From NCBI GenBank assembly GCA_020354025.1, contig CP070638.1, forward strand, positions 455,523-519,522: a stretch of DNA of 64,000 nucleotides. The letters are read 5' to 3'. The notes under the pieces are model-generated. The model did no database searches and was not told the DNA's origin. It was given only the letters and a program-made list of their open reading frames with translations. Position 1 is the first letter of the stretch. Every line of letters begins with the position of its first letter. The position numbers and the translations under genes are program-made. Below are positions 1-64,000 of the stretch, piece after piece. The stretch is from Fidelibacterota bacterium. Lineage in GTDB: Bacteria > Fidelibacterota > Marinisomatia > SCGC-AAA003-L08 > TS1B11.

Positions 1-638
1 CACGCCAGGACGAAGCTGAATCGGTCATTGGTCTCCCGCCCGTCCACTATGAGACGGGCAGCTCTTTTCCGTGCTTTGAGAACCTCCAGGGCGGCGGCGA
101 CGGTATAGCGATTCTCCCCCAGCCAGCGCAGCCTCTCGGACAGGATCAGGATATCGGTAACCAGTCCCCACCCGACGATATTGAAGGCGTAAAGGATTTG
201 CCCGCCCAGTGAGACCCGGGCGGCGTCGATGGGCTTGGTCCGGCCGGCCACGATCCGCCGGGCGGCCTCCAGGGGGTCCAGGCAGTCGAAGCCCCGCATG
301 AAGGAGTTGCCGGTCCCGGCGGGGATCAGGCCAATCGGTATGAGCGCTCCGTCGGGACGGGAGAGCAGGCCGTTGATGACCTCGTGCATGGTGCCGTCAC
401 CCCCCACGACGCAGAAGCAGTTCACCTTGGAAAGATCAAGGTCTCTGATAAAGTCCCTGGCATGGCCGGCATACTCGGTCTCGAAGATATTGAGCTCGAT
501 ACCGGCGGCGTCGAAGACGGGCTTGACCTGCTGCAGGACGGTTGACCCGCTTTTCCGGCCACCATGAGGATTGACGGCTAGGCAGAGTCGTTTTGGGGGC
601 CGGGGATCTATGACTTGGCCTTTCGCTGACGGGCCCAT
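1..638 (-). CDS. Diacylglycerol kinase / sphingosine kinase-type lipid kinase (C-terminus outside window)
   Basis: This gene enters from the left edge; the window holds its first 212 codons. The product would phosphorylate a lipid such as diacylglycerol, using ATP, at the inner membrane. Visible family marks are a nucleotide-binding VVGGDGTMHEVINGL segment (GGDGT at residues 79-83) and the following PAGTGNSF motif near residue 105, both typical of the DAGK catalytic domain. ATG at 638 lies 31 bases inside the 3' end of the upstream exported-protein gene; no clear Shine-Dalgarno sequence precedes it, and no later start would keep the conserved LCLAVNPHGG strand. It is the last visible gene of a three-gene minus-strand run. 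The family call is firm; the lipid substrate cannot be told from the sequence. Confidence 0.9.
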   Translation of the reverse strand, partial: MGPSAKGQVIDPRPPKRLCLAVNPHGGRKSGSTVLQQVKPVFDAAGIELNIFETEYAGHARDFIRDLDLSKVNCFCVVGGDGTMHEVINGLLSRPDGALIPIGLIPAGTGNSFMRGFDCLDPLEAARRIVAGRTKPIDAARVSLGGQILYAFNIVGWGLVTDILILSERLRWLGENRYTVAAALEVLKARKRAARLIVDGRETNDRFSFVLA

Positions 639-1438
639 TGCAGGTCAATCAGTGGTAGGAGGTGCCACTGAGTACGTGCCTTGGGGTAATCGGGATAAGC
701 CCCGCATACCAGCTTATAGCCGACAAGCACCTGGAAGCGTTCGCTGCGGCTCCAGATTACCAATCCCTTATGCTCCCATGAAAAGGATTCCTCGGCGCCC
801 GGGATCATGAGGAGGTCCACGTCCGTCCAGATGGACCATCGGCCGGGAAGATTGGTCAGCAGGTCCGCCCCCAGGTTTAGCTGGTAGCCATGTAGGAACA
901 GGGCCATGCGGGGAAAGACCAAAGGCAGGTCTATGGTGGTCCGTTCGTCAATCTCGCCGGTTTTCAGCGCGACGCTCACCCCGCCCTTGCCGGTCAGCCA
1001 TACGGACTGGCTTAGGGTTCTGGTAGCCAGCAGCTCGCTGCGCGCGGCCAGGATGTGGGGGATTTCCGGGATATCGCTCTCGGGCGAGATCAATCCGCCG
1101 ATACCCGGTCTCTTTACAAGCCGCAGCAGCGGTGTCGGGTAGTGAAAGCCGTGGCGCGTCGCCAGGCTCCACCCCTTGAACTCCCGATGGGCTACCTTGA
1201 TCCTCAGGTTGGGTACCACCAGGTTCAGTACCGGGTGGGTGGCCCACTCCAGGCGTCCCGTCTGCCCGTAACGCAGAGGCTGGAACAGCCCCTTTTCCCA
1301 GCGCCCTGATGGCAGGGTATAGGCAGTGCCGGAGGACCATGAGGCGTTGTCTGAGGCCATTGATGCACTGGCCAGCATCAACAGGGAGCAGACCAAAGCG
1401 ATATGGTGGCTTCTCCTGCGTCCGCGTACGACAGTCAC
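608..1438 (-). CDS. Exported protein of unknown function
   Basis: A 276-residue protein with an N-terminal signal peptide: basic RGRRR, then a hydrophobic stretch to about residue 28 ending near SMASDNA. The mature part alternates hydrophobic and polar residues with many aromatic residues and repeated short strands (for example GLVIWSRSERFQVLVGYKLV), which suggests a small beta-rich periplasmic or outer-membrane protein; I recognise no family. It starts with GTG at 1438, and this GTG overlaps the TGA stop of the upstream gene as GTGA, so translation is probably coupled. Its own 3' end overlaps the start of the lipid kinase gene. The compact three-gene arrangement suggests co-expression. Confidence 0.75.
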   Translation of the reverse strand: MTVVRGRRRSHHIALVCSLLMLASASMASDNASWSSGTAYTLPSGRWEKGLFQPLRYGQTGRLEWATHPVLNLVVPNLRIKVAHREFKGWSLATRHGFHYPTPLLRLVKRPGIGGLISPESDIPEIPHILAARSELLATRTLSQSVWLTGKGGVSVALKTGEIDERTTIDLPLVFPRMALFLHGYQLNLGADLLTNLPGRWSIWTDVDLLMIPGAEESFSWEHKGLVIWSRSERFQVLVGYKLVCGAYPDYPKARTQWHLLPLIDLQWARQRKAKS

Positions 1439-2547
1439 GGCAGCTCCATCCTCACTGAAACCGGGCAGTGGTCAGATAGGGTGGTTCCCGGCGTGGCTAT
1501 GTCCTGGTGGGTGCTGTCAGAGCCTGGCACCCACCCATCCGTGCGGTTCGTGAATAGGTAGTCCAGCTTGCGCGTGAATCCGAGCGAATCGGGTTTGTCG
1601 CCGTAGGTGAAATAGGGCTCCTGGTCGTCCGCTGATTGATACTCCTCCAGGGGTAGGGCAGTATCATAATCGGCATAAAGATCGTCCAGCCAGTCCTCCT
1701 CGCCCGAATAATCGCCGCCCTCGAAATCGCCCTCGCCGCACTTGGTGTCCCGGAAATCGGATATGACCTGTGATCCGGGTGGCAGGGTGTTAAGGTCACC
1801 GCCGGCCACGAACAGACCGCCCGCGTCATCAATGGCGTCTAACTCACCCTTGAACTGGTCAATGTGTTTCACCCTGGTTTCAGCCTGCCAGGCGGCTGTG
1901 TGGACATTTACAACGTATAGATTATCCAGCTGCGGAACGCTGGCCTTGAGAATACAGCGCCGCAGGTAGAAGTAAGTCGTGAGGGGGTCCTGATCGGTTC
2001 TCAAAGGCAGGCTGATGCGCTCGGCGTTCTCTAGGGGCCAGCGCGACAGGATGGCCGGTCCGAGATCGGTTCGCCCCAACCCATCCGAGGGGGCGTTCTG
2101 AACGCGCCACATGGAGGCGTACACACCGTAGTCCAGATCGGTATGGTCCAGCAGGTACTGCATCTGGTCCACATAGGCGGCCTGCTTGGAATCCACGGCC
2201 ACCTCCTGCAGCAGGAGGATGTCAGGATCGGCCCGGTTGATGTATTCGGCCACCCGTTCCAGGTTGTCCAACACCTCATCCTCGGCCATCAGTACCCGGT
2301 CGTCGTAACAGGCCCACCAGAAATCTATATCCCCGCCGCCGTACTTGATGTTCCAGGTCATTACCAGCAGGGTATCGGGCGTTATGGGAAGGATGGTAGG
2401 TACGTCGGCGGCCTGGTAGTGCTCGGCCTCCTCGATGTCATCGAAGGTGGTTACGATCGGTTCGCAGTGCCACCCCGCAACGGCCATCAGGAACGCAAAG
2501 ACGAGCGTCTTGTAATAATGCAGTCTTCGGCTATGGTTCACTGGCAT
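1435..2547 (-). CDS. Endonuclease/exonuclease/phosphatase (EEP) family secreted protein
   Basis: A 370-residue exported member of the EEP fold, which includes metal-dependent nucleases and lipid or sugar phosphatases. Motifs seen: MTWNIKYGG at residues 63-71, the metal-binding LLLQEV segment about 45 residues later, GGDLNTLP in the middle, and the C-terminal SDHCPVSVRM with the catalytic Asp-His pair. The N-terminus has a basic start and a hydrophobic run to about residue 28, consistent with export; a Cys follows but the context GWHC is a poor lipobox. It is first in a run with the GTGA-coupled exported protein and the lipid kinase, so action on phosphorylated lipids or nucleic acids outside the cytoplasm are both possible. 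The substrate is unknown. Confidence 0.85.
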   Translation of the reverse strand: MPVNHSRRLHYYKTLVFAFLMAVAGWHCEPIVTTFDDIEEAEHYQAADVPTILPITPDTLLVMTWNIKYGGGDIDFWWACYDDRVLMAEDEVLDNLERVAEYINRADPDILLLQEVAVDSKQAAYVDQMQYLLDHTDLDYGVYASMWRVQNAPSDGLGRTDLGPAILSRWPLENAERISLPLRTDQDPLTTYFYLRRCILKASVPQLDNLYVVNVHTAAWQAETRVKHIDQFKGELDAIDDAGGLFVAGGDLNTLPPGSQVISDFRDTKCGEGDFEGGDYSGEEDWLDDLYADYDTALPLEEYQSADDQEPYFTYGDKPDSLGFTRKLDYLFTNRTDGWVPGSDSTHQDIATPGTTLSDHCPVSVRMELP

Positions 2548-2663
2548 GGTCTATAGTGGCATTCCGTATATCCACCAGCCGGAATATAATGAATAACGCC
2601 CCCATGAATCCCGCCCTAATTCACCTTTGCACATGGTAGAATGATTCGACATACGGTAATTAA

Positions 2664-3416
2664 TCAGATAGTCATACTGCTTAGAATAAGGATTCCTGCT
2701 AGCGAGAAAGCAGCTACGCCCACCATGCCGCTATAGATGCTCTTCCTTCTCAGTTTGCGGATTTCAGCTAGATAGAACTGGCGGTACTTATGGCGCACCA
2801 GCGGGTCCGCCGATTTCAGTTGCTCAGGAACGGGAACAATAGTAGGAGGAGTACTTGCAGATACTTCCGTTGTTGTCACACCGCCCGCAGTCGCTCCTAT
2901 TATAAAGCCTGGAAACTCCGCAACAATCGCTCCCACTATAGACCCAAGTACCATACCTCCGCAGCCAAGCAGCCCGCCACCCAGCCCCCAGGCCGTGGAG
3001 TAATGGTTCTTCTCGGCATTGTTCCGCGCCATGATTCTGAGGGCGGTTTCGGTGAATACCGGCGGTCTGCCTATAGCAGCTACCTCAGTTTCAGCTGGCT
3101 CAAGTGGGATCAGTTCCCCGGTCTCCGGGTCAAACCGCTGGCGGCACGCAGCCTCCGGTTCGGCCCTAATGGGCAGGCCAGTCTCTGGATCAAACCGGGG
3201 ATTGAGGATGGGATCGGGTGTCTCAATCAGAGGCATTCCTGTTTCCGGGTCAAACTGCTGCGAGGACGGGGCTTTTGAGTCGATCTTTACGGGCAAGCCG
3301 GTTACCGGATCAAACCTTGGCGTATCAGGTTTGGTGATTTGAGCACAGACTATATCCAGCCCCAGACATGCCAGGATCAGGATGGAAGAAATAGGAATTT
3401 TACTCAACAAGTTCAA
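2664..3416 (-). CDS. Envelope protein with four 20-residue FDPETG repeats
   Basis: A 250-residue protein with a signal peptide (hydrophobic ISSILILACLGLDIVCA). Residues about 33-112 hold four tandem repeats of 20 residues, each built on (R/Q)FDPxTGxPI plus a variable, acidic and proline-rich remainder. A glycine-rich hydrophobic hairpin follows (LGGGLLGCGGMVLGSIVGAIVA), then a charged segment and a last membrane-type helix at the C-terminus. The start is TTG at 3416: AGGAGG lies six bases upstream, inside the end of the preceding gene, with which this gene overlaps by 17 bases. Function is not known. The repeats could be a flexible spacer or ligand-binding stretch, with glycine-rich helices anchoring it in a membrane. 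Confidence 0.7.
   Translation of the reverse strand: MNLLSKIPISSILILACLGLDIVCAQITKPDTPRFDPVTGLPVKIDSKAPSSQQFDPETGMPLIETPDPILNPRFDPETGLPIRAEPEAACRQRFDPETGELIPLEPAETEVAAIGRPPVFTETALRIMARNNAEKNHYSTAWGLGGGLLGCGGMVLGSIVGAIVAEFPGFIIGATAGGVTTTEVSASTPPTIVPVPEQLKSADPLVRHKYRQFYLAEIRKLRRKSIYSGMVGVAAFSLAGILILSSMTI
3110..3345 (-). repeat. Four tandem 60-bp coding repeats (FDPETG)
   Basis: The codons for FDPxTG recur at about 3120, 3180, 3240 and 3300, an exact 60-base period. On the plus strand each copy shows gtytccgggtcaaac or a close variant. Diverged synonymous positions show the array is not brand new. It lies inside the 2664-3416 gene. Confidence 0.85.
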
Positions 3417-3885
3417 TTACTACCTCCTGGTAAAAGGTAGTATAGCCCCACCATAGGCCAGCCCCTGCACCCAGAAGGGCGACGGTGGCTACTACATCCG
3501 GGCCGGTTCCAGGAGCGGTGAGGGACACAATACCGATCCCGAGCCCGCTTCCTAGCAAACCGCCCACCAGAGCCAGACATACCTCCATAGGTCCAGGCTT
3601 TAGCGTCACGGTCAGAACCTTGTCAATGGGCAAAGTGACCTGTGTACCCTGGATTTCCATTGTGAAGTTGTAGAAGTCAGATCCAATGAACTTGCCCCTT
3701 ATTTGACGGTCATCGGCTAGGGTAAGCAGGACGTTCTCGCCTTGCCAGTTCCGGGCTAACTTGCGGGCACGGATATTACGGGGCGCAAGTCTGGTTTCCT
3801 GCTCATGCGACTGCGCCTGGAGCAAGACGGGATGGGACACCATTAATAACAGGAACAATGAGATTGACAGGTTACGATTTTTCAT
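3400..3885 (-). CDS. Exported LSm/SH3-like small protein
   Basis: Start chosen at ATG 3885 (161 residues) because GGAGGG lies eight bases upstream; a further in-frame ATG at 3900 would place this ribosome site inside the coding region. A signal peptide (hydrophobic to about residue 22, ending LLQAQS) is followed by a small beta domain: VLLTLADDRQIRGKFIGSDFY then TMEIQGTQVTLPIDKVLTVTL, the alternating pattern of LSm/SH3-like barrels that many FCB exported proteins carry. The C-terminal half has two glycine-rich hydrophobic stretches (LVGGLLGSGLGIGIVSL and VATVALLGAGAGLWWGY). The same beta motif recurs in the gene just upstream, suggesting related jobs. No family name can be given. Confidence 0.7.
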   Translation of the reverse strand: MKNRNLSISLFLLLMVSHPVLLQAQSHEQETRLAPRNIRARKLARNWQGENVLLTLADDRQIRGKFIGSDFYNFTMEIQGTQVTLPIDKVLTVTLKPGPMEVCLALVGGLLGSGLGIGIVSLTAPGTGPDVVATVALLGAGAGLWWGYTTFYQEVVIELVE

Positions 3886-3918
3886 GCCACCCTCCTTCAA
3901 TAGGTGCGGGAATACCTG

Positions 3919-5448
3919 CTACAGTTCGTAGAATTCCCAGTAAAGTAGCAGGTAGGGTTCCTGGAAATGAATACCGAGGCGGAAAGTCTCTCCAAAGGCA
4001 TAGAGGAAGCCGAAGTCGAAGTCTACCATCCGGTAGTCCCCGTCGGGGGAGTCCATGACGAACGGTGAACCGTCTCCAATGTAGTCTTCAAAGGTCTGGG
4101 TGATATCGCGAAACTTATGTCCGTTATCCGCCCACATGTTCATCATCAGCTTCAGCCGCTTGGATAGGTCGTACTCAAAGGCAGCCCAGGCGCGGAAGGG
4201 AAACACCATCTTTTTCATATCCCATGAATAAGCCGTCTTGAGGGCCGGCCGACTGAGGAGAAGACTGTTGGTCTTCACCCCAACGTGCCAACCCAGCTTG
4301 CCGCGACCTGATGCCAGCGAACGCCTGGATGAAAGCACCAAATAGGTTTCCCAGTAGAATTGCTGCGATCCCCCAGCCAGCACTTCCGAGACATCTACTC
4401 CACTAGCATTAATGGACTTATTGAGCGTGTCATTTATGACGTACTGGGCATACTTGGCCACGACCGATTGCATGGGATGGTGGTTGAACATATGAAAGCC
4501 CAGGGCAGCACCCACTTCGGACACCCCTGTTTCCCGATGGTAAAACTGGATCAAAGGGTGGAGATTCAGATCGCCCATGAAGTCACTGCCGAAACTACTG
4601 CGAACCATGAACCGGTCGGTGAAACCGTATCCCAGTGACAATCCGCTGAGGTAGAAGGTATTGGCCGGAAGGGGGAAGGCGGTGGGGTCCATCATGACAT
4701 CGGAAAGTACCGCCTCGCCCCGATAGAAGGTCTTCTTCTCCTCCGCCCAGGGGACCCGCCTCCCGCCGTGGTAGCGATCCATGTCCTTGATATCCTTCTT
4801 GCTGATGACCACGTCCCCGTAGGGGGATCGCAAGATGAGTTCTTCCGGTGTCTCCTTGAGGACTGGACCGACGTAGCGGGTATCATTTTTCTTAGTGATG
4901 TGGGCGGTTTCTTCCAGGATCGAGCTAGTTGGTATTTTCAACAACCCATCGATGGTCTCGATATGACATAGGTCATTTTCGATGCTCTTGATCGTACCCT
5001 GAATGATATTACCATCAACTAGGTGAAAGCGCTTGGACATGCCTACTTCTAGGATCTCGACCAGGATCAATTCCTGCTCCTGGGATTCGGACCCAACGTT
5101 CTCAGTTGTTCGCTGCGGTTCTGGTTTGACGATCCCCTCGGTCTGTTGTGGTGTGACCACCGGGAGCGTTTTCTTCCCTGTCCCAGTAATGTACATGGAG
5201 GGTGGATTGTCTGACTGGAAAAGCCGGATGAGTTCCGCCCCATCCTCCCGGCTCAGGCGTTGCAGGGGTGCATTCCACTCCCGCTGCAAGTAAGCATTTA
5301 GCGCGGCTTCAGTGAAGCCTTGCTTAGCGGCCAGAGTTTTAATGGCGCTGACTTGTGTCGGGAGAATCGATTGCCCCCTTTCTTGTGCAAATGCTAGGGC
5401 TGAAATGAGTAGGCCCGCGGTTAGAATCAAGTGAATCTTGGCTCTCAT
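3919..5448 (-). CDS. Probable outer-membrane barrel protein with N-terminal LSm-like domain
   Basis: A 509-residue protein starting at ATG 5448, six bases after AAGGAG; the reading frame stays open upstream to 5559 but without a ribosome site. Signal peptide MRAKIHLILTAGLLISALAFA. About residues 130-240 hold two LSm/SH3-like units (FHLVDGNIIQGTIKSIENDL and RYVGPVLKETPEELILRSPY). From about residue 265 onward the sequence looks like a beta barrel: many short amphipathic strands with aromatic ends, GYGFTDRFMVRSSFGSD, and a C-terminus closing with LLLYWEFYEL. It is first in the minus-strand run 5448-2664 whose three products are all exported. A role in envelope assembly or transport is an inference only. 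Confidence 0.7.
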   Translation of the reverse strand: MRAKIHLILTAGLLISALAFAQERGQSILPTQVSAIKTLAAKQGFTEAALNAYLQREWNAPLQRLSREDGAELIRLFQSDNPPSMYITGTGKKTLPVVTPQQTEGIVKPEPQRTTENVGSESQEQELILVEILEVGMSKRFHLVDGNIIQGTIKSIENDLCHIETIDGLLKIPTSSILEETAHITKKNDTRYVGPVLKETPEELILRSPYGDVVISKKDIKDMDRYHGGRRVPWAEEKKTFYRGEAVLSDVMMDPTAFPLPANTFYLSGLSLGYGFTDRFMVRSSFGSDFMGDLNLHPLIQFYHRETGVSEVGAALGFHMFNHHPMQSVVAKYAQYVINDTLNKSINASGVDVSEVLAGGSQQFYWETYLVLSSRRSLASGRGKLGWHVGVKTNSLLLSRPALKTAYSWDMKKMVFPFRAWAAFEYDLSKRLKLMMNMWADNGHKFRDITQTFEDYIGDGSPFVMDSPDGDYRMVDFDFGFLYAFGETFRLGIHFQEPYLLLYWEFYEL

Positions 5449-5768
5449 GATGGTCTCCTTATGCTGGTTATTACACTCGTATTTCCAATAGACTCTAAAG
5501 GAAGATGCTGGTAATTGGATTTCGCCAATGGTGTCCGTTTTATGCTTTATAGAGCTCATTTTTGATCCTGCTTCTTACTTCCGCCCGAAAATAAACCAAC
5601 CCGGCTGGCGCCGTTGTCATGGAATTGTCTAAGAATGGTAAAAGAATTGTATAAAGGTGGCCCGGGAGGGAGTGTAGCGTCGGGCAGGGCTCGAAAAAAT
5701 CCCCCGGTCTGGGTTGTATCAGTGCCCGGGCCGGGGGCTATATGCAGAATGTCAGGAGAAAGAAAGGA
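5449..5768. other. Intergenic stretch upstream of the 5448-2664 operon
   Basis: About 320 bases with no convincing gene. It should hold the promoter of the three-gene minus-strand operon. Short open frames on the plus strand have no ribosome site and no recognisable composition. Confidence 0.5.
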
Positions 5769-5875
5769 TCAACCGGTGAACTTGATGGAGCACCCGATTG
5801 CCATAGCAGAGGCATTTTCTATGGGCTTATCCATCAGTATTGTGTCCAGGGCATCGGCGAGCTTGAACACTGGCG
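5769..5875 (-). pseudogene. C-terminal remnant of a redoxin/AhpC-like gene
   Basis: On the minus strand, in a different frame from the neighbouring dehydrogenase, codons read FKLADALDTILMDKP and then AMAIGCSIKFTG before TGA at 5771-5769. This matches the very end of peroxiredoxin/thiol-disulfide proteins of the form (D)LxxALDAVLAGKPVxxxxTxAxGCSIK. Only about 33 residues remain; the reading runs straight into the 3' end of the dehydrogenase gene with no thioredoxin core. It looks like a deletion junction. The match is from memory of the family, not a search. Confidence 0.6.
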
Positions 5876-5878
5876 CAA

Positions 5879-6637
5879 CTAGGACGGCCCTCGACTGAAA
5901 GAGGGGCGTATCAGATTATAGATTCTCTTCAGGACGAGCACCAGCCTGATGTAGGATCTCAGAAGCCAGGATCGTGAGGCGATGGCGGTGATGTAACGGG
6001 CAATGTCCCGTGCCGAGAGCATCTGTCGTCGGGAAGGTCTTCCGGGGTAGATGTCGAAGAACTCGGTATCTACCCGGAAGGGGAATATGGTGGATGTCTT
6101 TATGCCCAGCTTGCGAAGCTCCCATTTCGCTGCCTGCAGGAGGCCGGTGACACCGCGTTTGGAGGCACAATAGGCGGCGTAGCCGGGCGCCGAAAACAAA
6201 CCGGCTATGGATGCGACGGTAATGATGTGCCCCCTGACACTGCCGTGAACCATACTTATGGCAGCCATCCTGGTACACAAATAGACGCTGGTTAGGTTGG
6301 TGTGGATTACGGATAGCCATTCATCCATATCGGTATCGATCAGCCGGCTTTTTAGACCCCGGCCAGCGTTGTTCACCAGGATATCCACCCGTCCAAAACG
6401 TTTCTCCGTTTCCAGGAACAGCTGCTCCACATCAGCCTCCCGTGTAACGTCGGTCCGAACAGCAAGGCACCGGTCGCCAGAGGGATTGAGCTCCCCGCAA
6501 AGGGCCTGGAGTTTATCCAGACTTCGTGCGGCCAATACCAACCGGGTTCCTCTTCTGATAAATTCCCGAGCAACAGCCCGGCCGATTCCGCTGCTAGCAC
6601 CGGTGATGACGACCACCTTATCCTCAAGCGAGGTCAT
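5879..6637 (-). CDS. Short-chain dehydrogenase/reductase (SDR)
   Basis: A 252-residue classical SDR that oxidises or reduces a hydroxyl/keto group with NAD(P). Seen: the cofactor motif TGASSGIG at about residues 13-20, NNAG at about 90, the catalytic Ser in VASIAG and YCASK with the active-site Tyr and Lys. Unlike most cytosolic SDRs it ends in a long basic and hydrophobic tail (SYIRLVLVLKRIYNLIRPSF), which could bind a membrane and suggests a lipid substrate. The start lies 14 bases inside the upstream dehydratase gene, so the two are co-translated. The last codons run into the ghost of a redoxin gene, so the native C-terminus may have been altered by a deletion. Confidence 0.88.
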   Translation of the reverse strand: MTSLEDKVVVITGASSGIGRAVAREFIRRGTRLVLAARSLDKLQALCGELNPSGDRCLAVRTDVTREADVEQLFLETEKRFGRVDILVNNAGRGLKSRLIDTDMDEWLSVIHTNLTSVYLCTRMAAISMVHGSVRGHIITVASIAGLFSAPGYAAYCASKRGVTGLLQAAKWELRKLGIKTSTIFPFRVDTEFFDIYPGRPSRRQMLSARDIARYITAIASRSWLLRSYIRLVLVLKRIYNLIRPSFSRGPS

Positions 6638-7643
6638 TCTCCCTCATCCAGGCATAGGCATCGGCAATGGTCTGTTCAAAGCTGATAGCGGGGGACCAAC
6701 CGAAGCTGCTTTTGGCTCTTGAGTGATCAAAATAGCGGTAGTGGAAGGAGGAATCGAGTTCTGAAGCGGAGAGTTCCAGCCTGCTTCCGGTTATTGATTC
6801 CCCGGCCCGCAGCACCCAATACAGCAATGGCCTGAGAGCTCGCGGCAGGATCAGCCGAGGTGCCTTGCCATTGGTTTCTCCGGCTATAGTGTAAAATATT
6901 TCCTTAAAGGTCAGGTTCCAGCCCGAAAGTAGGAAGTTGCCGTCGCGCAGGTCATGTTTCAGCACTGCAACTATTCCTCTGGCCACGTCCCGGACGTCAG
7001 CCACATTGGTGCCTCCTGGCGGAATGACCGGAATTTTACCTTGGTCAACGGCCCGAATCATATTCGCAGTGTTCCGATAGTCCCCCGGACCGAACATAAG
7101 ACCCGGATACAGAATGACCGCTGCCAATCCGTCCCGGCGGCAGATTTCCACCTCCTGGTCGGCTAGGTGTTTGGTGAGCATGTAGTATTTATTTTTCCTC
7201 CGGGCGATGGCCCAATCGAACCGGAAGGTTTCATCCGCGGGACACAGGGGATCATTGTTATAGCCTAGCCCCGCCACGGAGCTGATATGGATGAACAGCG
7301 ACACGTCATGCTCCCGCGAGGCTTGGACAACATTGCGGGTTCCCTGTACATTGACTCGCTTCAGCGCCGCCTCATCCTTAAGCGACGGGGAGACCAGACC
7401 GGCAAGGTGCACGACCACCTCCATGCCTTGAAAAGCGTCCTGGATCGCTTGCATGTCACATATATCAAGCCCCAGACACACTTCCACTCTGTTGTCGGAA
7501 GAGAAATCGAAAAGGGCGAACGGATTAGACTGCAGATCGATGATCCGTAGGCATACCTCCGGGAACTCCTGGAGCAGGTCGCGGATGAGATGTTGTCCCA
7601 GAAATCCGCACCCACCAGTCAATAAGACTGTCTTTAAACTCAT
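6624..7643 (-). CDS. NAD-dependent epimerase/dehydratase (3-beta-HSD-like extended SDR)
   Basis: A 339-residue extended SDR. The N-terminus carries the Rossmann motif TGGCGFLGQHL; the catalytic YxxxK is YMLTK near residue 155, followed by a substrate-binding half with LYPGLMFGPGDYRNT. It resembles the group holding 3-beta-hydroxysteroid dehydrogenases and ceramide or flavonoid reductases rather than nucleotide-sugar epimerases, because no sugar-nucleotide signature is obvious. It is translated just before the SDR with a 14-base overlap, so both probably act on successive steps of one lipid or alcohol substrate. The exact substrate cannot be read from the sequence. Confidence 0.85.
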   Translation of the reverse strand: MSLKTVLLTGGCGFLGQHLIRDLLQEFPEVCLRIIDLQSNPFALFDFSSDNRVEVCLGLDICDMQAIQDAFQGMEVVVHLAGLVSPSLKDEAALKRVNVQGTRNVVQASREHDVSLFIHISSVAGLGYNNDPLCPADETFRFDWAIARRKNKYYMLTKHLADQEVEICRRDGLAAVILYPGLMFGPGDYRNTANMIRAVDQGKIPVIPPGGTNVADVRDVARGIVAVLKHDLRDGNFLLSGWNLTFKEIFYTIAGETNGKAPRLILPRALRPLLYWVLRAGESITGSRLELSASELDSSFHYRYFDHSRAKSSFGWSPAISFEQTIADAYAWMRENDLA

Positions 7644-7827
7644 AGCGAATATTAATCCGGTATGCTACGGGAAACCCACATATTCCCACTGATATCATAT
7701 CCTGGCGGATTAGGGTTTGCACGTCTCGCATGGCACAAACCCTACAGGGACTCGGGATCTGGTTAAGAAAGAGCGGGGCATAATCCACCTATAAGACCGT
7801 AAATTGCATCAAGTTCAAGGGAGTAAG

Positions 7828-8166
7828 ATGGGAAAACAAATCACTCTTGATGATTTTGCATCATTAGACATCCGAGTGGGCACTATTACCGAAGCTCGCT
7901 TGGCCTCAAAAGTTCACCAGCCAGCCTACCAGCTCAAGCTCGACTTTGGTGAGCTAGGAGAGCTAACGTCGAGCGTTCAGATCACTGATCACTACCAGCT
8001 TCAGGACTTAGTCGGGCGGCAGGTAGTTGCCGTGGTCAATTTTCCTCCCCGGCGAATCGGAGGCTTCAAGAGTCAGGTCTTGGTCTTAGGGGCTTACCAG
8101 GCCGATGGCAGCGTCCGTTTATTGCAGCTAGATGGACCGATAGAGGCCGGAGCACGTCTAAGGTGA
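7828..8166 (+). CDS. csaA: CsaA-like tRNA-binding-domain protein
   Basis: A 112-residue single-domain protein of the EMAP/CsaA OB-fold type, which binds tRNA or acts as an export-related chaperone in Bacillus. Seen: SLDIRVGTITEA near the start, SSVQITDHYQLQDLVGRQVVAVVNFPPRRIGGFKSQVLVLGA, all diagnostic of CsaA and the MetRS C-terminal domain. The start is ATG 7828, after AAGGGAG; the frame extends a few codons upstream without need. Its TGA stop overlaps the GTG start of the HAD gene as GTGA, so the pair is coupled. The fold is sure; the chaperone role is known only from homologues. Confidence 0.88.
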   Translation: MGKQITLDDFASLDIRVGTITEARLASKVHQPAYQLKLDFGELGELTSSVQITDHYQLQDLVGRQVVAVVNFPPRRIGGFKSQVLVLGAYQADGSVRLLQLDGPIEAGARLR

Positions 8167-8819
8167 TTAAGGCCGTCATCTTTGACATGGACGGGGTGGT
8201 GGTGGACTCCGAACCACTCTACCAGCAGGCGGAAGAGCTGCTCTTCCGGGAGTATGATGTCACTATTCCGCAGGACGACTGGAAGCTATTCCGAGGCTGC
8301 ACCGAGGAGCGGTTCTACCAACTGGCCCGGGACCGCTATGGCATTACCGAACCGCTGGATACCCTACGCCAAAAAGGGCGGAGTTACGTCCTGTCAGCAT
8401 TCGATGCCGGGCTGGACTTCAACGAGGGTTTCCGGGAGCTGCACCGGCGACTGGCGGGAATCTATCGCTTAGGCCTCGTTACTTCTACCCCGGGAGAGCT
8501 CTTTCACTGGATAGATAGAAGGCTTAGTCTTAGCCGGTACTTCCAGGAAGTAATCTGCGGTGGAATGACGGCCAACAGCAAGCCCCATCCCGAGCCCTAC
8601 CTGGAGATGATGCGCCGCCTGGAAGTGTTGCCCGAAGAATCGGTAGTGGTAGAGGACTCCATCAACGGTCTGACGTCGGCTCTGGCGGCTGGCGCGTGGA
8701 CTATTGTCCTGACTGGATCGGTTCCCCTGACGGATTTGCACCAAGCCCATACGGTGGTAGACACCCTGGGGGAGGTGTCTCTGGCGATGATTGAGGGGCT
8801 AAGCAACGTATGCCGCTGA
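8163..8819 (+). CDS. HAD-superfamily hydrolase (beta-phosphoglucomutase/phosphatase type)
   Basis: A 218-residue HAD protein starting with GTG that overlaps the csaA stop. Motif I is FDMDGVVVDSE with nucleophile Asp8 and acid/base Asp10, motif II Thr in VTSTPG, motif III Lys in SKPHPEPY and motif IV VVEDSINGLTSALAAG. The helical cap between residues 20 and 85 places it with the phosphoglucomutase-like and phosphoglycolate-phosphatase-like members. It would hydrolyse or transfer phosphate on a small sugar phosphate. The substrate is not predictable. Confidence 0.88.
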   Translation: MIKAVIFDMDGVVVDSEPLYQQAEELLFREYDVTIPQDDWKLFRGCTEERFYQLARDRYGITEPLDTLRQKGRSYVLSAFDAGLDFNEGFRELHRRLAGIYRLGLVTSTPGELFHWIDRRLSLSRYFQEVICGGMTANSKPHPEPYLEMMRRLEVLPEESVVVEDSINGLTSALAAGAWTIVLTGSVPLTDLHQAHTVVDTLGEVSLAMIEGLSNVCR

Positions 8820-8871
8820 TCTGAAGGGTGGTTCTAAGGCTAAATGATCAATTAATCCGGCGGACACATCC

Positions 8872-9444
8872 ATGAGTGAATTCCCTCAACGTAAGTTCGA
8901 TATGGCTCCTATGCCTGACAAGCAAGTCCGTCTGGTTCCCCTCACCGAAGAGTGGATCGACCAGCTAATCCAGTGGCGATCCCGACCGGAGGCCCAGCAA
9001 CACCAGCCCATTACAGCCTTAAGCCGGGAGAGGCTTCACCAGTACCTACAATCACGCAATCCCGGGGAGCTGGCTGACTTGGTCAATCATGACTATATTT
9101 TCATTATCGAGGATGAGGGACAAGGAGAAGGTTTAGGTTGGATGACCCTGGAGATCATATCCCGTCTGCATGGCTTGGCCCGCATCGGATACACCATCGC
9201 CCGAGAGTACTGGGGACAGGGTTATGCCACCGCCGCGGTCAGGGCTATCGTCCGCTGGCTGTTCATCGATACGCCCATCGAGCGTATTGAGGCTGACTGT
9301 TCTGTGAGCAATCCAGCCTCCCGTCGGGTGCTAGAGAAGTGCGGGTTCCGATATATAGGCCTCAAGCGGAAGTATCTGGTCATCCAGGGACAGCGGGTGG
9401 ATCATTATTATTTTGAATTGTGTAAAAATGATATTCCAGTGTGA
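8872..9444 (+). CDS. GNAT-family N-acetyltransferase (RimJ/RimL-like)
   Basis: A 190-residue acetyltransferase. The acetyl-CoA loop is REYWGQGYATAAVRAIVRWLF and the downstream NPASRRVLEKCGFRYIGLKRK is the standard last part of RimJ/RimL-type GNAT proteins, which acetylate ribosomal protein N-termini, amino acids or antibiotics. The start at 8872 has no clear ribosome site; Met11 (8902) is an alternative. Its stop lies near a frame that opens into the next gene, but the next gene has its own ribosome site, so there is no fusion. Substrate unknown. Confidence 0.85.
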   Translation: MSEFPQRKFDMAPMPDKQVRLVPLTEEWIDQLIQWRSRPEAQQHQPITALSRERLHQYLQSRNPGELADLVNHDYIFIIEDEGQGEGLGWMTLEIISRLHGLARIGYTIAREYWGQGYATAAVRAIVRWLFIDTPIERIEADCSVSNPASRRVLEKCGFRYIGLKRKYLVIQGQRVDHYYFELCKNDIPV

Positions 9445-9491
9445 TAATATCGACAGCGGATTGTCTTTTATATGGAGTGAGGAGGTCCAGC

Positions 9492-10553
9492 ATGCCTAGC
9501 GCCTACACTAAGGCTCTGACTATACTCGCCGGGATCGGGCCAGAGTACAAAGACGGCCGCGTCAATACCGTACCCGCGGTAGCCGACGCCCTGGTTCTCC
9601 TGAACCGGTCTGATAGAGTAGTACCCTGGATTGAAGCTCGAATTGAGAGTCTGGATGCAATGCCCCCGGACACTAAACTTGTGACTCGCGACAACTGGGC
9701 TTCGGCGCTGGGGGATATTGCCCGGATCAGCGACTGGAGAGCCTTCTTCAAGCGGGAGTTGCGACAGGCTTCCTGGCAGGTAGTCCTGCGGGATTGGCTT
9801 CCCCGCCTGGCCCCGGGATTGGCTGGGGCGGCAGGGCATGGGCTCCTGCGTACAGGCCATGCCATCCGTAACATAGCACTTGAGGAATCGAATCTGCTTT
9901 ATGACGAACTGGCTGCCAGCCTGGGCTATTGGGCAGCCCGCTTCCTGAAGTTGCCGGGGATTATTGGAAGTGAATCAACGGGAAGCCTCAGACCCGCCGA
10001 AGCCCTCTCGCGTATCAAATGGCAGTATAAAGAGCGCCCGTCTCGGATCACAAATATCAGCGACGGATTAGAGGGTCTAACGGGATTCTCTCCATTCTCC
10101 GGCGTTGTCAACCTTGTAACAATTCCCGCTGAACCGCTGGAGCTCCTTTCCCAGATAACAGAGGCTATGGCCCGAGTGTTCCTGTCTAACAGCTATGATT
10201 CCGCTAAAGTGATCCCCTTTATTCACTCCCTCGTGGTTCCTGGAGCCTTGCGCTATGTCATACCGTACATCGAACCGGAAGGTATACCGATCCTGTTGCG
10301 CTACGGTTGGCAGTTCGCTGGGGCTCTATATGCCATCTATGGTCGGGTCAATCCAGTGGAGACCTGTGAGCGGCCAAGTGAGGACAAAGCACAGCTGGCT
10401 GACCAGGCGATCGCCACCGACAACGAATTCGCTATCATTTTCGCTTCAAGCTGCTTATGTGAATACAACCATAATCCCCGAGCTGCTTACCTGGCTGCCG
10501 CCCGGGAAGCGATAAAGCAGCTGGCACCCACAACGAGTGAGTCTAATATCTAA
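9492..10553 (+). CDS. Questin-oxidase-like protein (DUF4243)
   Basis: A 353-residue protein starting at ATG 9492 behind GAGGAGG. It shows the pattern of the questin-oxidase-like family (formerly DUF4243): a short N-terminal region, a central GAAGHGLLRTGHAIRNI segment where the His-Gly pair is conserved, and a C-terminal half with CEYNHNPRAAYLAAAREAI. Fungal members open the ring of the anthraquinone questin; the role of bacterial members is not established. Neighbours (GNAT enzyme upstream, M1 peptidase downstream) give no pathway. The assignment rests on recalled family motifs. Confidence 0.65.
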   Translation: MPSAYTKALTILAGIGPEYKDGRVNTVPAVADALVLLNRSDRVVPWIEARIESLDAMPPDTKLVTRDNWASALGDIARISDWRAFFKRELRQASWQVVLRDWLPRLAPGLAGAAGHGLLRTGHAIRNIALEESNLLYDELAASLGYWAARFLKLPGIIGSESTGSLRPAEALSRIKWQYKERPSRITNISDGLEGLTGFSPFSGVVNLVTIPAEPLELLSQITEAMARVFLSNSYDSAKVIPFIHSLVVPGALRYVIPYIEPEGIPILLRYGWQFAGALYAIYGRVNPVETCERPSEDKAQLADQAIATDNEFAIIFASSCLCEYNHNPRAAYLAAAREAIKQLAPTTSESNI

Positions 10554-10708
10554 AGTTAACCATCGACCAGCGCTGTAATAGGATCGGTGATGCCTGAATG
10601 CCGCCGTTGGCGTGTTTCTATCGTGGCACTAAATTCCGCTGGCGGCAATAATTTTTCCCGAAAAGAAACGTCCAGGCAATTCAACAACTTTCACGACAGG
10701 GAATATTA

Positions 10709-13222
10709 ATGGATTTGAACCGAAGACATTTGCGTTGGCAACCTCGCCTATTTGTTCTATTTATCAGTCTAACTCTCCCAGCGTTAGCCCAGGACCGGGG
10801 ATTCAGCAATGAGCGTTCCATCCCACACGGCACCCGGGACCGCACCTACGATATCCAGCATTTGAAGCTTGATATTGCCTTCGACCATGCAGAGGGATTG
10901 GTCATGGGAAAAGCCACGACAACTCTCACGCCCATCAACGACGGACTTGTGCGGATAGTATTAGATGCAGTGGATTTGTCGATTGGATCGGTATCTCTAG
11001 CGATGGACGTGACGATTGAAGCTTCCTCAAGGGAAGGTAATAGACCGCTAATCTATGCCGTTGAGAATGGCCAGCTTATCATTGACTTGGACAAGCCCTA
11101 TTCAAGTGGCGAGTCCATTACGCTGCAAGTAACATACCACGCCCAGCCGCGGTTAGGGCTCTACTTCGTCCGGCCTGATGAGGCCTATCCTACCAAGCCA
11201 TGGCAGATCTGGAGCCAGGGCGAGATGGAAGAAAACCGTTATTGGTTCCCCTGCTATGATTCCCCTAATGACTTGATGACTACTGAAATGATAGTGACCG
11301 TACCTGACAGCCTGATGGCCATCTCCAACGGCGAGCTTGTGGAAATCAGACGGAATGAGCATGAGAGGACGATTACCTATCACTGGCGGGAAAATATCCC
11401 GCATGTAACCTATCTGGTATCGGTAATTGTCGGCAGGTTCCTGGAAGTCCGCGACGAATGGAACGGGATTCCTATTCTTTACTATGTGGAACACCGGGAT
11501 AGCAGTAAGGTGGAGCGGTCATTTGCCAGGACACCGGATATGATAGATTTCTTCTCGAAGATGATCGGGATTCGGTACCCTTATGAGAAATATGCCCAGA
11601 CTACTATCACTGACTTCATGTGGGGTGGGATGGAGAACATCAGTGCCACTACCCTGATGAAGGAAACTCTCCACGATGAGCGGGCCGGTCTGGACGTTTC
11701 CAGCGACGGGTTGGTAGCCCACGAACTGGTGCACCAGTGGTGGGGCGATTTACTCACCACCAAGAACTGGAATCATATATGGCTAAATGAGGCTTTCGCC
11801 ACTTACTTCGAAGCGCTTTATGTTGAGTATGATAAGGGGCCGCGGGAGTTTATCCTGGAGCTGGAAACAAACCGCCAAGCCTATTTCAAGGAGGATGCCT
11901 ACCAGTATCGGCGTCCCATCGTCACTAACCGATATGAAAATCCCGAGCAGATGTTTGACCGTCACACCTATGAGAAGGGATCGCTGGTCCTGCATATGCT
12001 CCGCAATCTGCTAGGAAATGAGCTGTGGTGGAAGGCCATCCGGCACTATGCGAGGACCTATGCAGGACAAGCGGTGGAAACCAATGACTTCAAGCAAGCC
12101 ATTGAGGATGCTACGGGGCGGTCTCTGGAATGGTTCTTCGACCAATGGGTCTACCATGGTGGACATCCCGAGTACGATGTTTCCTGGGGATGGGACCGGA
12201 GAAAACAGGCCGTGGCGCTGGAGGTGAAGCAGGTACAAGGGGTGGGCGTGGTGACTCCACTCTTCCGGATGCCCATCGAGGTAGCCGTAACAGGTGATTC
12301 CAGTACAGAGATTTTCACCATCCAGGTTGATAAAGCCGAGGAAATTTTCTACCTTCCGGTACCAGCCAAACCCTTGCGAGTGGAATTCGATCCCGATGGT
12401 CAGGTCCTGAAAGAGCTCACTTTTAAAAAGCATAGGAAAGAGGTTCTTAATCAGCTGGTCAATGCCGGTGACGTGGGGCGTATGCGGGCGGCTCAGTGGT
12501 TAGGGATATACGACTATCGGGATATAACCGAGGCCTTGGGCACGGCCCTCCGCCAGGATCCCTTCCGCGGCGTCCGGGGTGCGGCTGCCTGGGCCTTGGG
12601 CGAGATCAAAACAAAGGCTGCACGGGATGCGTTACTGCTAGGTCTGCAAGACGAACACGCCCATGTGCGGCGGGCGGCTGTAACTGCCCTGGGTAATTAT
12701 GTCGACGACTCGCAGGTGGCCGTAGCTCTTGAAAATGTGTTCCGTAGCGACAGCAGCTATTATGCCCGGGCCGAGGCGGTGAAGAGCATCACTAGGCTTG
12801 GTGCGATCGATGCATATGACATCTGCCTGGAAGCGCTGGGAGTAGCCTCATACAAGGAGGTCATACGCTGCGCGGCGTTGTCAGGATTAGTTACGCTGAA
12901 GGATCCCCGCGGAGTGGATCACGCTCTGGCGTTGGCGGAATATGGTCAACCTTTCCAGGTCCGCGTCGAAGCTGTCTCGGCCATGGCCGGATTGGGAGTC
13001 CACATTCCCAAGCGTAAGAAAGAAATCCGTGAGCGGCTGATAGCCCTGCTAGAAGACCCGCATTTCCGTGTCAAGACTGCTGTCATTAGAGCACTGGGTC
13101 AGCTGGGCGACCCTAAAGCCCTTAAAGCCCTAGAGGAAAGCCTTGAACGGGAACCGCATTTTCGTCACCGGGAAGCGGCCAGGGAAGTAATACGGGAAAT
13201 TAGAATTAAAGGGGAGAGGTAG
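10709..13222 (+). CDS. M1-family aminopeptidase with C-terminal HEAT repeats, exported
   Basis: An 837-residue exported zinc metallopeptidase. Signal peptide to about residue 27 (LFVLFISLTLPALAQ). The M1 core follows: the substrate N-terminus motif GGMEN at residues 306-310 and the zinc site HELVH at 338-342 with the third ligand Glu361 in WLNEAFATY, exact H-E-x2-H-x18-E spacing. After the catalytic domain, residues about 590-835 form a run of HEAT-like helical repeats (VRGAAAWALGEIKTKAARDAL, VRRAAVTALGNYVDDSQVAVAL). The layout is that of the longer bacterial M1 enzymes that trim peptides in the periplasm or outside. All catalytic residues are present. Confidence 0.92.
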   Translation: MDLNRRHLRWQPRLFVLFISLTLPALAQDRGFSNERSIPHGTRDRTYDIQHLKLDIAFDHAEGLVMGKATTTLTPINDGLVRIVLDAVDLSIGSVSLAMDVTIEASSREGNRPLIYAVENGQLIIDLDKPYSSGESITLQVTYHAQPRLGLYFVRPDEAYPTKPWQIWSQGEMEENRYWFPCYDSPNDLMTTEMIVTVPDSLMAISNGELVEIRRNEHERTITYHWRENIPHVTYLVSVIVGRFLEVRDEWNGIPILYYVEHRDSSKVERSFARTPDMIDFFSKMIGIRYPYEKYAQTTITDFMWGGMENISATTLMKETLHDERAGLDVSSDGLVAHELVHQWWGDLLTTKNWNHIWLNEAFATYFEALYVEYDKGPREFILELETNRQAYFKEDAYQYRRPIVTNRYENPEQMFDRHTYEKGSLVLHMLRNLLGNELWWKAIRHYARTYAGQAVETNDFKQAIEDATGRSLEWFFDQWVYHGGHPEYDVSWGWDRRKQAVALEVKQVQGVGVVTPLFRMPIEVAVTGDSSTEIFTIQVDKAEEIFYLPVPAKPLRVEFDPDGQVLKELTFKKHRKEVLNQLVNAGDVGRMRAAQWLGIYDYRDITEALGTALRQDPFRGVRGAAAWALGEIKTKAARDALLLGLQDEHAHVRRAAVTALGNYVDDSQVAVALENVFRSDSSYYARAEAVKSITRLGAIDAYDICLEALGVASYKEVIRCAALSGLVTLKDPRGVDHALALAEYGQPFQVRVEAVSAMAGLGVHIPKRKKEIRERLIALLEDPHFRVKTAVIRALGQLGDPKALKALEESLEREPHFRHREAAREVIREIRIKGER

Positions 13223-13325
13223 CCTGCTTGCCTGAAGTGGCTGAATGCAGGACAAGGGTATACAGGCTTTTTCCCCCAGCCTACTATCGTGTAAATTGTA
13301 TATAGTTATCTGGAAGGGAGAGAGT

Positions 13326-14459
13326 GTGCAAGTTCTGAAAGTATCTACTCCAGCCCACCTGCGTCGATTCATAGACTTTCCGTATCGTCTCTACCAGGGA
13401 CATCCCTATTGTGTTCCCCCTCTGCGCCTGGATATGAAAACCCAGCTGTCACCTGCGAGGCACCCCTTCTATCGCCACTCTTCCCACGCCTTTTTCCTGG
13501 TCACTTACAATGGGCGCGATTTGGGCCGTATGGCTATCTTTCATAATCGCAGGCATAACGAGGTCTACCAAGTTAATGTAGGCATGTTTGGCTACCTGGA
13601 TATGGTGGACGACGTAGAGGTGACTTCGGCTCTCATGGAATCGGCTCGCAGCTGGCTGAAGCAGTTTGGCGTTACCAGTATCCAGGGGCCATATAATCCC
13701 GATATCAACGGCTCCATCGGTATTCTAATGGACGCTTATGAAGCTCCCCCCATGGTTCTCATGCCCTACAATTATCCCTATTATAAAGAGCATCTAGAAA
13801 ATCTGGATTTCAGCAAGTTAAAGGACATGTCAGCTTATGAGATGTATGCATCCAAGGGGATTCCCCAACGGCTTATCGATCTTGTTGGGAAAATGGAAGA
13901 AAGAGGAGGTTATACAATCAGGAAGGTCGATATGAAGCGTTTCTGGGACGAAGTGGAGCTAGTGAAGGAGATATACAACCAGGCCTGGGCGGAAAACTGG
14001 GGAGCCTTATGGATGGATGACGAGGAATACACCCATATGGCCAAAGACCTCAAGCTACTTATTGATCCCGACCTTGTATACTTAGCCGAGATGGAAGGCA
14101 AGATAGTGGGTGTCTCCATCTCCCTGCCGAATATCAACGAGGCCTTAGCCCACTTACCTAATGGACGTCTTTTTCCTCTGGGACTATTTAGACTCCTGTG
14201 GTACAAGCGGCGCATTTCGTCCCTGCGCATCCTTATTCTGGGCGTTCTGCAGCCCTATCGGAGGTTTGGCATTGACGCCGCCCTCTATCTGCGTACCTTT
14301 ACCAATGGGATAGCCAAGGGCTACCTAACGGGGGAAGCGTCCTGGATTCTGGAGGATAACGCTTCCATGATCAACGCCCTGCTGAAAATGGGTGCCCGGA
14401 AATCCAAGACCTATCGCATTTATAGCCGTTCTATTACAATGAGTGAAAGTGATTCATAA
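13326..14459 (+). CDS. Large GNAT-like N-acyltransferase
   Basis: Start chosen at GTG 13326, five bases after AAGGGAG, giving 377 residues; the open frame reaches back to 13245 without a ribosome site. The N-terminal signature (FIDFPYRLYQGHPYCVPPLRLD, then GRMAIFHNRRHNE) and central IQGPYNPDINGS are typical of a family of double-domain GNAT-like proteins that includes E. coli YghO and, as I recall, the Caulobacter ceramide synthase. Such enzymes transfer an acyl chain to an amine. It is followed at 51 bases by an epimerase-type dehydrogenase and a PAP2-type membrane enzyme, a context that supports a lipid product. Substrate is inference. Confidence 0.75.
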   Translation: MQVLKVSTPAHLRRFIDFPYRLYQGHPYCVPPLRLDMKTQLSPARHPFYRHSSHAFFLVTYNGRDLGRMAIFHNRRHNEVYQVNVGMFGYLDMVDDVEVTSALMESARSWLKQFGVTSIQGPYNPDINGSIGILMDAYEAPPMVLMPYNYPYYKEHLENLDFSKLKDMSAYEMYASKGIPQRLIDLVGKMEERGGYTIRKVDMKRFWDEVELVKEIYNQAWAENWGALWMDDEEYTHMAKDLKLLIDPDLVYLAEMEGKIVGVSISLPNINEALAHLPNGRLFPLGLFRLLWYKRRISSLRILILGVLQPYRRFGIDAALYLRTFTNGIAKGYLTGEASWILEDNASMINALLKMGARKSKTYRIYSRSITMSESDS

Positions 14460-14510
14460 CCAGAGGATATTACTCCCCTTGGTTGTACTCGGCACCGGTA
14501 ATTCATACAC

Positions 14511-15491
14511 ATGCATATTTTCCTGACGGGCTCATCGGGTTTCGTCGGTAAGAACCTGATTCCCTATCTACTGGACCGGGGGTGTCGGTTGACCTGCCTG
14601 TTGCGGGATCCTGAGCGTCTACCAGAGGAGCTGCGGTCTCAGGTAACCGTGGTGATTGGTGATTTGACCTGCCTCGCTAAGGAAGTGATTCAGGCACTGG
14701 GCAGTGCGGAGGCTGTGGTTCATATGGCCGGACAGTTATGGGGCCGCACTTACGAGGATTACGACCGGGTCAACCGTGAGGGAACCGAGGCCTTAATCCA
14801 AGCGGTGAAGCAGCCCAATGGTCCCTTGCGGCGGTTTGTGTACCTGAGCTCTATTGCTGCGGCAGGACCAGCCCGCATCGGTCAGCCTCTGGAGGAAACC
14901 TCCCCTGCGGCTCCTATTTCATGGTATGGCCGGACTAAGTTAGCGGGGGAGCGGGCACTGGCGGGAGCCGTTTTCCCCTGGACGGTGATTCGCGCGCCTG
15001 CCGCATATGGGCCCCAGGACAAGGCCACGCTGACCTTTTTCCGGCTGGTAGCTCACCACATTCGTCCCGATATCAAATGGGGCCGCCCGGAACATTCCAT
15101 TATCCATGTTCAGGACGTTTGTCAGGCTATTTGGTTGGTACTAACCAGTGAAACCAGGCTGCAATCAACCTATTTCATAAACGACGGCCAGGCGATACAC
15201 ACGCTACGGGAAGTGATGACACTGGTAGTAGAAAGTGTCGGCAAGTGGGTCGTCCCTGTGCCCATTCCGGGTGGACTGGTGCTAGTGGCGGAGAGCTTGC
15301 TGGCTCTGGGGCAGCGAATCGGGCTGACACCCTCCCGGCTGACACCTGATAAACTGCGCGAACTGAGACGACCTGCCTGGACCTGCAGTGCGGAACTCAT
15401 CGCCGAAAATCTGGGTTTTAAAGCCTTGGTGCCCCTGGATCAAGGTATATCTGAAACGGCGACCTGGTATCGGGCTAGAGGTTGGCTATGA
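14511..15491 (+). CDS. NAD-dependent epimerase/dehydratase family reductase
   Basis: A 326-residue extended SDR with TGSSGFVGKNL at residues 6-16 for cofactor binding, the Ser of YLSSIAAAGP and the catalytic YGRTK at about 143-147. Its C-terminal part is short and lacks nucleotide-sugar signatures, similar to the dehydrogenase type that reduces 3-keto-ceramide in Caulobacter (CerR), although other ketone or alcohol substrates are possible. Its TGA stop overlaps the ATG of the following PAP2 gene as ATGA, so both are co-translated. Confidence 0.85.
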   Translation: MHIFLTGSSGFVGKNLIPYLLDRGCRLTCLLRDPERLPEELRSQVTVVIGDLTCLAKEVIQALGSAEAVVHMAGQLWGRTYEDYDRVNREGTEALIQAVKQPNGPLRRFVYLSSIAAAGPARIGQPLEETSPAAPISWYGRTKLAGERALAGAVFPWTVIRAPAAYGPQDKATLTFFRLVAHHIRPDIKWGRPEHSIIHVQDVCQAIWLVLTSETRLQSTYFINDGQAIHTLREVMTLVVESVGKWVVPVPIPGGLVLVAESLLALGQRIGLTPSRLTPDKLRELRRPAWTCSAELIAENLGFKALVPLDQGISETATWYRARGWL

Positions 15492-16414
15492 AACAGCTGC
15501 GCTATCACTTCGACCGGCTTATCTTGTGGTACCTGGGAGGGATATTTGCCATCACTTTTGTGGGGTCCTATTTTGGACTGATATACCTGTTCGCTGCCCT
15601 GACTCATCTGATAATGATCTTCATGGTGGTACGCATTACGAACGTCTCATCCCAAACCGGTCCACGGGCATGGCTGCGTTGGCTCTATCCCCTGCTGCTG
15701 TTGCTGCCCTTGCATTATGAGATTGAACTGGTAGCATCCGTATTTCACGGTGGGGTAGTATTTGATGACGTAGTTAAAGTCTGGGACCGCTGGTTGTTCG
15801 GGGGGCATCCCCACCGATACCTGGCGGACCAGCTGCCCGGCCCGTTGTGGCGCGAGTTTTTCCACCTCATGTATATAACATATTTTATCATAGTCATAGG
15901 TGGGTACTTATATGCCCGGCGGCGCGGCCAAGTGTCTGAAGAGCGGGGGGAAAGAGATGTTCCGTCGGATTTTCCCAGGTACGCCTTTGTGTTCCTGGGC
16001 ACGTTTCTCACCTACATGCTGATCTTTATCCTGTTCCCGGTGACAGGTCCTTTGGACGATCGGTTCCTCCGCTTCGAGGGCTATGGCTTTCTGGGACCAT
16101 TGATTGACCTGCTGTACGCTGCCGGCGACAGTGCCGGCGGTGCCTTTCCCAGCTCCCATATTGGTGAGGCCGTAGTGGTCTATCTACTTCTACGCCCGCG
16201 ATCTCCAGTGATACGTACTATTTCGATTGCCTTGATAACGGGACTTACCGTCTCTACAGTATACGGTTCCTTCCATTATGCCATCGACGCCGTAGCGGGG
16301 CTACTTACCGGGATCCTGTTCTATATTTTCTGGAACTGGTTCTACGGGCGATTAAAAAAGGAACCTGTTGCCAACGAGGAGGCATCAGGAAGCCAGGTAC
16401 AATCTGAAGTCTGA
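15488..16414 (+). CDS. PAP2-superfamily integral membrane phosphatase/phosphotransferase
   Basis: A 308-residue membrane protein starting at ATG 15488 inside the stop of the epimerase gene. Six or so hydrophobic helices are visible. The PAP2 active-site motifs are GGAFPSSHIGEAV with His224 and YGSFHYAIDAVAG with His263 and Asp267; the first motif (KxxxxxxRP) is degenerate. The order and spacing resemble the PAP2_3 group, which contains inositol-phosphorylceramide and related sphingolipid synthases as well as lipid phosphatases. Together with the acyltransferase and the epimerase upstream this suggests headgroup transfer or removal on a lipid. It converges with the methyltransferase at 16419 with four bases between stops. 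Confidence 0.85.
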   Translation: MKQLRYHFDRLILWYLGGIFAITFVGSYFGLIYLFAALTHLIMIFMVVRITNVSSQTGPRAWLRWLYPLLLLLPLHYEIELVASVFHGGVVFDDVVKVWDRWLFGGHPHRYLADQLPGPLWREFFHLMYITYFIIVIGGYLYARRRGQVSEERGERDVPSDFPRYAFVFLGTFLTYMLIFILFPVTGPLDDRFLRFEGYGFLGPLIDLLYAAGDSAGGAFPSSHIGEAVVVYLLLRPRSPVIRTISIALITGLTVSTVYGSFHYAIDAVAGLLTGILFYIFWNWFYGRLKKEPVANEEASGSQVQSEV

Positions 16415-16418
16415 CAAT

Positions 16419-17270
16419 CTATGATGGGTAGGAGAACAGGAACCGCATGTATTTCAGGTGCTGTTCGTACATAGCGGGATCACACCGCTTCAAGCGTTCT
16501 GTGCGGACATCCTCCCAAAACTGCAGGGGCTCTTTAAAGAGCCACCTGATTATCCCAGCCTTAAAAGTGGCTAAAGCCCCGAAAATATGCTCGAGCATTT
16601 CGATGATGGGCGGATAATAATCCTCCCAGATCATTTTTTCGATTTCCGCCGTTGGCAAGACGTCTTTGGTGATATCCACGGACTTAATCAGCTCCAAGCC
16701 ATAGTGCCGGGCTCGATCGAGGTAGACATCTTCAATATTGATGATCTTTTTATACATCTCCGAATCGCTTTTCCTGAAATTGCCGGAAACAAGTAGATAA
16801 CCGCCCTTATTCAGGTGCTGGATAGTCTGCTCGAGACCAATATCGGTATCGAAATAGTTCTGGGACTCGCACATCAAGACCAGGTCAAATTTCCGAGGGC
16901 TTTGGAAAGCCTCGAAAGTGGAGTGGTGAAAGGTGATGTCCCCGTTCCCGATAACATGGGCCTCGATGTACTTCTTATGGATTATGTCGGGGGACAGGGC
17001 GGTGACGCTGTGCCCTCTATCGGCCAGGGCCAGGGACACCTCACCGAGACCACAGCCCACATCCAGGACCGTCTCGATCCCATCGGGAATAAGGTCAATG
17101 AGGGTGTCGGTATAGCGCTGCTGCGCCCTCCGCAGGTTCTCCAGCGAAAAACTCTCACCTTCCTTCCAGCAGCCGTAGTGTAATGACTTAAGCTTCAGGA
17201 ACTCGGTCATGAAGAAAAGCTCCAGATCAAGATGGTGATCGGGATTGATAAGACTTTTATCCTTGCTCAT
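16419..17270 (-). CDS. Class I SAM-dependent methyltransferase
   Basis: A 283-residue methyltransferase. The SAM-binding motif is [21 protein letters not shown] at about residues 66-86, followed by the acidic post-I position (ALSPD) and motif [11 protein letters not shown]. The N-terminus LKSLHYGCW is shared with methyltransferases acting on small lipid-like molecules (tocopherol or sterol methyltransferase and cyclopropane synthase relatives). The C-terminal third is rich in aromatic and basic residues. It is transcribed toward the PAP2 gene. The substrate cannot be given. Confidence 0.85.
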
Positions 17271-17818
17271 TATCTCCTCGGCCAGTGATTATTCATAATA
17301 GTTATTTTGCCCAGTGCAACGTACCGAGCAAAGAAGTGTTCCATTTAGTTTCCGGGTACACGGGAATAAAGCGACAGGTATTCTCCAGAATTTTAAGCTA
17401 CACAATATCTTCAAATTATAGCAAGAGAAAATCCGGGCGGGGCCCGCGGGATAGCACGAGGAGACCACGATAGTACCACGGTCCCCGACGGAGAGCGTGG
17501 TACCGGGACAGGGGGTAGGGGGGCAGTGGCAGTTGTCAGGGAAAAGAGAGGGAACCGCCGGGAGCAAAAGGAGAAGAAGTGAGGGTGAAAAACTCCGCAA
17601 AACCCCACCAAAATTCTGCATTATAAAATTTTCTTCCGTCGAGAAGTGCAAAACTTCCTGCTGAAAAACAGTTATGCGCCGAAACCGATGGTGGGAGCGT
17701 CCCCGGGGCCTGCGAAACAGGTACCGGTGGCCTTTACAGGCAGCGCCTTCGGGGTGATATGGCGAGAGTGTCAGCATCGCACCAGAATATAAGCTCGCGG
17801 AGGCGGTTTGTCGTTCGC

Positions 17819-17854
17819 CTGGTGCGCGAGGTGCGCCTGGTGCGCGAGGTGCGC
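17819..17854. repeat. 18-bp perfect tandem repeat x2
   Basis: CTGGTGCGCGAGGTGCGC occurs twice head to tail; each unit is itself two near-copies of a nine-base GGTGCGCGA/CTGGTGCGC motif, and a further partial copy precedes it. Confidence 0.9.
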
Positions 17855-17979
17855 GAACTTTGAGGCTGGGGACTTGAGGTGTGAGGAGAAGGGGGAGCAA
17901 GGCGGGAGTGGCAGATGCCGGGTAATATCTTTACTACAGCCGGAAAGCGCATGTGGGAGTGAGCCCTTTCAGGCGTCGA

Positions 17980-18189
17980 CTAAACAATGAGGTTCAGAAG
18001 AGTGCCAACAGGTTTGTTGGAGGGCAACAATTCCCCCTGAGGGCTATAGACCTCAACCCTGGGAGGAATGTAAACAGCAGTTGTATTGTGCTCCGTACTA
18101 GGATTATTATGCTGTATTAATTGCACATTCTCACCGAGAATTACCAGAGGAACAGCGAATGAGGTATCAGGGCAGGATAAAATTTCCAT
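17980..18189 (-). CDS. Small hypothetical protein downstream of the giant surface protein
   Basis: A possible 69-residue protein starting at ATG 18189 with AGGA seven bases upstream. Composition is protein-like (EILSCPDTSFAVPLVILGENV) but matches nothing I know. It begins eight bases after the vestigial tail end described at 18197-18211, so it may be a decayed or chance frame rather than a gene. Confidence 0.3.
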   Translation of the reverse strand: MEILSCPDTSFAVPLVILGENVQLIQHNNPSTEHNTTAVYIPPRVEVYSPQGELLPSNKPVGTLLNLIV

Positions 18190-18196
18190 GGTTTTC

Positions 18197-18240
18197 CTAC
18201 TTCAGCAGCAGCCCCGCTTCCTGCGGGATTACACTGACGT
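18197..18240 (-). other. Hairpin plus vestigial sorting-tail end after the true stop
   Basis: Just downstream of the TAA stop of the giant protein, the minus strand reads ACGTCAGTGTAAT, then a hairpin of the type CCCGC-loop-GCGGG (plus strand 18212-18227), then CTGCTGCTGAAGTAG, which encodes LLLK-stop, the standard end of a sorting tail. The same order occurs after the 34836-37622 gene. Confidence 0.7.
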
Positions 18241-21200
18241 TTACTTTAATAGCAGCATCTTCACCGTCTTGGTATACTCAGGGATTACCAGCCGGGCGAA
18301 GTAGATGCCTGATGCAAGGTCCCGGCCTGCTTGGTCACGACCAGCCCACAGCACCTGATGATACCCCGCACCTAGCTGTTCCTGCCTTAATCTAGTGACT
18401 TCGCGGCCCAGGATATCGTAGACCACCAGGTAGACCTTGGTGGCCTTTGGCAGGTCAAAACGGATAGTTGTTATAGGATTAAACGGATTCGGATAGTTCT
18501 GGTGGAGGGCAAATTCCCTGGGCATCAGGTTCTCTACCTCAATCTGTAGCTGCCCTGTCTCAAAGGGACCGCCATCCATGCCCGTTAACGTGTAGTCCAG
18601 GATAAGCGGCTGGAGCTCGTGGACCTTGGGCTTGAGGCGGAGGGTAGCCACTGGCAGATCATCAACCTTGCCTGGCTCCAGCGTCCCCAGGCCAGCCAGG
18701 GCAAAGAGGGCCTGGCTGCTGTCCGGGCCGACCTGGGTAAGCAGCGGCGTAGCCTTAAAGAACTGCCGCAGGTAGCCTCCATCGGCCACCCCCATTAATT
18801 GAAGACCGCCTGAACCGTACGAGATAAATCCGTCCACCATCATCAGGTTTTCGGCCTCAGCCACAAACATATCGACGGTGATAAAACCATCCCACTGGTA
18901 CAGGTCCTCAGGTATCCGCTGGACCAGCCTGATGGTAGTATTCTCCGAGATCACCTTAGCCAATACGGAGATAGACCTGGCAAAACCGTTGTGCGCAAAG
19001 GACCAGTTCCACATCATGGCGAAGACGGTCAGGTCCTCGAAATCGATCACGCCGTCTGGTTGAGGTAGCAGGTCCGGCACAATCCCAGCAGCAGGACCGA
19101 TCTCATGGGTCAAGTCCTGCGGTACAGAATTCCAGGCTGCGGCAAATTCGGCTAGGTCATCGGTGGAGATAGCCAGATTACCAGTGTAGTCGCCTGGATA
19201 GTAGATGACGGTGAGACCAGTGAGGGTGTCGCCAACACCGGGGTCGTTATCGGTAGGGACGACCTTCAGTTGTACATCCGTATGCTTACCGGTCAGATCG
19301 GCAAAGGCGAGCCAATCAATGGTGCCAGTGTAACCGGCTGGGGCGATCTTGCCGCGGGCATAATCCAGGTGGCCTTCCTGCCACGATGCCCCCTGGTCAA
19401 GGGAGTAGGACGCGGACAGGGTCAGGCTGTCACCTTCAGCATCAGTCAGCGTATAGTGAATCGAAACCCGGGATATTATGGTATCATTTATTGCTCCTGT
19501 CACCACCGTGGGGGGATCGTTGTTATCCAGGTGAAAATCTTGCGTTTCGATGGCAAGCCCGGGATTGGCATCGTGCGGCGTGATACGGAATCTTATGGCC
19601 GTTTTGTCCACTCCTCCCAGATCGATACCCGATTGCCAAATGAACGATCCGCTATATTCTGCAGGCAACAGATTTGTAGTTTTTCCTTCAATTGACGCAA
19701 GTGCCCAATTCTGCCCGGAATCTTCTGAATAATCGCCTACAATGCTCAAGGTATCGTTCTCATCGTCTGCAAGCGTATATGCAATCTCTATATCCCCGGA
19801 CTGCTCTGTGTCAAAGTTGGATATTGCGGTGGCAAAGGGCACACACAGCTGGTCAATCAGTATGGTGATGGTATCCATCGCTCCTTGATCGTTGTCATAA
19901 GGAATGATGCGGAAATAGTAATATCCCATTCCTTGCGGTTGATCAGGAGCAGAGTTCCAGATCAGGCTACCTGCATAAGCCGATGAGGTAATGCCTGACG
20001 TGTTGCCAGTGATAGTGGCCGGATGCCAGACTGCTGATTTGGGCGCGAGATACTCGCATTGCACCCTCAATGTATCATTTTCCGCATCGGACAGTTGATA
20101 GCCGACAGCGATATCTCCCCGATATTCTCCTTCAGCCACCGGTGTCAGGACAGCAGTCGGTATCCGGTTGTTGTCCAGATGGAAGGCTGGGGTTGTGTAA
20201 GCCCGCCCCTCACCAGTCTGGTCATAGGGTGTGATCTTGAAACGAACCGTGGTCAGATCTATATCGGGCAGGTTGACGTAGGAGTCCCAGAGGAGGGTGC
20301 CCTGATATTTGTCGGGGCCTAAGCCCGTGGTATCGCCAATGATAGTGGCTAGGTGCCAGGTAGCACCGTCGTCGTCGGAGTACTCGCAGAGGAGACTAGT
20401 TGTATTGCTATCAGGGTTTGAGATGATGTAGGGGATGGTGAGGGAGTCGGAGTGCTCGGCCTGAGTGTCCAGTGTGAAGCGGGCGGAGAAAATGTCTTGG
20501 TTCAGGAGAACTGCAAGTGAATTTTCCATGTTGTTTACTGCTGCGATATCGAAATCACCATCCTGATCCCAATCACCTACGGTAAAAGAGCTAATATTCT
20601 CGTATAGATGTAAAGTTGACTCCCAAGCGAAAGCGCCGTTTCCATTGTTGCAGAAAAAGGAAATAGTATCCGCATTCGCATAAGCGACGACTAAATCAAC
20701 AGCTCCATCACCATCCCAGTCACCATAAGACATGGCAACAGGTTCATTTCCCACATCAATAGCATCAATAGGTGCTGCTGATGGAAATATCCCATCCCCA
20801 TTATTCCTTAAAAACGAAAGCGCGCTTACCGCACCCCCGGTAAGAGCTGTCAAATCAAGGTCGCCGTCACTATCAGCATCAACAGGGGCTAGAAAAATAG
20901 GCTTTGGCCCTAAAACTGCAGAAGAGTATGATTGGAGGAAATTCCCCTCACCATCGTTAAAGATTATTGACACCGAATCATCATAGTTCCCTACAGCTAA
21001 ATCCTTATCCCCATCAATATCCCAATCACCCGAAGTAATAGACCAGTGATCACTGCCTACATAAAGCAATAAGGTTTCGTAGAAAGTACCTGATCCTTCG
21101 TTCGTTAAAATTGAAATCAAGCTGGCTCCAGTAGATTGAGCAACAGCTAGATCAAGATCACCATCGCCTTCCCAATCACCGACAGTAATCGATGTGGGGC

Positions 21201-24183
21201 CATGAGTTGTAATACTAGGGCTTGAGGCTAATAAAAAAGTGCCAGTTCCGTTGTTTTTAAATACTGACACGGTACTTGAGGCTTCGTCTATGACCACTAA
21301 ATCAATGTCATTATCTGCATCCCAATCACCGGAGGTAATAGAGTAATTACCCACTCCATAGCCAGTTTGCAGGAATGCAGTTCGTACAAATATACCTGAG
21401 CCCATGTTCGTTACTATTGATATAACATCTCCGTCTGGTGAATCGTTATTTACTGTAGCTAGATCCAGGTCACCGTCTTGATCCCAATCTCCTGTGATAA
21501 TGCTAATTGGACTACTCCCTACGGATGAGATTATTTCTGAGCTAAATGTTCCAGATCCGCCAATTAACTCAATACAGAAACCCCAGCTAAATGCAGAAGG
21601 CAATCCATCTCCCACCTGTGTCTGTACGCCCGTCGTCAGCGTCACGCTCACTTGCTCGCCAACCTTGAAAAGTCTATCAGGCGTGAAAGTGGCTATATTC
21701 CCAACCGTATTATAGCTGCCGCTCAGCTTACCTGTGTAGCTGCCATGCACCACGAAGGTGTTGGCATTGATGGTGGCTGGATTCATATCCACCCCGAAAG
21801 TGACGGAGATGGGGCAGTCCAGTGGGACATTGAGGGCGTTCTGGGCGGGGTAGGTGGAAATAATGGGATTGGCTATTCCTGAGAGGTAAACCTTGGTTTC
21901 TGGATTCTGGGGATCGTTGCTGAAAATGGTGAGGCTGTCGTTGTAGGTCACCATGTCGGTAGGGGTGAAGGTGACAATCACTGTGGCGCTGTCGCCGGGA
22001 GGCACTGAGAAGTTGTTGGGAATATGCATAAAAACTGGACTGGATACTGCAATGTTAGTGACCTGGAGGGTACTTTCCATGCCGTGATTGTAGACGTTGA
22101 ATGTGAGGGAATCTGTACTGCCTATTTTGGTGGCACTAAAGGCGAGCGTATCAGGGAAGAGGGCAATGTCGGCGGAACGGTTGCGGTTGAAATAAATGGC
22201 TCCAGGGCCAACTAAATCCAGGTCACCGTCGCCGTCCCAATCAGCTGATGTGTTCCCGCCGGAATTTGTTGTTAATGTAAATAGACCATTACCGTCATTA
22301 GTAAAAATCAGGCTACTCGTCACAATATCGATATCATTATCGTTGTCCCAATCACCTGTAGCATACCCGCCCGGAAAAGTGTCCACAGTTTGAGTTACAG
22401 TCTCCGTAAATATACCATTACCATCATTTTGCAGGATCGAATAAGACCCATCTCCTGATTGACCCCAATTCCCTGTAATCAGATCTATATCACCATCATT
22501 ATCCCAGTCACCTGAAGCAATAGCCCGAGGGTAATATGGAAGTGGTGCGACCGAGACTGCCGGAGTAGGCGCGAATGAACCCCTGCCATTATTCAGCAGG
22601 ATGGAGATTGAATGGCCTTCATCATTTGCTATTGCCATGTCTAGATCACCGTCAATATCCCAATCGGCAACAGCAATGGCTGTTGGGTAGGCCCCAACAC
22701 TTTGTCTACTGGATTCAACAAATGTGCCAACACCATTATTTAGTAGAATAGACACTGTGTTTTCGGTTTGATTGGCGACAGCGAAATCTTCATATCCGTC
22801 CCCATTCCAATCTCCATGGTTGATTGCCAGGGGATTGGATCCTACACTCAGGTCAGCAGCTGGCGTAAAGCCAGCAAATCCATCATTTAATGAAATAGAG
22901 ATTGAATTCAAGGAATAATTGACCCACGCAAGATCCAAATCGCCATCATTATCCCAATCACCTGCGATATTCGGGCTTGTTACCGAATTGGCATTTGCGA
23001 AATCGCCGAATCCATCATTTAGGAACACAGTCCCAGACGAAATCAGATCTATATCCCCATCTAGATCCCAATCACCGGGTATGCCTCCGCCAATACCAGG
23101 CAATGAAGACATAGTGAAAATCCCAGTCCCTTCCAGCACCTCGCTGGTAAAGTCCCATACCATGGGACCAGCTAGCGTATCCCCTGCCGCACAGGTAATA
23201 CCAGTCGTCAGAGTGACATTCACCTGTTCGTCTACCTTGAAAGGACTGGTGGGGGTGAAGGTAGCCGTCTTAGTATCGCTGTCGTAAGCATAGGCGCCAC
23301 CCAGCTTGCCGGTGTAGCTGCCATGGACGATGAAGGTGTTCTCGTTAATAGTGGCGGGATTCATATCTACGTCAAAGGTAATAGAGATGGGACTGTCCAG
23401 AGGGACATTGAGGGCGTTCTGGGCGGGACTGACGGCCACGTTGGTGGTGCCGATGCCGCTTAAACACACGCTAACTTCGGGGCTTCGGGGATCGTTGGTA
23501 TATATCGTCAGGCTGTCTTGATATGTCATCATGTCATCAGGGGTGAACATGATGGCAATGGCCCCGCTATCGCCGGGCGTTACATTCAATGAAGTTGTGC
23601 TGACGGAAAACGCATCTCCAGTGACCGTGACGCTGTCTACTACAAGCAGGCTGTCAAAGGAAATGCTATAAACTTTAAACCAGAGGGTATCCGTATCTCC
23701 GATGGCAGTGGGACAGGAAACAATTGAATCGGTATATGCCCAAATCGATGATACAGTAACAACAAAATCTACATCACCACCGAATCCACCTAAACCGAGC
23801 CAATCGCTGGTAACCAGTCTTGTCCAAAGTTCCGTGGTGCCGCCGCTAATAGATACCCATTGGTCGGCGTAGGCGCTGTAACTCCAGAGGATATTAAAGT
23901 CGGCATCATATACCGTAAAAATATCAGTCCACCAATCTATCTCCTGAAAGACATGAAATCGCGTTATAATTCCTCCAGCCGGCGGTGCCCAAGGACCTAT
24001 TAAGGTGTTTTGGTAATTCCCCATCCAAGGATTATGCAAAGCTCCCGTCGTCGAGACAGTGGTGGTAGTAACGACCGAATCGAGCCTCACATAAGATCCG
24101 CCAGATTGAGCGAAAAGTAAGATCGAAGGAGCGGATAGACAGACCAAAAAGAGTGAGCAACAAATAGCTCGTGGTAGTTTCAT
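18241..24183 (-). CDS. Giant FG-GAP/VCBS-repeat surface protein with sorting tail
   Basis: A 1980-residue exported protein. ATG 24183 shares one base with the TGA stop of the preceding gene; a GTG one codon earlier is possible. Order of parts: signal peptide; a beta-sandwich region; a choice-of-anchor-D-like domain (FTPDDMMTYQDSLTIYTNDP); a Big_5-type Ig domain (VSPAQNALNVPLDSPISITF); about eight FG-GAP/VCBS repeats (GDWNGDGYEDFAVAN type, calcium-binding DxDxDG); a second anchor-D and Big_5 pair; a second series of FG-GAP repeats; four related roughly 90-residue beta repeats (VQCEYLAPKSAVWHPATI type); a dockerin-like EF-hand pair (GDYTGNLAISTDDLAEFAAAW, DGVIDFEDLTVFAMMW); a cohesin-like region; and the sorting tail ending KMLLLK. 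It would be an adhesive or scaffold protein on the cell surface. Confidence 0.9.
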   Translation of the reverse strand: MKLPRAICCSLFLVCLSAPSILLFAQSGGSYVRLDSVVTTTTVSTTGALHNPWMGNYQNTLIGPWAPPAGGIITRFHVFQEIDWWTDIFTVYDADFNILWSYSAYADQWVSISGGTTELWTRLVTSDWLGLGGFGGDVDFVVTVSSIWAYTDSIVSCPTAIGDTDTLWFKVYSISFDSLLVVDSVTVTGDAFSVSTTSLNVTPGDSGAIAIMFTPDDMMTYQDSLTIYTNDPRSPEVSVCLSGIGTTNVAVSPAQNALNVPLDSPISITFDVDMNPATINENTFIVHGSYTGKLGGAYAYDSDTKTATFTPTSPFKVDEQVNVTLTTGITCAAGDTLAGPMVWDFTSEVLEGTGIFTMSSLPGIGGGIPGDWDLDGDIDLISSGTVFLNDGFGDFANANSVTSPNIAGDWDNDGDLDLAWVNYSLNSISISLNDGFAGFTPAADLSVGSNPLAINHGDWNGDGYEDFAVANQTENTVSILLNNGVGTFVESSRQSVGAYPTAIAVADWDIDGDLDMAIANDEGHSISILLNNGRGSFAPTPAVSVAPLPYYPRAIASGDWDNDGDIDLITGNWGQSGDGSYSILQNDGNGIFTETVTQTVDTFPGGYATGDWDNDNDIDIVTSSLIFTNDGNGLFTLTTNSGGNTSADWDGDGDLDLVGPGAIYFNRNRSADIALFPDTLAFSATKIGSTDSLTFNVYNHGMESTLQVTNIAVSSPVFMHIPNNFSVPPGDSATVIVTFTPTDMVTYNDSLTIFSNDPQNPETKVYLSGIANPIISTYPAQNALNVPLDCPISVTFGVDMNPATINANTFVVHGSYTGKLSGSYNTVGNIATFTPDRLFKVGEQVSVTLTTGVQTQVGDGLPSAFSWGFCIELIGGSGTFSSEIISSVGSSPISIITGDWDQDGDLDLATVNNDSPDGDVISIVTNMGSGIFVRTAFLQTGYGVGNYSITSGDWDADNDIDLVVIDEASSTVSVFKNNGTGTFLLASSPSITTHGPTSITVGDWEGDGDLDLAVAQSTGASLISILTNEGSGTFYETLLLYVGSDHWSITSGDWDIDGDKDLAVGNYDDSVSIIFNDGEGNFLQSYSSAVLGPKPIFLAPVDADSDGDLDLTALTGGAVSALSFLRNNGDGIFPSAAPIDAIDVGNEPVAMSYGDWDGDGAVDLVVAYANADTISFFCNNGNGAFAWESTLHLYENISSFTVGDWDQDGDFDIAAVNNMENSLAVLLNQDIFSARFTLDTQAEHSDSLTIPYIISNPDSNTTSLLCEYSDDDGATWHLATIIGDTTGLGPDKYQGTLLWDSYVNLPDIDLTTVRFKITPYDQTGEGRAYTTPAFHLDNNRIPTAVLTPVAEGEYRGDIAVGYQLSDAENDTLRVQCEYLAPKSAVWHPATITGNTSGITSSAYAGSLIWNSAPDQPQGMGYYYFRIIPYDNDQGAMDTITILIDQLCVPFATAISNFDTEQSGDIEIAYTLADDENDTLSIVGDYSEDSGQNWALASIEGKTTNLLPAEYSGSFIWQSGIDLGGVDKTAIRFRITPHDANPGLAIETQDFHLDNNDPPTVVTGAINDTIISRVSIHYTLTDAEGDSLTLSASYSLDQGASWQEGHLDYARGKIAPAGYTGTIDWLAFADLTGKHTDVQLKVVPTDNDPGVGDTLTGLTVIYYPGDYTGNLAISTDDLAEFAAAWNSVPQDLTHEIGPAAGIVPDLLPQPDGVIDFEDLTVFAMMWNWSFAHNGFARSISVLAKVISENTTIRLVQRIPEDLYQWDGFITVDMFVAEAENLMMVDGFISYGSGGLQLMGVADGGYLRQFFKATPLLTQVGPDSSQALFALAGLGTLEPGKVDDLPVATLRLKPKVHELQPLILDYTLTGMDGGPFETGQLQIEVENLMPREFALHQNYPNPFNPITTIRFDLPKATKVYLVVYDILGREVTRLRQEQLGAGYHQVLWAGRDQAGRDLASGIYFARLVIPEYTKTVKMLLLK

Positions 24184-25019
24184 CACCGCACCTCCACGGC
24201 GGCATCTACCAGTTCGTTAATTGTGATGCTCTGGTTATCCGGGTCTCTTAAAATGCTCGCTGTCGTATTGGAGATTTGGCTGTTGCCACCGCCGATTGCC
24301 GTAAATGTCAGCTGGGCAATAGCCCCCGTCCCGCTCACTCCCGGCGGATTGCCCGTGGCAGTCGCCACCTCGATAGTGGCAGTACCAGTGCTGTTGTCAT
24401 ATCGATCGAAGGGGATCACTGTACCACCGTTGGCTTTGAGCAGGGAGCGGGTATCCTCGTAGACTTCAATCTGGCTCACCTGCAGCTTGGTGGGATCAAA
24501 TTCCAGTACGGCCTTGAGAGCAAAGATATTTTCGACCTCCTCCAGCATTACTTCCACGGTGAATGTGCTGTCCTGGTCTATTTCCTGATGGCGGGGAGAT
24601 AGCCATAAAGCGGGGCCCTGGATGTCGTTAACCACGAAGGAGACGGCAGCAGCCGAATCAGTTTCAATTCCACTGGCATAGCGCCCTTTCACCTGGAAGT
24701 CATGGGTTCCTTCGTCCAGCCAGGGGCAGGTTAGCGTTGTGTCATCCGCCCATGCACTCCACTCGCCGATATCCAACTGGTAGGTGAACTCCATATCGGG
24801 TTGGTTGCCCCGCCAGACCAACTCCACATGGCAGGTATTGAGAACTGCACCCTCGGAAGGACAGGAGACCAGGGTCACCTTCGGAGGTACAAAGGAGGGA
24901 TCATCGGGGATGATGGGATTGTCAAACTCGGGCTCGCTGGGCAGCTTCGAACAACCAAAGCCACCCAGCATTAGGGCCAGGGTCGTCAACAGGGTGATCC
25001 TGTGGATGCTCCGCGCCAT
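24183..25019 (-). CDS. Lipoprotein with cohesin-like domain
   Basis: A 278-residue protein starting at ATG 25019, directly after the stop of the preceding gene. The signal peptide ends LMLGGFGCSKLPSEPE, a probable lipobox with Cys as lipid anchor. Residues about 45-125 form an Ig/fibronectin-like sandwich; the C-terminal half (FTVEVMLEEVENIFALKAVL, then FDPTKLQVSQIEV and GAIAQLTFTAI) is a cohesin-like fold of the kind that binds dockerins or forms protein-protein contacts in exported FCB proteins. Placed between the PEGA/CsgG-like gene and the giant protein that bears a dockerin-like segment, it may anchor that protein at the outer membrane. Confidence 0.78.
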   Translation of the reverse strand: MARSIHRITLLTTLALMLGGFGCSKLPSEPEFDNPIIPDDPSFVPPKVTLVSCPSEGAVLNTCHVELVWRGNQPDMEFTYQLDIGEWSAWADDTTLTCPWLDEGTHDFQVKGRYASGIETDSAAAVSFVVNDIQGPALWLSPRHQEIDQDSTFTVEVMLEEVENIFALKAVLEFDPTKLQVSQIEVYEDTRSLLKANGGTVIPFDRYDNSTGTATIEVATATGNPPGVSGTGAIAQLTFTAIGGGNSQISNTTASILRDPDNQSITINELVDAAVEVR

Positions 25020-25020
25020 A

Positions 25021-26298
25021 TCAGAAGGCGATGTCGACCAGGCTAACGGTCCAGATCGCACCCAGGCTGCCTAACATGATGTTCCGGTTAAGCTCAAGCT
25101 CCTTAGCCTTATCGAAGCTAGCCTGCACGGCGTCCATTTTCTGCTTCGCCAGGGTGGGATCGGTCTCGCTGTTGTAGTCATCCAACAGGGTCTGGTAGTT
25201 GTCGAATTCATCGGCATAGTCCATGTGGCTGGTGAAGCCCAGGTAACTGAGGGCAGCCGATGCCGCCAGATAGAGCAATCCCTTCATTCGGCCGTGATAG
25301 AGCTGCCCGCCGCCCGGCAGCACCAGGGACAGGGCTACCGCTGGTCCTTTGGACTTTTTCTTCAGGGTGTAGTTGACGGTCGTGATATGGTCGTACTCGA
25401 CGGCCACCTCGGCGCGGTAGCGATAATGCTCCGGCTTGGTCAGGCTCAGCTGGTGGAGGCCCATCTGGAGCTGCAGCCGCTCCAGCGGGGTACTGCCCAG
25501 CGTTCGGCCATCCAACCGCACTTTCGCGCCACCATCTCCCGCCAGGACCAGATAGCCCATCATCGGCTGCAGGGTCAGGTTCAGCCGGGCCTGTTCTCCG
25601 GTCTCCAGGGCCAGGGTAGTATCGACTGGGTGGTACCTTTCCAGACGGGCAGAAATATCATGCGAGATCCCCGGCGGCAATTCCAGGCGCGAAACAGGAG
25701 TAGTGCCCTTATCGATATCATCAACAAAGATGACGGCTCCACGAGGAGCAGTGGTGACGTCCAAAAAGGCCGGCCGCAGCGCAGGGCGGGCGGCTGTCAC
25801 GGGTTCAACCGGCGCCGCAACCCCGGTGATCTTTCTCGCGGCGGCACCCATGCCTTCGGTGAGTACCAGGTCAATCTCCCCGCGGGTATCGTAGGAGGCG
25901 GACTTCGTTACCGCTCCAGTTTCTACATCAATAATACGCATCTCGACGGTCCAGGTATTGCCCACCCTGCCGATGGAACCGGCCAGCATTAGCTGGGCTC
26001 CCAGCAATTGACCTACCTCAACGGCGCATTCATCTGAGGTGCACCCGGTCATCTGGAAGTCCTGCTCCTGCAGGATCTCCAGCATCAGCCCCCGCTCAAT
26101 GATACGGTACACATCAATCTGTGTGAGGTTCGTGCGGAGACGATTGGTGAGGGTCTGGATCTCAGGATCAGAGATACCAAAACCGTCGAACTCCAGGACT
26201 GCCAGGGTTGGCTTTTCCTGGGCGGCCAGCAAGTAAAGCAGCACCAGTAGGCACAGACCAGCCGATGTGATGCGTCTCATCGGCAGTGGTAATCCCAT
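25021..26298 (-). CDS. Exported CsgG-like/PEGA-domain protein with C-terminal membrane segment
   Basis: A 425-residue exported protein. After a signal peptide (LCLLVLLYLLA) come a CsgG/penicillin-binding-activator-type domain (KPTLAVLEFDGFGISDPEIQ, then VGQLLGAQLMLAGSIGRVGN), a PEGA domain (LDVTTAPRGAVIFVDDIDKG, GTTPVSRLELPPG), a second PEGA-like unit (KVRLDGRTLGSTPLERLQL), and a C-terminal DUF5683-like region with VLPGGGQLYHGRMKGLLYL and a hydrophobic segment. Such proteins sit in the periplasm or outer membrane. It is the first gene of a three-gene operon with the lipoprotein and the giant protein. Met at 26280 is an equally possible start; neither has a clear ribosome site. Confidence 0.82.
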   Translation of the reverse strand: MGLPLPMRRITSAGLCLLVLLYLLAAQEKPTLAVLEFDGFGISDPEIQTLTNRLRTNLTQIDVYRIIERGLMLEILQEQDFQMTGCTSDECAVEVGQLLGAQLMLAGSIGRVGNTWTVEMRIIDVETGAVTKSASYDTRGEIDLVLTEGMGAAARKITGVAAPVEPVTAARPALRPAFLDVTTAPRGAVIFVDDIDKGTTPVSRLELPPGISHDISARLERYHPVDTTLALETGEQARLNLTLQPMMGYLVLAGDGGAKVRLDGRTLGSTPLERLQLQMGLHQLSLTKPEHYRYRAEVAVEYDHITTVNYTLKKKSKGPAVALSLVLPGGGQLYHGRMKGLLYLAASAALSYLGFTSHMDYADEFDNYQTLLDDYNSETDPTLAKQKMDAVQASFDKAKELELNRNIMLGSLGAIWTVSLVDIAF

Positions 26299-27278
26299 GA
26301 GCTAAATCGGAGGTGACTGGAAATGAAAAAGATAGCGTGGATACGGTGGATGTATAGAGGTCCCAGGTGACCTGGCAGGTCGAGAGTGCGGCAAAAAGGT
26401 ATGCTCCATTGAGGATCTGACACCAAAGGCACCGGCTACTCTCCTCAGATAGGATATAACTACATTCGCTAACGCCGAAGATGCAATCTACAAATAGACA
26501 GAATGCAATTCAATCTATTTAGAAGACATTTGATAAGCTATTCCACTCACTTCCGGGGATCAGAAAACCCACAAATCGCCAGATCCGTGAGGCCTCTTGC
26601 TCAATCAGGCAGTGCGGGTGCGAAGTAGGCACATAACGGCTACTCGCTTATACACCGGGAGGGAGTCTGGCATTGGATTAAGCGTAAGGGTGGGTCGAAT
26701 TGAAAATCCGTCATCTACATCGCCAAGCTGGTGACATAGCGGCGCAGGAATAGATAGGTGGCCGGCCGGCTGCCGGAGTTATTTTACGACCGGAGCAACC
26801 GTACCAGCTGCCGGATGAGCTTTACGACTGGATGCTGAAGGCCCACGGCGAGTTCACCGGCACGCTGACTAATCATCGCCTATACGACACATACCCCACT
26901 GATATTTCATATGTTTACGGGAAGGAGTAGGCAATATAGATGAGGGACAGGCAAACTTAATCGCCTGGCGATAATAATTGCACAGTACTGAAGAAATGGA
27001 TTAGCCCCGCCGTTCGCTGGGTGCCAATTTAGCCGGTGGTGACCGGTTTTATCTTCTCCATACACTTTGGGAGAAATATAGCTAGAGCATTTGAAACGAA
27101 ACATTTCTCCCTTAGATTCCAGTCCTGCACAGGCTGAAAAACTCAGAAGATATACATGGAGTAAAGCATAAGAAAGCCGCAGGAGGGGGATTGGATTATT
27201 AACTTCGCTTTGAAAAAAGCCGATAGTGTTTAGATGCTATCTCAAATATATAATTTCTAAAAAGAGAGCGATTTAACC
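26299..27278. other. Intergenic region with a tiny ORF, a gene-like fragment and one copy of a dispersed repeat
   Basis: About 980 bases. It must hold the promoter of the minus-strand operon at 26298. At 26323-26370 a 15-residue frame (MKKIAWIRWMYRGPR) has a good GGAGG nine bases upstream. 26752-26929 contains an open stretch reading LRPEQPYQLPDELYDWMLKA with protein-like composition but no start, perhaps a gene remnant. 27003-27050 is a copy of a repeat also found at 28749. Nothing else is supported. Confidence 0.5.
27003..27050. repeat. Dispersed intergenic repeat, copy 1
   Basis: CCCCGCCGTTCGCTGGGTGC and following AATTTAGCC...GTGACCGGT align without gaps to 28749-28796 over about 48 bases with roughly three quarters identical positions by eye. 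Both copies lie in gene-poor DNA. Confidence 0.55.
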
Positions 27279-27692
27279 TTGCGTGCAACAAGCAAATACA
27301 CCGAAGGAATAGGTGAACGTATTAGTGCAATTCGCCGCAGTGCGAACATGAATCAAGCAGAATTAGGCGAAAAAGTTGGATTATCCCGCCAAATGATTAA
27401 CGCTTATGAGAATGAACGAACATTACCCCCGATGTACATGATCGAGAAAATAAGTAATCTTTTTGAAATCAATCCTTGGTGGATTCTATACGGTGTTGGC
27501 AGGCTCGCACCAGGGTCAGGAATCGCCAGCAAGCTATCAGGGATAATATACCAGGGCGGCACCGAACAAGAACTTACCAGTACACAACTAACCCTGATCA
27601 ATTACATTAAGTCCGATAGGGATGCTGCAGAAAACCTTTTATTGGAGCTACAAGGTTGGTGGGATAAGAAGCTGGATGAACGATCAAAATAG
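27279..27692 (+). CDS. XRE-family DNA-binding regulator
   Basis: A 137-residue protein with a Cro/CI-type helix-turn-helix at residues about 11-65 (IGERISAIRRSANMNQAELG, then GLSRQMINAYENERTLPP and INPWWILYG). The C-terminal part is helical and could dimerise. The start is a TTG at 27279; the only in-frame ATG lies inside the DNA-binding domain, so TTG is needed, though its ribosome site (AGAGAG) is weak. The gene is visibly more A/T-rich than its surroundings and stands alone in gene-poor DNA, both hints of a mobile-element origin. It likely represses its own or an adjacent promoter. Confidence 0.85.
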   Translation: MRATSKYTEGIGERISAIRRSANMNQAELGEKVGLSRQMINAYENERTLPPMYMIEKISNLFEINPWWILYGVGRLAPGSGIASKLSGIIYQGGTEQELTSTQLTLINYIKSDRDAAENLLLELQGWWDKKLDERSK

Positions 27693-28072
27693 CCAAACAG
27701 GCACCCACCCGGGGTAGGTCAGGGAACACCTGGAGGAGACTTAATCGGTGTTTCCTGGGTGGTCCGGACTGCACGGGAACGATATAGCCAACTCCGAGCG
27801 GGGGGGGGTGTGATATTCCCACAGAGGTGCTGGCTGGGCTGAAACGGATGGGATTTGATGTGATTGGATGCAAAGGGGTGGGATGCACTGATTTCAGTTG
27901 TTACACTTATGAGAGTTTTTCCAAACCGGGTAGAATTCGTTGATATGCTAATGTGCGCTTTGCCATGACTAGCCTAGCAGAGCAGTCATGACATCTCAGG
28001 AGGGTGTGATGGCAGACACGGCAGGTATTTCATCAGGTTCGTACCTTTTATAAATTCAAATATAAGGATAAG
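27693..28072. other. Intergenic region with a mini-ORF behind a strong ribosome site
   Basis: About 380 bases. 27998-28003 is AGGAGG, followed by ATG 28009 and a 14-residue frame (MADTAGISSGSYLL) ending at 28053, 32 bases before the next gene start. It could be a leader peptide or a truncated gene. GTTTCCTGGGTGG-type G-rich runs precede it. No other feature is supported. Confidence 0.4.
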
Positions 28073-28084
28073 GTGGAGCACCCA

Positions 28085-28468
28085 ATGAAAGGACAAGTGA
28101 TTGCCATACTCACAGAAGAGTGGGAGAAGTACTCCGGGGAAGGTGCCGGAAAACTGGACCACGCGAGAAGGGTGGAGCATCTCTTCGATTGTCTCGCTCC
28201 ATACATGCGCATCGACTTTCCCAAGGACCGTGTCAAGACCATGCTCTCAGCCCTGCAGTCACCGGATGACTTCGGCCATACCCTGGAGCAAATTCTTACC
28301 CAACTGGAACAGATCTGGGAAGGCGAACGCCGCAGCGGCCGTGATAGGCGTTCGGAGTCTGTCCGGCACATTGAATTAGAGAGCGGCAAATTTATCTGGC
28401 ACGACGTGGACCAGACAAGATGCGGCTTTGAACACCGCACCGGCGAGGAGCGACGCGACAAGCGATAA
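28085..28468 (+). CDS. Small soluble protein of unknown function with GRDRR motifs
   Basis: Start chosen at ATG 28085, six bases after GGTGGAG, giving 127 residues; GTG 28073 is the alternative. The N-terminal 80 residues are predicted helical (GQVIAILTEEWEKYSGEGAG, LFDCLAPYMRIDFPKDRVKT). The C-terminal part has two arginine-rich blocks, GERRSGRDRRSES and HRTGEERRDKR, 30 residues apart. Such RRxGRDRR blocks often occur at the ends of PilZ-type and other signalling proteins, but no PilZ domain is present here. The gene stands alone. I do not recognise a family. Confidence 0.6.
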   Translation: MKGQVIAILTEEWEKYSGEGAGKLDHARRVEHLFDCLAPYMRIDFPKDRVKTMLSALQSPDDFGHTLEQILTQLEQIWEGERRSGRDRRSESVRHIELESGKFIWHDVDQTRCGFEHRTGEERRDKR

Positions 28469-28499
28469 CCGCCTTTCCAGCCTCATTCTCCCAGTGAGG

Positions 28500-28682
28500 A
28501 AAGCCTTCAGGAGTACTTCCAGGCGCCCTTACCACCTTGAGTCCTTTGGGCTAAGTCGCAGTCTGCCGGCAGATCCTCATCACTATCGATCAAGTCGTGA
28601 ACTCTCCTCCGGCATATTCATTGCCCGGTTGGTCACGCCGGATTAAAGCAAAGCCATCAAGATGCTGCGGTCGAAGTGGGGG
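28500..28682 (+). pseudogene. Ghost of a sorting-tail (type IX-type CTD) gene
   Basis: 28604-28646 reads LSSGIFIARLVTPD followed by TAA, and the same frame continues SKAIKMLRSK. Base by base, 28608-28660 aligns with the tail DNA of the intact genes (CCGGCATcTAcATcGCCCGGTT ... CCATCAAGATG). A point change turned the codon after Pro-Asp/Glu into a stop, and the final MVLLK codons are altered. Upstream coding is no longer readable. A terminator-like hairpin follows at 28707. This is the remains of a secreted-protein gene. Confidence 0.75.
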
Positions 28683-28706
28683 GGAAGGTGAGAAGGCACG
28701 AATGTA

Positions 28707-28733
28707 GAATCCCCGGTTCTCCGGGATTCTTTT
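28707..28733 (+). terminator. Rho-independent terminator-like hairpin
   Basis: GAATCCCCGG and CCGGGATTC form a nine-base-pair stem with a one-base bulge and a four-base loop, followed by TTTT. It lies about 60 bases after the ghost tail end and would have terminated that gene. Confidence 0.6.
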
Positions 28734-28748
28734 CATTGTGGCTCGGGA

Positions 28749-28796
28749 CCCCGCCGTTGACGGGGTGCAAATCTGGCCAATAGTGACCAGTGGTGC
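28749..28796. repeat. Dispersed intergenic repeat, copy 2
   Basis: CCCCGCCGTTGACGGGGTGC and the following bases align to 27003-27050. The left end is itself a small hairpin (CCCCG ... CGGGG, 28749-28765). Confidence 0.55.
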
Positions 28797-28938
28797 CCAA
28801 TTCAGTGTAGACTGTTATGCCATACCATCAATGCCCAGATCCCAACCTATGGCAGGGGCCAGTACTCAGGGCAAGGTCAAGTCATACATGGAATAAAATT
28901 CTTAATGCCGGTTTACTACTGAGCCGCTAATTTCATTC

Positions 28939-30015
28939 ATGGCTCTCCTCGAATCCTATGGCTTGACCGATTATATCAATTCAGCAGCAGCGAAACTGAT
29001 CGACGATAGTGTCCAGTTCGCCCGGGTGATCACTGGTATCCGCAACAGGTACTGGATCGTCACCGAAAACGGGGAGCTACCGGCGCAGACAACCGGCCGT
29101 TTGCTCTACACTACCAATGACAGCACCGATTTGCCAGTCGCCGGTGATTGGGTGGCGGTAAGGGCTTTGGACGAGCAGGCCATCATCTGCGATCTATTAC
29201 CAAGGCGCACCTCACTCACGCGAAAAAGCGCGGGAGAAGGTTCGGGACGACAAATCGTGGCGGCCAATGTAGATACGGTTTTCATCATTCAGTCACTCGA
29301 CCGCGATTTCAATCTTCGCCGGATGGAGAGATATCTGGTGATGGCCTATGAAGGCGGCGTCAAGCCGGTAGTCCTCCTGAGCAAGCAGGACCTACACGTG
29401 GAACAGGAGGTACAGTCGCTAATTACCGAGGCAGAGGCCGTCACTCATGATGTGCCAGTGCTTTCCTATTCCGCTGTCGATAACTCAGGTGTCGACACGA
29501 TCCAATCCCTGATCAGGCCAGGGCAGACCTTTTGCCTGGTTGGCTCGTCCGGTGTGGGTAAATCCACTCTCATCAACCGGCTGTTGGGAGAATCACGACT
29601 GGAGACGCAAGCGATCCGTGAGAAAGACTCCCGCGGCCGGCACACCACCGCCCGGCGTGAGTTGATTCTATTGGAAGGCGGCGGCATTCTCGTTGATACA
29701 GCGGGTCTACGGGAACTGGGCATCACGGCCAAACAGTCCAGTCTGGCGACTGTCTTTCCCGAGATCGATGCCCTTGCGGAGGGGTGCCGCTATCGTGATT
29801 GCAGGCATGAAAAGGAGCCGGATTGTGCTGTGAGAAAGGCAGTAGAAACGGGTGATCTGAACCCGGCGCGACACGCGAGTTACCTCAAACTTGCGAAAGA
29901 ACTGGCCTATAATGCAGCCCAGGCTGATGAACTGAGTCGCTTGAAACGCAAGCGTGCTCAGAAGCAATTAGCCAAAGACATCAAACAGATCCTGCAGCGC
30001 AAGCCACGACCCTGA
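28939..30015 (+). CDS. rsgA: Ribosome small-subunit-dependent GTPase A
   Basis: A 358-residue circularly permuted GTPase that helps mature the 30S ribosomal subunit. Parts in order: OB-fold N-terminus (residues to about 100, VAGDWVAVRALDEQ), G4/G5 region (VVLLSKQDL, SYSAVDNSG), Walker A GSSGVGKST at 202-210, G2/G3 DSRGRHTTARRELILL and DTAGLREL, and the C-terminal zinc knuckle with CRYRDCRHEKEPDC. All catalytic features are intact and the length is normal. It stands alone between gene-poor stretches, and no ribosome site is evident before ATG 28939. Confidence 0.96.
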   Translation: MALLESYGLTDYINSAAAKLIDDSVQFARVITGIRNRYWIVTENGELPAQTTGRLLYTTNDSTDLPVAGDWVAVRALDEQAIICDLLPRRTSLTRKSAGEGSGRQIVAANVDTVFIIQSLDRDFNLRRMERYLVMAYEGGVKPVVLLSKQDLHVEQEVQSLITEAEAVTHDVPVLSYSAVDNSGVDTIQSLIRPGQTFCLVGSSGVGKSTLINRLLGESRLETQAIREKDSRGRHTTARRELILLEGGGILVDTAGLRELGITAKQSSLATVFPEIDALAEGCRYRDCRHEKEPDCAVRKAVETGDLNPARHASYLKLAKELAYNAAQADELSRLKRKRAQKQLAKDIKQILQRKPRP

Positions 30016-30480
30016 TTTATTCCAACAGGTAAATGAACCTGCAAGCACTCACAATGGTTGGCAGGATTCGTTGAGACCGCCGCCGGTCCTGTAGCGTCCC
30101 CACAAGGCTTTGCCCACCTGAGGTCGGGATGGCCCGCCGCTGGCCCCGCCGCTGGCGGGAGTACGGAGGAACAGGCCTTTGTGTAGGGGGATTGGAATGT
30201 GGGATGGTGCTGCTGATAAAAGGCGCAATACTCCACTGGCGGCATCAGATTTCTGAAATGACCCTCAATTTCCTGACACTCCAGCACTTCAATTGAGGCG
30301 GGACAGGCTGCTCCAATCCACGATACTTTACCCGCGTCTCTGTTCGTGACTCTGGTATAGGCAGCCGGTCTAACATAAGCCTGCCTATCCGATTATCATC
30401 ACCGGTACCATATTTGTATGAAACCAGTATGGTTCTTCAAGGGGACCGGTTTTCATTAAGAATCAAGTGAGAGTATTATC
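30016..30480. other. Intergenic region before the sorting-tail gene array
   Basis: 465 bases without a supportable gene. It contains a G/C hairpin (GGCCCCGCC ... GGCGGG near 30143) related to the small palindromes found elsewhere, and a short ATGGTGCTGCTGATAAAA at about 30203 that resembles a tail end (MVLLxK) but is too short to prove descent. It should hold the promoter of the 30481 gene. Confidence 0.45.
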
Positions 30481-32700
30481 ATGTCTACTATTAATTCAGC
30501 CAATAAGACGCTGCCTCTAACCGCAGGTGTGGCACCCAGGTCGGGAAACCTGGAGCTATTCTACCTAGTTGAGCTTACCCGAAAGCGAATCAAGTTCCTG
30601 AGCCGATGGGAGAAACCCCTTTCTGAGGAGGTTCTGCGCTGGATTCGGCGTTACGGGCTGGTGGTTGATATCATCCCGCGCCGAACGCTGCTGAGGAGGC
30701 GTATTTACGAGACCGTTTTCAGTACCTCTTCCCGGTACGTGGACTACTACCACCGCAAATTCTACAATACACTGCTGTACAGAAATCCAGATAGCCAGCG
30801 TTGTGAGGGCAGGATGTTCGGGTATCCCTCCTGCTGCGTGGAGCAATTCATCCGGCGGCATTACCTGCCGAATGGTTTAAGAAGGGAGGACCAGGAAATC
30901 CTGTTCCACTGGGCTTGCCCGGGATGCCGTGCTACACCTGATCTACTCCCCTATTATCGTACGGTCCATCAGCAGGTGCAGGAGTGGTACCAGAGGGAGA
31001 TAGGACCCTTGCAGCCGACGGATTTGAAACCTGCACAACGGCTGGAACGGAAGTTGGCGCTGGCCGCCACCACTGTGCTATTGCTATCAACCGTATCTCT
31101 GACCGGGCAAGCCACTGGCACTTCCCATTTTCTACCCATCCCCGAAGATATTGACAGCGATGGCCTGAGCTATGCTGAGGAATTCTACCTTGGTACTGAC
31201 TTCTCCCAACAGTCAACCTATCCCGGTGGACTAATCGATGGGGAGTACTGGGCACAGTTCTTCAAAGCCGTGATCGATACTTTGCCTACCGAGCCCCAAT
31301 CAGACAGGCCTTACAAGATTGAGAACCTGTTCAGGGGGCTCGAGTACTGCTCTAAGTGCAGCACTCTGGTGAACATGGGCTATGTAACCCTGGTGAATCC
31401 TATCCGCAACCTACAGCTGGATATCCCTTTCGTCGGTCTTCATTATCTAGAACACGGCTGCTTCTCGTATCAGGGTGACCTGCATACCGGCCGGATTGCC
31501 ATCGATACCTTGAAAAGGATTCTTTACCCATACGATATCGAGCATTTGCTGGCGGTTGCCGGTGACACCGATGGTGACGGCCTGACAGATGTCGAGGAAG
31601 ACAGTCTGAACCTGGATCCTACTGTTGCGGATACCGACGCTGACGGCGTCCCAGATGGGGCCCAGGTGGCGGAGCAGTTGATCCGTCTGCTGCCGAAGCT
31701 GAAAGAGGATATTGACAATATTCACAGCACGCTTTCATTTCATAAGACATGGGGACTGGAAAGTTGTCAAGTGTGCGGAGCCGTCCATAATATGGGATAC
31801 GTGGAGTTCCTGAACCCGGAGAATGGCCGTACCTGTCAAATCCATTTCAACGGCCTGCATGCCCTGGCTCATGGCAGTTTTGCCTATGACGGTACGGCAA
31901 ATCCTGACCAGCGAGTTAATGCCGTAGACTTATACCGAGCCGTGAAAAACCACGTGCTGTTCATCGGTGATGATACTGATGATGACGGTCTGACTGATAT
32001 TGAGGAAGCCTACTTTGGCTATGATGCCGACGAGATTGATACCGACGGTAACAGTGAGAGTGACGGCACGGAATTGGCGCTCAGCCTGGCGGACAAGCTT
32101 GAGCGTCTGCCAACCAATCCGATCGCAGATGGCCCCTATGTCAACCATGGGCACATGTTTGGTGTATACAATTGCCCGGTATGTGGAGAAGCCGTCAATA
32201 TGGGATCCATGGAAGTGTTCAATCCCTCCCAGGGGGCGGATTCTCTCAGCATCCCCTACTACGTCTACCATTTCTTACAGAAAGGCAGCTTTGCGTATGA
32301 GGGCCGAGTCGATACGGCTGAGATCGAGGCGTGGGATGAAGCTCGCATTGATCCGATCAAACTGGCCGCTTACCTAGATTACCAAGTGGGGGTCCGGCCT
32401 GATCCGATGGGACTGGCGCCTGACGGTTATATCCTCCACCAGAACTTCCCCAATCCGTTCAATCCAGTGTCCACCATCCGATATGAACTTCCACAGGCCG
32501 ACAACGTTTCATTGATAGTCTATGACATACTTGGGAGGGAAGTGGCAAGACTGGTTGAAGGCTACCTGGAGCCGGGGTATCATCAAATCCAGTGGGATGG
32601 CCGTGATCGGGATGGGGGAGAAGTCCCCACTGGAGTCTACATCGCCCGGTTAGTGACGACGGAGTATAGCAAGTCCATCAAGATGGTGTTATTAAAGTAA
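30481..32700 (+). CDS. Three-module CxxC/HxxxH secreted protein with FGYPSCC-type N-terminal domain and sorting tail
   Basis: A 739-residue mosaic. Residues 1-185 have no signal peptide and contain GRMFGYPSCCVEQFIRR and WACPGCRATPDLLPYY, reminiscent of DUF483-type proteins as I recall. Residues about 192-215 (RKLALAATTVLLLSTVSLTG) look like an internal signal or anchor. Then follow three related modules: Cys290/Cys293 with His321/His325; Cys429/Cys432 with His460/His464; Cys565/Cys568 with His597 and Lys601 in place of the second His. Each has CxxC, NMG, an NP step, the His pair, then GSFAYxG. Calcium-type repeats (DTDGDGLTDVEE, DTDDDGLTDIEE) link them. The sorting tail fills the last 90 residues. 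The modules suggest metal binding; function unknown. Confidence 0.85.
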   Translation: MSTINSANKTLPLTAGVAPRSGNLELFYLVELTRKRIKFLSRWEKPLSEEVLRWIRRYGLVVDIIPRRTLLRRRIYETVFSTSSRYVDYYHRKFYNTLLYRNPDSQRCEGRMFGYPSCCVEQFIRRHYLPNGLRREDQEILFHWACPGCRATPDLLPYYRTVHQQVQEWYQREIGPLQPTDLKPAQRLERKLALAATTVLLLSTVSLTGQATGTSHFLPIPEDIDSDGLSYAEEFYLGTDFSQQSTYPGGLIDGEYWAQFFKAVIDTLPTEPQSDRPYKIENLFRGLEYCSKCSTLVNMGYVTLVNPIRNLQLDIPFVGLHYLEHGCFSYQGDLHTGRIAIDTLKRILYPYDIEHLLAVAGDTDGDGLTDVEEDSLNLDPTVADTDADGVPDGAQVAEQLIRLLPKLKEDIDNIHSTLSFHKTWGLESCQVCGAVHNMGYVEFLNPENGRTCQIHFNGLHALAHGSFAYDGTANPDQRVNAVDLYRAVKNHVLFIGDDTDDDGLTDIEEAYFGYDADEIDTDGNSESDGTELALSLADKLERLPTNPIADGPYVNHGHMFGVYNCPVCGEAVNMGSMEVFNPSQGADSLSIPYYVYHFLQKGSFAYEGRVDTAEIEAWDEARIDPIKLAAYLDYQVGVRPDPMGLAPDGYILHQNFPNPFNPVSTIRYELPQADNVSLIVYDILGREVARLVEGYLEPGYHQIQWDGRDRDGGEVPTGVYIARLVTTEYSKSIKMVLLK

Positions 32701-32707
32701 GCGTCAG
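32445..32707 (+). repeat. Sorting-tail DNA, copy A (shares 72 identical bases with 37558-37629)
   Basis: 32636-32707 is identical to 37558-37629 over 72 bases, running through the TAA stop and eight further bases (GCGTCAG). Upstream positions diverge at once, so the identity is confined to the extreme 3' end of both genes. Confidence 0.9.
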
Positions 32708-33096
32708 GGTAATCCCGTCCTTGATCCCGCCAAAGGCGGGGATTAAGCGCGACGTCCGGTTTAGAAGCATGTTACACACCGACGTACCAAAAGCTAAACG
32801 TATAATAAGATGTAGCTTCCTGAGATTTTCCCTAATAAGCTTGATACTTTACATAGTGTAATGTACCTTGCGTTGGAGGTCTTCCCTCGAAGGCTTCCAT
32901 AGTTTATTGATAGATCGTTGTGCCACTGAGGCACTGGTAGTTATCTCGCCTGATTAATCAGGATCCGCATCTGTAATCGTCTCGACATGACAAGTGCCTG
33001 AGGGTACGGCCACTCGTTCCTGCAAGTTCATAGCTGAGGATTGGTGAAAATATTCTGTGAAAGTGCAACACACCAACCGACTTTGTAGATAACACC
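32701..33096. other. Intergenic region with hairpin
   Basis: 396 bases. 32724-32743 is a hairpin (ATCCCGCC-AAA-GGCGGGGAT) without a T run, part of the CCCGC/GCGGG family. The rest is A/T-richer and shows no gene; it should hold the promoter of the NTR-like gene at 33097. Confidence 0.5.
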
Positions 33097-33822
33097 ATGT
33101 GTGCTAAGGCCTATTTCACCCCAGTCGTATTCTTCTTAGTTCTTATAAAATTGGAGTATCTCTCAGCTTGTAGCTGCCTCGGCCCCTATCCTCCAGACGT
33201 TGAATTCGAACGCGTGGACGTTGTCTTTTCTGGAGTGGTTGAGGCTATCTCTGCCGAAGATTATTTTTCTGAAGTGACCTTTAAGGTATTAGAGTCGTGG
33301 AAGGGAATAACTGGTAAACAGGTTACCGTTCTTACATCTTGGCCTGATGGCTGCGGATATCCTTTCGAAAAAGATTCCTGCTACCTGGTTTATGCCCATT
33401 ACTCCGAGCCTAGTTGGATTCCATATTATTGCGATGGGTGCCCAGTCACTGGTATTTGCCACAGGACCGGATCGATTACCGGCGTTACTGAAGATTTGCA
33501 GTATCTTAACTCACTGGATCTCGATGAATGGTTTTCTGTACCAAAGGAGTACTGGTTATTTCAAAATTACCCCAATCCTTTCAACCCGGTCTCCACCATC
33601 CGATATGACCTGCCGCAAGCCACAGAGGTAACGCTGGTCGTTTATGACATATTAGGCCGGGAAGTGGCAAGGCTGGTGGACGGCTTAATTGAGCCTGGCT
33701 ACCATCAAGCCCAATGGAACGGCAGGAATCAGCTGGGCCATAGTGTCCCCTCCGGCATCTACATCGCCCGGCTGGTAACAACTGGGTACAGTAAGGCGAT
33801 CAAGATGGTGCTGCTAAAATAA
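33097..33822 (+). CDS. Small secreted NTR/TIMP-like protein with sorting tail
   Basis: A 241-residue exported protein. After the signal peptide the mature end is CSCLGPYPPDVEFERVDVVF, then FKVLESWKGITGKQVTVLTS, DGCGYPF, and CYLVYAHY. A leading Cys-x-Cys, a beta barrel with VVFSGVV, and the later cysteines follow the netrin/TIMP-like (NTR) pattern; bacterial proteins of this sort are known but of unclear role. About residue 150 onward is the sorting tail (NPFNPVSTIRYDLPQ ... KMVLLK). Cysteines at DGCGY, DSCYL, YYCDGC and GICH probably form disulfides. No ribosome site is obvious before ATG 33097. Confidence 0.75.
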   Translation: MCAKAYFTPVVFFLVLIKLEYLSACSCLGPYPPDVEFERVDVVFSGVVEAISAEDYFSEVTFKVLESWKGITGKQVTVLTSWPDGCGYPFEKDSCYLVYAHYSEPSWIPYYCDGCPVTGICHRTGSITGVTEDLQYLNSLDLDEWFSVPKEYWLFQNYPNPFNPVSTIRYDLPQATEVTLVVYDILGREVARLVDGLIEPGYHQAQWNGRNQLGHSVPSGIYIARLVTTGYSKAIKMVLLK

Positions 33823-33882
33823 GCATTCAAATAATCCCGCAGAGTGAAGGAGTGGAGCTAAGTCAGGGGGAAGGAAAGAAAG

Positions 33883-34734
33883 ATGACTACTAGACGCATG
33901 AAGTCAGGCTTTATTCTTTTTTTAGCAGTTATATGGTCAATAGTTCTGCCATCCCTGCTTCAAGGCCAGGAATCGCCAGATTCACTGGTCATTTATCGCA
34001 ATTCTTTTGAAACGTCAGAGGATACTATCGGATGGGTTGGTCTTCATTCAAATATGCTGGTTGAAGATCCTGCTCCCGGGCAGGGATCGCACTCCCTGTT
34101 GATTGGTGGAGGTTGTATCCAGCCAGCGGCCTGGATAGACGTTCCTTGTTCGGCAGGCGATGTCATGTATCGATTATCATTCTGGGGGAATACCGGGAAT
34201 GTAGAAATGGATGGGGGTTGGATCATCCTCGGTCCGGCTTACCGAGGAATTTGGGATCAAGACAATTTTGGAATCTACGCAAATTCCTCGGATTGGACTT
34301 TCTACCAGGCGGAGAAAGATCTCCACCTGGGAGAGGTTGATTCCCTGCGGATACAGATAATGGTCGGTGGGATAAGATACGATGACGTGCAGATCGATGG
34401 CCTGGAGGTGGTGGCCTACCCTTTACTTGGATCACAGAGCGTTACAGAGGTTCCGACCGCATTTTGCCTGGGGCCAGCTTTCCCCAATCCATTCAATCCT
34501 GCTACTACTATCCATTTTAACCTGCCCATCAGCACGAATGTACGTCTGATGGTCTACGATCTGTTAGGCCGGGAAGTAGTAAGGTTAGTTGAAGGCTATA
34601 TGGAGCCTGGATACCATCAGGTACGGTGGGATGGTAGAAATGCAAGTGGTGGGGAGCTAACCTCCGGTATCTACGTCGCCCGCTTAATTACGCCGGAGTA
34701 CAGTACATCTATTAAAATGGTGCTGATGAAATAG
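33883..34734 (+). CDS. Small secreted carbohydrate-binding-like protein with sorting tail
   Basis: A 283-residue exported protein with a clear ribosome site (GGAAGGAAAG before ATG 33883) and a signal peptide (ILFLAVIWSIVLPSLLQGQ). Residues about 30-185 form a jelly-roll-like beta sandwich: IYRNSFETSEDTIGWVG, GSHSLLIGGG, YRLSFWGNTGNVEMDGGWII, LRIQIMVGGIRYDDVQIDGL. This layout is that of concanavalin/galactose-binding-like domains in surface proteins. The last 90 residues are the sorting tail ending KMVLMK. It follows the NTR-like gene by 60 bases. The ligand is not known. Confidence 0.78.
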   Translation: MTTRRMKSGFILFLAVIWSIVLPSLLQGQESPDSLVIYRNSFETSEDTIGWVGLHSNMLVEDPAPGQGSHSLLIGGGCIQPAAWIDVPCSAGDVMYRLSFWGNTGNVEMDGGWIILGPAYRGIWDQDNFGIYANSSDWTFYQAEKDLHLGEVDSLRIQIMVGGIRYDDVQIDGLEVVAYPLLGSQSVTEVPTAFCLGPAFPNPFNPATTIHFNLPISTNVRLMVYDLLGREVVRLVEGYMEPGYHQVRWDGRNASGGELTSGIYVARLITPEYSTSIKMVLMK

Positions 34735-34757
34735 GAAGTGGCTTTCAATTAGGCATC
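34732..34757 (+). repeat. Downstream flank shared with 37664-37689
   Basis: From the stop codon, TAGGAAGTGGCTTTCAAT and the following nAGGCnTCA are shared with 37664-37689, which lies beyond the true stop of the next gene. This marks duplicated 3' flanking DNA. Confidence 0.85.
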
Positions 34758-34835
34758 AGCGAAATATTGGAGATGCAGAATGTGCCTCATAGGTCTAGGC
34801 ACAAATAGTAGAAATCTTATCGACGAGACATAGTT

Positions 34836-37622
34836 ATGCTGAGCCGTATCTCTTGTATGTCTAAAGCCCTAGTTTGTCTCTTTTTCGCGGGTCAACTATC
34901 GGCTCAGGTAATCGGAACTGACTCCCTGGCCCTGGTAGCCCTCTACGACAGCACGAATGGGGCTAGCTGGAGCGATACCTGGGATCTGAATACTCCGGTA
35001 AGCACCTGGTACGGTGTGACGGTGGACAGCGAACGGGTGGTTATCCTGGACTTACACCGAAACAATTTGAATGGCGTAATCCCAACCGAGATCGGCGATT
35101 TAACCGCTTTACACTGGCTCTCGCTCGATCGTAATTCCATCGTCGGAACTATTCCACAAGAGATTGGAAACCTTACCAGCTTGGCCCATCTCAGACTTAA
35201 CGAAAACCAGTTGACTGGAGCCATTCCCACGGAGATTGGTAACTTGTTAAGTTTGAGAACTTTGCGACTTGAATATAATCAGCTCACGGGGTCAATCCCC
35301 GATGAGATCGGTAACCTGATCAACATCTGGGGTTCCCTTGATCTTTCTCATAACCAACTTAGCGGTCCCATTCCCACAACCCTCGGCAACTTGACCGATA
35401 TGGAGCTGCTGTATCTGAATGATAATCAACTGAGTGGCCCAATTCCCCCTGAGATTTGCAGCCTGCCTCGTTTGTACCATTTGGATTTGGCCCATAACCA
35501 ACTCAGCGGTCCTATCCCGACCGAAATCGGTAACCTTCCCTGGTTAATGGGACTGGTCCTACGCAACAACCAGATCACAGGGACCATACCGTCCGAAATC
35601 GGCAATCTTTCCATGCTAAGTCGTCTGGACCTCGATAGCAATCAGGTGACCGGACCTTTGCCTCCAGAGATCGTGAATTGCACTGAACTAAACGGCTTAT
35701 TCCTAAAAAGCAACCTTTTTTCCGGCCCTCTCCCCTCAGAAATCTTCCAGCTTACCAAGCTGAGCCATCTGAATCTGAGCGACAATCAATTCGCGGGAAT
35801 AATTCCGACGGATATTGGCTCACTTCCCGGTCTTTTTATGCTGTATCTAAACAACAACCAACTCACGGGATCAATCCCGGATGAGATAAGTAACTTGTCT
35901 AATCTACATTGGCTGGACTTAAGCAATAATCCGCTAACTGGCACCATTCCAGGCGATTGGTCTCAACTGACCGGATTGACCAGGCTGAATCTGAGCAACA
36001 ACCAACTGACCGGCGCCGTACCCCCAGGGATAACCGGTGCCCATGGTTTTCACTGGATATATATCCATATGAACCAATTGGAGGACCTTCCCGATCTCAG
36101 CCCATTAAATAGTTTGACCAAACTCCATATTCAGGATAACCGCTTCACCTTCGAAGACATCGAAATGAACATGGGAGTTGCGAGTGAGGAATTTGTTTAT
36201 ACTCCGCAGGATAGCGTGGGCTTGGAGCAGTTTCTTTATGTCCATGATGGGATGAAAGACTTCACTCATAAGGTATCCGTGGGTGGCACTGCCAACCAGT
36301 ATCAGTGGATGAAAGACGACGGTGATATTCCAGGTGCCATCGAACCCAGATATAGCATTCCAGCTGTGGCCTTAAGCGACACCGGTGCATATGTCTGCCG
36401 GATCACAAACGCCATTGCCACTGAGCTGACCCTCCATAGCCGACCCATGCATCTGGCTGTAATGGAACCTTCCATGGAGTTGGATTCCCTGACCCTCGCT
36501 CATCTCTACCACTCGACCGGCGGACCCGACTGGTCCAATAATGCCAACTGGCTCACCGGACCGATTGCCAGCTGGGAAAGTGTGGATATATCGGATGGTC
36601 GAATATATAACCTCGACCTTGCCAATCGAAATCTATCTGGTCCGCTGCCGGCAACGATTGGTAACCTGACCTGGATGACCTACTTAAATTTCTCCGAGAA
36701 CCAATTGACGGGCGAAATCCCGGCTGCCATCACCAATCTTACGGGAATGGCTGAATTGAACCTCGGCCACAACCAGTTGACCGGGCCAATCCCGGTTGGT
36801 CTGGGTGAGCTGACCGAAACACTCACGGTGATCCATCTTGAGGATAACCGACTCTGCGGATCAGTTCCCTCTGACATCGCAAATATGGATAGCCTGTTCT
36901 GGCTTGATGTCTCGGACAATGACTTGACTGACTTCCCGGATCTCAGTTCGGTCCCACAGTTACATTATCTCTACCTGGAGAACAACCGGTTCACGTTCGA
37001 GGACATCGAGCCAAACATCGGGGTACCTCTTGAAGAGTTTATCTATCACCCCCAGGACAGCGTTGGCATTGAGCGTGATACGACCGTCACCGCAGGAGAT
37101 ACCCTGGATATTGTCATCTCAATAGGTGGGACAGCCAACCAGTATCAGTGGATGCTTAACGGTGGAGACATATCAGGTGCCAACGATAGTACCTATTCCT
37201 TCACTGCCAGGGGTGACATTGATGAAGGCGCCTATATCTGCCGGGCCACGAATACGATTGCCACGGACCTAATCATTTACAGCCGACCCGTGCATCTCAC
37301 CGTCGAAGGCGAGTTGGCTATCAGTGATGAGGCCAGCTGGCCCGATGCCTATGCCCTGCACCCAGCCTATCCCAATCCCTTCAATCCGGTCTCCACCGTC
37401 CGGTATGACCTGCCACAAGCCAGTACTGTCTCACTTGCCGTCCATGACATCCTGGGCCGGGAGGTAGTAAGGTTAGTTGAAAGCTATATGGAGCCGGGGT
37501 ACCATTATGCCCAATGGAACGGCAGGGATCAGCTTGGTCGCAGTGTTCCTTCCGGCATCTACATCGCCCGGTTAGTGACGACGGAGTATAGCAAGTCCAT
37601 CAAGATGGTGTTATTAAAGTAA
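34836..37622 (+). CDS. Leucine-rich-repeat/Ig-like surface protein with sorting tail
   Basis: A 928-residue exported protein. A signal peptide (to about residue 24, LFFAGQLSAQ) is followed by a plant-type LRR N-cap (DSLALVALYDSTNGASW, WYGV), about fifteen repeats of the form LxxLxLxxNQLTGxIPxEIGNL (24-residue period), then an Ig-like domain (VGGTANQYQWMKDDGDIPGA, AYVCRITNAIATEL), a second N-cap (DSLTLAHLYHSTGGPDW) with about five more repeats, a second Ig-like domain, and the sorting tail. The two halves are an internal duplication. Such proteins mediate surface adhesion or binding of proteins. The second Ig unit keeps the same Trp and Cys as the first. Confidence 0.92.
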   Translation: MLSRISCMSKALVCLFFAGQLSAQVIGTDSLALVALYDSTNGASWSDTWDLNTPVSTWYGVTVDSERVVILDLHRNNLNGVIPTEIGDLTALHWLSLDRNSIVGTIPQEIGNLTSLAHLRLNENQLTGAIPTEIGNLLSLRTLRLEYNQLTGSIPDEIGNLINIWGSLDLSHNQLSGPIPTTLGNLTDMELLYLNDNQLSGPIPPEICSLPRLYHLDLAHNQLSGPIPTEIGNLPWLMGLVLRNNQITGTIPSEIGNLSMLSRLDLDSNQVTGPLPPEIVNCTELNGLFLKSNLFSGPLPSEIFQLTKLSHLNLSDNQFAGIIPTDIGSLPGLFMLYLNNNQLTGSIPDEISNLSNLHWLDLSNNPLTGTIPGDWSQLTGLTRLNLSNNQLTGAVPPGITGAHGFHWIYIHMNQLEDLPDLSPLNSLTKLHIQDNRFTFEDIEMNMGVASEEFVYTPQDSVGLEQFLYVHDGMKDFTHKVSVGGTANQYQWMKDDGDIPGAIEPRYSIPAVALSDTGAYVCRITNAIATELTLHSRPMHLAVMEPSMELDSLTLAHLYHSTGGPDWSNNANWLTGPIASWESVDISDGRIYNLDLANRNLSGPLPATIGNLTWMTYLNFSENQLTGEIPAAITNLTGMAELNLGHNQLTGPIPVGLGELTETLTVIHLEDNRLCGSVPSDIANMDSLFWLDVSDNDLTDFPDLSSVPQLHYLYLENNRFTFEDIEPNIGVPLEEFIYHPQDSVGIERDTTVTAGDTLDIVISIGGTANQYQWMLNGGDISGANDSTYSFTARGDIDEGAYICRATNTIATDLIIYSRPVHLTVEGELAISDEASWPDAYALHPAYPNPFNPVSTVRYDLPQASTVSLAVHDILGREVVRLVESYMEPGYHYAQWNGRDQLGRSVPSGIYIARLVTTEYSKSIKMVLLK

Positions 37623-37629
37623 GCGTCAG
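37558..37629 (+). repeat. Sorting-tail DNA, copy B (72-base identity with copy A)
   Basis: Identical to 32636-32707. The DNA just upstream, from about 37510 to 37557, is instead closest to 33705-33757, and before that (37457-37490) closest to 34565-34600, so the tail is a mosaic of three neighbours. Confidence 0.85.
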
Positions 37630-37689
37630 AGTGTTCCCGCAGGATGCGGGGGTGCTGCTAAAGTAGGAAGTGGCTTTCAATGAGGCGTC
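37630..37689 (+). other. Hairpin and second, vestigial tail end downstream of the LRR gene
   Basis: After the true TAA stop (37620-37622) comes a hairpin, CCCGCA-GGA-TGCGGG at 37636-37650, then GTGCTGCTAAAGTAG at 37652-37666 (VLLK-stop), then a flank identical to that after the 33883-34734 gene. It appears to be the leftover last codons of another tail gene. Confidence 0.8.
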
Positions 37690-37765
37690 ACCTAAACCTT
37701 GTAAACGTGAAATATGCCTCTTATTATTTTAGCCCTCGATATCCAAGAAGCTCCAAAGGTGTAAA

Positions 37766-38761
37766 GTGAAGATAATAGCCCTCCTTGCTTGTTTAATCCT
37801 CTGGACCTGTGTCAGTAGCCCGACGCAGAGCGAGCCGGGCACTTGGCAGCTGGTCTGGGAATCACCCGGAGATGGTAGCTACCGATCTATCCATTTTGTC
37901 GACAGCAACCACGGGTGGGCTGTGGGTGATTCAGGGACTATCATCCATACGGAGAATGGCGGGCGATCATGGACCCAACAGCAGAGCGGGTCCTCCAGCA
38001 ATTTGAAGGTGGTGTACTTCATCAATCCTCAAGTGGGTTGGGTTGCCGGGGGAGATAACACGATCCTACATACAAAGGACGACGGTCAATCCTGGCACTC
38101 CCGCGCGCCGGCAGGAGATTCGTCCAGAATCTTTACTGACCTTTTTTTCGCCGATGAGGTGACTGGCTGGGTGGTCCGCCAGCTTGGGGAGCTCCTGTAT
38201 ACAGAAGATGGGGGAACCACCTGGGGTGTACAGCGGAGCTGGGAACAGGGAGGGTCGGCGCTGATATCATTTGTGGATGACCAGGTAGGCTACATTATGC
38301 CCCGGGCCGATTCCATGCTGTACAAGACCAGTAACGGCGGGCAGGACTGGATCCCAATCTCATCGCAGCATTTTGCACGGGCGAAAGGCCTGTATTTTAC
38401 CGATGAGCAGTACGGCTGGATTCCGACCAGTACCGCACCAAGCTGAATGATGGTAAACCGTGCCGACGTGTTCGGTACAGTAGATGGAGGGATCACCTGG
38501 ACCCATTTGGATACACTCCCCTCGGAGGAAGTTATTACCGGGCTTCATTTTATCGACCGGCACACGGGCTGGATGGCTGGGAACAGTTTCGGGATTCCCA
38601 TCGGATCACACATCTTCCACACAATTGATGGTGGGCACACTTGGGACTGTCAATTTGAAACGGAAGAGTACATCAGTTTCCAGGATATATTCTTTACAGA
38701 CGCTGAGCATGGCTGGGTATTGGGCCGGAGAGGCGAGATTTATCATTACAGTGTCCCATGA
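37766..38761 (+). pseudogene. BNR/YCF48-type beta-propeller protein gene with an in-frame TGA
   Basis: Codons run in a single frame from ATG 37766 to TGA 38759-38761, interrupted only by TGA at 38444-38446. Repeats on both sides are of the YCF48 type: VDSNHGWAVGDSGTIIHTEN, INPQVGWVAGGDNTILHTKD, and after the stop GTVDGGITWTHL, IDRHTGWMAGNS, FTDAEHGWVLGRRGEIYHY. Together they make about 330 residues, a normal size for this fold. The second half has no ribosome site. A signal peptide or lipoprotein signal (LLACLILWTCVSS) is present. Either a nonsense mutation or a sequence error; other genes here use TGA as an ordinary stop, which argues against recoding. Confidence 0.75.
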
Positions 38762-38985
38762 CTCTTACTTTACTACCAATGATGCTGCTGAAGTAGGAGA
38801 AAGCTAAGAAGAAAATCGTTCTGCAGGATACGGGCAGGACACGGACTTCGATTTCCCGGCGGGACCAGGAGCCACCGACACCGGCCCCGCCGTTGGCGGG
38901 ACTACCCCGCACTCTGCGGGATTCCTTCCGACCCATAGCATACCGGTTGTAATTTTCTTAAGATGGCTTCTCGGTATTATCCGGC
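38762..38985. repeat. Two adjacent hairpins and a tail-end-like scrap before recG
   Basis: 38779-38796 reads ATGATGCTGCTGAAGTAG (MMLLK-stop), like a sorting-tail end but in another frame from the propeller gene. 38886-38900 (CCCGCC-GTT-GGCGGG) and 38906-38920 (CCCGCA-CTC-TGCGGG) are two small perfect hairpins side by side, of the same family as those after the sorting-tail genes. Confidence 0.6.
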
Positions 38986-41112
38986 ATGGTGAGCGGTCCC
39001 GGCCAATCAAGCCTCCGTCTCGCCGACTCCGTCCAATATGTCAAGGGCATCGGCCCTGTTCGCGCTGAGGCGCTGGGAGAGGCAGGTATCAATACCGTTG
39101 AAGACCTGCTGTATTACTTTCCCCGCCGTTACCTCGATCGCCGCAATACAGCGCAAATATCCGACCTGAAGATCGGGGACCAGGCCACTGTCCTGGCACG
39201 GGTAGCCGGTCAGGGCATCAAGTACACCCGCCGTCGTAAATACTTTCAGGTCACACTTACCGATGACAGCGGTACGCTAGCGTGCGTCTGGTTCCACGGT
39301 GTTGAGTGGATCCAGAAGCGCTTCAGGGTGGGAGACCGGGTAGCGGTTCATGGGAAAGTGGAATTCTACCGGCACCTGCAGATGGTGCATCCGGATTTCG
39401 ACCTCCTCGATGAAGAGGAAGACCCGTTGAACACCGGCAAGATAGTCCCCCTGTATCCCGGCACCACCGAGCTGAAGGCCAAGGGACTGGACAGCCGCCG
39501 GTTCCGTCAGGTCATTCGTGCATGCTGGGAGCGCCTGGCATCCGTTACGGATAACTTCACACCCCAGTTCCGCAGCCGGTTCAGCCTTCCGGAGCTAGCG
39601 GCGGCGTTGAGACAGATCCACATGCCGGATGATGAGGAATGGATTGAGCGAGCTTCCCACCGCCTGAAGTTCGATGAGCATTTCTTTCTCCAGCTGCTGA
39701 TGGCCTTGCGGCGGCGGTCGCTGGAGGTCCTTCCCGGACGCAAGTTCCCGAATCTGGGTCCCATCGTGGAACAGATCTATCGCAGCCTACCTTTCGAGCT
39801 CACCGATGCGCAGGTGCGGGTGATGCGCGAGGTGCGGGCCGACTTCAAGTCCGGGCGGATGATGAACCGGCTCCTACAGGGTGATGTGGGCAGCGGCAAG
39901 ACGATAGTAGCTCTTCTGGCTGCGGCTATCGTGGCGGGAGAGCAAGCACAGGTAGCGGTCATGGCTCCTACGGAAATCCTGGCCGAACAACATTTCCGGG
40001 CCTTTAAGGCCCTGACCGCCGAAGTGGACCTGCCCCTGGCTCTGCTTACCGGGAGCACCCCCAAGGCCGAGCGGACCGGGATTCTGGATGACCTGACAGC
40101 GGGCCGCCTGTTGCTCGTGGTCGGGACCCATGCCCTCATCCAGGAAAGCGTAGCTTTCCGAGACCTAGCCCTCATCATCGTAGATGAACAGCACCGCTTC
40201 GGGGTAGTGCAACGGGGCCGCCTCATGGAGAAAGGGGTTTATCCCCACGTACTGGCCATGACCGCCACTCCCATCCCCCGCACCCTGGCCATAACCTACC
40301 ACGGCGATATGGACGTCTCCCTGCTGGACGAAATGCCCGGGAACCGGGGTAAGGTCAGCACCCAGGTGGTGGAATCCGAGCAAGAGGGCGAGATTTACGA
40401 ATATATGCGCAGTGAGATGGGTCAGGGACGCCAGTGTTTTGTCGTTTATCCCGTGATCGGTGAATCTGTCTGGCCGGAGACGCCTGGCGGATCAGAAACA
40501 GGAGACCTCAAGGCGGCCAAAGCCGGATTTATCCAGTTGAGGGACAGGATATTTCCCGATCTCAAGATAGGATACCTGCACGGCCGGATGAAGGGTTCCG
40601 AGAAGGATGCCGTGATGGAAGCCTTTCAAGCCAGGGAGGTACGGGTCCTGGTTTCAACCACCGTTATCGAAGTAGGGATAGACGTGGCCAACGCCACCGT
40701 GATGGTGGTAGAGAATGCCGAGCGATTCGGTCTGACCCAGCTGCACCAGCTGCGAGGGCGGATCGGACGGGGTCCCGGCGGCGGACGCTGTTTCCTGGTG
40801 CAAAGGGGCGGCGGCGAAGAGGCAGCCCGACGGCTGGACATAATGGTACGCACTTCCGATGGATTTGAGATCGCCGATGAAGATCTTAAATTGCGCGGCC
40901 CGGGAGAGCTATTCGGTGTACGGCAGCACGGCTTCGAGAAGCTGCGGATGGCCGACCTGGCAACGGACGGCCCAATTATCCGCGTGGCCAGGCAAGCGGC
41001 GTTCGACTTGATAGCTGACGATCCCAATATTCAAAAACCGGAAAATCGAGAAACACGGCGACGACTAGTGAACAATTACCAGCACATGCTGGACAACCTG
41101 GGCGTCAGTTAG
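38986..41112 (+). CDS. recG: ATP-dependent DNA helicase RecG
   Basis: A 708-residue RecG, which remodels stalled replication forks and branched recombination intermediates. The N-terminal wedge domain begins LADSVQYVKGIGPVRAEALG and includes the OB-fold (DQATVLARVAGQGIKYTRRR). Walker A is GDVGSGKT at residues 299-306; the DEAH-box is VDEQHRFGVVQR; motif III MTATPIPRTLA, and the helicase C half has STTVIEVGIDVANATVMVVENAERFGLTQLHQLRGRIGRG. Length and motifs are complete. It starts a plus-strand run of housekeeping genes. Confidence 0.97.
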   Translation: MVSGPGQSSLRLADSVQYVKGIGPVRAEALGEAGINTVEDLLYYFPRRYLDRRNTAQISDLKIGDQATVLARVAGQGIKYTRRRKYFQVTLTDDSGTLACVWFHGVEWIQKRFRVGDRVAVHGKVEFYRHLQMVHPDFDLLDEEEDPLNTGKIVPLYPGTTELKAKGLDSRRFRQVIRACWERLASVTDNFTPQFRSRFSLPELAAALRQIHMPDDEEWIERASHRLKFDEHFFLQLLMALRRRSLEVLPGRKFPNLGPIVEQIYRSLPFELTDAQVRVMREVRADFKSGRMMNRLLQGDVGSGKTIVALLAAAIVAGEQAQVAVMAPTEILAEQHFRAFKALTAEVDLPLALLTGSTPKAERTGILDDLTAGRLLLVVGTHALIQESVAFRDLALIIVDEQHRFGVVQRGRLMEKGVYPHVLAMTATPIPRTLAITYHGDMDVSLLDEMPGNRGKVSTQVVESEQEGEIYEYMRSEMGQGRQCFVVYPVIGESVWPETPGGSETGDLKAAKAGFIQLRDRIFPDLKIGYLHGRMKGSEKDAVMEAFQAREVRVLVSTTVIEVGIDVANATVMVVENAERFGLTQLHQLRGRIGRGPGGGRCFLVQRGGGEEAARRLDIMVRTSDGFEIADEDLKLRGPGELFGVRQHGFEKLRMADLATDGPIIRVARQAAFDLIADDPNIQKPENRETRRRLVNNYQHMLDNLGVS

Positions 41113-41123
41113 CCCCCCGCACG

Positions 41124-42014
41124 ATGATTCAGATCGAGGAATGCCCCGTTTGCCGATCAAAAAGTCTTAATCCGGTTTTTAAAACCACAGATTGTGTCGT
41201 ATCGGGCGATTCGTTCGGTATTGTAGAATGCGGCAGCTGCCAGATCAGACTGACCCAACCTATTCCGGATGAGGAGGAGATACTCTCCTACTATGATAGC
41301 GAGGACTATATTTCCCACTCTGAGACAACCCGGGGACTTATTAACAGACTGTACGCTGTTGTTCGCAAGGTCATGATAGTCCGTAAGCGCAAGCTTGCTC
41401 AATCATTGGGGCCGAGCGAACCGGGAAAGCTGCTTGAAATCGGCTGTGGGGCTGGTGCGTTCCTGAATGGTATGAATCAGTCGGGCTGGGAAGTATTGGG
41501 TATTGAGCCTGACGAGCGGATCAGGGATGCAGTGAGAGCAAGATACGGTCTGGCCGTCGTATCCCCTGAGGAATGGTTCAGCCAACCGGAATCATCATAC
41601 GATGTGATCACGCTGTGGCATGTGCTGGAGCATCTTCACAACCTGGATGACTATCTCCGCAAGATAAGCACGTCTCTGGAGGACGACGGCGTACTTATCG
41701 TGGCGGTCCCCAATTACTACTCGTATGATGCGGAATACTACCAATCCCGCTGGGCCGCCTATGACGTACCGCGTCATTTATACCACTTCACCTATAAATC
41801 GTTGACTGAATTATTAAAGCACCATGGATTGACCGTTACAGCGATCAGGCGGCTTCCATTCGATGCGTTCTACGTATCTATGCTCAGTGAGAAATACAAG
41901 GAGGGATTTACAGCCCGCGGGCTGTTGATTGGATTGATATCCTGCTTAAAGGCATTTATTAACGTCAGGCGTTCCAGCTCCATTATTTGCATCGCTGAAC
42001 ACAAGAATCCCTAG
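41124..42014 (+). CDS. SAM-dependent methyltransferase with N-terminal zinc ribbon
   Basis: A 296-residue protein. Residues 8-40 carry CPVC and, 27 residues on, CGSC, a zinc ribbon common in methyltransferases of surface-polysaccharide clusters. The SAM site is KLLEIGCGAGAFLNGMNQSGW; motif II YDVITLWHVLEHLHNLDDYL and VPNYYSYDAEYYQSRWAAYDVPRHLYHF complete the Methyltransf_23 type. It lies 11 bases after recG. A role in modifying a sugar or lipid-linked precursor fits the glycosyltransferase and RmlC-like genes downstream, but is inference. Confidence 0.87.
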   Translation: MIQIEECPVCRSKSLNPVFKTTDCVVSGDSFGIVECGSCQIRLTQPIPDEEEILSYYDSEDYISHSETTRGLINRLYAVVRKVMIVRKRKLAQSLGPSEPGKLLEIGCGAGAFLNGMNQSGWEVLGIEPDERIRDAVRARYGLAVVSPEEWFSQPESSYDVITLWHVLEHLHNLDDYLRKISTSLEDDGVLIVAVPNYYSYDAEYYQSRWAAYDVPRHLYHFTYKSLTELLKHHGLTVTAIRRLPFDAFYVSMLSEKYKEGFTARGLLIGLISCLKAFINVRRSSSIICIAEHKNP

Positions 42015-42179
42015 ATATCGGATTCGGTCATTGCGACTTCCCCAATGGTATAACTGAGCTTAATTTGTACACATCAGATTTCCGGGAACCGAATGTGTAC
42101 CAATGGGAACACCGGCCCCTGAAATTAGTTCTCAGACAAAGACACCATTAATCGAGCTTAATAACCGACGGCTAGCAAC

Positions 42180-42674
42180 ATGACCGAATCTCAAAGCGGC
42201 ATCTCAGATGATCAACTGTTCATTACCCTCGTGACTGACCTCATCACCCAGGCATGGGTAGCCCTGGGAAAGATCAAACATCCCGCTACCGACAAGATAG
42301 AGCGCAGCATCCCGGCTGCGGGGCTCATTATTGACATGCTCGATATGCTGAACCGTAAAACGGCCGGTAACCGCTCGGACGTTGAAGACCGGCTGCTACT
42401 CGATTCGCTGCAGCAGTTGAAGCTCAATTTCGTCACTGAAGCCGCCGAGCCCGAAGCCCCTGTGGAGGAAGCTTCTGATGAGGCGACTGCTGAAGCCTCT
42501 GAAGAGAAAGTTACAGAAGAGGCACCTGCCGAAGCTCCTGAGGAGGAAGTCCCCGAAGAAGCACCAGCTGAAGCTGCTGCTCCAGAGAAGGCCACCGACA
42601 AGGCCCGGAAGCCAAAGAAGTCAAGCGCAGCAAAATCCGGTAAATCCTCCAAACCATCATCCAGAAAAAAATGA
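42180..42674 (+). CDS. DUF1844 protein with acidic, alanine/glutamate-rich tail
   Basis: A 164-residue protein. Residues about 10-88 match the DUF1844 pattern (LFITLVTDLITQAWVALGKI, IDMLDMLNRKTAGNRSDVED). The rest is low-complexity: repeated EAPEEE/PAEA units, then a lysine/serine-rich end (KPKKSSAAKSGKSSKPSSRKK), so the tail is first acidic, then strongly basic. Its TGA stop overlaps the ATG of the DUF2723 gene as ATGA. DUF1844 has no known function; the charged tail may be an RNA- or ribosome-binding extension. Confidence 0.85.
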   Translation: MTESQSGISDDQLFITLVTDLITQAWVALGKIKHPATDKIERSIPAAGLIIDMLDMLNRKTAGNRSDVEDRLLLDSLQQLKLNFVTEAAEPEAPVEEASDEATAEASEEKVTEEAPAEAPEEEVPEEAPAEAAAPEKATDKARKPKKSSAAKSGKSSKPSSRKK

Positions 42675-45310
42675 ATCATAAAGTACACCGCCTGATTGCC
42701 GGTTTTATCTTTCTGTTTTCTTTTGTTTTGTACCTGAAGACCATGGCGCCCACGACCTCCTTCTGGGACTGCGGTGAGTTTATTGCCACTTCATACATCA
42801 TGGGCGTACCGCATCCCCCCGGCAGTCCGCTCTTTCTGCTCGTGGGACGCCTATTCAGCATCCTACCTCTGTTCAGTGACATCGGGGCCAGGGTAAATTT
42901 CATCTCCCCCATCGTCAGCGCCCTGGCGGTAATGCTGCTATACCTGATAATCGTCCGGCTGGTAGTGATGTGGCGGGGCGAGGTGGCCAGCCTTACAGAC
43001 GCCATCATAACCTACGGTTCAGCCGCCATCGGCGCCCTCACATTCATGGTCACAGATAGTCACTGGTTCAACGCCGTTGAAACGGAAGTATACGCCGCGT
43101 CCACTTTTCTCACGGCATTTACCGTGTGGCTTATCCTGCGCTGGAGCCAGTCCGAAGGAACATCTTCTGAGAAGGGTGAGAAAAAAAGCCACGTCCATTA
43201 CATCCTGCTCCTGGCCTATCTGCTCGGTCTGGCAACGGGGATTCACCTGCTGAACCTCCTAGCCTTGCCCTTTATCGCCCTGATCATATATTTCAGGCGA
43301 TGGGAATTCACCTGGACCGGCTTCACGATAACCGCGGCTATTACCCTCGCCGCCTACATGGTGATCCATTTGGGAGTGATAAAAGGTCTACCGCAATTAG
43401 CACTAGCTGCGGGCCTGCCCGCCGTAGCACTAATCGTCGCAGCCCTACTGGTGGCTACCGTTTGGGTGATCCGTCAGAGAAAGAGAAATGCCAGTCTTAT
43501 ACTAACTTCGCTACTGCTGATTGTTGTGGGCTATTCCACATATGCTACCATCTTTATCCGCTCTCAACACGATCCTTCAATCGATGAAAATGATCCGGAA
43601 ACCATCCGTCAGGCGGTGGCTTACCTTGAGCGGGAGCAGTATGGAGATTGGTCGATTATGGACCGGGCGCGCTGGACGCCCGAAACTCAACACCGATACA
43701 ATGGTGTAGGGGACTTCGTCTGGAACTACCAGCTGAAGAAAATGTACATCCGCTACTTCCTCTGGCAATTTGCCGGTCGAGGTCCTTCAGTTGATAGTGG
43801 AGTTTCACCATACGGGGCCACGGCCGCGGAGGATGGGGTGGCGTGGTTCCAGTTCGGGCTGCCGCTGGCCCTGTTGTTGGGATTTTTCGGGCTGGGCTAC
43901 CACATGGTCAAGGACTGGAAGCATGGTCTGGCCGTCCTGGCCCTCTTCGCGGCCACGGGGCTGATGGTCATCCTGTACCTGAACCAGCCAGATCCCCAGC
44001 CGAGAGAACGGGACTATTCGTACGTGGGGAGCTTCTTAGCCTGGTCCATCTGGATCGGCATAGGGGCGACGGGACTGCTGGAGCTGCTCTCTGAACGGAT
44101 TAAGGGAATCTCACTCAAGCGGATTACGCTGTCCGGTACGCTTGCAGTCCTGCTGATCATTATTCCCGGGGTCATGTTATCTGCGAACTACCACCAGCAC
44201 GATCGCACCGGCAACTATGTAGCGTGGGACTACTCGTACAACCTGCTTAACAGCTGCAAGGAAAACAGCATCCTTTACACCAATGGTGATAACGATACTT
44301 TCCCTCTCTGGTACCTCCAGGAGGTGGAGGGAATTCGCAAGGATGTCCGGGTAGTTAACCTAAGCCTGCTGAACACCGATTGGTATATCCGTCAGCTCCG
44401 GGATTTCGAGCCCAGGATCCCGCTGTCACTCTCCGATGGGGAGATAAATCAGATGACTCCCATCCCGTGGGAGAAGAAAAGCGTACGCCTCCCGGTGAAA
44501 GATCCCGATAACGAAGCGGGCTACATAGAGTGGACCCTCAAGCCTACTTACGCTGGCCGGTTTCTGCGGGTACAGGATCGGATGATTGTCCAGATCATCC
44601 GAGATATCAACTGGGCCACTCCAATCTATTTTGCTGTTACGGTAGCCCCCGAAAATAAAATAGGCTTGGACAAGTACCTGGAAATGCAGGGCCTGGTTTA
44701 TGAGCTAATGCCCAATCCTGCCCGTTCCATTAATATCGAACTGCTGCACCATAACCTGCTCGAGGTCTACCGTTACCGCAACCTGGACGATCCCTCAATT
44801 TACTTCAATCCCAATATCCAGAGGTTGATGCAGAACTTGCGGGCCAGTTTCCTACAGTTAGCCCTGGACGGGATTATCAATGGCAGGAAAGAGCAGGCGA
44901 GGGCCGTACTGGACACCCTGACAGTTACCATCCCTGAGTCGGTAATTCCTATTCGAAACAAGGATCTCTACTTCCAGTTTGGAGAGTTTTATGCCGAAGT
45001 GGGAGATACAGCTGAGCTCCGCCGCCGCATAACGGAGATACCATCGCGATTCCGCCTAGTGCCCAGGGATCATCTGCGGATAGGCCTGATGTATAATCGG
45101 CACCTGAATGACTGGGAGACGGCCCAGGCTATCTTTGATAATGTATATCAACAACACTCCCAGAACGGCCAAGTGGTAGGTGATCTAGTCGGGCTTTACC
45201 AACAGATCGGTCATCCGGAGCACGCCGCACGGATTCTGACGGATTGGCTACGCATAAATCCCGACGACCGGAATGCTCGCCGAATTCTGGATCAGCTACA
45301 GCAGCCATAA
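42671..45310 (+). CDS. DUF2723 polytopic membrane protein (protein O-mannosyltransferase-like)
   Basis: An 879-residue membrane protein, translationally coupled to the DUF1844 gene. The N-terminal DUF2723 signature is LYLKTMAPTTSFWDCGEFIATSY and GVPHPPGSPLFLLVGRLF; Asp/Glu in DCGEF correspond to the first extracytoplasmic loop of GT-C glycosyltransferases. About twelve hydrophobic segments reach residue 520. The rest is soluble, with a conserved SILYTNGDNDTFPLWYLQEV and a helical, TPR-like end (QVVGDLVGLYQQIGHPEHAA). Homologues are abundant in Bacteroidetes-like phyla and are thought to glycosylate secreted proteins. With the adjacent glycosyltransferase this suggests surface glycosylation. 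Confidence 0.88.
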   Translation: MNHKVHRLIAGFIFLFSFVLYLKTMAPTTSFWDCGEFIATSYIMGVPHPPGSPLFLLVGRLFSILPLFSDIGARVNFISPIVSALAVMLLYLIIVRLVVMWRGEVASLTDAIITYGSAAIGALTFMVTDSHWFNAVETEVYAASTFLTAFTVWLILRWSQSEGTSSEKGEKKSHVHYILLLAYLLGLATGIHLLNLLALPFIALIIYFRRWEFTWTGFTITAAITLAAYMVIHLGVIKGLPQLALAAGLPAVALIVAALLVATVWVIRQRKRNASLILTSLLLIVVGYSTYATIFIRSQHDPSIDENDPETIRQAVAYLEREQYGDWSIMDRARWTPETQHRYNGVGDFVWNYQLKKMYIRYFLWQFAGRGPSVDSGVSPYGATAAEDGVAWFQFGLPLALLLGFFGLGYHMVKDWKHGLAVLALFAATGLMVILYLNQPDPQPRERDYSYVGSFLAWSIWIGIGATGLLELLSERIKGISLKRITLSGTLAVLLIIIPGVMLSANYHQHDRTGNYVAWDYSYNLLNSCKENSILYTNGDNDTFPLWYLQEVEGIRKDVRVVNLSLLNTDWYIRQLRDFEPRIPLSLSDGEINQMTPIPWEKKSVRLPVKDPDNEAGYIEWTLKPTYAGRFLRVQDRMIVQIIRDINWATPIYFAVTVAPENKIGLDKYLEMQGLVYELMPNPARSINIELLHHNLLEVYRYRNLDDPSIYFNPNIQRLMQNLRASFLQLALDGIINGRKEQARAVLDTLTVTIPESVIPIRNKDLYFQFGEFYAEVGDTAELRRRITEIPSRFRLVPRDHLRIGLMYNRHLNDWETAQAIFDNVYQQHSQNGQVVGDLVGLYQQIGHPEHAARILTDWLRINPDDRNARRILDQLQQP

Positions 45311-45370
45311 GTCCTGCCTGAATAGCCCAGTGCCGTAATGGCCGGATAAGCAATTCTCTCTACACGCACC

Positions 45371-46426
45371 ATGAACGGGACGAAAGCCCTTCCTACAGTC
45401 AGTGTGATCGTTTTGAACCACAACGGCTTTTCGTTCCTGCAAGGATGTTTCGATTCGCTGCTGTCAGGTACCAGTCCTGATACCGAGCTGATTATGGTGG
45501 ACAATGGCTCTACCGACGAGAGCGTGGTGTTAATGGAGCAGCACTATCCCCGGGTGCGAGTTATCAAGAGTAATACGAACCTCGGTTTCAGTGGCGGCTG
45601 TAACCTTGGTATCCGCAAGGCGTTGGGCAGGTACGTGGTGCTGCTGAACAATGATACCGAGGTGACTCCGGGATGGCTTGAGCCCCTACTGGAGGAATTT
45701 GGGTCGGACGAGCGGATCGCCGCCTGCCAACCGAAGGTGCTGAGCATGACTAACCGCAAAGCCTTCGAATATGCAGGCGCCGCCGGTGGCTTCATGGACC
45801 GGCTGGGCTATCCTTTTCTTCGGGGCCGAGTGTTCGACACAGTTGAGGAAGACGTTGGGCAGTACCAGTCACCGATCGACCTGTTCTGGACCTCGGGGGC
45901 GGCCATGGCCATCCGCAGAGATGTACTTGACGAGGCGGGAATGTTGGATGAGGACTTCGTGCTCCACATGGAGGAGATTGATCTGTGCTGGCGGCTGCAT
46001 CTGCTTGGGTATCGGATGCGGGTCCGTCCAGATGCCGTCATCTATCACTACGGGGGCGGTACCCTGGGCAAGGAACAGGTATCCAAGATGTATTATAACC
46101 ATCGTAACAGTGTATTCATGCTGCTGAAGAATTATTCCCTAGCCCGACTCCTATGGGTCCTGCCCGCTCGATTCCTGCTGGATATGGTGCTCATCATCAA
46201 GCTGCTACTCACCCTGGATCCGAGGAGGGCAGTGGTTGTGGTAAAGGCCTATTTCTGGCTGATTTTTCATCCGATGATGATTTTCCAGAAGCGCCGGGAA
46301 GTCCAGCACCTGAGGAAGGTAGACGATAAAGCAGTGGATGCCTTATTTTATCGTGGAAGTGTGGTTCTAGCATATTACCTGCGTGGTAAAAAGACCTTTA
46401 AGGAAATCTGGCCCAAGCTCGATTAA
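45371..46426 (+). CDS. Family 2 glycosyltransferase (rhamnosyltransferase-like)
   Basis: A 351-residue GT-A enzyme. The start VSVIVLNHNGFSFLQGCFDSLL, the DNGSTDESV segment, the metal-binding LLNNDTEVTPGWLE (DxD-type NDTE) and DEDFVLHMEEIDLCWRLHLLGY are standard for this family. The C-terminal 100 residues hold a hydrophobic membrane-associated stretch (LLWVLPARFLLDMVLIIKLL). It would add a sugar, perhaps rhamnose given the RmlC-like gene downstream, to a surface glycan. The donor is an inference. Confidence 0.9.
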   Translation: MNGTKALPTVSVIVLNHNGFSFLQGCFDSLLSGTSPDTELIMVDNGSTDESVVLMEQHYPRVRVIKSNTNLGFSGGCNLGIRKALGRYVVLLNNDTEVTPGWLEPLLEEFGSDERIAACQPKVLSMTNRKAFEYAGAAGGFMDRLGYPFLRGRVFDTVEEDVGQYQSPIDLFWTSGAAMAIRRDVLDEAGMLDEDFVLHMEEIDLCWRLHLLGYRMRVRPDAVIYHYGGGTLGKEQVSKMYYNHRNSVFMLLKNYSLARLLWVLPARFLLDMVLIIKLLLTLDPRRAVVVVKAYFWLIFHPMMIFQKRREVQHLRKVDDKAVDALFYRGSVVLAYYLRGKKTFKEIWPKLD

Positions 46427-46523
46427 CTTTCATGAAGCCTATAATTATTTGTGTAGCAATTGGGCTCGATGTCATTTTGAGTAGACTACTGCAGCAGACC
46501 TGCATGCAGGAGAACTAGCGCAG

Positions 46524-47087
46524 ATGAAGATTGAAAATACACCGCTGGAAGACGTTTTTGTCCTAATACCCAGAATCCACTCTGATGCACGAGGATTTCT
46601 GATGGAGTCCTACCGGAAGGACGTCCTTAAACGAGAGCTGGGACTAGATCTGGAATTCGTACAGGATATTCATTCCAGGTCGGTAAAGAATACCCTGCGA
46701 GGCCTGCATTTCCAGTGGGACCCGCTCATGGGCAAACTCATGCGTGTAACCGTAGGCAACGCGTTCCTGATCGCGGTGGACATTCGCAAGGACTCCCCCA
46801 CGCTGGGCCAGTGGTTCGGTCTGGAGACCAGCGCCGAGAACCATAAGCAGGTATGGGCCCCCGCCGGATTTGCCAGGGGCTTCTGCGCCCTCACTGAGGT
46901 AGTCGAAGTGCAGTATAAGTGCACCGGGACCTATAATCCTGCCTGCGAGTCGGGGTTGAGGTGGGATGACCCGGAGATAGGCATTCAGTGGCCTGTGGCC
47001 AAACCCCTCCTTTCGGATAAAGACCGCAACGCCCAGACCCTGGCACAGTGGCTGTTGCGACCGGAATCGGAATACTTCAAACTCTGA
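46524..47087 (+). CDS. rmlC: dTDP-4-dehydrorhamnose 3,5-epimerase-like protein
   Basis: A 187-residue cupin of the RmlC family, which epimerises dTDP-4-keto-6-deoxyglucose on the way to dTDP-L-rhamnose. Seen: IPRIHSDARGFLMESYRKD, FVQDIHSRSVKNTLRGLHFQ with the catalytic His, GNAFLIAVDIRKDSPTLGQW, and WAPAGFARGFCALTEVVEVQYKCTGTYNP. Length is normal. AGGAGAA lies ten bases before ATG 46524. No rmlA, rmlB or rmlD is adjacent, so its place in the pathway is inferred from the family only. Confidence 0.88.
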   Translation: MKIENTPLEDVFVLIPRIHSDARGFLMESYRKDVLKRELGLDLEFVQDIHSRSVKNTLRGLHFQWDPLMGKLMRVTVGNAFLIAVDIRKDSPTLGQWFGLETSAENHKQVWAPAGFARGFCALTEVVEVQYKCTGTYNPACESGLRWDDPEIGIQWPVAKPLLSDKDRNAQTLAQWLLRPESEYFKL

Positions 47088-47308
47088 TTTATCGCCCAGC
47101 CTTCTCCCCTGACAGATGGTGATTCCACAGGACAGGTTTAGTACAAAGCATGGGCGATGTAAATAGGCTGTTTGACACTTCCTGCCGCATTGGTAACTTT
47201 ATCTACAGCAATGAACCTCATTAAAACTATATAGGTTACGACGCGGTACCGCTTCGGGAACATCGTACCATAACGCTTTGCACCAAGTTAGAACGTGAGA
47301 ACTGAGCC

Positions 47309-48559
47309 ATGAGTAACGCGAATCCATTTAAGATCGCCCAGCAGCAGTTTGACGAAGCTGCCGAGCTGCTCGGACTTGATCCCGGGATGCGAGAATTTCT
47401 GCGTTGGCCTCAGCGTGAATTCAAGGTCACCCTGCCCGTGAGGATGGACGATGGCAGGATTCGGGTTTTTCATGGATACCGCGTGCAGTACAACTCCTCC
47501 CGGGGGCCTACGAAAGGTGGTCTACGCTGGCATCCGGATGAAACCATTGACACGGTACGCGCTCTGGCGGCGTGGATGACGTGGAAGACGGCGGTAGTCG
47601 ATATTCCCCTAGGTGGCGGTAAGGGTGGCGTTACCTGTAATCCCAAGGAACTCTCCGATCAGGAAAAGGAACGCCTGGCTCGGGCTTACATAGACGCGGT
47701 GGCCCACATTCTGGGTGTCACCCAGGACATTCCAGCGCCAGATGTCTATACCACTCCCCAGATCATGGCCTGGATGATGGACGAGTACGAGAAGATCATC
47801 CATGAGAGTCATCCGGGTGTAATCACCGGTAAACCCATTCCCCTGGGTGGTTCGCGGGGCCGCAGGGACGCCACCGCCCGAGGCGGCGTCTATACCGTGC
47901 GGGAAGCCGCCAGAGCACTGAATATCACTACCGATGCCGGAACCATGGCCATCAACGGCTTCGGGAACGCCGGACAGTTTGCCGCCCTACTGGGTGAGGA
48001 GATTCTAGGGCTCAAGCTAGTAGCAGCCGGCGATTTGGGAGGCGGGATTTACAATCCCAAGGGAATATCTGCCAAAGATGCGGTCGAGTACATGCTGAAT
48101 AACAGCAGCCTGCAAGGCTTCCCCGATTCCGAGCCAATCAGCAACGAAGATCTGTTGGAACTTGAGGTAACCGTGTTATTCCCCAGTGCCTTAGAGGCGG
48201 AGATCACAGAGGACAATGCAAGTCGGATCAAGGCCGAAATCGTTTGCGAACTTGCCAATGGTCCTACTACTCCAGAGGCGGATATGATCCTGTGGAAAAA
48301 CGGGGTCTTCATCATCCCCGACTTCCTAGCCAATGCCGGTGGTGTTACCGTCTCATATTTCGAGCAGGTGCAGAATGCCTATAACTACTACTGGGAGCTG
48401 GAGGATGTGCACCACCGCCTGGACATTAAAATGACCAAGGCTTTCCACGGTGTCTACAACCAGTATACCAGTCGTAAGGATATCCACATGCGACAGGCGG
48501 CTTATATGATCGCCATTGCCCGGGTAGCGGAGGCGTGTCGCCTGCGGGGCTGGGTCTGA
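47309..48559 (+). CDS. gdhA: Glutamate dehydrogenase (Glu/Leu/Phe/Val dehydrogenase family)
   Basis: A 416-residue NAD(P)-dependent amino-acid dehydrogenase interconverting glutamate and 2-oxoglutarate plus ammonia. The N-terminal catalytic part has [20 protein letters not shown] and [17 protein letters not shown] with the active-site Lys; the Rossmann part shows [15 protein letters not shown] at about residue 215. The C-terminal [21 protein letters not shown] (seen as [10 protein letters not shown]) is standard for hexameric enzymes. There is 220 bases of intergenic DNA upstream, enough for its own promoter. Confidence 0.93.
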
Positions 48560-48683
48560 CGTCGCTGCTTAGGCCTGTAACCTGGCCTAGTAAATCTCAC
48601 GTGGACTGATGATCAGTCCGCAGAACCTGTCTTTTGCCTCCCGCTTTACCTTAACTTAAGAGCAGTACGTGTAAGGATTGGCT

Positions 48684-51008
48684 ATGACTGTGTCCACGAT
48701 GAACAAGACAGAAAAGCGGGATTCCCGGCCTTCGAACCGAAAGATCCGGGAAAAAATCCGTGCCTATCCCCATCTGAAGGAGAGGATCTACCTCCAGCTC
48801 CTGCTGCACCTTCACGAGAAACGGTATGTGTCCATTGACGATATTTACGAGCAAGCCCGCAAGGAGGCGAAGACCTTCCATCACGATCACGATCTGATCA
48901 GTCCCAATGTAGGTTCGGAGCAGTGGTCGTCCGACGAGCGGCGTCTCATCCGCCGGCTAACGCTCGAAGCGGCCTGCGAGCACCTTAGCGAGCAGAAAAT
49001 CGACGAGATCGTCTTCGCGGTAGTAAAGCGGGACTACATCTATGCCTTGGAGAACATCGCCAACCTGACTGATGTCTCCTTCGGTGTACTGGCTGACAAG
49101 GTTCGCGAGTTCTGCAGCATTCCGCTGATGAAGCCTCTGCCCAAGGAGGAAGTCATCGGGCTGCGGGTATCCCTGATGCGTCATTTCATCAGCGAACACC
49201 TGGAGTTCATTCGTATTGCCAAGCACTACCTGACCATCAGGGATATGCAGCCCCTGGTGGATTCTACCATCGGTTCCGCCGCTGGTCACGGGCGCATCGG
49301 CGGCAAAGCTTCGGGGATGCTCCTGGGCTATAAGATCATCCAATCCACTCTAGGAGACAAGTATGGGGATCTGATCCGCATCCCCGAATCCTACTACCTT
49401 CGGACCGATGTTTTTGAAGATTTCCTAAGCCTCAATGGCCTGACTAAATACCAACACCAGAAGTATAAGACCACTGATGAAATCAGGAATGAATTCCCGG
49501 CGATCCAGGATGTCTTCCGCAATGGGCAGTTTCCCGAGTACGTGGTAAAGCAATGCAGGGCCATGCTTAAGAAGGTTGGCAAGCACCCCATCATCGTTCG
49601 CTCCAGCAGCCTCCTGGAGGATAATTTCAAGGCTGCCTTCTCCGGTAAATATCAGAGTGTATTCCTTGGCAACCAGGGCACGCTCGATCAGCGCCTGTCA
49701 CAGCTGCTAGCAGCCATCGGTGAGGTATTTGCGAGCGGCCTGGCACCGGACCCCCTTATTTACCGTCAGGAACGAGATCTCCTGGATTACGATGAAAGGA
49801 TTGGTATCCTTATCCAGAAGGTTGTGGGATTTCAGTATGGTCATTACTTCATGCCCGCCTATGCCGGAGTAGCCCTATCCCGCAACGATTACACCTGGAG
49901 CTCCCGCATCGAGAAGGAGGACGGCCTGATGCGTATCGTGATGGGATTAGGCACCCGGGCGGTAGACCGCGTTGGCGACGACTACCCCCGGCTAGTGGCA
50001 CTTTCTAATCCAACGCTGAGACCGGAATCTACCCTGGCTGCCCAGAAAAAATATTCCCAAATCCTCGTGGACGTAATAAACCTCAAGACCAACAGCTATG
50101 AAATAATACCTCTGAAAGACTTATGGAGCGAGGAGAGAATGCCCGGGGTGGAGCATATTATCTCCCTTGAAGAGGGTGACTACCTGCAGGCTCCATATGC
50201 CAATGTGCCCGTAGAGCGGTATCCCCATGGTGTGATTACTTTTGACAATCTATTGAAAAACACTCCCTTTCCAGATGTTATTCGCGACGTGTTGAAGGTT
50301 CTTAAGGAAGCCTATGAATGCCCGATAGATATCGAATTCTCCCACGACGGCAAGTATCTCTATCTCCTGCAGACCCGTCCTATGGCATCGCGGCTGGAAG
50401 ATGAGAATGTAGTCGTTCCCAGGAACATCCCCCAACGGGATAGGATTTTCAGCACCAAGCGTTACGTTCGCAACGGGCAGATTGACAGTATTGAATACAT
50501 TATTTACTGCGATCCTCATTCCTACCTTCAGATCGAGGGCGATCACGGCCGCCACCAGCTTGCCCGTGTAGTTGGCAAAATAAACCAGAAGCTGGCAGGC
50601 AAGAGCTTCATTCTCATGGGACCGGGGCGCTGGGGTAGCAACAATATCCAACTGGGCATCCCGGTCCAGTACAGCGAGATCAGTAACACCAAAGCCCTCA
50701 TCGAGATCGCCCTCAGGGAGGGCGACTACACGCCGGAAGTCTCTTTCGGAACCCACTTCTTCCTGGACCTTGTTGAGAGGGGAATCCATTATCTACCGCT
50801 GTTTCCCGATGACAGTGACAATACTTTCCAGCAAGAGTTCTTCACCACCGCCCCCAACGCCCTGGGATCTCTACTACCTGACGCCGGTGAGTCAACGCCC
50901 TATGTCAAGGTGATTGAAGTAAACCAGGCAATCGGGGGGCGCCGAATGCACCTGAGAATGAACGGACAACAGAATCTAGCCCTGGCCTATGTCGACGGTG
51001 GCAATTAG
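48684..51008 (+). CDS. PEP/pyruvate-binding (PPDK N-terminal-like) domain protein
   Basis: Start chosen at ATG 48684, six bases after AAGGA, giving 774 residues. Residues about 200-560 resemble the ATP-grasp nucleotide-binding domain of pyruvate phosphate dikinase and PEP synthase: [36 protein letters not shown], and [19 protein letters not shown]. The following part lacks the phosphohistidine swivel (no TxH) and the PEP-utilising domain. The first 180 residues are helical and specific to this group. It may be a kinase-like or sensor protein rather than PPDK itself. The reaction cannot be predicted. Confidence 0.8.
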
Positions 51009-51085
51009 TCTGTTGCGCCAGGATCGGTCCAGCTACTTCCATACAAAATCATTTATTTCATTTTTCCCGGAAAGGGCGAGAGTTT

Positions 51086-54000
51086 ATGCCCCGGGATAGT
51101 GAGCTGCATTCCATCCTGATATTAGGTGCCGGCCCCATTATCATTGGTCAGGCCTGCGAATTTGATTATTCCGGTACCCAGGCCTGCCGGGGCCTTAAGG
51201 AGGAAGGCTACCGGGTCATTCTGGTTAATTCAAATCCGGCGACGATCATGACTGATCCCCAACTGGCCGATGCCACCTATATTGAACCGGTCCGACCGGA
51301 CATAGTGGCTCAGATCATTGCCCGGGAATTGCCGGATGCCATCCTCCCGACCGTAGGCGGGCAGACCGGGCTGAATTGTACTGTTGCTCTGGCTGAAGCA
51401 GGGGTGCTGGACCGGTATGGCGTCCGTCTCCTGGGGGCCGATGTGGAAGTGATCAGGCGGGCAGAGGATCGTGAACAATACAAGGAAATCATGACTGCTG
51501 CCGGCATTCCCACGGCGAGGGGGGGGCGAGCCACTTCTCCCGAGGAGGCCGAAGCCCTACTCTCGGATCTCAACCTGCCGGCTATCATCCGTCCTTCCTT
51601 CACCCTGGGCGGCACCGGCGGGAGCATGGCTTACAATAGGGAGGAATTCACCGAACAGGTAGCCCGGGGCCTGGGGATCAGTCCGGTTGAAGAGGTTCTT
51701 ATCGAAGAGGCTCTCCTGGGCTGGAAAGAGTTCGAGTTGGAAGTCATGCGGGATGGAGCTGACAACGCTCTGGTAGTATGTTCCATCGAGAACCTGGATC
51801 CCATGGGAGTGCACACCGGTGATTCGGTTACAGTAGCACCGGCACAGACCCTTACGGATCGGGAGTATCAGCAGATGCGCGACTGGGCCTTAGACTGTAT
51901 CAGGGCCGTAGGTGTGGAGACGGGGGGATCCAACGTTCAATTCGCTGTTAATCCGCATGACGGCCGGATGGTGATCGTGGAGATGAATCCCCGGGTCAGC
52001 CGGAGTTCGGCCCTGGCATCCAAGGCTACGGGCTTCCCTATCGCCAAGGTGGCAGCAAAGCTGGCAGTGGGGTACCATCTCGACGAGATTCAGAACGACA
52101 TTACCCGTCAAACGCTGGCGGCCTATGAGCCTACTATTGATTATGTAGTGACCAAGGTACCCCGGTTTGACTTTGAGAAGTTTCCCCGGGCGGCGGGTGT
52201 ACTGGGTGTGCAGATGCAGGCGGTGGGGGAGGTCATGGCGGTAGGGCGCACTTTCCAGGAGAGTCTGCAGAAGGCTTTCCGTTCCCTTGAAGTAGGGCTA
52301 GTGGGTCTGGAGCCCAAGCCCGCTGAAGCCAGTCGTCCCCTTGACCTGGAGAGAATGCGCTTTCCCACTGCATTCCGCCTGCTGAAAGTGCACGAGGCGC
52401 TCATTCAAGGACAGTCCCTGGACGAGATCCAACGACTCACCGGTATCGATCCCTGGTTTCTCCACCAGATTGATGATATGCTGCGGGCCGGTAAACGTTT
52501 AGCCACCAGTGTGGCGTTGTACGCTCGTGGTGTTGAGAAAGGGGCGGATAAAGAATTGGCCGCTACCTTCCGGGAGTTCAAATCCCGGGGTTATTCCGAC
52601 CAACAGATCGCCGGTATGACCGGGCTGGATGAGGGCGCTATCCGCCAGTTGCGCAAATCAGCCGGAATAGCAGTCACTTACAAGGCGGTGGATACCTGTG
52701 CCGGGGAATTTGCGGCCGAGACACCGTACTGTTACGGCACCTACGAGACCGAGCAGGAAGTCGAGCCGCTACAGGGCCGCAAGGTGTTGATCCTAGGCAG
52801 CGGGCCCAATCGTATCGGCCAGGGTATTGAGTTTGACTACTGCTGCGTGCAGGCGGTTTTCGCCCTCCAGGAGCTGGGGATCAAGGCGATCATGCAGAAC
52901 TGCAATCCAGAGACCGTCTCCACCGACTTCGACGTGGCCGACCGCCTGTATTTTGAACCCCTCACCTTCGAAGATGTAATGAACGTGGTGGAGCTAGAAC
53001 AGCCGGACGGGATTCTAATCCAGTTCGGTGGTCAGACACCTCTTAATATCGCCGGTCAGCTAGCAGCGGCCGGGGTTTCCATTATGGGGACCTCCCACGA
53101 AGCTATCGACCTGGCGGAAGATCGTGAGAAGTTCGGTAACCTGCTAGACCACCTGAGCATTCCCAGGCCGGAATACGGCATCGCTCTTACACTCGAGGAG
53201 GCTGCCAGGGTGGCCGATCAGGTGGGATATCCCGTGCTGGTACGACCGTCTTATGTTCTCGGGGGCCGGGCAATGGAGATTGTCTATCATCGACAGGGGT
53301 TGGAAGAATATATCCGCCGCACCGCTGACGTCTCCTGGGAGCATCCGGTACTCATAGACGCTTTCCTGGAGGACGCCTACGAATTTGATGTGGACGCCCT
53401 GTGCGATGGCCAGGAGGTGCTACTAGGTGGTATCATGCAGCATATCGAGGAGGCTGGCATCCACAGCGGTGATTCGGCCTGTGTGCTACCGCCCTATTTC
53501 ATGCCTACTGACGCCCTGGAAAAAATCCGCACTTTTACACGGACTCTCTCGCTAGAGTTGGGTGTCAAGGGGCTAGTGAATGTGCAATACGCCATGAAGG
53601 CGGGTATCGTATATGTGCTGGAAGTAAATCCCCGGGCCAGCCGGACAGTACCCTTTGTGAGCAAAGCGCGGAACATCCCTCTGGCCAAGTGGGGGGCGCA
53701 GATCGCGATGGGGAAGACCCTGGCCGAGCTCACCGGTGGAACGAATCTTAACGCTCTGGCCGATGGCACGATCCCCTCGGCCTTGGCGGTGAAGAAGCCG
53801 GTATTTCCATTCGACAAGTTTCCTACGGATGGGGTTTTCTTATCACCGGAAATGAAATCCACCGGAGAAGTGATGGGGCTGGATGTCGGACTGGGTGGTG
53901 CTTATGCGAAAGCGGAAATGGGTGCGGGTGCCAACCTGCCCACCAGAGGCACGGTGTTCATCTCCGTAAATGACGACGACAAGCTGAACGTGGTCTCTAT

Positions 54001-54340
54001 TGCCAGGGACTATTCAGAGCTGGGCTTCCAGATTCTGGCTACCGAGGGAACCTGCCGTTTCCTGCGCCAGAGCGGAATCGCCGCCGAGCATATCTACAAG
54101 ATAGGGATAGGGCGCCCCAATGTGGCCGATGCCATCAGCAATGGTGAGGTGCAGCTGGTCATAAACACTCCTCTGGGCGCCCGGGCGCGGGAAGACGAAT
54201 ACGCCATGGGCCAAAGCGCAGTTCATCACATGGTCCCGGTGATCACTACCCTCAGCGGAGCCCGGGCCATGGTGCGGGCTATCCGGCGCATCCAGACCGG
54301 GAATTTCAAGGTCCAGTCGCTGCAGGAGCTGTTCGGCTAG
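51086..54340 (+). CDS. carB: Carbamoyl-phosphate synthase large subunit (copy 1)
   Basis: A complete 1084-residue CarB that makes carbamoyl phosphate from bicarbonate, ATP and ammonia supplied by CarA. It has the first ATP-grasp half ([54 protein letters not shown]), the oligomerisation part, the second ATP-grasp half ([53 protein letters not shown]), and the MGS-type allosteric end ([15 protein letters not shown]). It ends QSLQELFG. Codon use is G/C-rich at third positions like most of the window. No carA is next to it. Confidence 0.97.
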
Positions 54341-54440
54341 CTCAGCTCGAGCCTAGAAGAATAAGATGCGCCTAGAAGGATTTTGGCCACATTGAATTCA
54401 TAACTGGGTACTACCAACTAATGTATGAATAGGATATAAA

Positions 54441-57400
54441 ATGCCCGAGCGTGACGATATTAAAAGAGTACTTATCATTGGATCAGGACCGATAATTATC
54501 GGTCAAGCCTGTGAATTTGATTATTCCGGTACACAAGCCTGTAAAGCACTCAGATCATTAGGTTATGAAATAATCCTAGTGAATTCTAATCCTGCGACGA
54601 TTATGACAGACCCTGACATGGCTGATGTTACCTATATCGAACCTCTTACAGTCCAAGCACTTACTGATATAATTGAGAAAGAACGGCCAGATGCTTTGCT
54701 GCCAAATCTGGGTGGGCAGACCGGTCTGAATCTATCTTCTCAGTTACACAAATCCGGGATACTGGATAAATATGGAGTGACAGTAATTGGAGTAAATGTT
54801 GATGCCATAGAACGCGGAGAAGACCGGACAGCTTTTAAGAATACAATGAATCGTCTTGGTATCGAGATGCCTCAAAGTGAAGCCGTTGATTCTATTGAAG
54901 AAGCAGAGAAGGTTGCTGAACATTTAGGTTACCCTGTTGTTATTCGCCCTGCATCTACAATGGGAGGAACCGGGGGGGGGCTGGTCTATAATGTTGAGGA
55001 ATTGCGCCTAATAGCCGCTCGAGGTCTTTCAGCAAGTATGGTCAATCAAGTGTTAATAGAGGAATCTGTTCTTGGGTGGGAAGAGCTTGAGCTGGAAGTG
55101 GTTCGAGATGCCAAGAATCAGATGATTACGGTCTGTTTTATTGAAAATGTTGATGCGATGGGTGTTCATACAGGCGATTCATATTGTACGGCACCAATGT
55201 TAACAATCAATCAGGAGCTCCAAGAGAAGCTACAGAAATATTCTTATGATATAGTGGAAGCGATCGAGGTGATTGGCGGCACAAACATTCAATTTGCCCA
55301 TGATCCCAAGACAGGTAGGGTTGTCGTCATCGAGATTAATCCTAGAACATCGCGATCATCCGCCCTGGCATCAAAAGCAACGGGTTTTCCAATTGCCCTG
55401 GTATCATCCCTTCTAGCAGGTGGGTTGACGATGGATGAAATCCCTTACTGGCGTGAGGGGACGCTTGAGAAATACACGCCTTCAGGAGATTATGTCGTCG
55501 TCAAGTTTGCCCGCTGGGCTTTTGAGAAGTTTCGAGGCGTCGAAGACAAGCTTGGCACGCAGATGCGCGCTGTCGGCGAGGTTATGAGCATCGGCAAGAC
55601 ATACAAAGAAGCTTTACATAAAGCTATTCGGTCATTAGAGATAAAAAGACATGGTTTAGGTTTTGCAAGGGACTTCAATAATAGGTCGCTGGAAGAATTG
55701 ATGACTATGTTGAGTTCGCCTTCGAGCGAGAGGCAGTTTATCATGTATGAAGCGTTAAGGAAAGGGGCTGGTATACAGGACCTCTATGATAAGACCCATA
55801 TTAAGCCGTGGTTTATTGAACAAATGAAAGAATTAGTGGAGATTGAAGAAGAAGTTCTAAAGTACAAAGACCAAAAATTGCCCGATGAGTTGCTTGTTCG
55901 GGCTAAAAAGGACGGTTTCGCTGATAAATATCTTTCCCAGTTGCTCAATATATCTCAACGAGAAATTCGTGAAAGACGAATCTCTCTTGGGATTACAGAG
56001 GCGTGGGAACCCGTTCCGGTCAGCGGCGTCGAGAATGCCGCATACTACTATTCAACTTACAACGCGCCTGACAGGGTAGAGGTGAGTGATCGGAAAAAAA
56101 TTATGGTCCTTGGTGGCGGTCCCAACAGAATTGGACAGGGGATAGAGTTTGATTACTGCTGTGTCCACGCTGCTTTTGCGATCCGTGAAGCCGGCTATGA
56201 ATCGATTATGGTCAACTGCAATCCTGAGACCGTTTCGACAGATTATGATACTTCCGATAAACTCTATTTTGAGCCATTAACTGTCGAAGACGTACTAAGC
56301 ATCTACCACAAAGAGAAGCCGGAGGGTGTTATTGTTCAGTTTGGCGGACAGACGCCCTTAAATATTGCGAACCAGCTAGCCGAGTCCAGAGTGAAAATAT
56401 TAGGGACGAGCCCGGACACCATAGATCTGGCCGAGGATCGTGATCGTTTCCGCCAGATCATGAGGAAATTAGATATACCCCAGCCGGACTCAGGGATGGC
56501 GAGTACGCTTCAAGAAGCTTTAAATATTGCTGAAAAAATTGGCTATCCTCTAATGGTTCGTCCATCATACGTACTTGGTGGACGGGGGATGGAAATTGTC
56601 CTCGATGAAGAGATGCTCGCGCATTATATCGCTGCTGCGGTGGATGTATCTCCTGAACGTCCCATATTGATTGATAAATTTTTAGAGTACGCGGTAGAAG
56701 CCGAAGCCGATGCGATTGCTGATGGTACGGACGCTTTTGTTCCGGCAATCATGGAACATATTGAATATGCCGGTGTGCATTCGGGTGATTCGGCGTGTGT
56801 AATACCCCCGGTTGACATACCTCAAAAGCATATAGATACCATATATGAATATACCAGAAAGATTGCAATTGAACTCAATGTCATAGGCCTGATGAATATT
56901 CAGTATGCCATCGCCTATGACAAGGTTTATATCCTTGAGGCTAATCCACGGGCCTCAAGAACGGTTCCTCTGGTATCGAAAGTATGCAATGTTCAAATGG
57001 CTAAAATTGCGACACAGATCATGCTCGGAAAGAAATTGTCAGACTTTGATCTCAAGAAAAGAGAAATAAAACATTTTGGAGTAAAAGAAGCTGTATTTCC
57101 ATTCAACATGTTCCCTGAAGTTGATCCTGTTCTTGGCCCTGAAATGCGATCCACAGGCGAAGTTTTAGGTATGGCTGATTCCTTCAGACTGGCATTTTAT
57201 AAAGCTCAAAATGCAACCCAACTACCTTTGCCTCTAGAAGGGACTGTCTTAATTACCATCGCCGATCGTGATAAACAAGGGATATTGGAACCGGCTAAAC
57301 GCTTCGCCGAATTGGGATTTAAAATATTAGCTACCGAGGGAACGAAAAGATACCTCGCTGAAAACGGCATTGATTCAACATTTATCAAGAAAGTAAAAGA

Positions 57401-57641
57401 TGGCCGTCCGAATATTGTCGATGCCGTGAAGAACGCCGAAATAGATCTGATTATAAATACTCCCAAGGGGAAATTCAGTGAAGTAGACGACTCGTACATC
57501 CGAAAGGAAGCGATCAAACACAAGATCTTATATTTTACGACAACTACGGCAGCACTCGCTGCAACTAAAGGTATTGCTGCCAGGAGGGATGGGAAAGCAA
57601 GCGTTAAATCATTGCAGAACTATCACGCGGAGATTAGGTGA
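54441..57641 (+). CDS. carB: Carbamoyl-phosphate synthase large subunit (copy 2, A/T-rich)
   Basis: A complete 1066-residue CarB, 100 bases downstream of copy 1 and in the same direction. All ATP-grasp motifs are intact ([67 protein letters not shown]), as is the MGS-like end (FKILATEGTKRYLAENG). It is not a recent copy: many positions differ, and it lacks QSLQELFG, ending instead KSLQNYHAEIR. Third codon positions are markedly more A/T than in copy 1, a sign of transfer from another genome. Two carB genes can serve arginine and pyrimidine synthesis separately, which is a reasonable guess here. Confidence 0.96.
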   Translation: MPERDDIKRVLIIGSGPIIIGQACEFDYSGTQACKALRSLGYEIILVNSNPATIMTDPDMADVTYIEPLTVQALTDIIEKERPDALLPNLGGQTGLNLSSQLHKSGILDKYGVTVIGVNVDAIERGEDRTAFKNTMNRLGIEMPQSEAVDSIEEAEKVAEHLGYPVVIRPASTMGGTGGGLVYNVEELRLIAARGLSASMVNQVLIEESVLGWEELELEVVRDAKNQMITVCFIENVDAMGVHTGDSYCTAPMLTINQELQEKLQKYSYDIVEAIEVIGGTNIQFAHDPKTGRVVVIEINPRTSRSSALASKATGFPIALVSSLLAGGLTMDEIPYWREGTLEKYTPSGDYVVVKFARWAFEKFRGVEDKLGTQMRAVGEVMSIGKTYKEALHKAIRSLEIKRHGLGFARDFNNRSLEELMTMLSSPSSERQFIMYEALRKGAGIQDLYDKTHIKPWFIEQMKELVEIEEEVLKYKDQKLPDELLVRAKKDGFADKYLSQLLNISQREIRERRISLGITEAWEPVPVSGVENAAYYYSTYNAPDRVEVSDRKKIMVLGGGPNRIGQGIEFDYCCVHAAFAIREAGYESIMVNCNPETVSTDYDTSDKLYFEPLTVEDVLSIYHKEKPEGVIVQFGGQTPLNIANQLAESRVKILGTSPDTIDLAEDRDRFRQIMRKLDIPQPDSGMASTLQEALNIAEKIGYPLMVRPSYVLGGRGMEIVLDEEMLAHYIAAAVDVSPERPILIDKFLEYAVEAEADAIADGTDAFVPAIMEHIEYAGVHSGDSACVIPPVDIPQKHIDTIYEYTRKIAIELNVIGLMNIQYAIAYDKVYILEANPRASRTVPLVSKVCNVQMAKIATQIMLGKKLSDFDLKKREIKHFGVKEAVFPFNMFPEVDPVLGPEMRSTGEVLGMADSFRLAFYKAQNATQLPLPLEGTVLITIADRDKQGILEPAKRFAELGFKILATEGTKRYLAENGIDSTFIKKVKDGRPNIVDAVKNAEIDLIINTPKGKFSEVDDSYIRKEAIKHKILYFTTTTAALAATKGIAARRDGKASVKSLQNYHAEIR

Positions 57642-57656
57642 AAAGGCGGAACGGGG
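57636..57656 (+). repeat. 21-bp direct repeat, copy 1 (end of carB copy 2)
   Basis: The bases from AGGTGAAAAG to ACGGGG, spanning the carB stop, recur exactly at 58361-58381. The two flank the RDD gene. Confidence 0.9.
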
Positions 57657-57827
57657 ATTTTCCAGGGGGATTTTTATTATCGCAAGTGGGCGGCTCGTTA
57701 GCCCACTCGTGCGGCAGAAAGGTGAAATTGAAAAAGCTATGAAAATGTCTACGATGGAAACCGATATTATTCAGGCATACCATGTTATAAGCCATCATAC
57801 TAGAATCCCAACAAGGAGGATTTGATC
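57657..57827. other. Spacer with hairpin before the RDD gene
   Basis: 57685-57707 forms a seven-pair hairpin (AGTGGGC ... GCCCACT). AAGGAGG at 57813-57819 is the ribosome site of the next gene. No gene is present. Confidence 0.5.
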
Positions 57828-58226
57828 ATGAACGAAAACATCCAACGATATGCTGGATTCTGGCGTCGCTTTGCCGCAGTTTGTATTGACGGTAGTGTAA
57901 TAATTTTCGCCCTGTACTATATGCAAGCTTTCCTGCTCTACGAAATGTCTATTATAGTAGCGATAACCAGCATCCCATTGACCTGGTCTTATTTCAGTGG
58001 CATGGAAAGTTCGCCGCTTCAGGCAACTATAGGCAAAATGGCTGTCGGTATATACGTTACTGACTTGCAAGGACAAAGGATTTCCTTCGGGCGCGCTAGT
58101 GGTCGCTTCTTTGGAAAAATCCTTTCAGGAGCCATTTTGCTAATTGGCTATCTTTTGGCAGGATTTACCGAGAAGAAACAATCGCTGCACGACATGATGG
58201 CAGGGTGCTTGGTACTGCTGAAGTAG
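57828..58226 (+). CDS. RDD-family small membrane protein
   Basis: A 132-residue protein starting at ATG 57828, with AAGGAGG eight bases upstream. It has the RDD signature (GFWRRFAAVCIDGSVIIFAL with Arg-Asp pattern; QATIGKMAVGIYVTDLQGQR; SGRFFGKILSGAILLIGYL; KKQSLHDMMAGCLVLL) and about three membrane helices. RDD proteins are membrane proteins, some of them cation antiporters; the role here is open. It sits between two copies of a 21-base repeat and just before carB leftovers, so it may have arrived with a recombination event. Confidence 0.88.
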   Translation: MNENIQRYAGFWRRFAAVCIDGSVIIFALYYMQAFLLYEMSIIVAITSIPLTWSYFSGMESSPLQATIGKMAVGIYVTDLQGQRISFGRASGRFFGKILSGAILLIGYLLAGFTEKKQSLHDMMAGCLVLLK

Positions 58227-58330
58227 CTTGTTTAGAAACAAGAATGCGGCGCACAGTACACACACGGCTTTGTCGCACGTTTCGATAACTCAGAATTGTG
58301 CCTCTCCCCAATCCGAGTGAGCGGCCTAAC

Positions 58331-58366
58331 AAGTCCCTGCACCAATATCATGCCGAGATCAGGTGA
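58331..58366 (+). pseudogene. carB: 3'-terminal remnant of a carB gene (copy-2 type end)
   Basis: Codons read KSLHQYHAEIR-stop, compared with KSLQNYHAEIR-stop at the end of carB copy 2. Nine of eleven residues agree, but the remnant uses G/C-rich synonyms (CTG, GCC, GAG, ATC, AGG). The bases after the stop are the same as after copy 2. Confidence 0.75.
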
Positions 58367-58381
58367 AAAGGCGGAACGGGG
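58361..58381 (+). repeat. 21-bp direct repeat, copy 2
   Basis: Identical to 57636-57656; spans the stop codon of the carB remnant. Confidence 0.9.
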
Positions 58382-58392
58382 GGATCTCCCGG

Positions 58393-58425
58393 GCACAGTC
58401 GTTGCGGGAGCTGTTCGGGGGATAA
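58393..58425 (+). pseudogene. carB: 3'-terminal remnant of a carB gene (copy-1 type end)
   Basis: In another frame 27 bases after the first remnant, codons read AQSLRELFGG-stop, compared with VQSLQELFG-stop at the end of carB copy 1. Seven or eight residues agree, too short to be certain on its own. Confidence 0.5.
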
Positions 58426-58464
58426 AATACCTGAAGGGATTAGTTTTTGTCCTGCCTCCTAAAA

Positions 58465-58484
58465 CCCACGGTTAAAACCGTGGG
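58465..58484 (-). terminator. Perfect palindrome / terminator of the MscS-type gene
   Basis: CCCACGGTTAAAACCGTGGG is a perfect 20-base palindrome; read on the minus strand it is followed by TTTT and lies 37 bases after the stop of the channel gene. The same palindrome type is a common dispersed element in many genomes. Confidence 0.6.
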
Positions 58485-58520
58485 CTAAGCTGAATCAAGA
58501 CAACCGGGTAGTCCACAACT

Positions 58521-59744
58521 TCAGGACTTCAGGTAAGACAGATTCTCGAAATCCTTCCCCGTTGGCTCTTGGAACACCCGCAGGTCGAACTGGGGCACTA
58601 CCGCCAGGATGTGGTCGAAAATGTCGGCCTGGATGGCCTCGTAGGCAGCCCAGCGGGTATCATCGGTAAAAGCGTAGATTTCGATAGGGAGGCCGCTGGG
58701 CCCCGGCTGCAGCTGCCGGACCAGCAGCGTCATATCCTGGTGGATCAGGGGATGGCTCCGCAGGTAGGCCTCAATATAGGACCGGAAGGTGCCCACATTG
58801 GTTAGTCGCCGGCCGTTGATAAGCTGGCTGGTGTCCACCTGGTGCTCCTGGTTATACTTAGAGATCTCGTCCCGTTTCTCACTGATATAGCCGGTCAGAA
58901 GCTGGAATTTTTCGAACCGCTCTAGCAGCTCCTCATCGCACAACCGGATGGTGGACACGTCAATGTAGACGGCCCTTTTGATCCGGCGTCCGCCGCTTTG
59001 GGACATCCCCCGCCAGTTCTTGAAGGAGGAGTCCAACAGTTTGTGGGTAGGAATCACGGTGATGGTCTTGTCCCAGTTCTGTACCTGGACGGTATGCAGG
59101 GCGATATCGATGACGTCTCCGTCGGCGCCGAAGGCGGGGACTTCAATCCAGTCGCCTACCCGCACCAGGTCGGATGAGCTGATCTGGATGCTGGCCACGA
59201 AGGAGAGAATGGTATCCCGGAAGATCAACAGTACTACTGCCGTCATGGCACCGATGCCGCTGAGCATCAGCCAGGGCGAGCGGCCGCTGAGAATGGAGAC
59301 GATGATGATGGTCCCGAAAATATAGACCAGCAGTTTCGTCACCTGGATATAGCTCTTGATATCCAGCCGCCTTGCGAGGGCTGTGCTTTTGTATATTTCA
59401 TTTACGGAACTCAGAAACGCACCCAGACTCAGGAGGAGAATCAGGGCTATTACGGCGGTAAACAGGCGTTGGAAGAAGGTCTCAGCCTGGGGCACCAGGT
59501 AGGAAAAATTGTAGAGGATCAAGGCTGGCACGATATATAGCAGACGCCGGAAAACCCCTTCCTGCAGCAGGATGTCATCGAGCTGGGTAGAACTTCGCTT
59601 AATAATGGCTCTCAACGGGCGCAAGACCAATTTTCTGGTTAGTATAAATGCCAAGTAGCTGAGGACAATCACACCGAGTATTGATAGATATTGTACAACA
59701 GCAGGATTGTCCGAGAGCCAATCTTTGATAGTATCTATCGTCAT
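58521..59744 (-). CDS. MscS-family mechanosensitive ion channel (YbdG-like)
   Basis: A 407-residue channel starting at ATG 59744 with GGAAGGAAA just upstream; the open frame begins at 59783 without a ribosome site. Four or five membrane helices occupy residues 15-190, followed by the MscS beta domain (FVASIQISSSDLVRVGDWIEV, VIDIALHTVQVQNWDKTITVIP, SSFKNWRGMSQSGGRRIKRAV) and a C-terminal domain typical of the larger YbdG-like type (QVDTSQLINGRRLTNVGTFRSYIEAYLRSHP). It would release solutes when the membrane is stretched. Divergently transcribed from the TetR gene. Confidence 0.92.
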   Translation of the reverse strand: MTIDTIKDWLSDNPAVVQYLSILGVIVLSYLAFILTRKLVLRPLRAIIKRSSTQLDDILLQEGVFRRLLYIVPALILYNFSYLVPQAETFFQRLFTAVIALILLLSLGAFLSSVNEIYKSTALARRLDIKSYIQVTKLLVYIFGTIIIVSILSGRSPWLMLSGIGAMTAVVLLIFRDTILSFVASIQISSSDLVRVGDWIEVPAFGADGDVIDIALHTVQVQNWDKTITVIPTHKLLDSSFKNWRGMSQSGGRRIKRAVYIDVSTIRLCDEELLERFEKFQLLTGYISEKRDEISKYNQEHQVDTSQLINGRRLTNVGTFRSYIEAYLRSHPLIHQDMTLLVRQLQPGPSGLPIEIYAFTDDTRWAAYEAIQADIFDHILAVVPQFDLRVFQEPTGKDFENLSYLKS

Positions 59745-59970
59745 TTTAGTTTCCTTCCACCCGTTGAACAGCAGCCCCCGCATGGCACAAACCGAGGTTT
59801 ACGTCAAAGAAGTCTTTACGGAGGACTATGAGCAAGGCCGTAACCGTGTCCTAATGTAATTAAAATAACAGGTGTTTTGCGATGGTTAATGGCGGATGGA
59901 GCAAGCTCGATAATTTCAATTATAGGGTAGATTTCAAGGTTGATTTCCCTTCGGGATCCCCGTAATTAAC

Positions 59971-60017
59971 TGACCGTATGGTCAATATTTCTTGTGCTAT
60001 TGACCGTACGTACAGTA
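59971..60017. promoter_or_regulatory. Paired operator-like palindromes upstream of the TetR gene
   Basis: 59971-59984 is the perfect palindrome TGACCGTATGGTCA. 60001-60017 is TGACCGTACGTACAGTA, an imperfect palindrome around GTACGTAC sharing the same TGACCGTA half-site. They start exactly 30 bases apart, on the same helix face, 27-73 bases before the TetR start codon. They are the natural binding sites for the regulator. Confidence 0.7.
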
Positions 60018-60043
60018 AATTTGCTCCCAGGAGTTAATATCAC

Positions 60044-60724
60044 ATGACACCACAACCTGAAAGCAGCACTACCGAAAAATCGCAGGAAACCTATCGGAAT
60101 ATCCTTGAAGCCGCCGAAGCTGCCTTTGCAGCCGGAGGGTTTGACGGCGCAAATATGCGGGAAATTGCCCAGGCGGCCAGGGTGAACAAGTTCATGCTCT
60201 ATTACTATTTCGGGAACAAAGAAACCCTTTTCCTACAGGTGCTGGAGAACATTTTCAGCCCCTTTTTCCAGCAGTTGCTGGAGATTATCTCCCGGGGCAC
60301 CAGCCTGGAGGAGGCTGTTTCCGACGTATACGACCTTTACGCCCAGCTCTTCGCAGCAAAGGGAGAGCGATTCCGCCCCTTTATGGCCCGTGAGATCGCC
60401 GTTGGTGCCCCACATGTTGGAGATTTTTTCACAACGCAGGCACCTCAGATCCTGGATCTCTGGCGGGATAAAATCCTGGCATATGCAGGCCGGGACGATA
60501 TATCCGATCGACAAATTGAACTGGCCGTGTACAGTATCATGATAGGCATCGTCTCCAACTTTCTAATGCGCCCCGTATTCACACCTATTATGGAAGCGAG
60601 TGGTTTATCACTCTACGACAGGCAAGTAAAAGACCACGTCGTGCAATTCATGCTTGGTGGACTGCGTGCCAGGCTGTCTGCGGCTGTTGACGAGGACACG
60701 GCTAATAAGGGAGAGTTTTCCTAA
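60044..60724 (+). CDS. TetR-family transcriptional repressor
   Basis: A 226-residue regulator. Helix-turn-helix at residues about 20-66 (NILEAAEAAFAAGGFDGANM, REIAQAARVNKFMLYYYFGN KETLF), then an all-helical ligand domain of the usual size. AGGAG lies ten bases before ATG 60044. The stop TAA overlaps the transporter ATG (TAATG), so regulator and transporter are made together, and the two palindromes upstream suggest that it represses its own operon until an envelope or lipid-like ligand is bound. Confidence 0.92.
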   Translation: MTPQPESSTTEKSQETYRNILEAAEAAFAAGGFDGANMREIAQAARVNKFMLYYYFGNKETLFLQVLENIFSPFFQQLLEIISRGTSLEEAVSDVYDLYAQLFAAKGERFRPFMAREIAVGAPHVGDFFTTQAPQILDLWRDKILAYAGRDDISDRQIELAVYSIMIGIVSNFLMRPVFTPIMEASGLSLYDRQVKDHVVQFMLGGLRARLSAAVDEDTANKGEFS

Positions 60725-63003
60725 TGAAACAACAGTTCATCCAATGGACTATTCGCCGTCCCAAGCTATCCATAGGTCTAGCCGTGGTTCTCAGTCTGAC
60801 CCTAGCCTCCGGTATCTGGTTCCTACACATAGAAGACGACATCATGAAAATGCTCCCCGAAGACATCCCGTCACGGATAGTCTGGGATGAGATAGAGGAG
60901 CAGTTTGGCTCCACCGAACCGCTGTTGGTGAGCGTCGGCAGGGAGGGCCAATCTATTTTCACCCCCAAGGGGCTGGCGACCGTGTGGGACCTTACCCGCA
61001 CCCTGGAGGACCACCCAGCCGTGGATGAGGTCCGCAGCCTGGCTACCATGAACCGGATCGACAGCGATGAGGGTTTCCTGGAGGTAAGTGACCTTATGCC
61101 GAAGCGGGATATCAATCCGGAGGAGATTGCCGACCTCCGGGATTATCTCGCCCGCAACACCGATCTCGGCGGGATGCTGGTCTCAAAGGATGAGTTCTTC
61201 GCCATGCTGGCCGTAGTGCCCACCCTCGACGCCTCCGATAAAGAACTGGTCCAGGCCGTCGCTGAAATGACAAGTGATGGTCCGAAGGGTGGAAATGGTC
61301 ATACCGGTGGACTCCCCTTTGTCCGGGGCACCCTGGTCAAGCTGGTACTCTGGGAAATCATCACCTTGATGTGCATCGCCGTGCCGATACTGGTTTTCAT
61401 TCTGCTCATCAACCTGAGGAGCCCCCGAGGACTGCGCATGGTGCTGCCGGTAATCGGCCTGTCTGTCGGTACCATGCTGGGATTTTTCGGTTGGATGTCC
61501 AAGCTGACGGGGAGCGACCTATTCAACTTCACCCTGATCAACGGCAGCATGGGGGTAATTCTGCTCACCATCGCCACCGCCGACAGCGTGCACATCATGA
61601 CCCGGTTCTTCCGGGAAGTGCGGCAGCGTAGGGATGTGAAAGCTTCGGTGGCTGCCACCATGGACGTGCTAATGCTGCCTGTGTTCCTCACTTCGGTGAC
61701 CACCATGGCCGGCTTCATCTCGCTGGTCTCCGCTCCCCTGAGGGCTATGATCGGCTATGGAATTACGGTTTCTTTCGGTATTGCCTGGGCCTGGTATCTG
61801 TCGGTCACTTTTCTACCCAGCCTCATGTCCATCAGTAAGTGGGACCTTGAAGGCCGGGCACTGCGGTCGGCGGGGACCTTTGAGCGGATAATCCATCGCA
61901 TCGGTCAGTACGTGCTCCGCAAGCCCCGAACCGTACTGCTAACAGGCGGACTCATTGTTCTGGTTGCTTGCATCGGCATTTTCATGGTCCGCGTGGAAGT
62001 CAACGTCATCAACTTCTTCAAACCCACGGCTCCTATTCGCCAGAGCATGGAATTCCTCGACAGCCATTTCTACGGCACGCTCAACTTCGCTTTCAAGGTG
62101 GAGGGTGACCTGAAAGAACCGGATGTTCTGCTGGGTATGCAGCAGGTTCAACGCCAGCTGGAGCGTGAGCCGACAGTAGGGAACACAGCTTCCCTGGCCA
62201 ATATTATTGCCAAGCTGCATCGCGTGGTAATGGACGACAGTGCCCAGTACGAGGTTATTCCCGACAGCCGGGATAAAGTAGCCAACTTGCTCACACTCTA
62301 CAGCATGTCCGGCGATCCGGACGATTTCTCCTCCCTGGTGGATTACGATTACCGGATGGGGCTTGTCAGTGCCACGGTGAAGATGAGCGCCACCGAAGAG
62401 CTCATCGCCATGGTAGACCGCATCCACGATTATGTGGATACTCACCAATCACCGGCTCTGAGCATCAGCCTGTCAGGCTTCCCGGTCTTCATGCGGGATT
62501 TCATGAATGTATTGATCAAGAGTTCGCTGCTCTCGATCGGTCTGTCACTGATCCTGGTAATCATCCTGGCCGGGATTTTCTTCAAATCCATACGGTGGGG
62601 ATTACTGGCGGTAATTCCGCTAGCTTCGGCCATTGCCTTGAACTTCGGACTGATGGGCTGGCTGGGTATCGAACTAAGCCACGTTACCGCCCTGTTTACC
62701 GCCATTATCATCGGTGTGGGGGTAGACTTCGCCGTCCACTTTATCGCCCAGTACAGGAACTTCCTGAAAAGCGGTACAAGCCGGGACGAAGTAAGCCAGA
62801 TAGCCATCGATGATGTTGGATACCCGATCCTGCTCAATGTAGCCGCAGTCTCCGTGGGCTTCACCGCCCTCCTGTTCTCTGAATTTATTCCCATGGTCTA
62901 CATGGGCGGCCTGGTAATCATATCCATGGTCTCCTGCGCCGTGGGCACATTGACCCTGCTCGCCACCCTTGTTCACCTGTTACGACACAAAGTGACTGCC
63001 TAG
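60724..63003 (+). CDS. MMPL/RND-superfamily transporter
   Basis: A 759-residue transporter with the two-fold RND plan: helix 1 (IGLAVVLSLTLASGIWFL), a periplasmic loop to about residue 200, five helices, a second helix-plus-loop half from about residue 400 and five more helices (LSIGLSLILVIILAGIFF, IIIGVGVDFAVHFIAQYR). The conserved helix-4-type ADSVHIMTRF and GVGVDFAVHF carry the proton-relay Asp. Such 750-900-residue MMPL proteins export hydrophobic molecules, for example lipids or hopanoids, toward the outer membrane. A LolA-like protein and an outer-membrane protein follow, fitting lipid export. Confidence 0.92.
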   Translation: MKQQFIQWTIRRPKLSIGLAVVLSLTLASGIWFLHIEDDIMKMLPEDIPSRIVWDEIEEQFGSTEPLLVSVGREGQSIFTPKGLATVWDLTRTLEDHPAVDEVRSLATMNRIDSDEGFLEVSDLMPKRDINPEEIADLRDYLARNTDLGGMLVSKDEFFAMLAVVPTLDASDKELVQAVAEMTSDGPKGGNGHTGGLPFVRGTLVKLVLWEIITLMCIAVPILVFILLINLRSPRGLRMVLPVIGLSVGTMLGFFGWMSKLTGSDLFNFTLINGSMGVILLTIATADSVHIMTRFFREVRQRRDVKASVAATMDVLMLPVFLTSVTTMAGFISLVSAPLRAMIGYGITVSFGIAWAWYLSVTFLPSLMSISKWDLEGRALRSAGTFERIIHRIGQYVLRKPRTVLLTGGLIVLVACIGIFMVRVEVNVINFFKPTAPIRQSMEFLDSHFYGTLNFAFKVEGDLKEPDVLLGMQQVQRQLEREPTVGNTASLANIIAKLHRVVMDDSAQYEVIPDSRDKVANLLTLYSMSGDPDDFSSLVDYDYRMGLVSATVKMSATEELIAMVDRIHDYVDTHQSPALSISLSGFPVFMRDFMNVLIKSSLLSIGLSLILVIILAGIFFKSIRWGLLAVIPLASAIALNFGLMGWLGIELSHVTALFTAIIIGVGVDFAVHFIAQYRNFLKSGTSRDEVSQIAIDDVGYPILLNVAAVSVGFTALLFSEFIPMVYMGGLVIISMVSCAVGTLTLLATLVHLLRHKVTA

Positions 63004-63035
63004 ACAAAGCTGTGATGTATGTAAAGGAAATAACC

Positions 63036-63791
63036 ATGAAGATCCCAGCCCCGCGACTAATACTACCACTGCTGCTGTTGTCCTTCCCCCTATCGGCTCA
63101 GCCTGGATATGAGATTGCTAAGATGATGGATGAACGAGAGCAGCCGGATGATATGGTCTCCGATATGACCATGATCCTCACTTCCCGCACTGGCGCCACC
63201 CGGACACTGACGGTGCACTCGGTCCGGAAAGGGGACGACAAGCAGATCATCTGGTTTCTTGCTCCGGCTGATGACCGGGGCGTGGCGTTCCTGAAGATCG
63301 AGTACGAGGACCGGGAAGACGAGATGCGCATGTGGCTGCCGAGCTTCAAGCGAATGAGACGCATCGCCTCCAGTAAAAAGGGGGAGAGCTTCATGGGCTC
63401 CGACTTGAGCTACGAGGACATGACTTTGCGAGCCCTTGACGAATATACCTATGAACTGCTGGGGGAGGAGGCCCTCGACGGAGATCAGGTCTGGATCCTG
63501 GAGAGCACCCCGAAACCGGAATTGCGCTCCTCATACAGCAGGATTGTCTCCCGGGTGCGCCAGTCCGATTTCATGCCTGTCAGGGAGGAATATTATGACC
63601 GGGTTGGTAACCTGCTGAAAGTGCGCACCATGGACGTGGGGGTAGTCAAGGAGTACAGCATCCCGGTGAGGATGCTCATGCAGAACGTGCAGAAAGAGCA
63701 CAGCACGGAGCTCATCTTTGATAACATGGAGCTGGACACGGGAGTGAAGGACGATCTATTCCACGAGCGCAACCTGCGGAGGCTGCCATGA
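63036..63791 (+). CDS. Outer-membrane lipoprotein-sorting (LolA-like) protein
   Basis: A 251-residue periplasmic protein starting at ATG 63036 (AAAGGAAA upstream). Signal peptide ILPLLLLSFPLSAQ. The rest matches the LolA-like, half-barrel type often paired with MMPL transporters: VSDMTMILTSRTGATRTLTV, QIIWFLAPADDRGVAFLKIE, MRMWLPSFKRMRRIASSKKG, ESFMGSDLSYEDMTLRAL. Such proteins carry hydrophobic cargo across the periplasm. Its TGA overlaps the ATG of the next gene (ATGA). Confidence 0.9.
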   Translation: MKIPAPRLILPLLLLSFPLSAQPGYEIAKMMDEREQPDDMVSDMTMILTSRTGATRTLTVHSVRKGDDKQIIWFLAPADDRGVAFLKIEYEDREDEMRMWLPSFKRMRRIASSKKGESFMGSDLSYEDMTLRALDEYTYELLGEEALDGDQVWILESTPKPELRSSYSRIVSRVRQSDFMPVREEYYDRVGNLLKVRTMDVGVVKEYSIPVRMLMQNVQKEHSTELIFDNMELDTGVKDDLFHERNLRRLP

Positions 63792-64000
63792 GTGGGATCC
63801 AGCGCCGGTTGGTCTTGGTCGCTTATATGCTAGGTGGGTTTTCGGCGCTGACGGCCCAGGTTGAATTCCACGGCCACGTCTATCCGCTGGCACGGCTTAA
63901 TTTCGAGAGTCGGTACCTCAACTTGCCGCATCGCGTTGTCTCACTCGAGGGCCAAAACCGGGGTAGGAACGTGAATCTGTTCCTCAACACAACCCTAGAA
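63788..64000 (+). CDS. Exported, probable outer-membrane protein (3' part outside window)
   Basis: The first 71 codons of a gene translationally coupled to the LolA-like gene. A signal peptide (RLVLVAYMLGGFSALTAQ) is followed by VEFHGHVYPLARLNFESRYL, the start of a beta barrel as expected for the outer-membrane partner (DUF1302-like or porin-like) in MMPL-LolA operons. Too little is visible to name the family. Confidence 0.6.
   Translation, partial: MSGIQRRLVLVAYMLGGFSALTAQVEFHGHVYPLARLNFESRYLNLPHRVVSLEGQNRGRNVNLFLNTTLE

Follow-up and report, generated by a model that had tools for sequence, protein, structure and literature searches.

A three-gene locus of a Fidelibacterota bacterium as a candidate operon for late steps of phosphosphingolipid synthesis

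Three consecutive genes on a contig of a Fidelibacterota bacterium raise the question as to whether this organism builds a ceramide-based lipid. They lie in a stretch of 64,000 nucleotides (positions 455523-519522 of the contig; hereafter the window), for which an initial annotation had proposed a possible ceramide/sphingolipid gene trio. This reading is supported by the YghO homology of the first gene product, by profiles derived from serine palmitoyltransferase (SPT) loci and by the fold of the PAP2 protein. The run of acyltransferase, epimerase and PAP2_3 genes is indeed present, with all ORFs on the forward strand: a YghO-like acyltransferase (13326-14459), which is a bCerS/YghO candidate and tandem-GNAT N-acyltransferase, is followed by a CerR-type ceramide reductase candidate (14511-15491) of the NAD(P)-dependent epimerase/dehydratase family, with TGSSGFVG and YGRTK motifs, and by a PAP2_3 membrane protein (15488-16414), a candidate ceramide headgroup transferase of the inositol phosphorylceramide (IPC) synthase/Aur1 type. 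The ATGA overlap described for the last two genes can be read directly at 15488-15491 of the forward strand, the ATG of the transferase gene beginning at 15488 and the TGA of the reductase gene occupying 15489-15491. The acyltransferase gene starts with GTG at 13326, just behind GGAAGGGAGAGAGT, which reads as a ribosome-binding site, and several of its relatives start near this position in an alignment; the longest ORF begins instead at an ATG at 13245. A promoter scan returned three sites against 3.3 expected.

A tblastn search with the acyltransferase matched 44 plasmid records, among them E. coli YghO, to which the protein is 33.7% identical across 92% of its length as query (E 2e-54). On a profile for which only SPT loci from named genomes were used it scores 467 bits, against 374 for YghO. 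No Pfam family was matched above its cut-off and no NCBIfam family was matched. FemAB_like (PF04339), considered as its family, had no match anywhere in the genome, and an acyl-CoA synthetase match in a phmmer search of solved structures (best E 0.021) was taken as chance. The AlphaFold2 model (pLDDT 92.1) displays a tandem-GNAT fold with 7q3a as its best match (Z 23.7, rmsd 3.4, 304 residues), a fold which is also common to many other acyltransferases. Excerpts of PMC9386255 list YghO as one of the N-acyltransferase genes in dihydroceramide synthesis of E. coli B. The YghO-like identity is confirmed by the tblastn and profile results, in which the protein groups with YghO and SPT-locus relatives and not with unrelated GNAT enzymes, an outcome that leaves the ceramide reading intact. 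Its sequence places it in the YghO/bacterial ceramide synthase family, with N-acylation of a long-chain base as the predicted activity.

The second gene product was aptly described as an epimerase-type dehydrogenase (PF01370 at 96.1 bits). It scores 294 bits on the profile of SPT-locus reductases, on which its E. coli counterpart reaches 213 bits, the window gene at 6624-7643 112 bits and RfaD 76 bits; it thus appears closer to the SPT-locus reductases than to these two epimerases, the only outsiders compared, and would suit the role of a ceramide reductase partner. HpnA, a hopanoid-associated sugar epimerase, was rejected as an identity (TIGR03466 at 83.8 bits against a cut-off of 367.65). 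The Rossmann motif of the protein begins at ORF residue 6. Caulobacter CerR is described as periplasmic in an excerpt of PMC11087976. It had further been suggested that an SDR pair (5879-7643) and a methyltransferase (16419) act on the same lipid. The epimerase-type member of the pair, with its 112 bits against the 294 of the trio gene, was rejected as a ceramide reductase; of the four other family loci viewed, one (G072) has homologues of the pair at a distance of about 6 kb from its trio. In two of these four loci a homologue of the methyltransferase, encoded on the opposite strand, adjoins the trio, which is its sole tie to the lipid. The case for either acting on the lipid of the trio is weak.

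On the profiles made only from SPT loci of other, named genomes, the trio genes rank first among the 217 ORFs of the window, the PAP2_3 gene attaining 130 bits on a profile of 12 PAP2 genes. Of the 80 top-ranking relatives of the acyltransferase in named genomes, chosen by one peptide pattern from an alignment that already contained SPT-linked members, 52 carry in the fetched locus an SPT scoring at least 400 bits. This stricter threshold was used because the SPT profile also gives KBL and BioF 296-370 bits; a laxer threshold of 250 bits yields 54 loci, two of them below 400 bits (L154 at 267, L206 at 344). A reductase match occurs in 48 of the 80 loci, and 17, from rows read by eye, combine acyltransferase, SPT, reductase and a PAP2 match of at least 80 bits (PAP2 matches were listed from 30 bits, and this count leaves out five that score between 32 and 52 bits); three named loci with a PAP2 match above 80 bits have no SPT in the locus. 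In nine of the 17, eight titled Gemmatimonadetes or Gemmatimonadales and one 'Bacterium HR33', the genes share one strand and run from SPT through acyltransferase and reductase to PAP2. Furthermore, Rubrobacter and Streptomyces possess compact operons of SPT-type, acyltransferase and epimerase-family genes, and in Nonomuraea an SPT (split over two ORFs), an acyltransferase, a reductase and a PAP2 gene lie together at one site.

Within the phylum, 39 other genomes match the acyltransferase at 200 bits or above, and one locus was taken from each of 31 of them. An epimerase gene on the same strand and within 4.5 kb of the acyltransferase is present in 23 of the 31, a PAP2 gene in 17 and both in 16, several loci ending at contig ends. 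On these counts, the gene order of the trio goes beyond chance. An SPT scoring at least 400 bits is absent from all 31 fetched loci. In four loci of a sister class, the acyltransferase beside a canonical SPT belongs to another, distant subfamily, the trio type being placed elsewhere, and the two subfamilies may therefore differ in job. A canonical or divergent SPT is encoded by 30 of the 40 phylum genomes with a strong acyltransferase match, versus 32 of the 159 without one (199 genomes; Fisher 1.4e-10, in a test that ignores relatedness); two of the ten strong-acyltransferase genomes with neither SPT type are in the class of the window (G109 and G165).

Where, then, would the long-chain base come from? 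The absence of SPT from the window, noted in the initial annotation, was borne out by a search of the whole genome, as the two alpha-oxoamine synthases found (matches at 64007-65092 and 298661-299968) both lie outside it. No canonical SPT was found in the genome; the second of these synthases, with its gene at 298658-299989, 169 kb from the trio, is an SPT-like enzyme and the candidate long-chain-base source. The genome search hence does not refute the ceramide reading, but the enzyme that it delivers is divergent: it scores 302, 279 and 276 bits on NCBIfam SPT models with cut-offs of 500, 640 and 670, and 334 bits on our own SPT profile, lower than a glycine C-acetyltransferase (366). In a quick tree it falls in a separate deep branch of eight rows (SH-aLRT 100) outside the SPT clade, the SPT reference rows forming one side of a branch with support 94. 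It keeps the His, Asp, His, Lys and Arg positions of canonical SPT and has a longer N-terminus. The lysine motif GTFSKS, called characteristic of SPT (PMC10196870), is present in six of the eight members of its clade and reads ATFSKS in the enzyme, with only the first letter differing; the compared KBL and BioF sequences have TLGKA and TFGKG, respectively. BioF gave the best single NCBIfam score (311 against a cut-off of 426) and was rejected, a biotin role being unlikely because the genome has no biotin synthase above cut-off (44.5 against 225). Canonical and divergent SPT occur together in none of the 199 phylum genomes sampled, and of the 18 genomes that encode the divergent enzyme, nine gave no match to the acyltransferase; we rate the link of this enzyme to the trio as moderate. 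Its neighbour (297956-298654, 232 aa) is present in 12 of 14 loci of its relatives; the idea, formed by eye, of an acetoacetate-decarboxylase-like protein was not supported by Pfam, NCBIfam or PDB sequence searches. A YegS-type lipid kinase gene also lies near the SPT-like gene. A dedicated acyl-ACP synthetase like that of E. coli was sought in the genome, but the matches, both within a single 610-aa frame, were partial and reached no more than 37.5 and 22 bits.

The trio might instead act on another amino-lipid, the divergent synthase using alanine, glycine or cysteate and so producing a deoxy-sphingoid or sulfonolipid-like backbone. The position of the enzyme outside the canonical clade would suit such a change, as would the conserved small neighbour gene and a Tyr, in eight of eight clade members, at the Asn52 position, where canonical rows have Asn (35 printed of 41). 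Against this, the enzyme retains the TFSKS motif of the SPT type and the TGSxxLNG segment, in which it differs from the three sequences compared (two KBL, one BioF), and among solved structures it is closest to serine palmitoyltransferases, other synthases scoring nearly as high. We regard a different backbone as unlikely, while taking it seriously.

The headgroup role suggested for the PAP2_3 gene (PF14378 at 40.2 bits against a cut-off of 27) gains structural support from the predicted model (pLDDT 86.3), whose top match is the IPC synthase 9vj4 (Z 18.6, rmsd 4.3, 260 of 308 residues), followed by the IPC synthase Aur1 (9ivc; Z 18.0, rmsd 7.2, 273 of 308 residues). The PAP2 core is also common to phosphatases, and the first two genes could make ceramide next to a lipid phosphatase, acting for instance on ceramide-phosphate or phosphatidylglycerol-phosphate, in place of a transferase; the YegS-type kinase gene makes a phosphorylated lipid plausible. 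The best phosphatase matches, however, the B. subtilis phosphatidylglycerolphosphate phosphatase (Z 14.4, 175 residues) and LpxE (Z 14.0, 160 residues), cover the C-terminal part, whereas the two IPC synthases match near full length and about 4 Z units higher. Moreover, the phosphatase KX6RP (C1) motif occurs in none of 21 sequences of the PAP2_3 family, in which H224, H263 and D267 are invariant and PSxH and HYxxD are found in 21 of 21. A His-His-Asp site without KX6RP is a mark of transferases. We consequently give the phosphatase little credence, and the model suggests that the protein is more than 'PAP2-like', namely a candidate ceramide headgroup transferase of the IPC synthase/Aur1 type.

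With regard to the headgroup, the gene reaches 21.9 bits, over its C-terminal part only, on the phosphoinositol dihydroceramide synthase model NF052609 (cut-off 480). Home-made inositol is unlikely because myo-inositol-phosphate synthase (PF07994) has no match in the genome; as a control, the same search was positive in five of 14 genomes, including a Bacteroides. A pair of CDP-alcohol phosphatidyltransferase genes (2673725-2674672) lies, as judged by eye, among surface-polysaccharide genes.

That a GNAT enzyme, a sugar epimerase and a PAP2 phosphatase were joined by chance or for envelope polysaccharide would accord with the lack of a canonical SPT in the genome and with epimerase-like and PAP2 genes being common, but is most improbable in view of the gene order conserved in the phylum, the four-gene SPT clusters of named genomes and the low HpnA score.

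Our preferred explanation, with a probability of roughly 0.7, is that the trio forms a small operon whose products carry out the late steps in making a bacterial phosphosphingolipid, fed by a distant SPT-like enzyme. What we observe is sequence homology, the arrangement of the genes, the modelled fold and the residues of the active site; from these we infer all functions and substrates, the sequence of the steps, the donor and the connection with the distant enzyme. The divergent enzyme would supply the long-chain base (3-ketosphinganine or sphinganine), onto the amine of which the acyltransferase would place the second acyl chain; the epimerase-like enzyme would reduce the keto group to give dihydroceramide, and the PAP2_3 enzyme would transfer a phospho-headgroup from a glycerophospholipid to ceramide by His-His-Asp chemistry as in IPC synthase, with phosphatidylethanolamine or phosphatidylglycerol a more likely donor than home-made phosphatidylinositol.

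Parts of this arrangement are familiar. The Caulobacter/E. coli B cluster (spt, acpR, aasR, cerR, bcerS/yghO) encodes an N-acyltransferase and a reductase homologous to those of the trio, and the neighbours of yghO in the E. coli record are genes for an SPT-type enzyme, a carrier protein, an epimerase-family protein and a fatty acyl-AMP ligase. In contrast, the trio has no gene for SPT, a carrier protein or an acyl-ACP synthetase next to it, and its operon ends in a PAP2_3 transferase-like gene and not in the Caulobacter headgroup genes described in excerpts of PMC11324152. The operons of Gemmatimonadota, Rubrobacter and Streptomyces contain the same acyltransferase and reductase and, in some, PAP2, but they include a canonical SPT, which the trio locus lacks; the divergent enzyme belongs to the same family as canonical bacterial SPT, though to a separate deep clade. 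The PAP2_3 model resembles Aur1 in fold, and according to passages of PMC9246714 Aur1 and the Bacteroides phosphoinositol dihydroceramide synthase BT_1522 both act on ceramide; compared with BT_1522, the PAP2_3 gene stays far below the NF052609 cut-off and is encoded with ceramide genes, not inositol genes. We tentatively raise a broader proposal, which may well not hold: a further bacterial layout, with an operon of ceramide synthase, reductase and Aur1-fold transferase, a non-inositol donor and an SPT lineage that replaces the canonical enzyme in the class, perhaps with a small partner protein.

Ceramide headgroup genes of bacteria are described for a phosphoglycerate route in Caulobacter (excerpts of PMC10331486) and an inositol route in Bacteroides (the same passages of PMC9246714). 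If our reading is true, an IPC-synthase-type transferase inside a ceramide operon would represent a further headgroup route and would offer a convenient gene marker by which to recognise organisms of uncultured phyla that make phosphosphingolipids. Replacement of canonical SPT by a divergent lineage would bear on surveys that, as excerpts of PMC11334938 indicate, define sphingolipid makers by the SPT clade. The lipid of the trio would then belong to a type of sphingolipid for which plants, fungi and animals are the better-known sources.

The three genes follow each other on the forward strand. The first, an acyltransferase gene (13326-14459), has a GTG start and a good ribosome-binding site; the second (14511-15491) belongs to the NAD-dependent epimerase family; the third (15488-16414) encodes a PAP2_3 membrane protein, and its ATG start overlaps the preceding stop as ATGA. 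Re-reading of the sequence bore out these coordinates and the overlap as first annotated, and a consensus scan of 13000-16600 found no terminator-like sites. The window covers 455523-519522 of a 3.40 Mb genome, a single contig that is 95% complete. We read the trio as a whole as bacterial genes for ceramide synthesis that include their own candidate headgroup transferase, at a probability of roughly 0.7; confidence is higher for the ceramide role of the first two genes, and lower for the headgroup donor and for the part played by a distant synthase.

A SAM methyltransferase gene (16419-17270) lies convergent to the trio. The phylum genomes G110 and G072 have a homologue (50-53%) in the same place, but the DNA fetched from G195 and G099 shows none. 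G072 also carries, about 6 kb from its trio (L088:15033-16842), homologues of the short-chain dehydrogenase (SDR) pair at 5879-7643, the epimerase-type gene being broken into two ORFs. In G110, of the same genus, the acyltransferase is present in two tandem copies (L087:5703-8186), each 69% identical to that of the window, while class-V aminotransferase and NAD-dependent DNA ligase genes follow the trio in two loci of the same class (L097:3172-7138 and L126:4954-8891). Elsewhere in the window are a Questin_oxidase-like protein (9441-10553; PF14027, 35.4 bits, cut-off 27) and a secreted-looking protein of 1981 aa (18241-24186) with repeated GDWDxDGDxD-like segments and a FALHQNYPNPFNP-type C-terminal end.

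The acyltransferase (ACYLTRANSFERASE) matched no Pfam family over cut-off and no NCBIfam model. A tblastn search matched 44 plasmid records, 41 of them spanning 80% or more of the query, with E. coli YghO at 33.7% identity. YghO (ECD_02850) is named in a published report among the aca genes, N-acyltransferase homologues of Caulobacter CC_1154, which is needed for dihydroceramide (PMC9386255). In the E. coli record, yghO adjoins genes for a serine palmitoyltransferase (SPT)-type enzyme, an acyl carrier protein, an epimerase-family protein and a fatty acyl-AMP ligase; SPT-type and epimerase-family genes likewise flank the acyltransferase in Rubrobacter and Streptomyces, whereas in Roseomonas and Diaphorobacter it lies among LptF/G permeases and nucleotidyltransferases, with the SPT-type gene some kilobases away. 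The AlphaFold2 model (pLDDT 92.1) is a tandem GNAT, closest to MAB_4324 (Z 23.7, rmsd 3.4, 304 residues), with N-myristoyltransferases further down at Z of about 15. A FastTree of 129 relatives puts the window acyltransferase in one clade with five family members, and the larger clade enclosing it also contains 55 SPT-linked members.

Profiles were built from named SPT loci only (54 acyltransferases, 43 reductases and 12 PAP2 proteins), with no sequence from the window or the phylum sample. The initial annotation had likened the acyltransferase to ceramide synthases and proposed such a comparison; among 217 window ORFs it was the single match to its profile, and its 467 bits, above the 374 of E. 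coli YghO, agree with that likeness. On the reductase profile the trio gene scored 294 bits, followed by 6624-7643 at 112 (E. coli's partner 213, RfaD 76), and the PAP2 profile again had a single match among the 217 ORFs, at 130 bits. Named acyltransferase loci were the best 80 of at least 592 matched stretches from one pattern scan, with up to 8 kb on either side. Within these best 80, SPT (at least 400 bits) was found in 52, although the pattern, derived from an alignment including SPT-linked members, favours such loci, and a reductase match in 48; many of the loci are short, so the misses include cut contigs. Read row by row, SPT, reductase and PAP2 (at least 80 bits) occur together in 17 of these best 80, and nine of the 17 show the order SPT-acyltransferase-reductase-PAP2 on one strand (L146, L150, L151, L153, L155, L157, L160, L167 and L211; eight titled Gemmatimonadetes/Gemmatimonadales, one 'Bacterium HR33').

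All 21 PAP2 relatives have the PSxH and HYxxD motifs, and none has the phosphatase motif KX6RP. Among solved structures, the PAP2 protein model (pLDDT 86.3) comes closest to an inositol phosphorylceramide synthase solved with ceramide (9vj4; Z 18.6, rmsd 4.3 over 260 residues), with the Aur1 subunit of Aur1-Kei1 second (9ivc; Z 18.0, rmsd 7.2 over 273 residues); the top PAP2 phosphatase reached Z 14.4 over 175 residues, and human sphingomyelin synthase-related protein Z 10.9. The modelled protein is thus a candidate headgroup transferase, a shared fold being no proof of function. Since the gene scores only 21.9 bits on the curated phosphoinositol dihydroceramide synthase model (cut-off 480), and PF07994 inositol-phosphate synthase has no match in the genome, we infer that PE, PG or a similar phospholipid more probably serves as donor. 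Two of the phylum loci tested have a CDP-alcohol phosphatidyltransferase gene that separates the acyltransferase from the reductase (L092:8925-9923 and L101:3884-4756).

SPT itself had been noted as missing from the window, with a genome search suggested. Two alpha-oxoamine synthases were found in the genome; one is clearly glycine C-acetyltransferase (681 bits versus 493). The other (298658-299989, reverse strand) lies some 169 kb away from the trio and carries the SPT-type lysine motif; among solved structures it scores best against SPT (228 bits), with other synthases nearly as high. We call this synthase SPT-like rather than SPT, because in a quick tree it branches deeply and on its own, outside the SPT clade, and it falls under all three SPT cut-offs. 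A search of the genome for biotin synthase gave no match over cut-off. Around the SPT-like gene are genes for an SDR and a YegS-type lipid kinase, and a 232-aa gene (synthase and 232-aa gene, G000:C1:297956-299989 in the window's genome; L015:14957-16990); a relative of the 232-aa gene adjoins the synthase in 12 of the 14 loci taken from relatives of the synthase, and the remaining two stop within 288 bases of the synthase gene.

Across 199 phylum genomes, that of the window included, the acyltransferase (at least 200 bits) occurs in 40, canonical SPT (at least 380 bits) in 44 and the divergent SPT-like type in 18; no genome has both synthases. The 40 acyltransferase genomes comprise 21 with canonical SPT, nine with the divergent type and ten with neither, while 32 of the remaining 159 genomes have one of the two (acyltransferase versus either synthase, Fisher 1.4e-10, in a test that ignores kinship). 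Against a link with the divergent type, the acyltransferase is absent from nine of its 18 genomes; in favour, in the family to which the window belongs, G099 carries the acyltransferase and the divergent synthase, whereas G107, of the same genus, lacks the two. None of the 31 trio-type loci fetched from the phylum contains SPT scoring at least 400 bits, so that separation of SPT and trio is usual there. In four sister-class loci (L138, L139, L140 and L142) canonical SPT adjoins an acyltransferase of a more distant subfamily, which shares 28-29% identity with E. coli YghO, and these genomes also have the trio-type acyltransferase elsewhere, a further point against the link.

No title or abstract opening found in an open-licence library reports a ceramide operon with a PAP2_3/Aur1-type gene, though full texts and other papers may. 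What may be new here is that ceramide genes occur together with a candidate headgroup transferase, and that the genome's own SPT candidate is of a divergent kind.

Follow-up and report, generated by a model that had tools for sequence, protein, structure and literature searches.

A short repeat appears to be bound to the ends of secretion-signal genes in this genome. We consider it probable that this REP-like repeat supplies the T9SS sorting signal that it interrupts with a new end and, in doing so, recreates its own insertion site. In the mechanism that we propose, a unit of 43/44 nt would enter T9SS type A tail genes at one fixed point, opening with its own LLLK-stop, so that translation would stop within it and the secretion signal would regain its C-terminus. 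The original last codons would be left behind the hairpin as an untranslated vestige, and since the inserted unit would offer the same kind of site anew, further units could stack. Copies would spread mainly via ectopic gene conversion among similar tail ends, after one or few hairpin insertions.

The window (the whole stretch of DNA analysed, 64,000 nucleotides) covers positions 455523-519522 of a 3.40-Mb single-contig genome, and the host bacteria are known here from assembled metagenomes only. The closest named match to the DNA pattern of the unit is the chromosome of a Candidatus Neomarinimicrobiota MAG (CP070787.1), this phylum being the same as Fidelibacterota. All five window genes tested carry TIGR04183, the T9SS type A sorting domain, at their C-terminus, with 29.2-33.6 bits against a curated cut-off of 23, and the genome as a whole has 79 tail matches. 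While the host tails match TIGR04183, the repeat is a feature of these gene ends and not of the whole domain family. SprA is a translocon protein of the T9SS, and SprA_N scored above its own cut-off in all 11 genomes of the family (the present genome and ten relatives). DNA was read directly in the stretches around tail ends, and comparisons were made between paralogues or between species. The unit copies are related to each other, and counts of units are not counts of independent events.

In the gene at 34836-37622 (plus strand), the live end V L L K stop, GTG TTA TTA AAG TAA (GTGTTATTAAAGTAA, 37608-37622), is followed by the spacer GCGTCAGAGTGTT (37623-37635) and the hairpin CCCGCA-GGA-TGCGGG (CCCGCAGGATGCGGG, 37636-37650), which has six pairs, a 3-nt loop and a folding energy of -10.6 kcal/mol (z = -3.3). 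The whole unit occupies 37608-37651, a single G separating the hairpin from a vestige, GTG CTG CTA AAG TAG (GTGCTGCTAAAGTAG, 37652-37666), that we read as the stranded original gene end. The 3' flank of this original end (37667-37690) is common to the empty ends at window 34734 and genome 1,390,940(-), and the next window gene begins far downstream, at 37766. On the minus strand, the gene ending at 18241 has the live end L L L K stop, CTG CTA TTA AAG TAA (CTGCTATTAAAGTAA, 18241-18255), the spacer ACGTCAGTGTAAT (18228-18240), the hairpin CCCGC-AGGAA-GCGGG (CCCGCAGGAAGCGGG, 18213-18227), again a single G, and the vestige CTG CTG CTG AAG TAG (CTGCTGCTGAAGTAG, 18197-18211), the whole unit running from 18255 to 18212. 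At both sites the start of the live end and the start of the vestige are exactly 44 bases apart. The initial annotation had described a (G/A)CGTCAG segment, a hairpin and a stranded LLK-stop after these two stops, and both sites do contain them. A covariance model built from ten units matched genome positions 493118-493195 (the 37622 site) and 473712-473789 (the 18241 site) with E-values, for one genome, of 7.5e-20 and 4.7e-17, both sequences being in the model seed; sites outside the seed scored as strongly (1e-19 at 684711, 1e-17 in relatives). The arrangement of live end, hairpin and vestige at the two sites is far beyond chance.

Two more occupied ends, at 32700 and 33822, lie in the window beyond those first noted. 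The former (32686-32741, plus strand, 49.4 bits) consists of GTGTTATTAAAGTAA, GCGTCAGGGTAAT and a hairpin nested in a broken outer hairpin, with no vestige recognisable behind the nested hairpin. The latter (33808-33866, plus strand, 53 bits, E = 1.6e-9) is decayed and comprises GTGCTGCTAAAATAA, a spacer, a broken hairpin and a decayed vestige that is still at the 44-nt spacing. An empty tail end, GTGCTGATGAAATAG, stands at 34720-34734 (plus strand), followed by the type of flank found behind the vestige at 37667.

Genome-wide, the 43/44-nt unit is a composite of the last codons LLLK plus stop, a spacer of ~12 nt (consensus CGTCAGAGTAG / GCGTCAGAGTAGT) and a GC hairpin of 6 bp, with a loop of 3 nt, that starts ~13 nt past the stop. 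The hairpin covaries in the 53 units compared, pair 6 being C-G in 26 units, A-T in 20 and T-A in 2, and paired in 48 of 53 units against 23.5 in shuffles; this covariation implies that pairing matters in RNA or DNA, or that hairpins are replaced as wholes. The period is constant, 44 or 43 nt, in units of the present genome and nine relatives. The insertion point is fixed as well, lying after a Met codon and ahead of the final four (AAG ATG ^ GTG CTG CTG AAG TAG), which gives substance to the earlier suggestion of a preferred site. Listing gene ends and orphan tail ends throughout the genome, with L-form and S-form search patterns defined by hand, yielded three states. The empty state reads AAGATG-GTGCTGCTGAAGTAGGGG. 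In the L-form, AAGATG is followed by a unit made of CTGTTATTAAAGTAA, GCGTCAGAGTAGT, CCCGCn-nnn-nGCGGG and G, and then by GTGCTGCTGAAGTAGGGG. In the S-form the hairpin is alone, AAGATG being followed by CTTTTGTCCCGC-n-GCGGGG and then GTGCTGCTGAAGTAG, without restored last codons. L-units are stacked at 1,508,137 (five, four of them nearly identical) and, as two divergent units each, at 1,078,449 and 2,902,298(-), with no passenger between stacked copies. Hairpins nested within the loops of other hairpins were found at 328142, 971959, 1078449 and 2843844(-).

The codons on the two sides of the hairpin differ in a consistent direction. Among 53 units from the present genome and relatives, the end ahead of the hairpin opens with C and the one behind it with G in 26 units versus 1 (p = 4e-7), and codon polarity runs in the same direction at positions 4, 6 and 7. 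The codons of the vestige are those of unoccupied ends (GTG CTG CTG AAG TAG), while the live end has the codons of the unit itself (CTG TTA TTA AAG TAA); vestiges resemble empty ends and the live ends of occupied genes do not. The polarity and the likeness of vestiges to empty ends indicate that what follows the hairpin is the gene's original end, the live codons having arrived with the unit. Polarity is imperfect, GTG and not CTG opening the live end at 2 of the 3 clean window hairpins. On the basis of the polarity and the restriction of the unit to one family, we infer that most of the variation is explained by gain and not by loss. Deletion between the repeated ends is the other possible source of empty sites, with 683247 as a possible case.

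Matched tail ends define the inserted piece. By coding sequence, the nearest tail to that of the 34836-37622 gene is the empty end at 1,390,940(-). Their upstream tail coding regions match at ~78% and the downstream match continues through GGCTTTCAATGAGGCGT, with a single clean 44-nt gap; the passengers are unrelated, and only there does the homology stop. Of ten pairs of tail ends with the same flank, with and without the unit, chosen from BLAST hits and by eye, nine can be aligned starting at the vestige (z from 6.9 to 21.6); the pair 680015/3068489 does not align from the vestige onward, its BLAST match lying at the same offset but farther downstream. The flank of the vestige at 37664 had been called identical to that of the 33883-34734 gene. 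The relationship is real and the first ~20 nt are almost identical, but overall identity is 75-77% over 57-73 nt. These comparisons suggest two processes, one in which a tail with a short 3' flank would come to stand behind various passengers, and one in which the 44-nt unit would be gained or lost within tails. Behind tail ends, the 3' flanks form a few recurring families (e.g. GAGGCGTGAACTAAACCTTGGAAACGCGAAATATGTCTC; window 34735-34765, 37667-37697 and several genome sites), from which it follows that the duplicated tail module reaches beyond the stop codon. Occupied tails do not cluster by tail similarity, the nearest neighbour being of the same state in 12 of 33.

The L-form lies within intact tail genes at 12 of 19 sites (one unrelated pattern match of the 20 listed was set aside), and the S-form at none of 13, all of its sites being in dead tail fragments. 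This contrast is significant on the listed 20 (Fisher p = 5e-4), with the proviso that the S-form copies perhaps stem from few events and are not independent. In the RgpB protein of P. gingivalis, loss of the last two residues, but not of one, blocks secretion and the protein is retained, while C-terminal extensions of the sorting tail are tolerated (PMC11285876). Because the L-form supplies LLLK and a stop, and the S-form is absent from live genes, we infer that only end-rebuilding insertions survive, survival in live genes thus depending on the restored last codons.

The model matched the unit in 10 of the 11 family genomes; the 49 genomes from other families of the order and class, counted regardless of their tail-end content, gave no match. 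In three congeneric species (2,843,833(-) in the present genome, L238 in G001 and L260 in G002), the unit is borne by a gene family with a common fibronectin-like passenger end, the hairpin sequence differing from one species to the next. Its presence on a related gene in three species suggests that some insertions are old, although shuffling of the fibronectin-like passenger domain is possible. The passenger end of this gene is 88-94% identical across the three species and the attached tail 53-74%, as if the tails had been exchanged or were evolving much faster than the passenger end. The best candidate for an interspecies pair of orthologous sites, one empty and one occupied, was 2,440,418(-), without a hairpin in G000, against an array at G002 1,850,472, with 70% DNA identity over the gene end; their 3' flanks fail to align, and the pair was set aside. 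For the two window passengers, relatives were ~40-56% identical and patchy, and none provided a usable orthologous site.

As to the route of spread, gene conversion or ectopic recombination seems the likelier course, with direct transposition as the alternative. Gene conversion is favoured because the spacer is unseen away from tail ends. A search for a free element found 23 sites with up to two mismatches to the spacer plus hairpin start, of which 20 follow a tail end; the other three are 1,376,070 (minus strand), with the vestige alone, and two chance look-alikes. An occupied end is homologous to an empty end on both sides of the unit, which makes copying between tail ends possible. Two tail coding regions also contain hairpins of the same GC type, oppositely oriented (1,078,398-1,078,414 and 1,757,871-1,757,887), and their frames stay open; the genes end at 1,078,460 and, with the hairpin reversed, at 1,757,824(-). 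From such hairpins elsewhere, including those inside the two tails, the hairpin as such has the look of a REP-like sequence that is, or once was, mobile. A RAYT-driven REP was considered and rejected, the sole Y1_Tnp gene of the genome having unrelated palindromes around it and no CCCGC/GCGGG hairpin within 1.5 kb. Either side of this gene (L158, genome 2,661,643-2,661,987, minus strand) carries the palindrome pair CAGCCATTCATGGCTGGG and CGCCGTTCACGGCG.

It is possible, but rather unlikely, that the unit is a tail-homing element, that is, a non-coding repeat whose dedicated insertion mechanism would recognise the 3' end of the secretion-signal coding region. Such an element would rebuild the end with its own codons and stop, recreate its target and stack; if it existed, it would be a parasite of gene ends that does no harm because it brings along the end of the gene it enters.

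A conserved regulatory 3' UTR, with the hairpin as a functional RNA element (mRNA stability or translation) inherited with the tail genes, vestige included, is improbable. The unit is spread across the family, and it is borne in three species by a gene that shares its passenger domain, but only about one in three close tail genes carries it, and others with the same flank lack it. The initial annotation had named a fixed 3' UTR without rearrangement as the finding that would speak against insertion; the same downstream flank with and without the unit shows otherwise. Conservation of the hairpin with covariation, ~13 nt past the stop, would suit an RNA role. The frequency of the unit in dead tail fragments argues the other way, as does the lack of a terminator signature or an Rfam match; the search for a known RNA family or intrinsic terminator returned neither, and 37300-37900 contains no G+C-rich hairpin with a T run of the rho-independent type. 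It is possible that the hairpin gained a function after insertion.

Still less credit can be given to tandem duplication, by which replication slippage would have doubled a gene end with its own hairpin, the second copy then decaying. A duplicate should repeat the spacer and hairpin, whereas the last copy runs directly into the flank of empty ends, and the two copies differ in a fixed direction. The 44-nt direct repeats do fit such a process, and the near-identical neighbouring units at 1,508,137 resemble recent slippage. Tandem duplication accounts for some array lengths and not for the vestige.

Finally, insertion of passenger, tail and hairpin as one block before the last codons of an older tail, as first proposed, is highly improbable: the local junction is the same, and unrelated passengers before similar tails and flanks do imply that tails or passengers were exchanged at some time, but homology to empty ends runs on through the 5' tail, interrupted by just 44 nt, no passenger separates stacked units, and paralogous empty sites differ by 44 nt only. 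The initial annotation had merged tail/passenger exchange with the turnover of the 44-nt unit. Its view that the insertion lies immediately ahead of an older tail's final codons, leaving them stranded, agrees with the polarity and the matched flanks, and the checks it had suggested gave a unit found genome-wide and in relatives, and empty sites, in the form of paralogous tail ends that differ by 44 nt at matched flanks.

Taking the unit, then, as a REP-like repeat bound to tails, its nearest kind are the GTAG/CGTC REPs (PMC3733652), which share with it a short hairpin, many copies, a location mostly downstream of genes, nesting and clustering, and perhaps a GTAG-like foot. The same paper reports that GTAG REP ends often supply a TAG stop to flanking ORFs. 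Unlike REPs, the present unit incorporates the final codons of a single protein domain and has one fixed site in that domain. GTAG-REP hairpins have a stem of 5-13 bp, a loop of 2-20 and many copies, limits within which the 6-bp stem, 3-nt loop and tens of copies of the unit fall; of the unpaired GTAG at the stem foot of GTAG REPs, the exact form is present in only 14 of 53 units (ATAG in 8), although GTAG is the commonest tetranucleotide before the stem T. A RAYT gene flanked by the same hairpins, as GTAG REPs have, was not found in the genome, and we do not claim formal membership of that family. In CGTC REPs the stem is 8-9 bp long, opens with A/T pairs and has CGTC at its foot; the CGTC of the unit is 8 nt from a stem of 6 bp that is all G-C at its base.

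MIRUs (PMC12548453) are nearest in logic, being short stackable units that enter a gene boundary and keep it working. They do so at start codons, and their internal ORF is coupled to the gene that follows, whereas the present unit precedes the last codons of the upstream gene and restores its C-terminus. For insertion within an ORF, the nearest are the Rickettsia palindromic elements, palindromic repeats inside ORFs that they do not break (PMC10969869); they are ~150 bp long and add an internal peptide to unrelated genes, while the present unit is 44 nt long and ends the protein, in one domain. RPEs are in-frame and read through, but the unit brings a stop, and only the separate hairpins inside two tails are read through. 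In the portions of these three sources at hand (PMC3733652, PMC12548453, PMC10969869), no REP, MIRU or RPE is said to bring the final codons of a host domain, and a literature search, most subscription papers being beyond its reach, returned nothing relevant on palindromic repeats tied to T9SS tails. REP-like hairpins are usually regarded as passive repeats by gene ends; here they are fused to sorting-signal codons. The unit suggests how a short repeat may colonise coding ends without harm, and it provides a countable marker of the exchange of sorting tails among unrelated secreted proteins.

Orphan tail ends had been said to come always after a hairpin, which does not hold: many in the genome have none, including TGCTGCTGAAGTAGG at 38783-38797 (plus strand), 22 bases past the stop of the 38447-38761 ORF. 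Near it, hairpins of the CCCGC/GCGGG type lie on the minus strand at 38886-38920. Orphan 40-60 nt pieces of the tail 3' end, passenger-free, stand between genes at many places genome-wide (e.g. 1,226,077(-) and 2,104,825(+)); some are repeats of one another, and they may come from gene decay or be a dispersed repeat. A further palindrome, of the CCTGAGCTTGTCGAAGG type, was found at or directly after tail ends (genome 967,461(-) and 969,237(-)), so that tail ends may attract more than one kind of palindromic repeat. The window also holds a direct repeat of 51 nt (82%) that contains AGGTGAAAAGGCGGAACGGGG, at 57606-57656 and 58331-58381, the two copies being offset by 725 bases.
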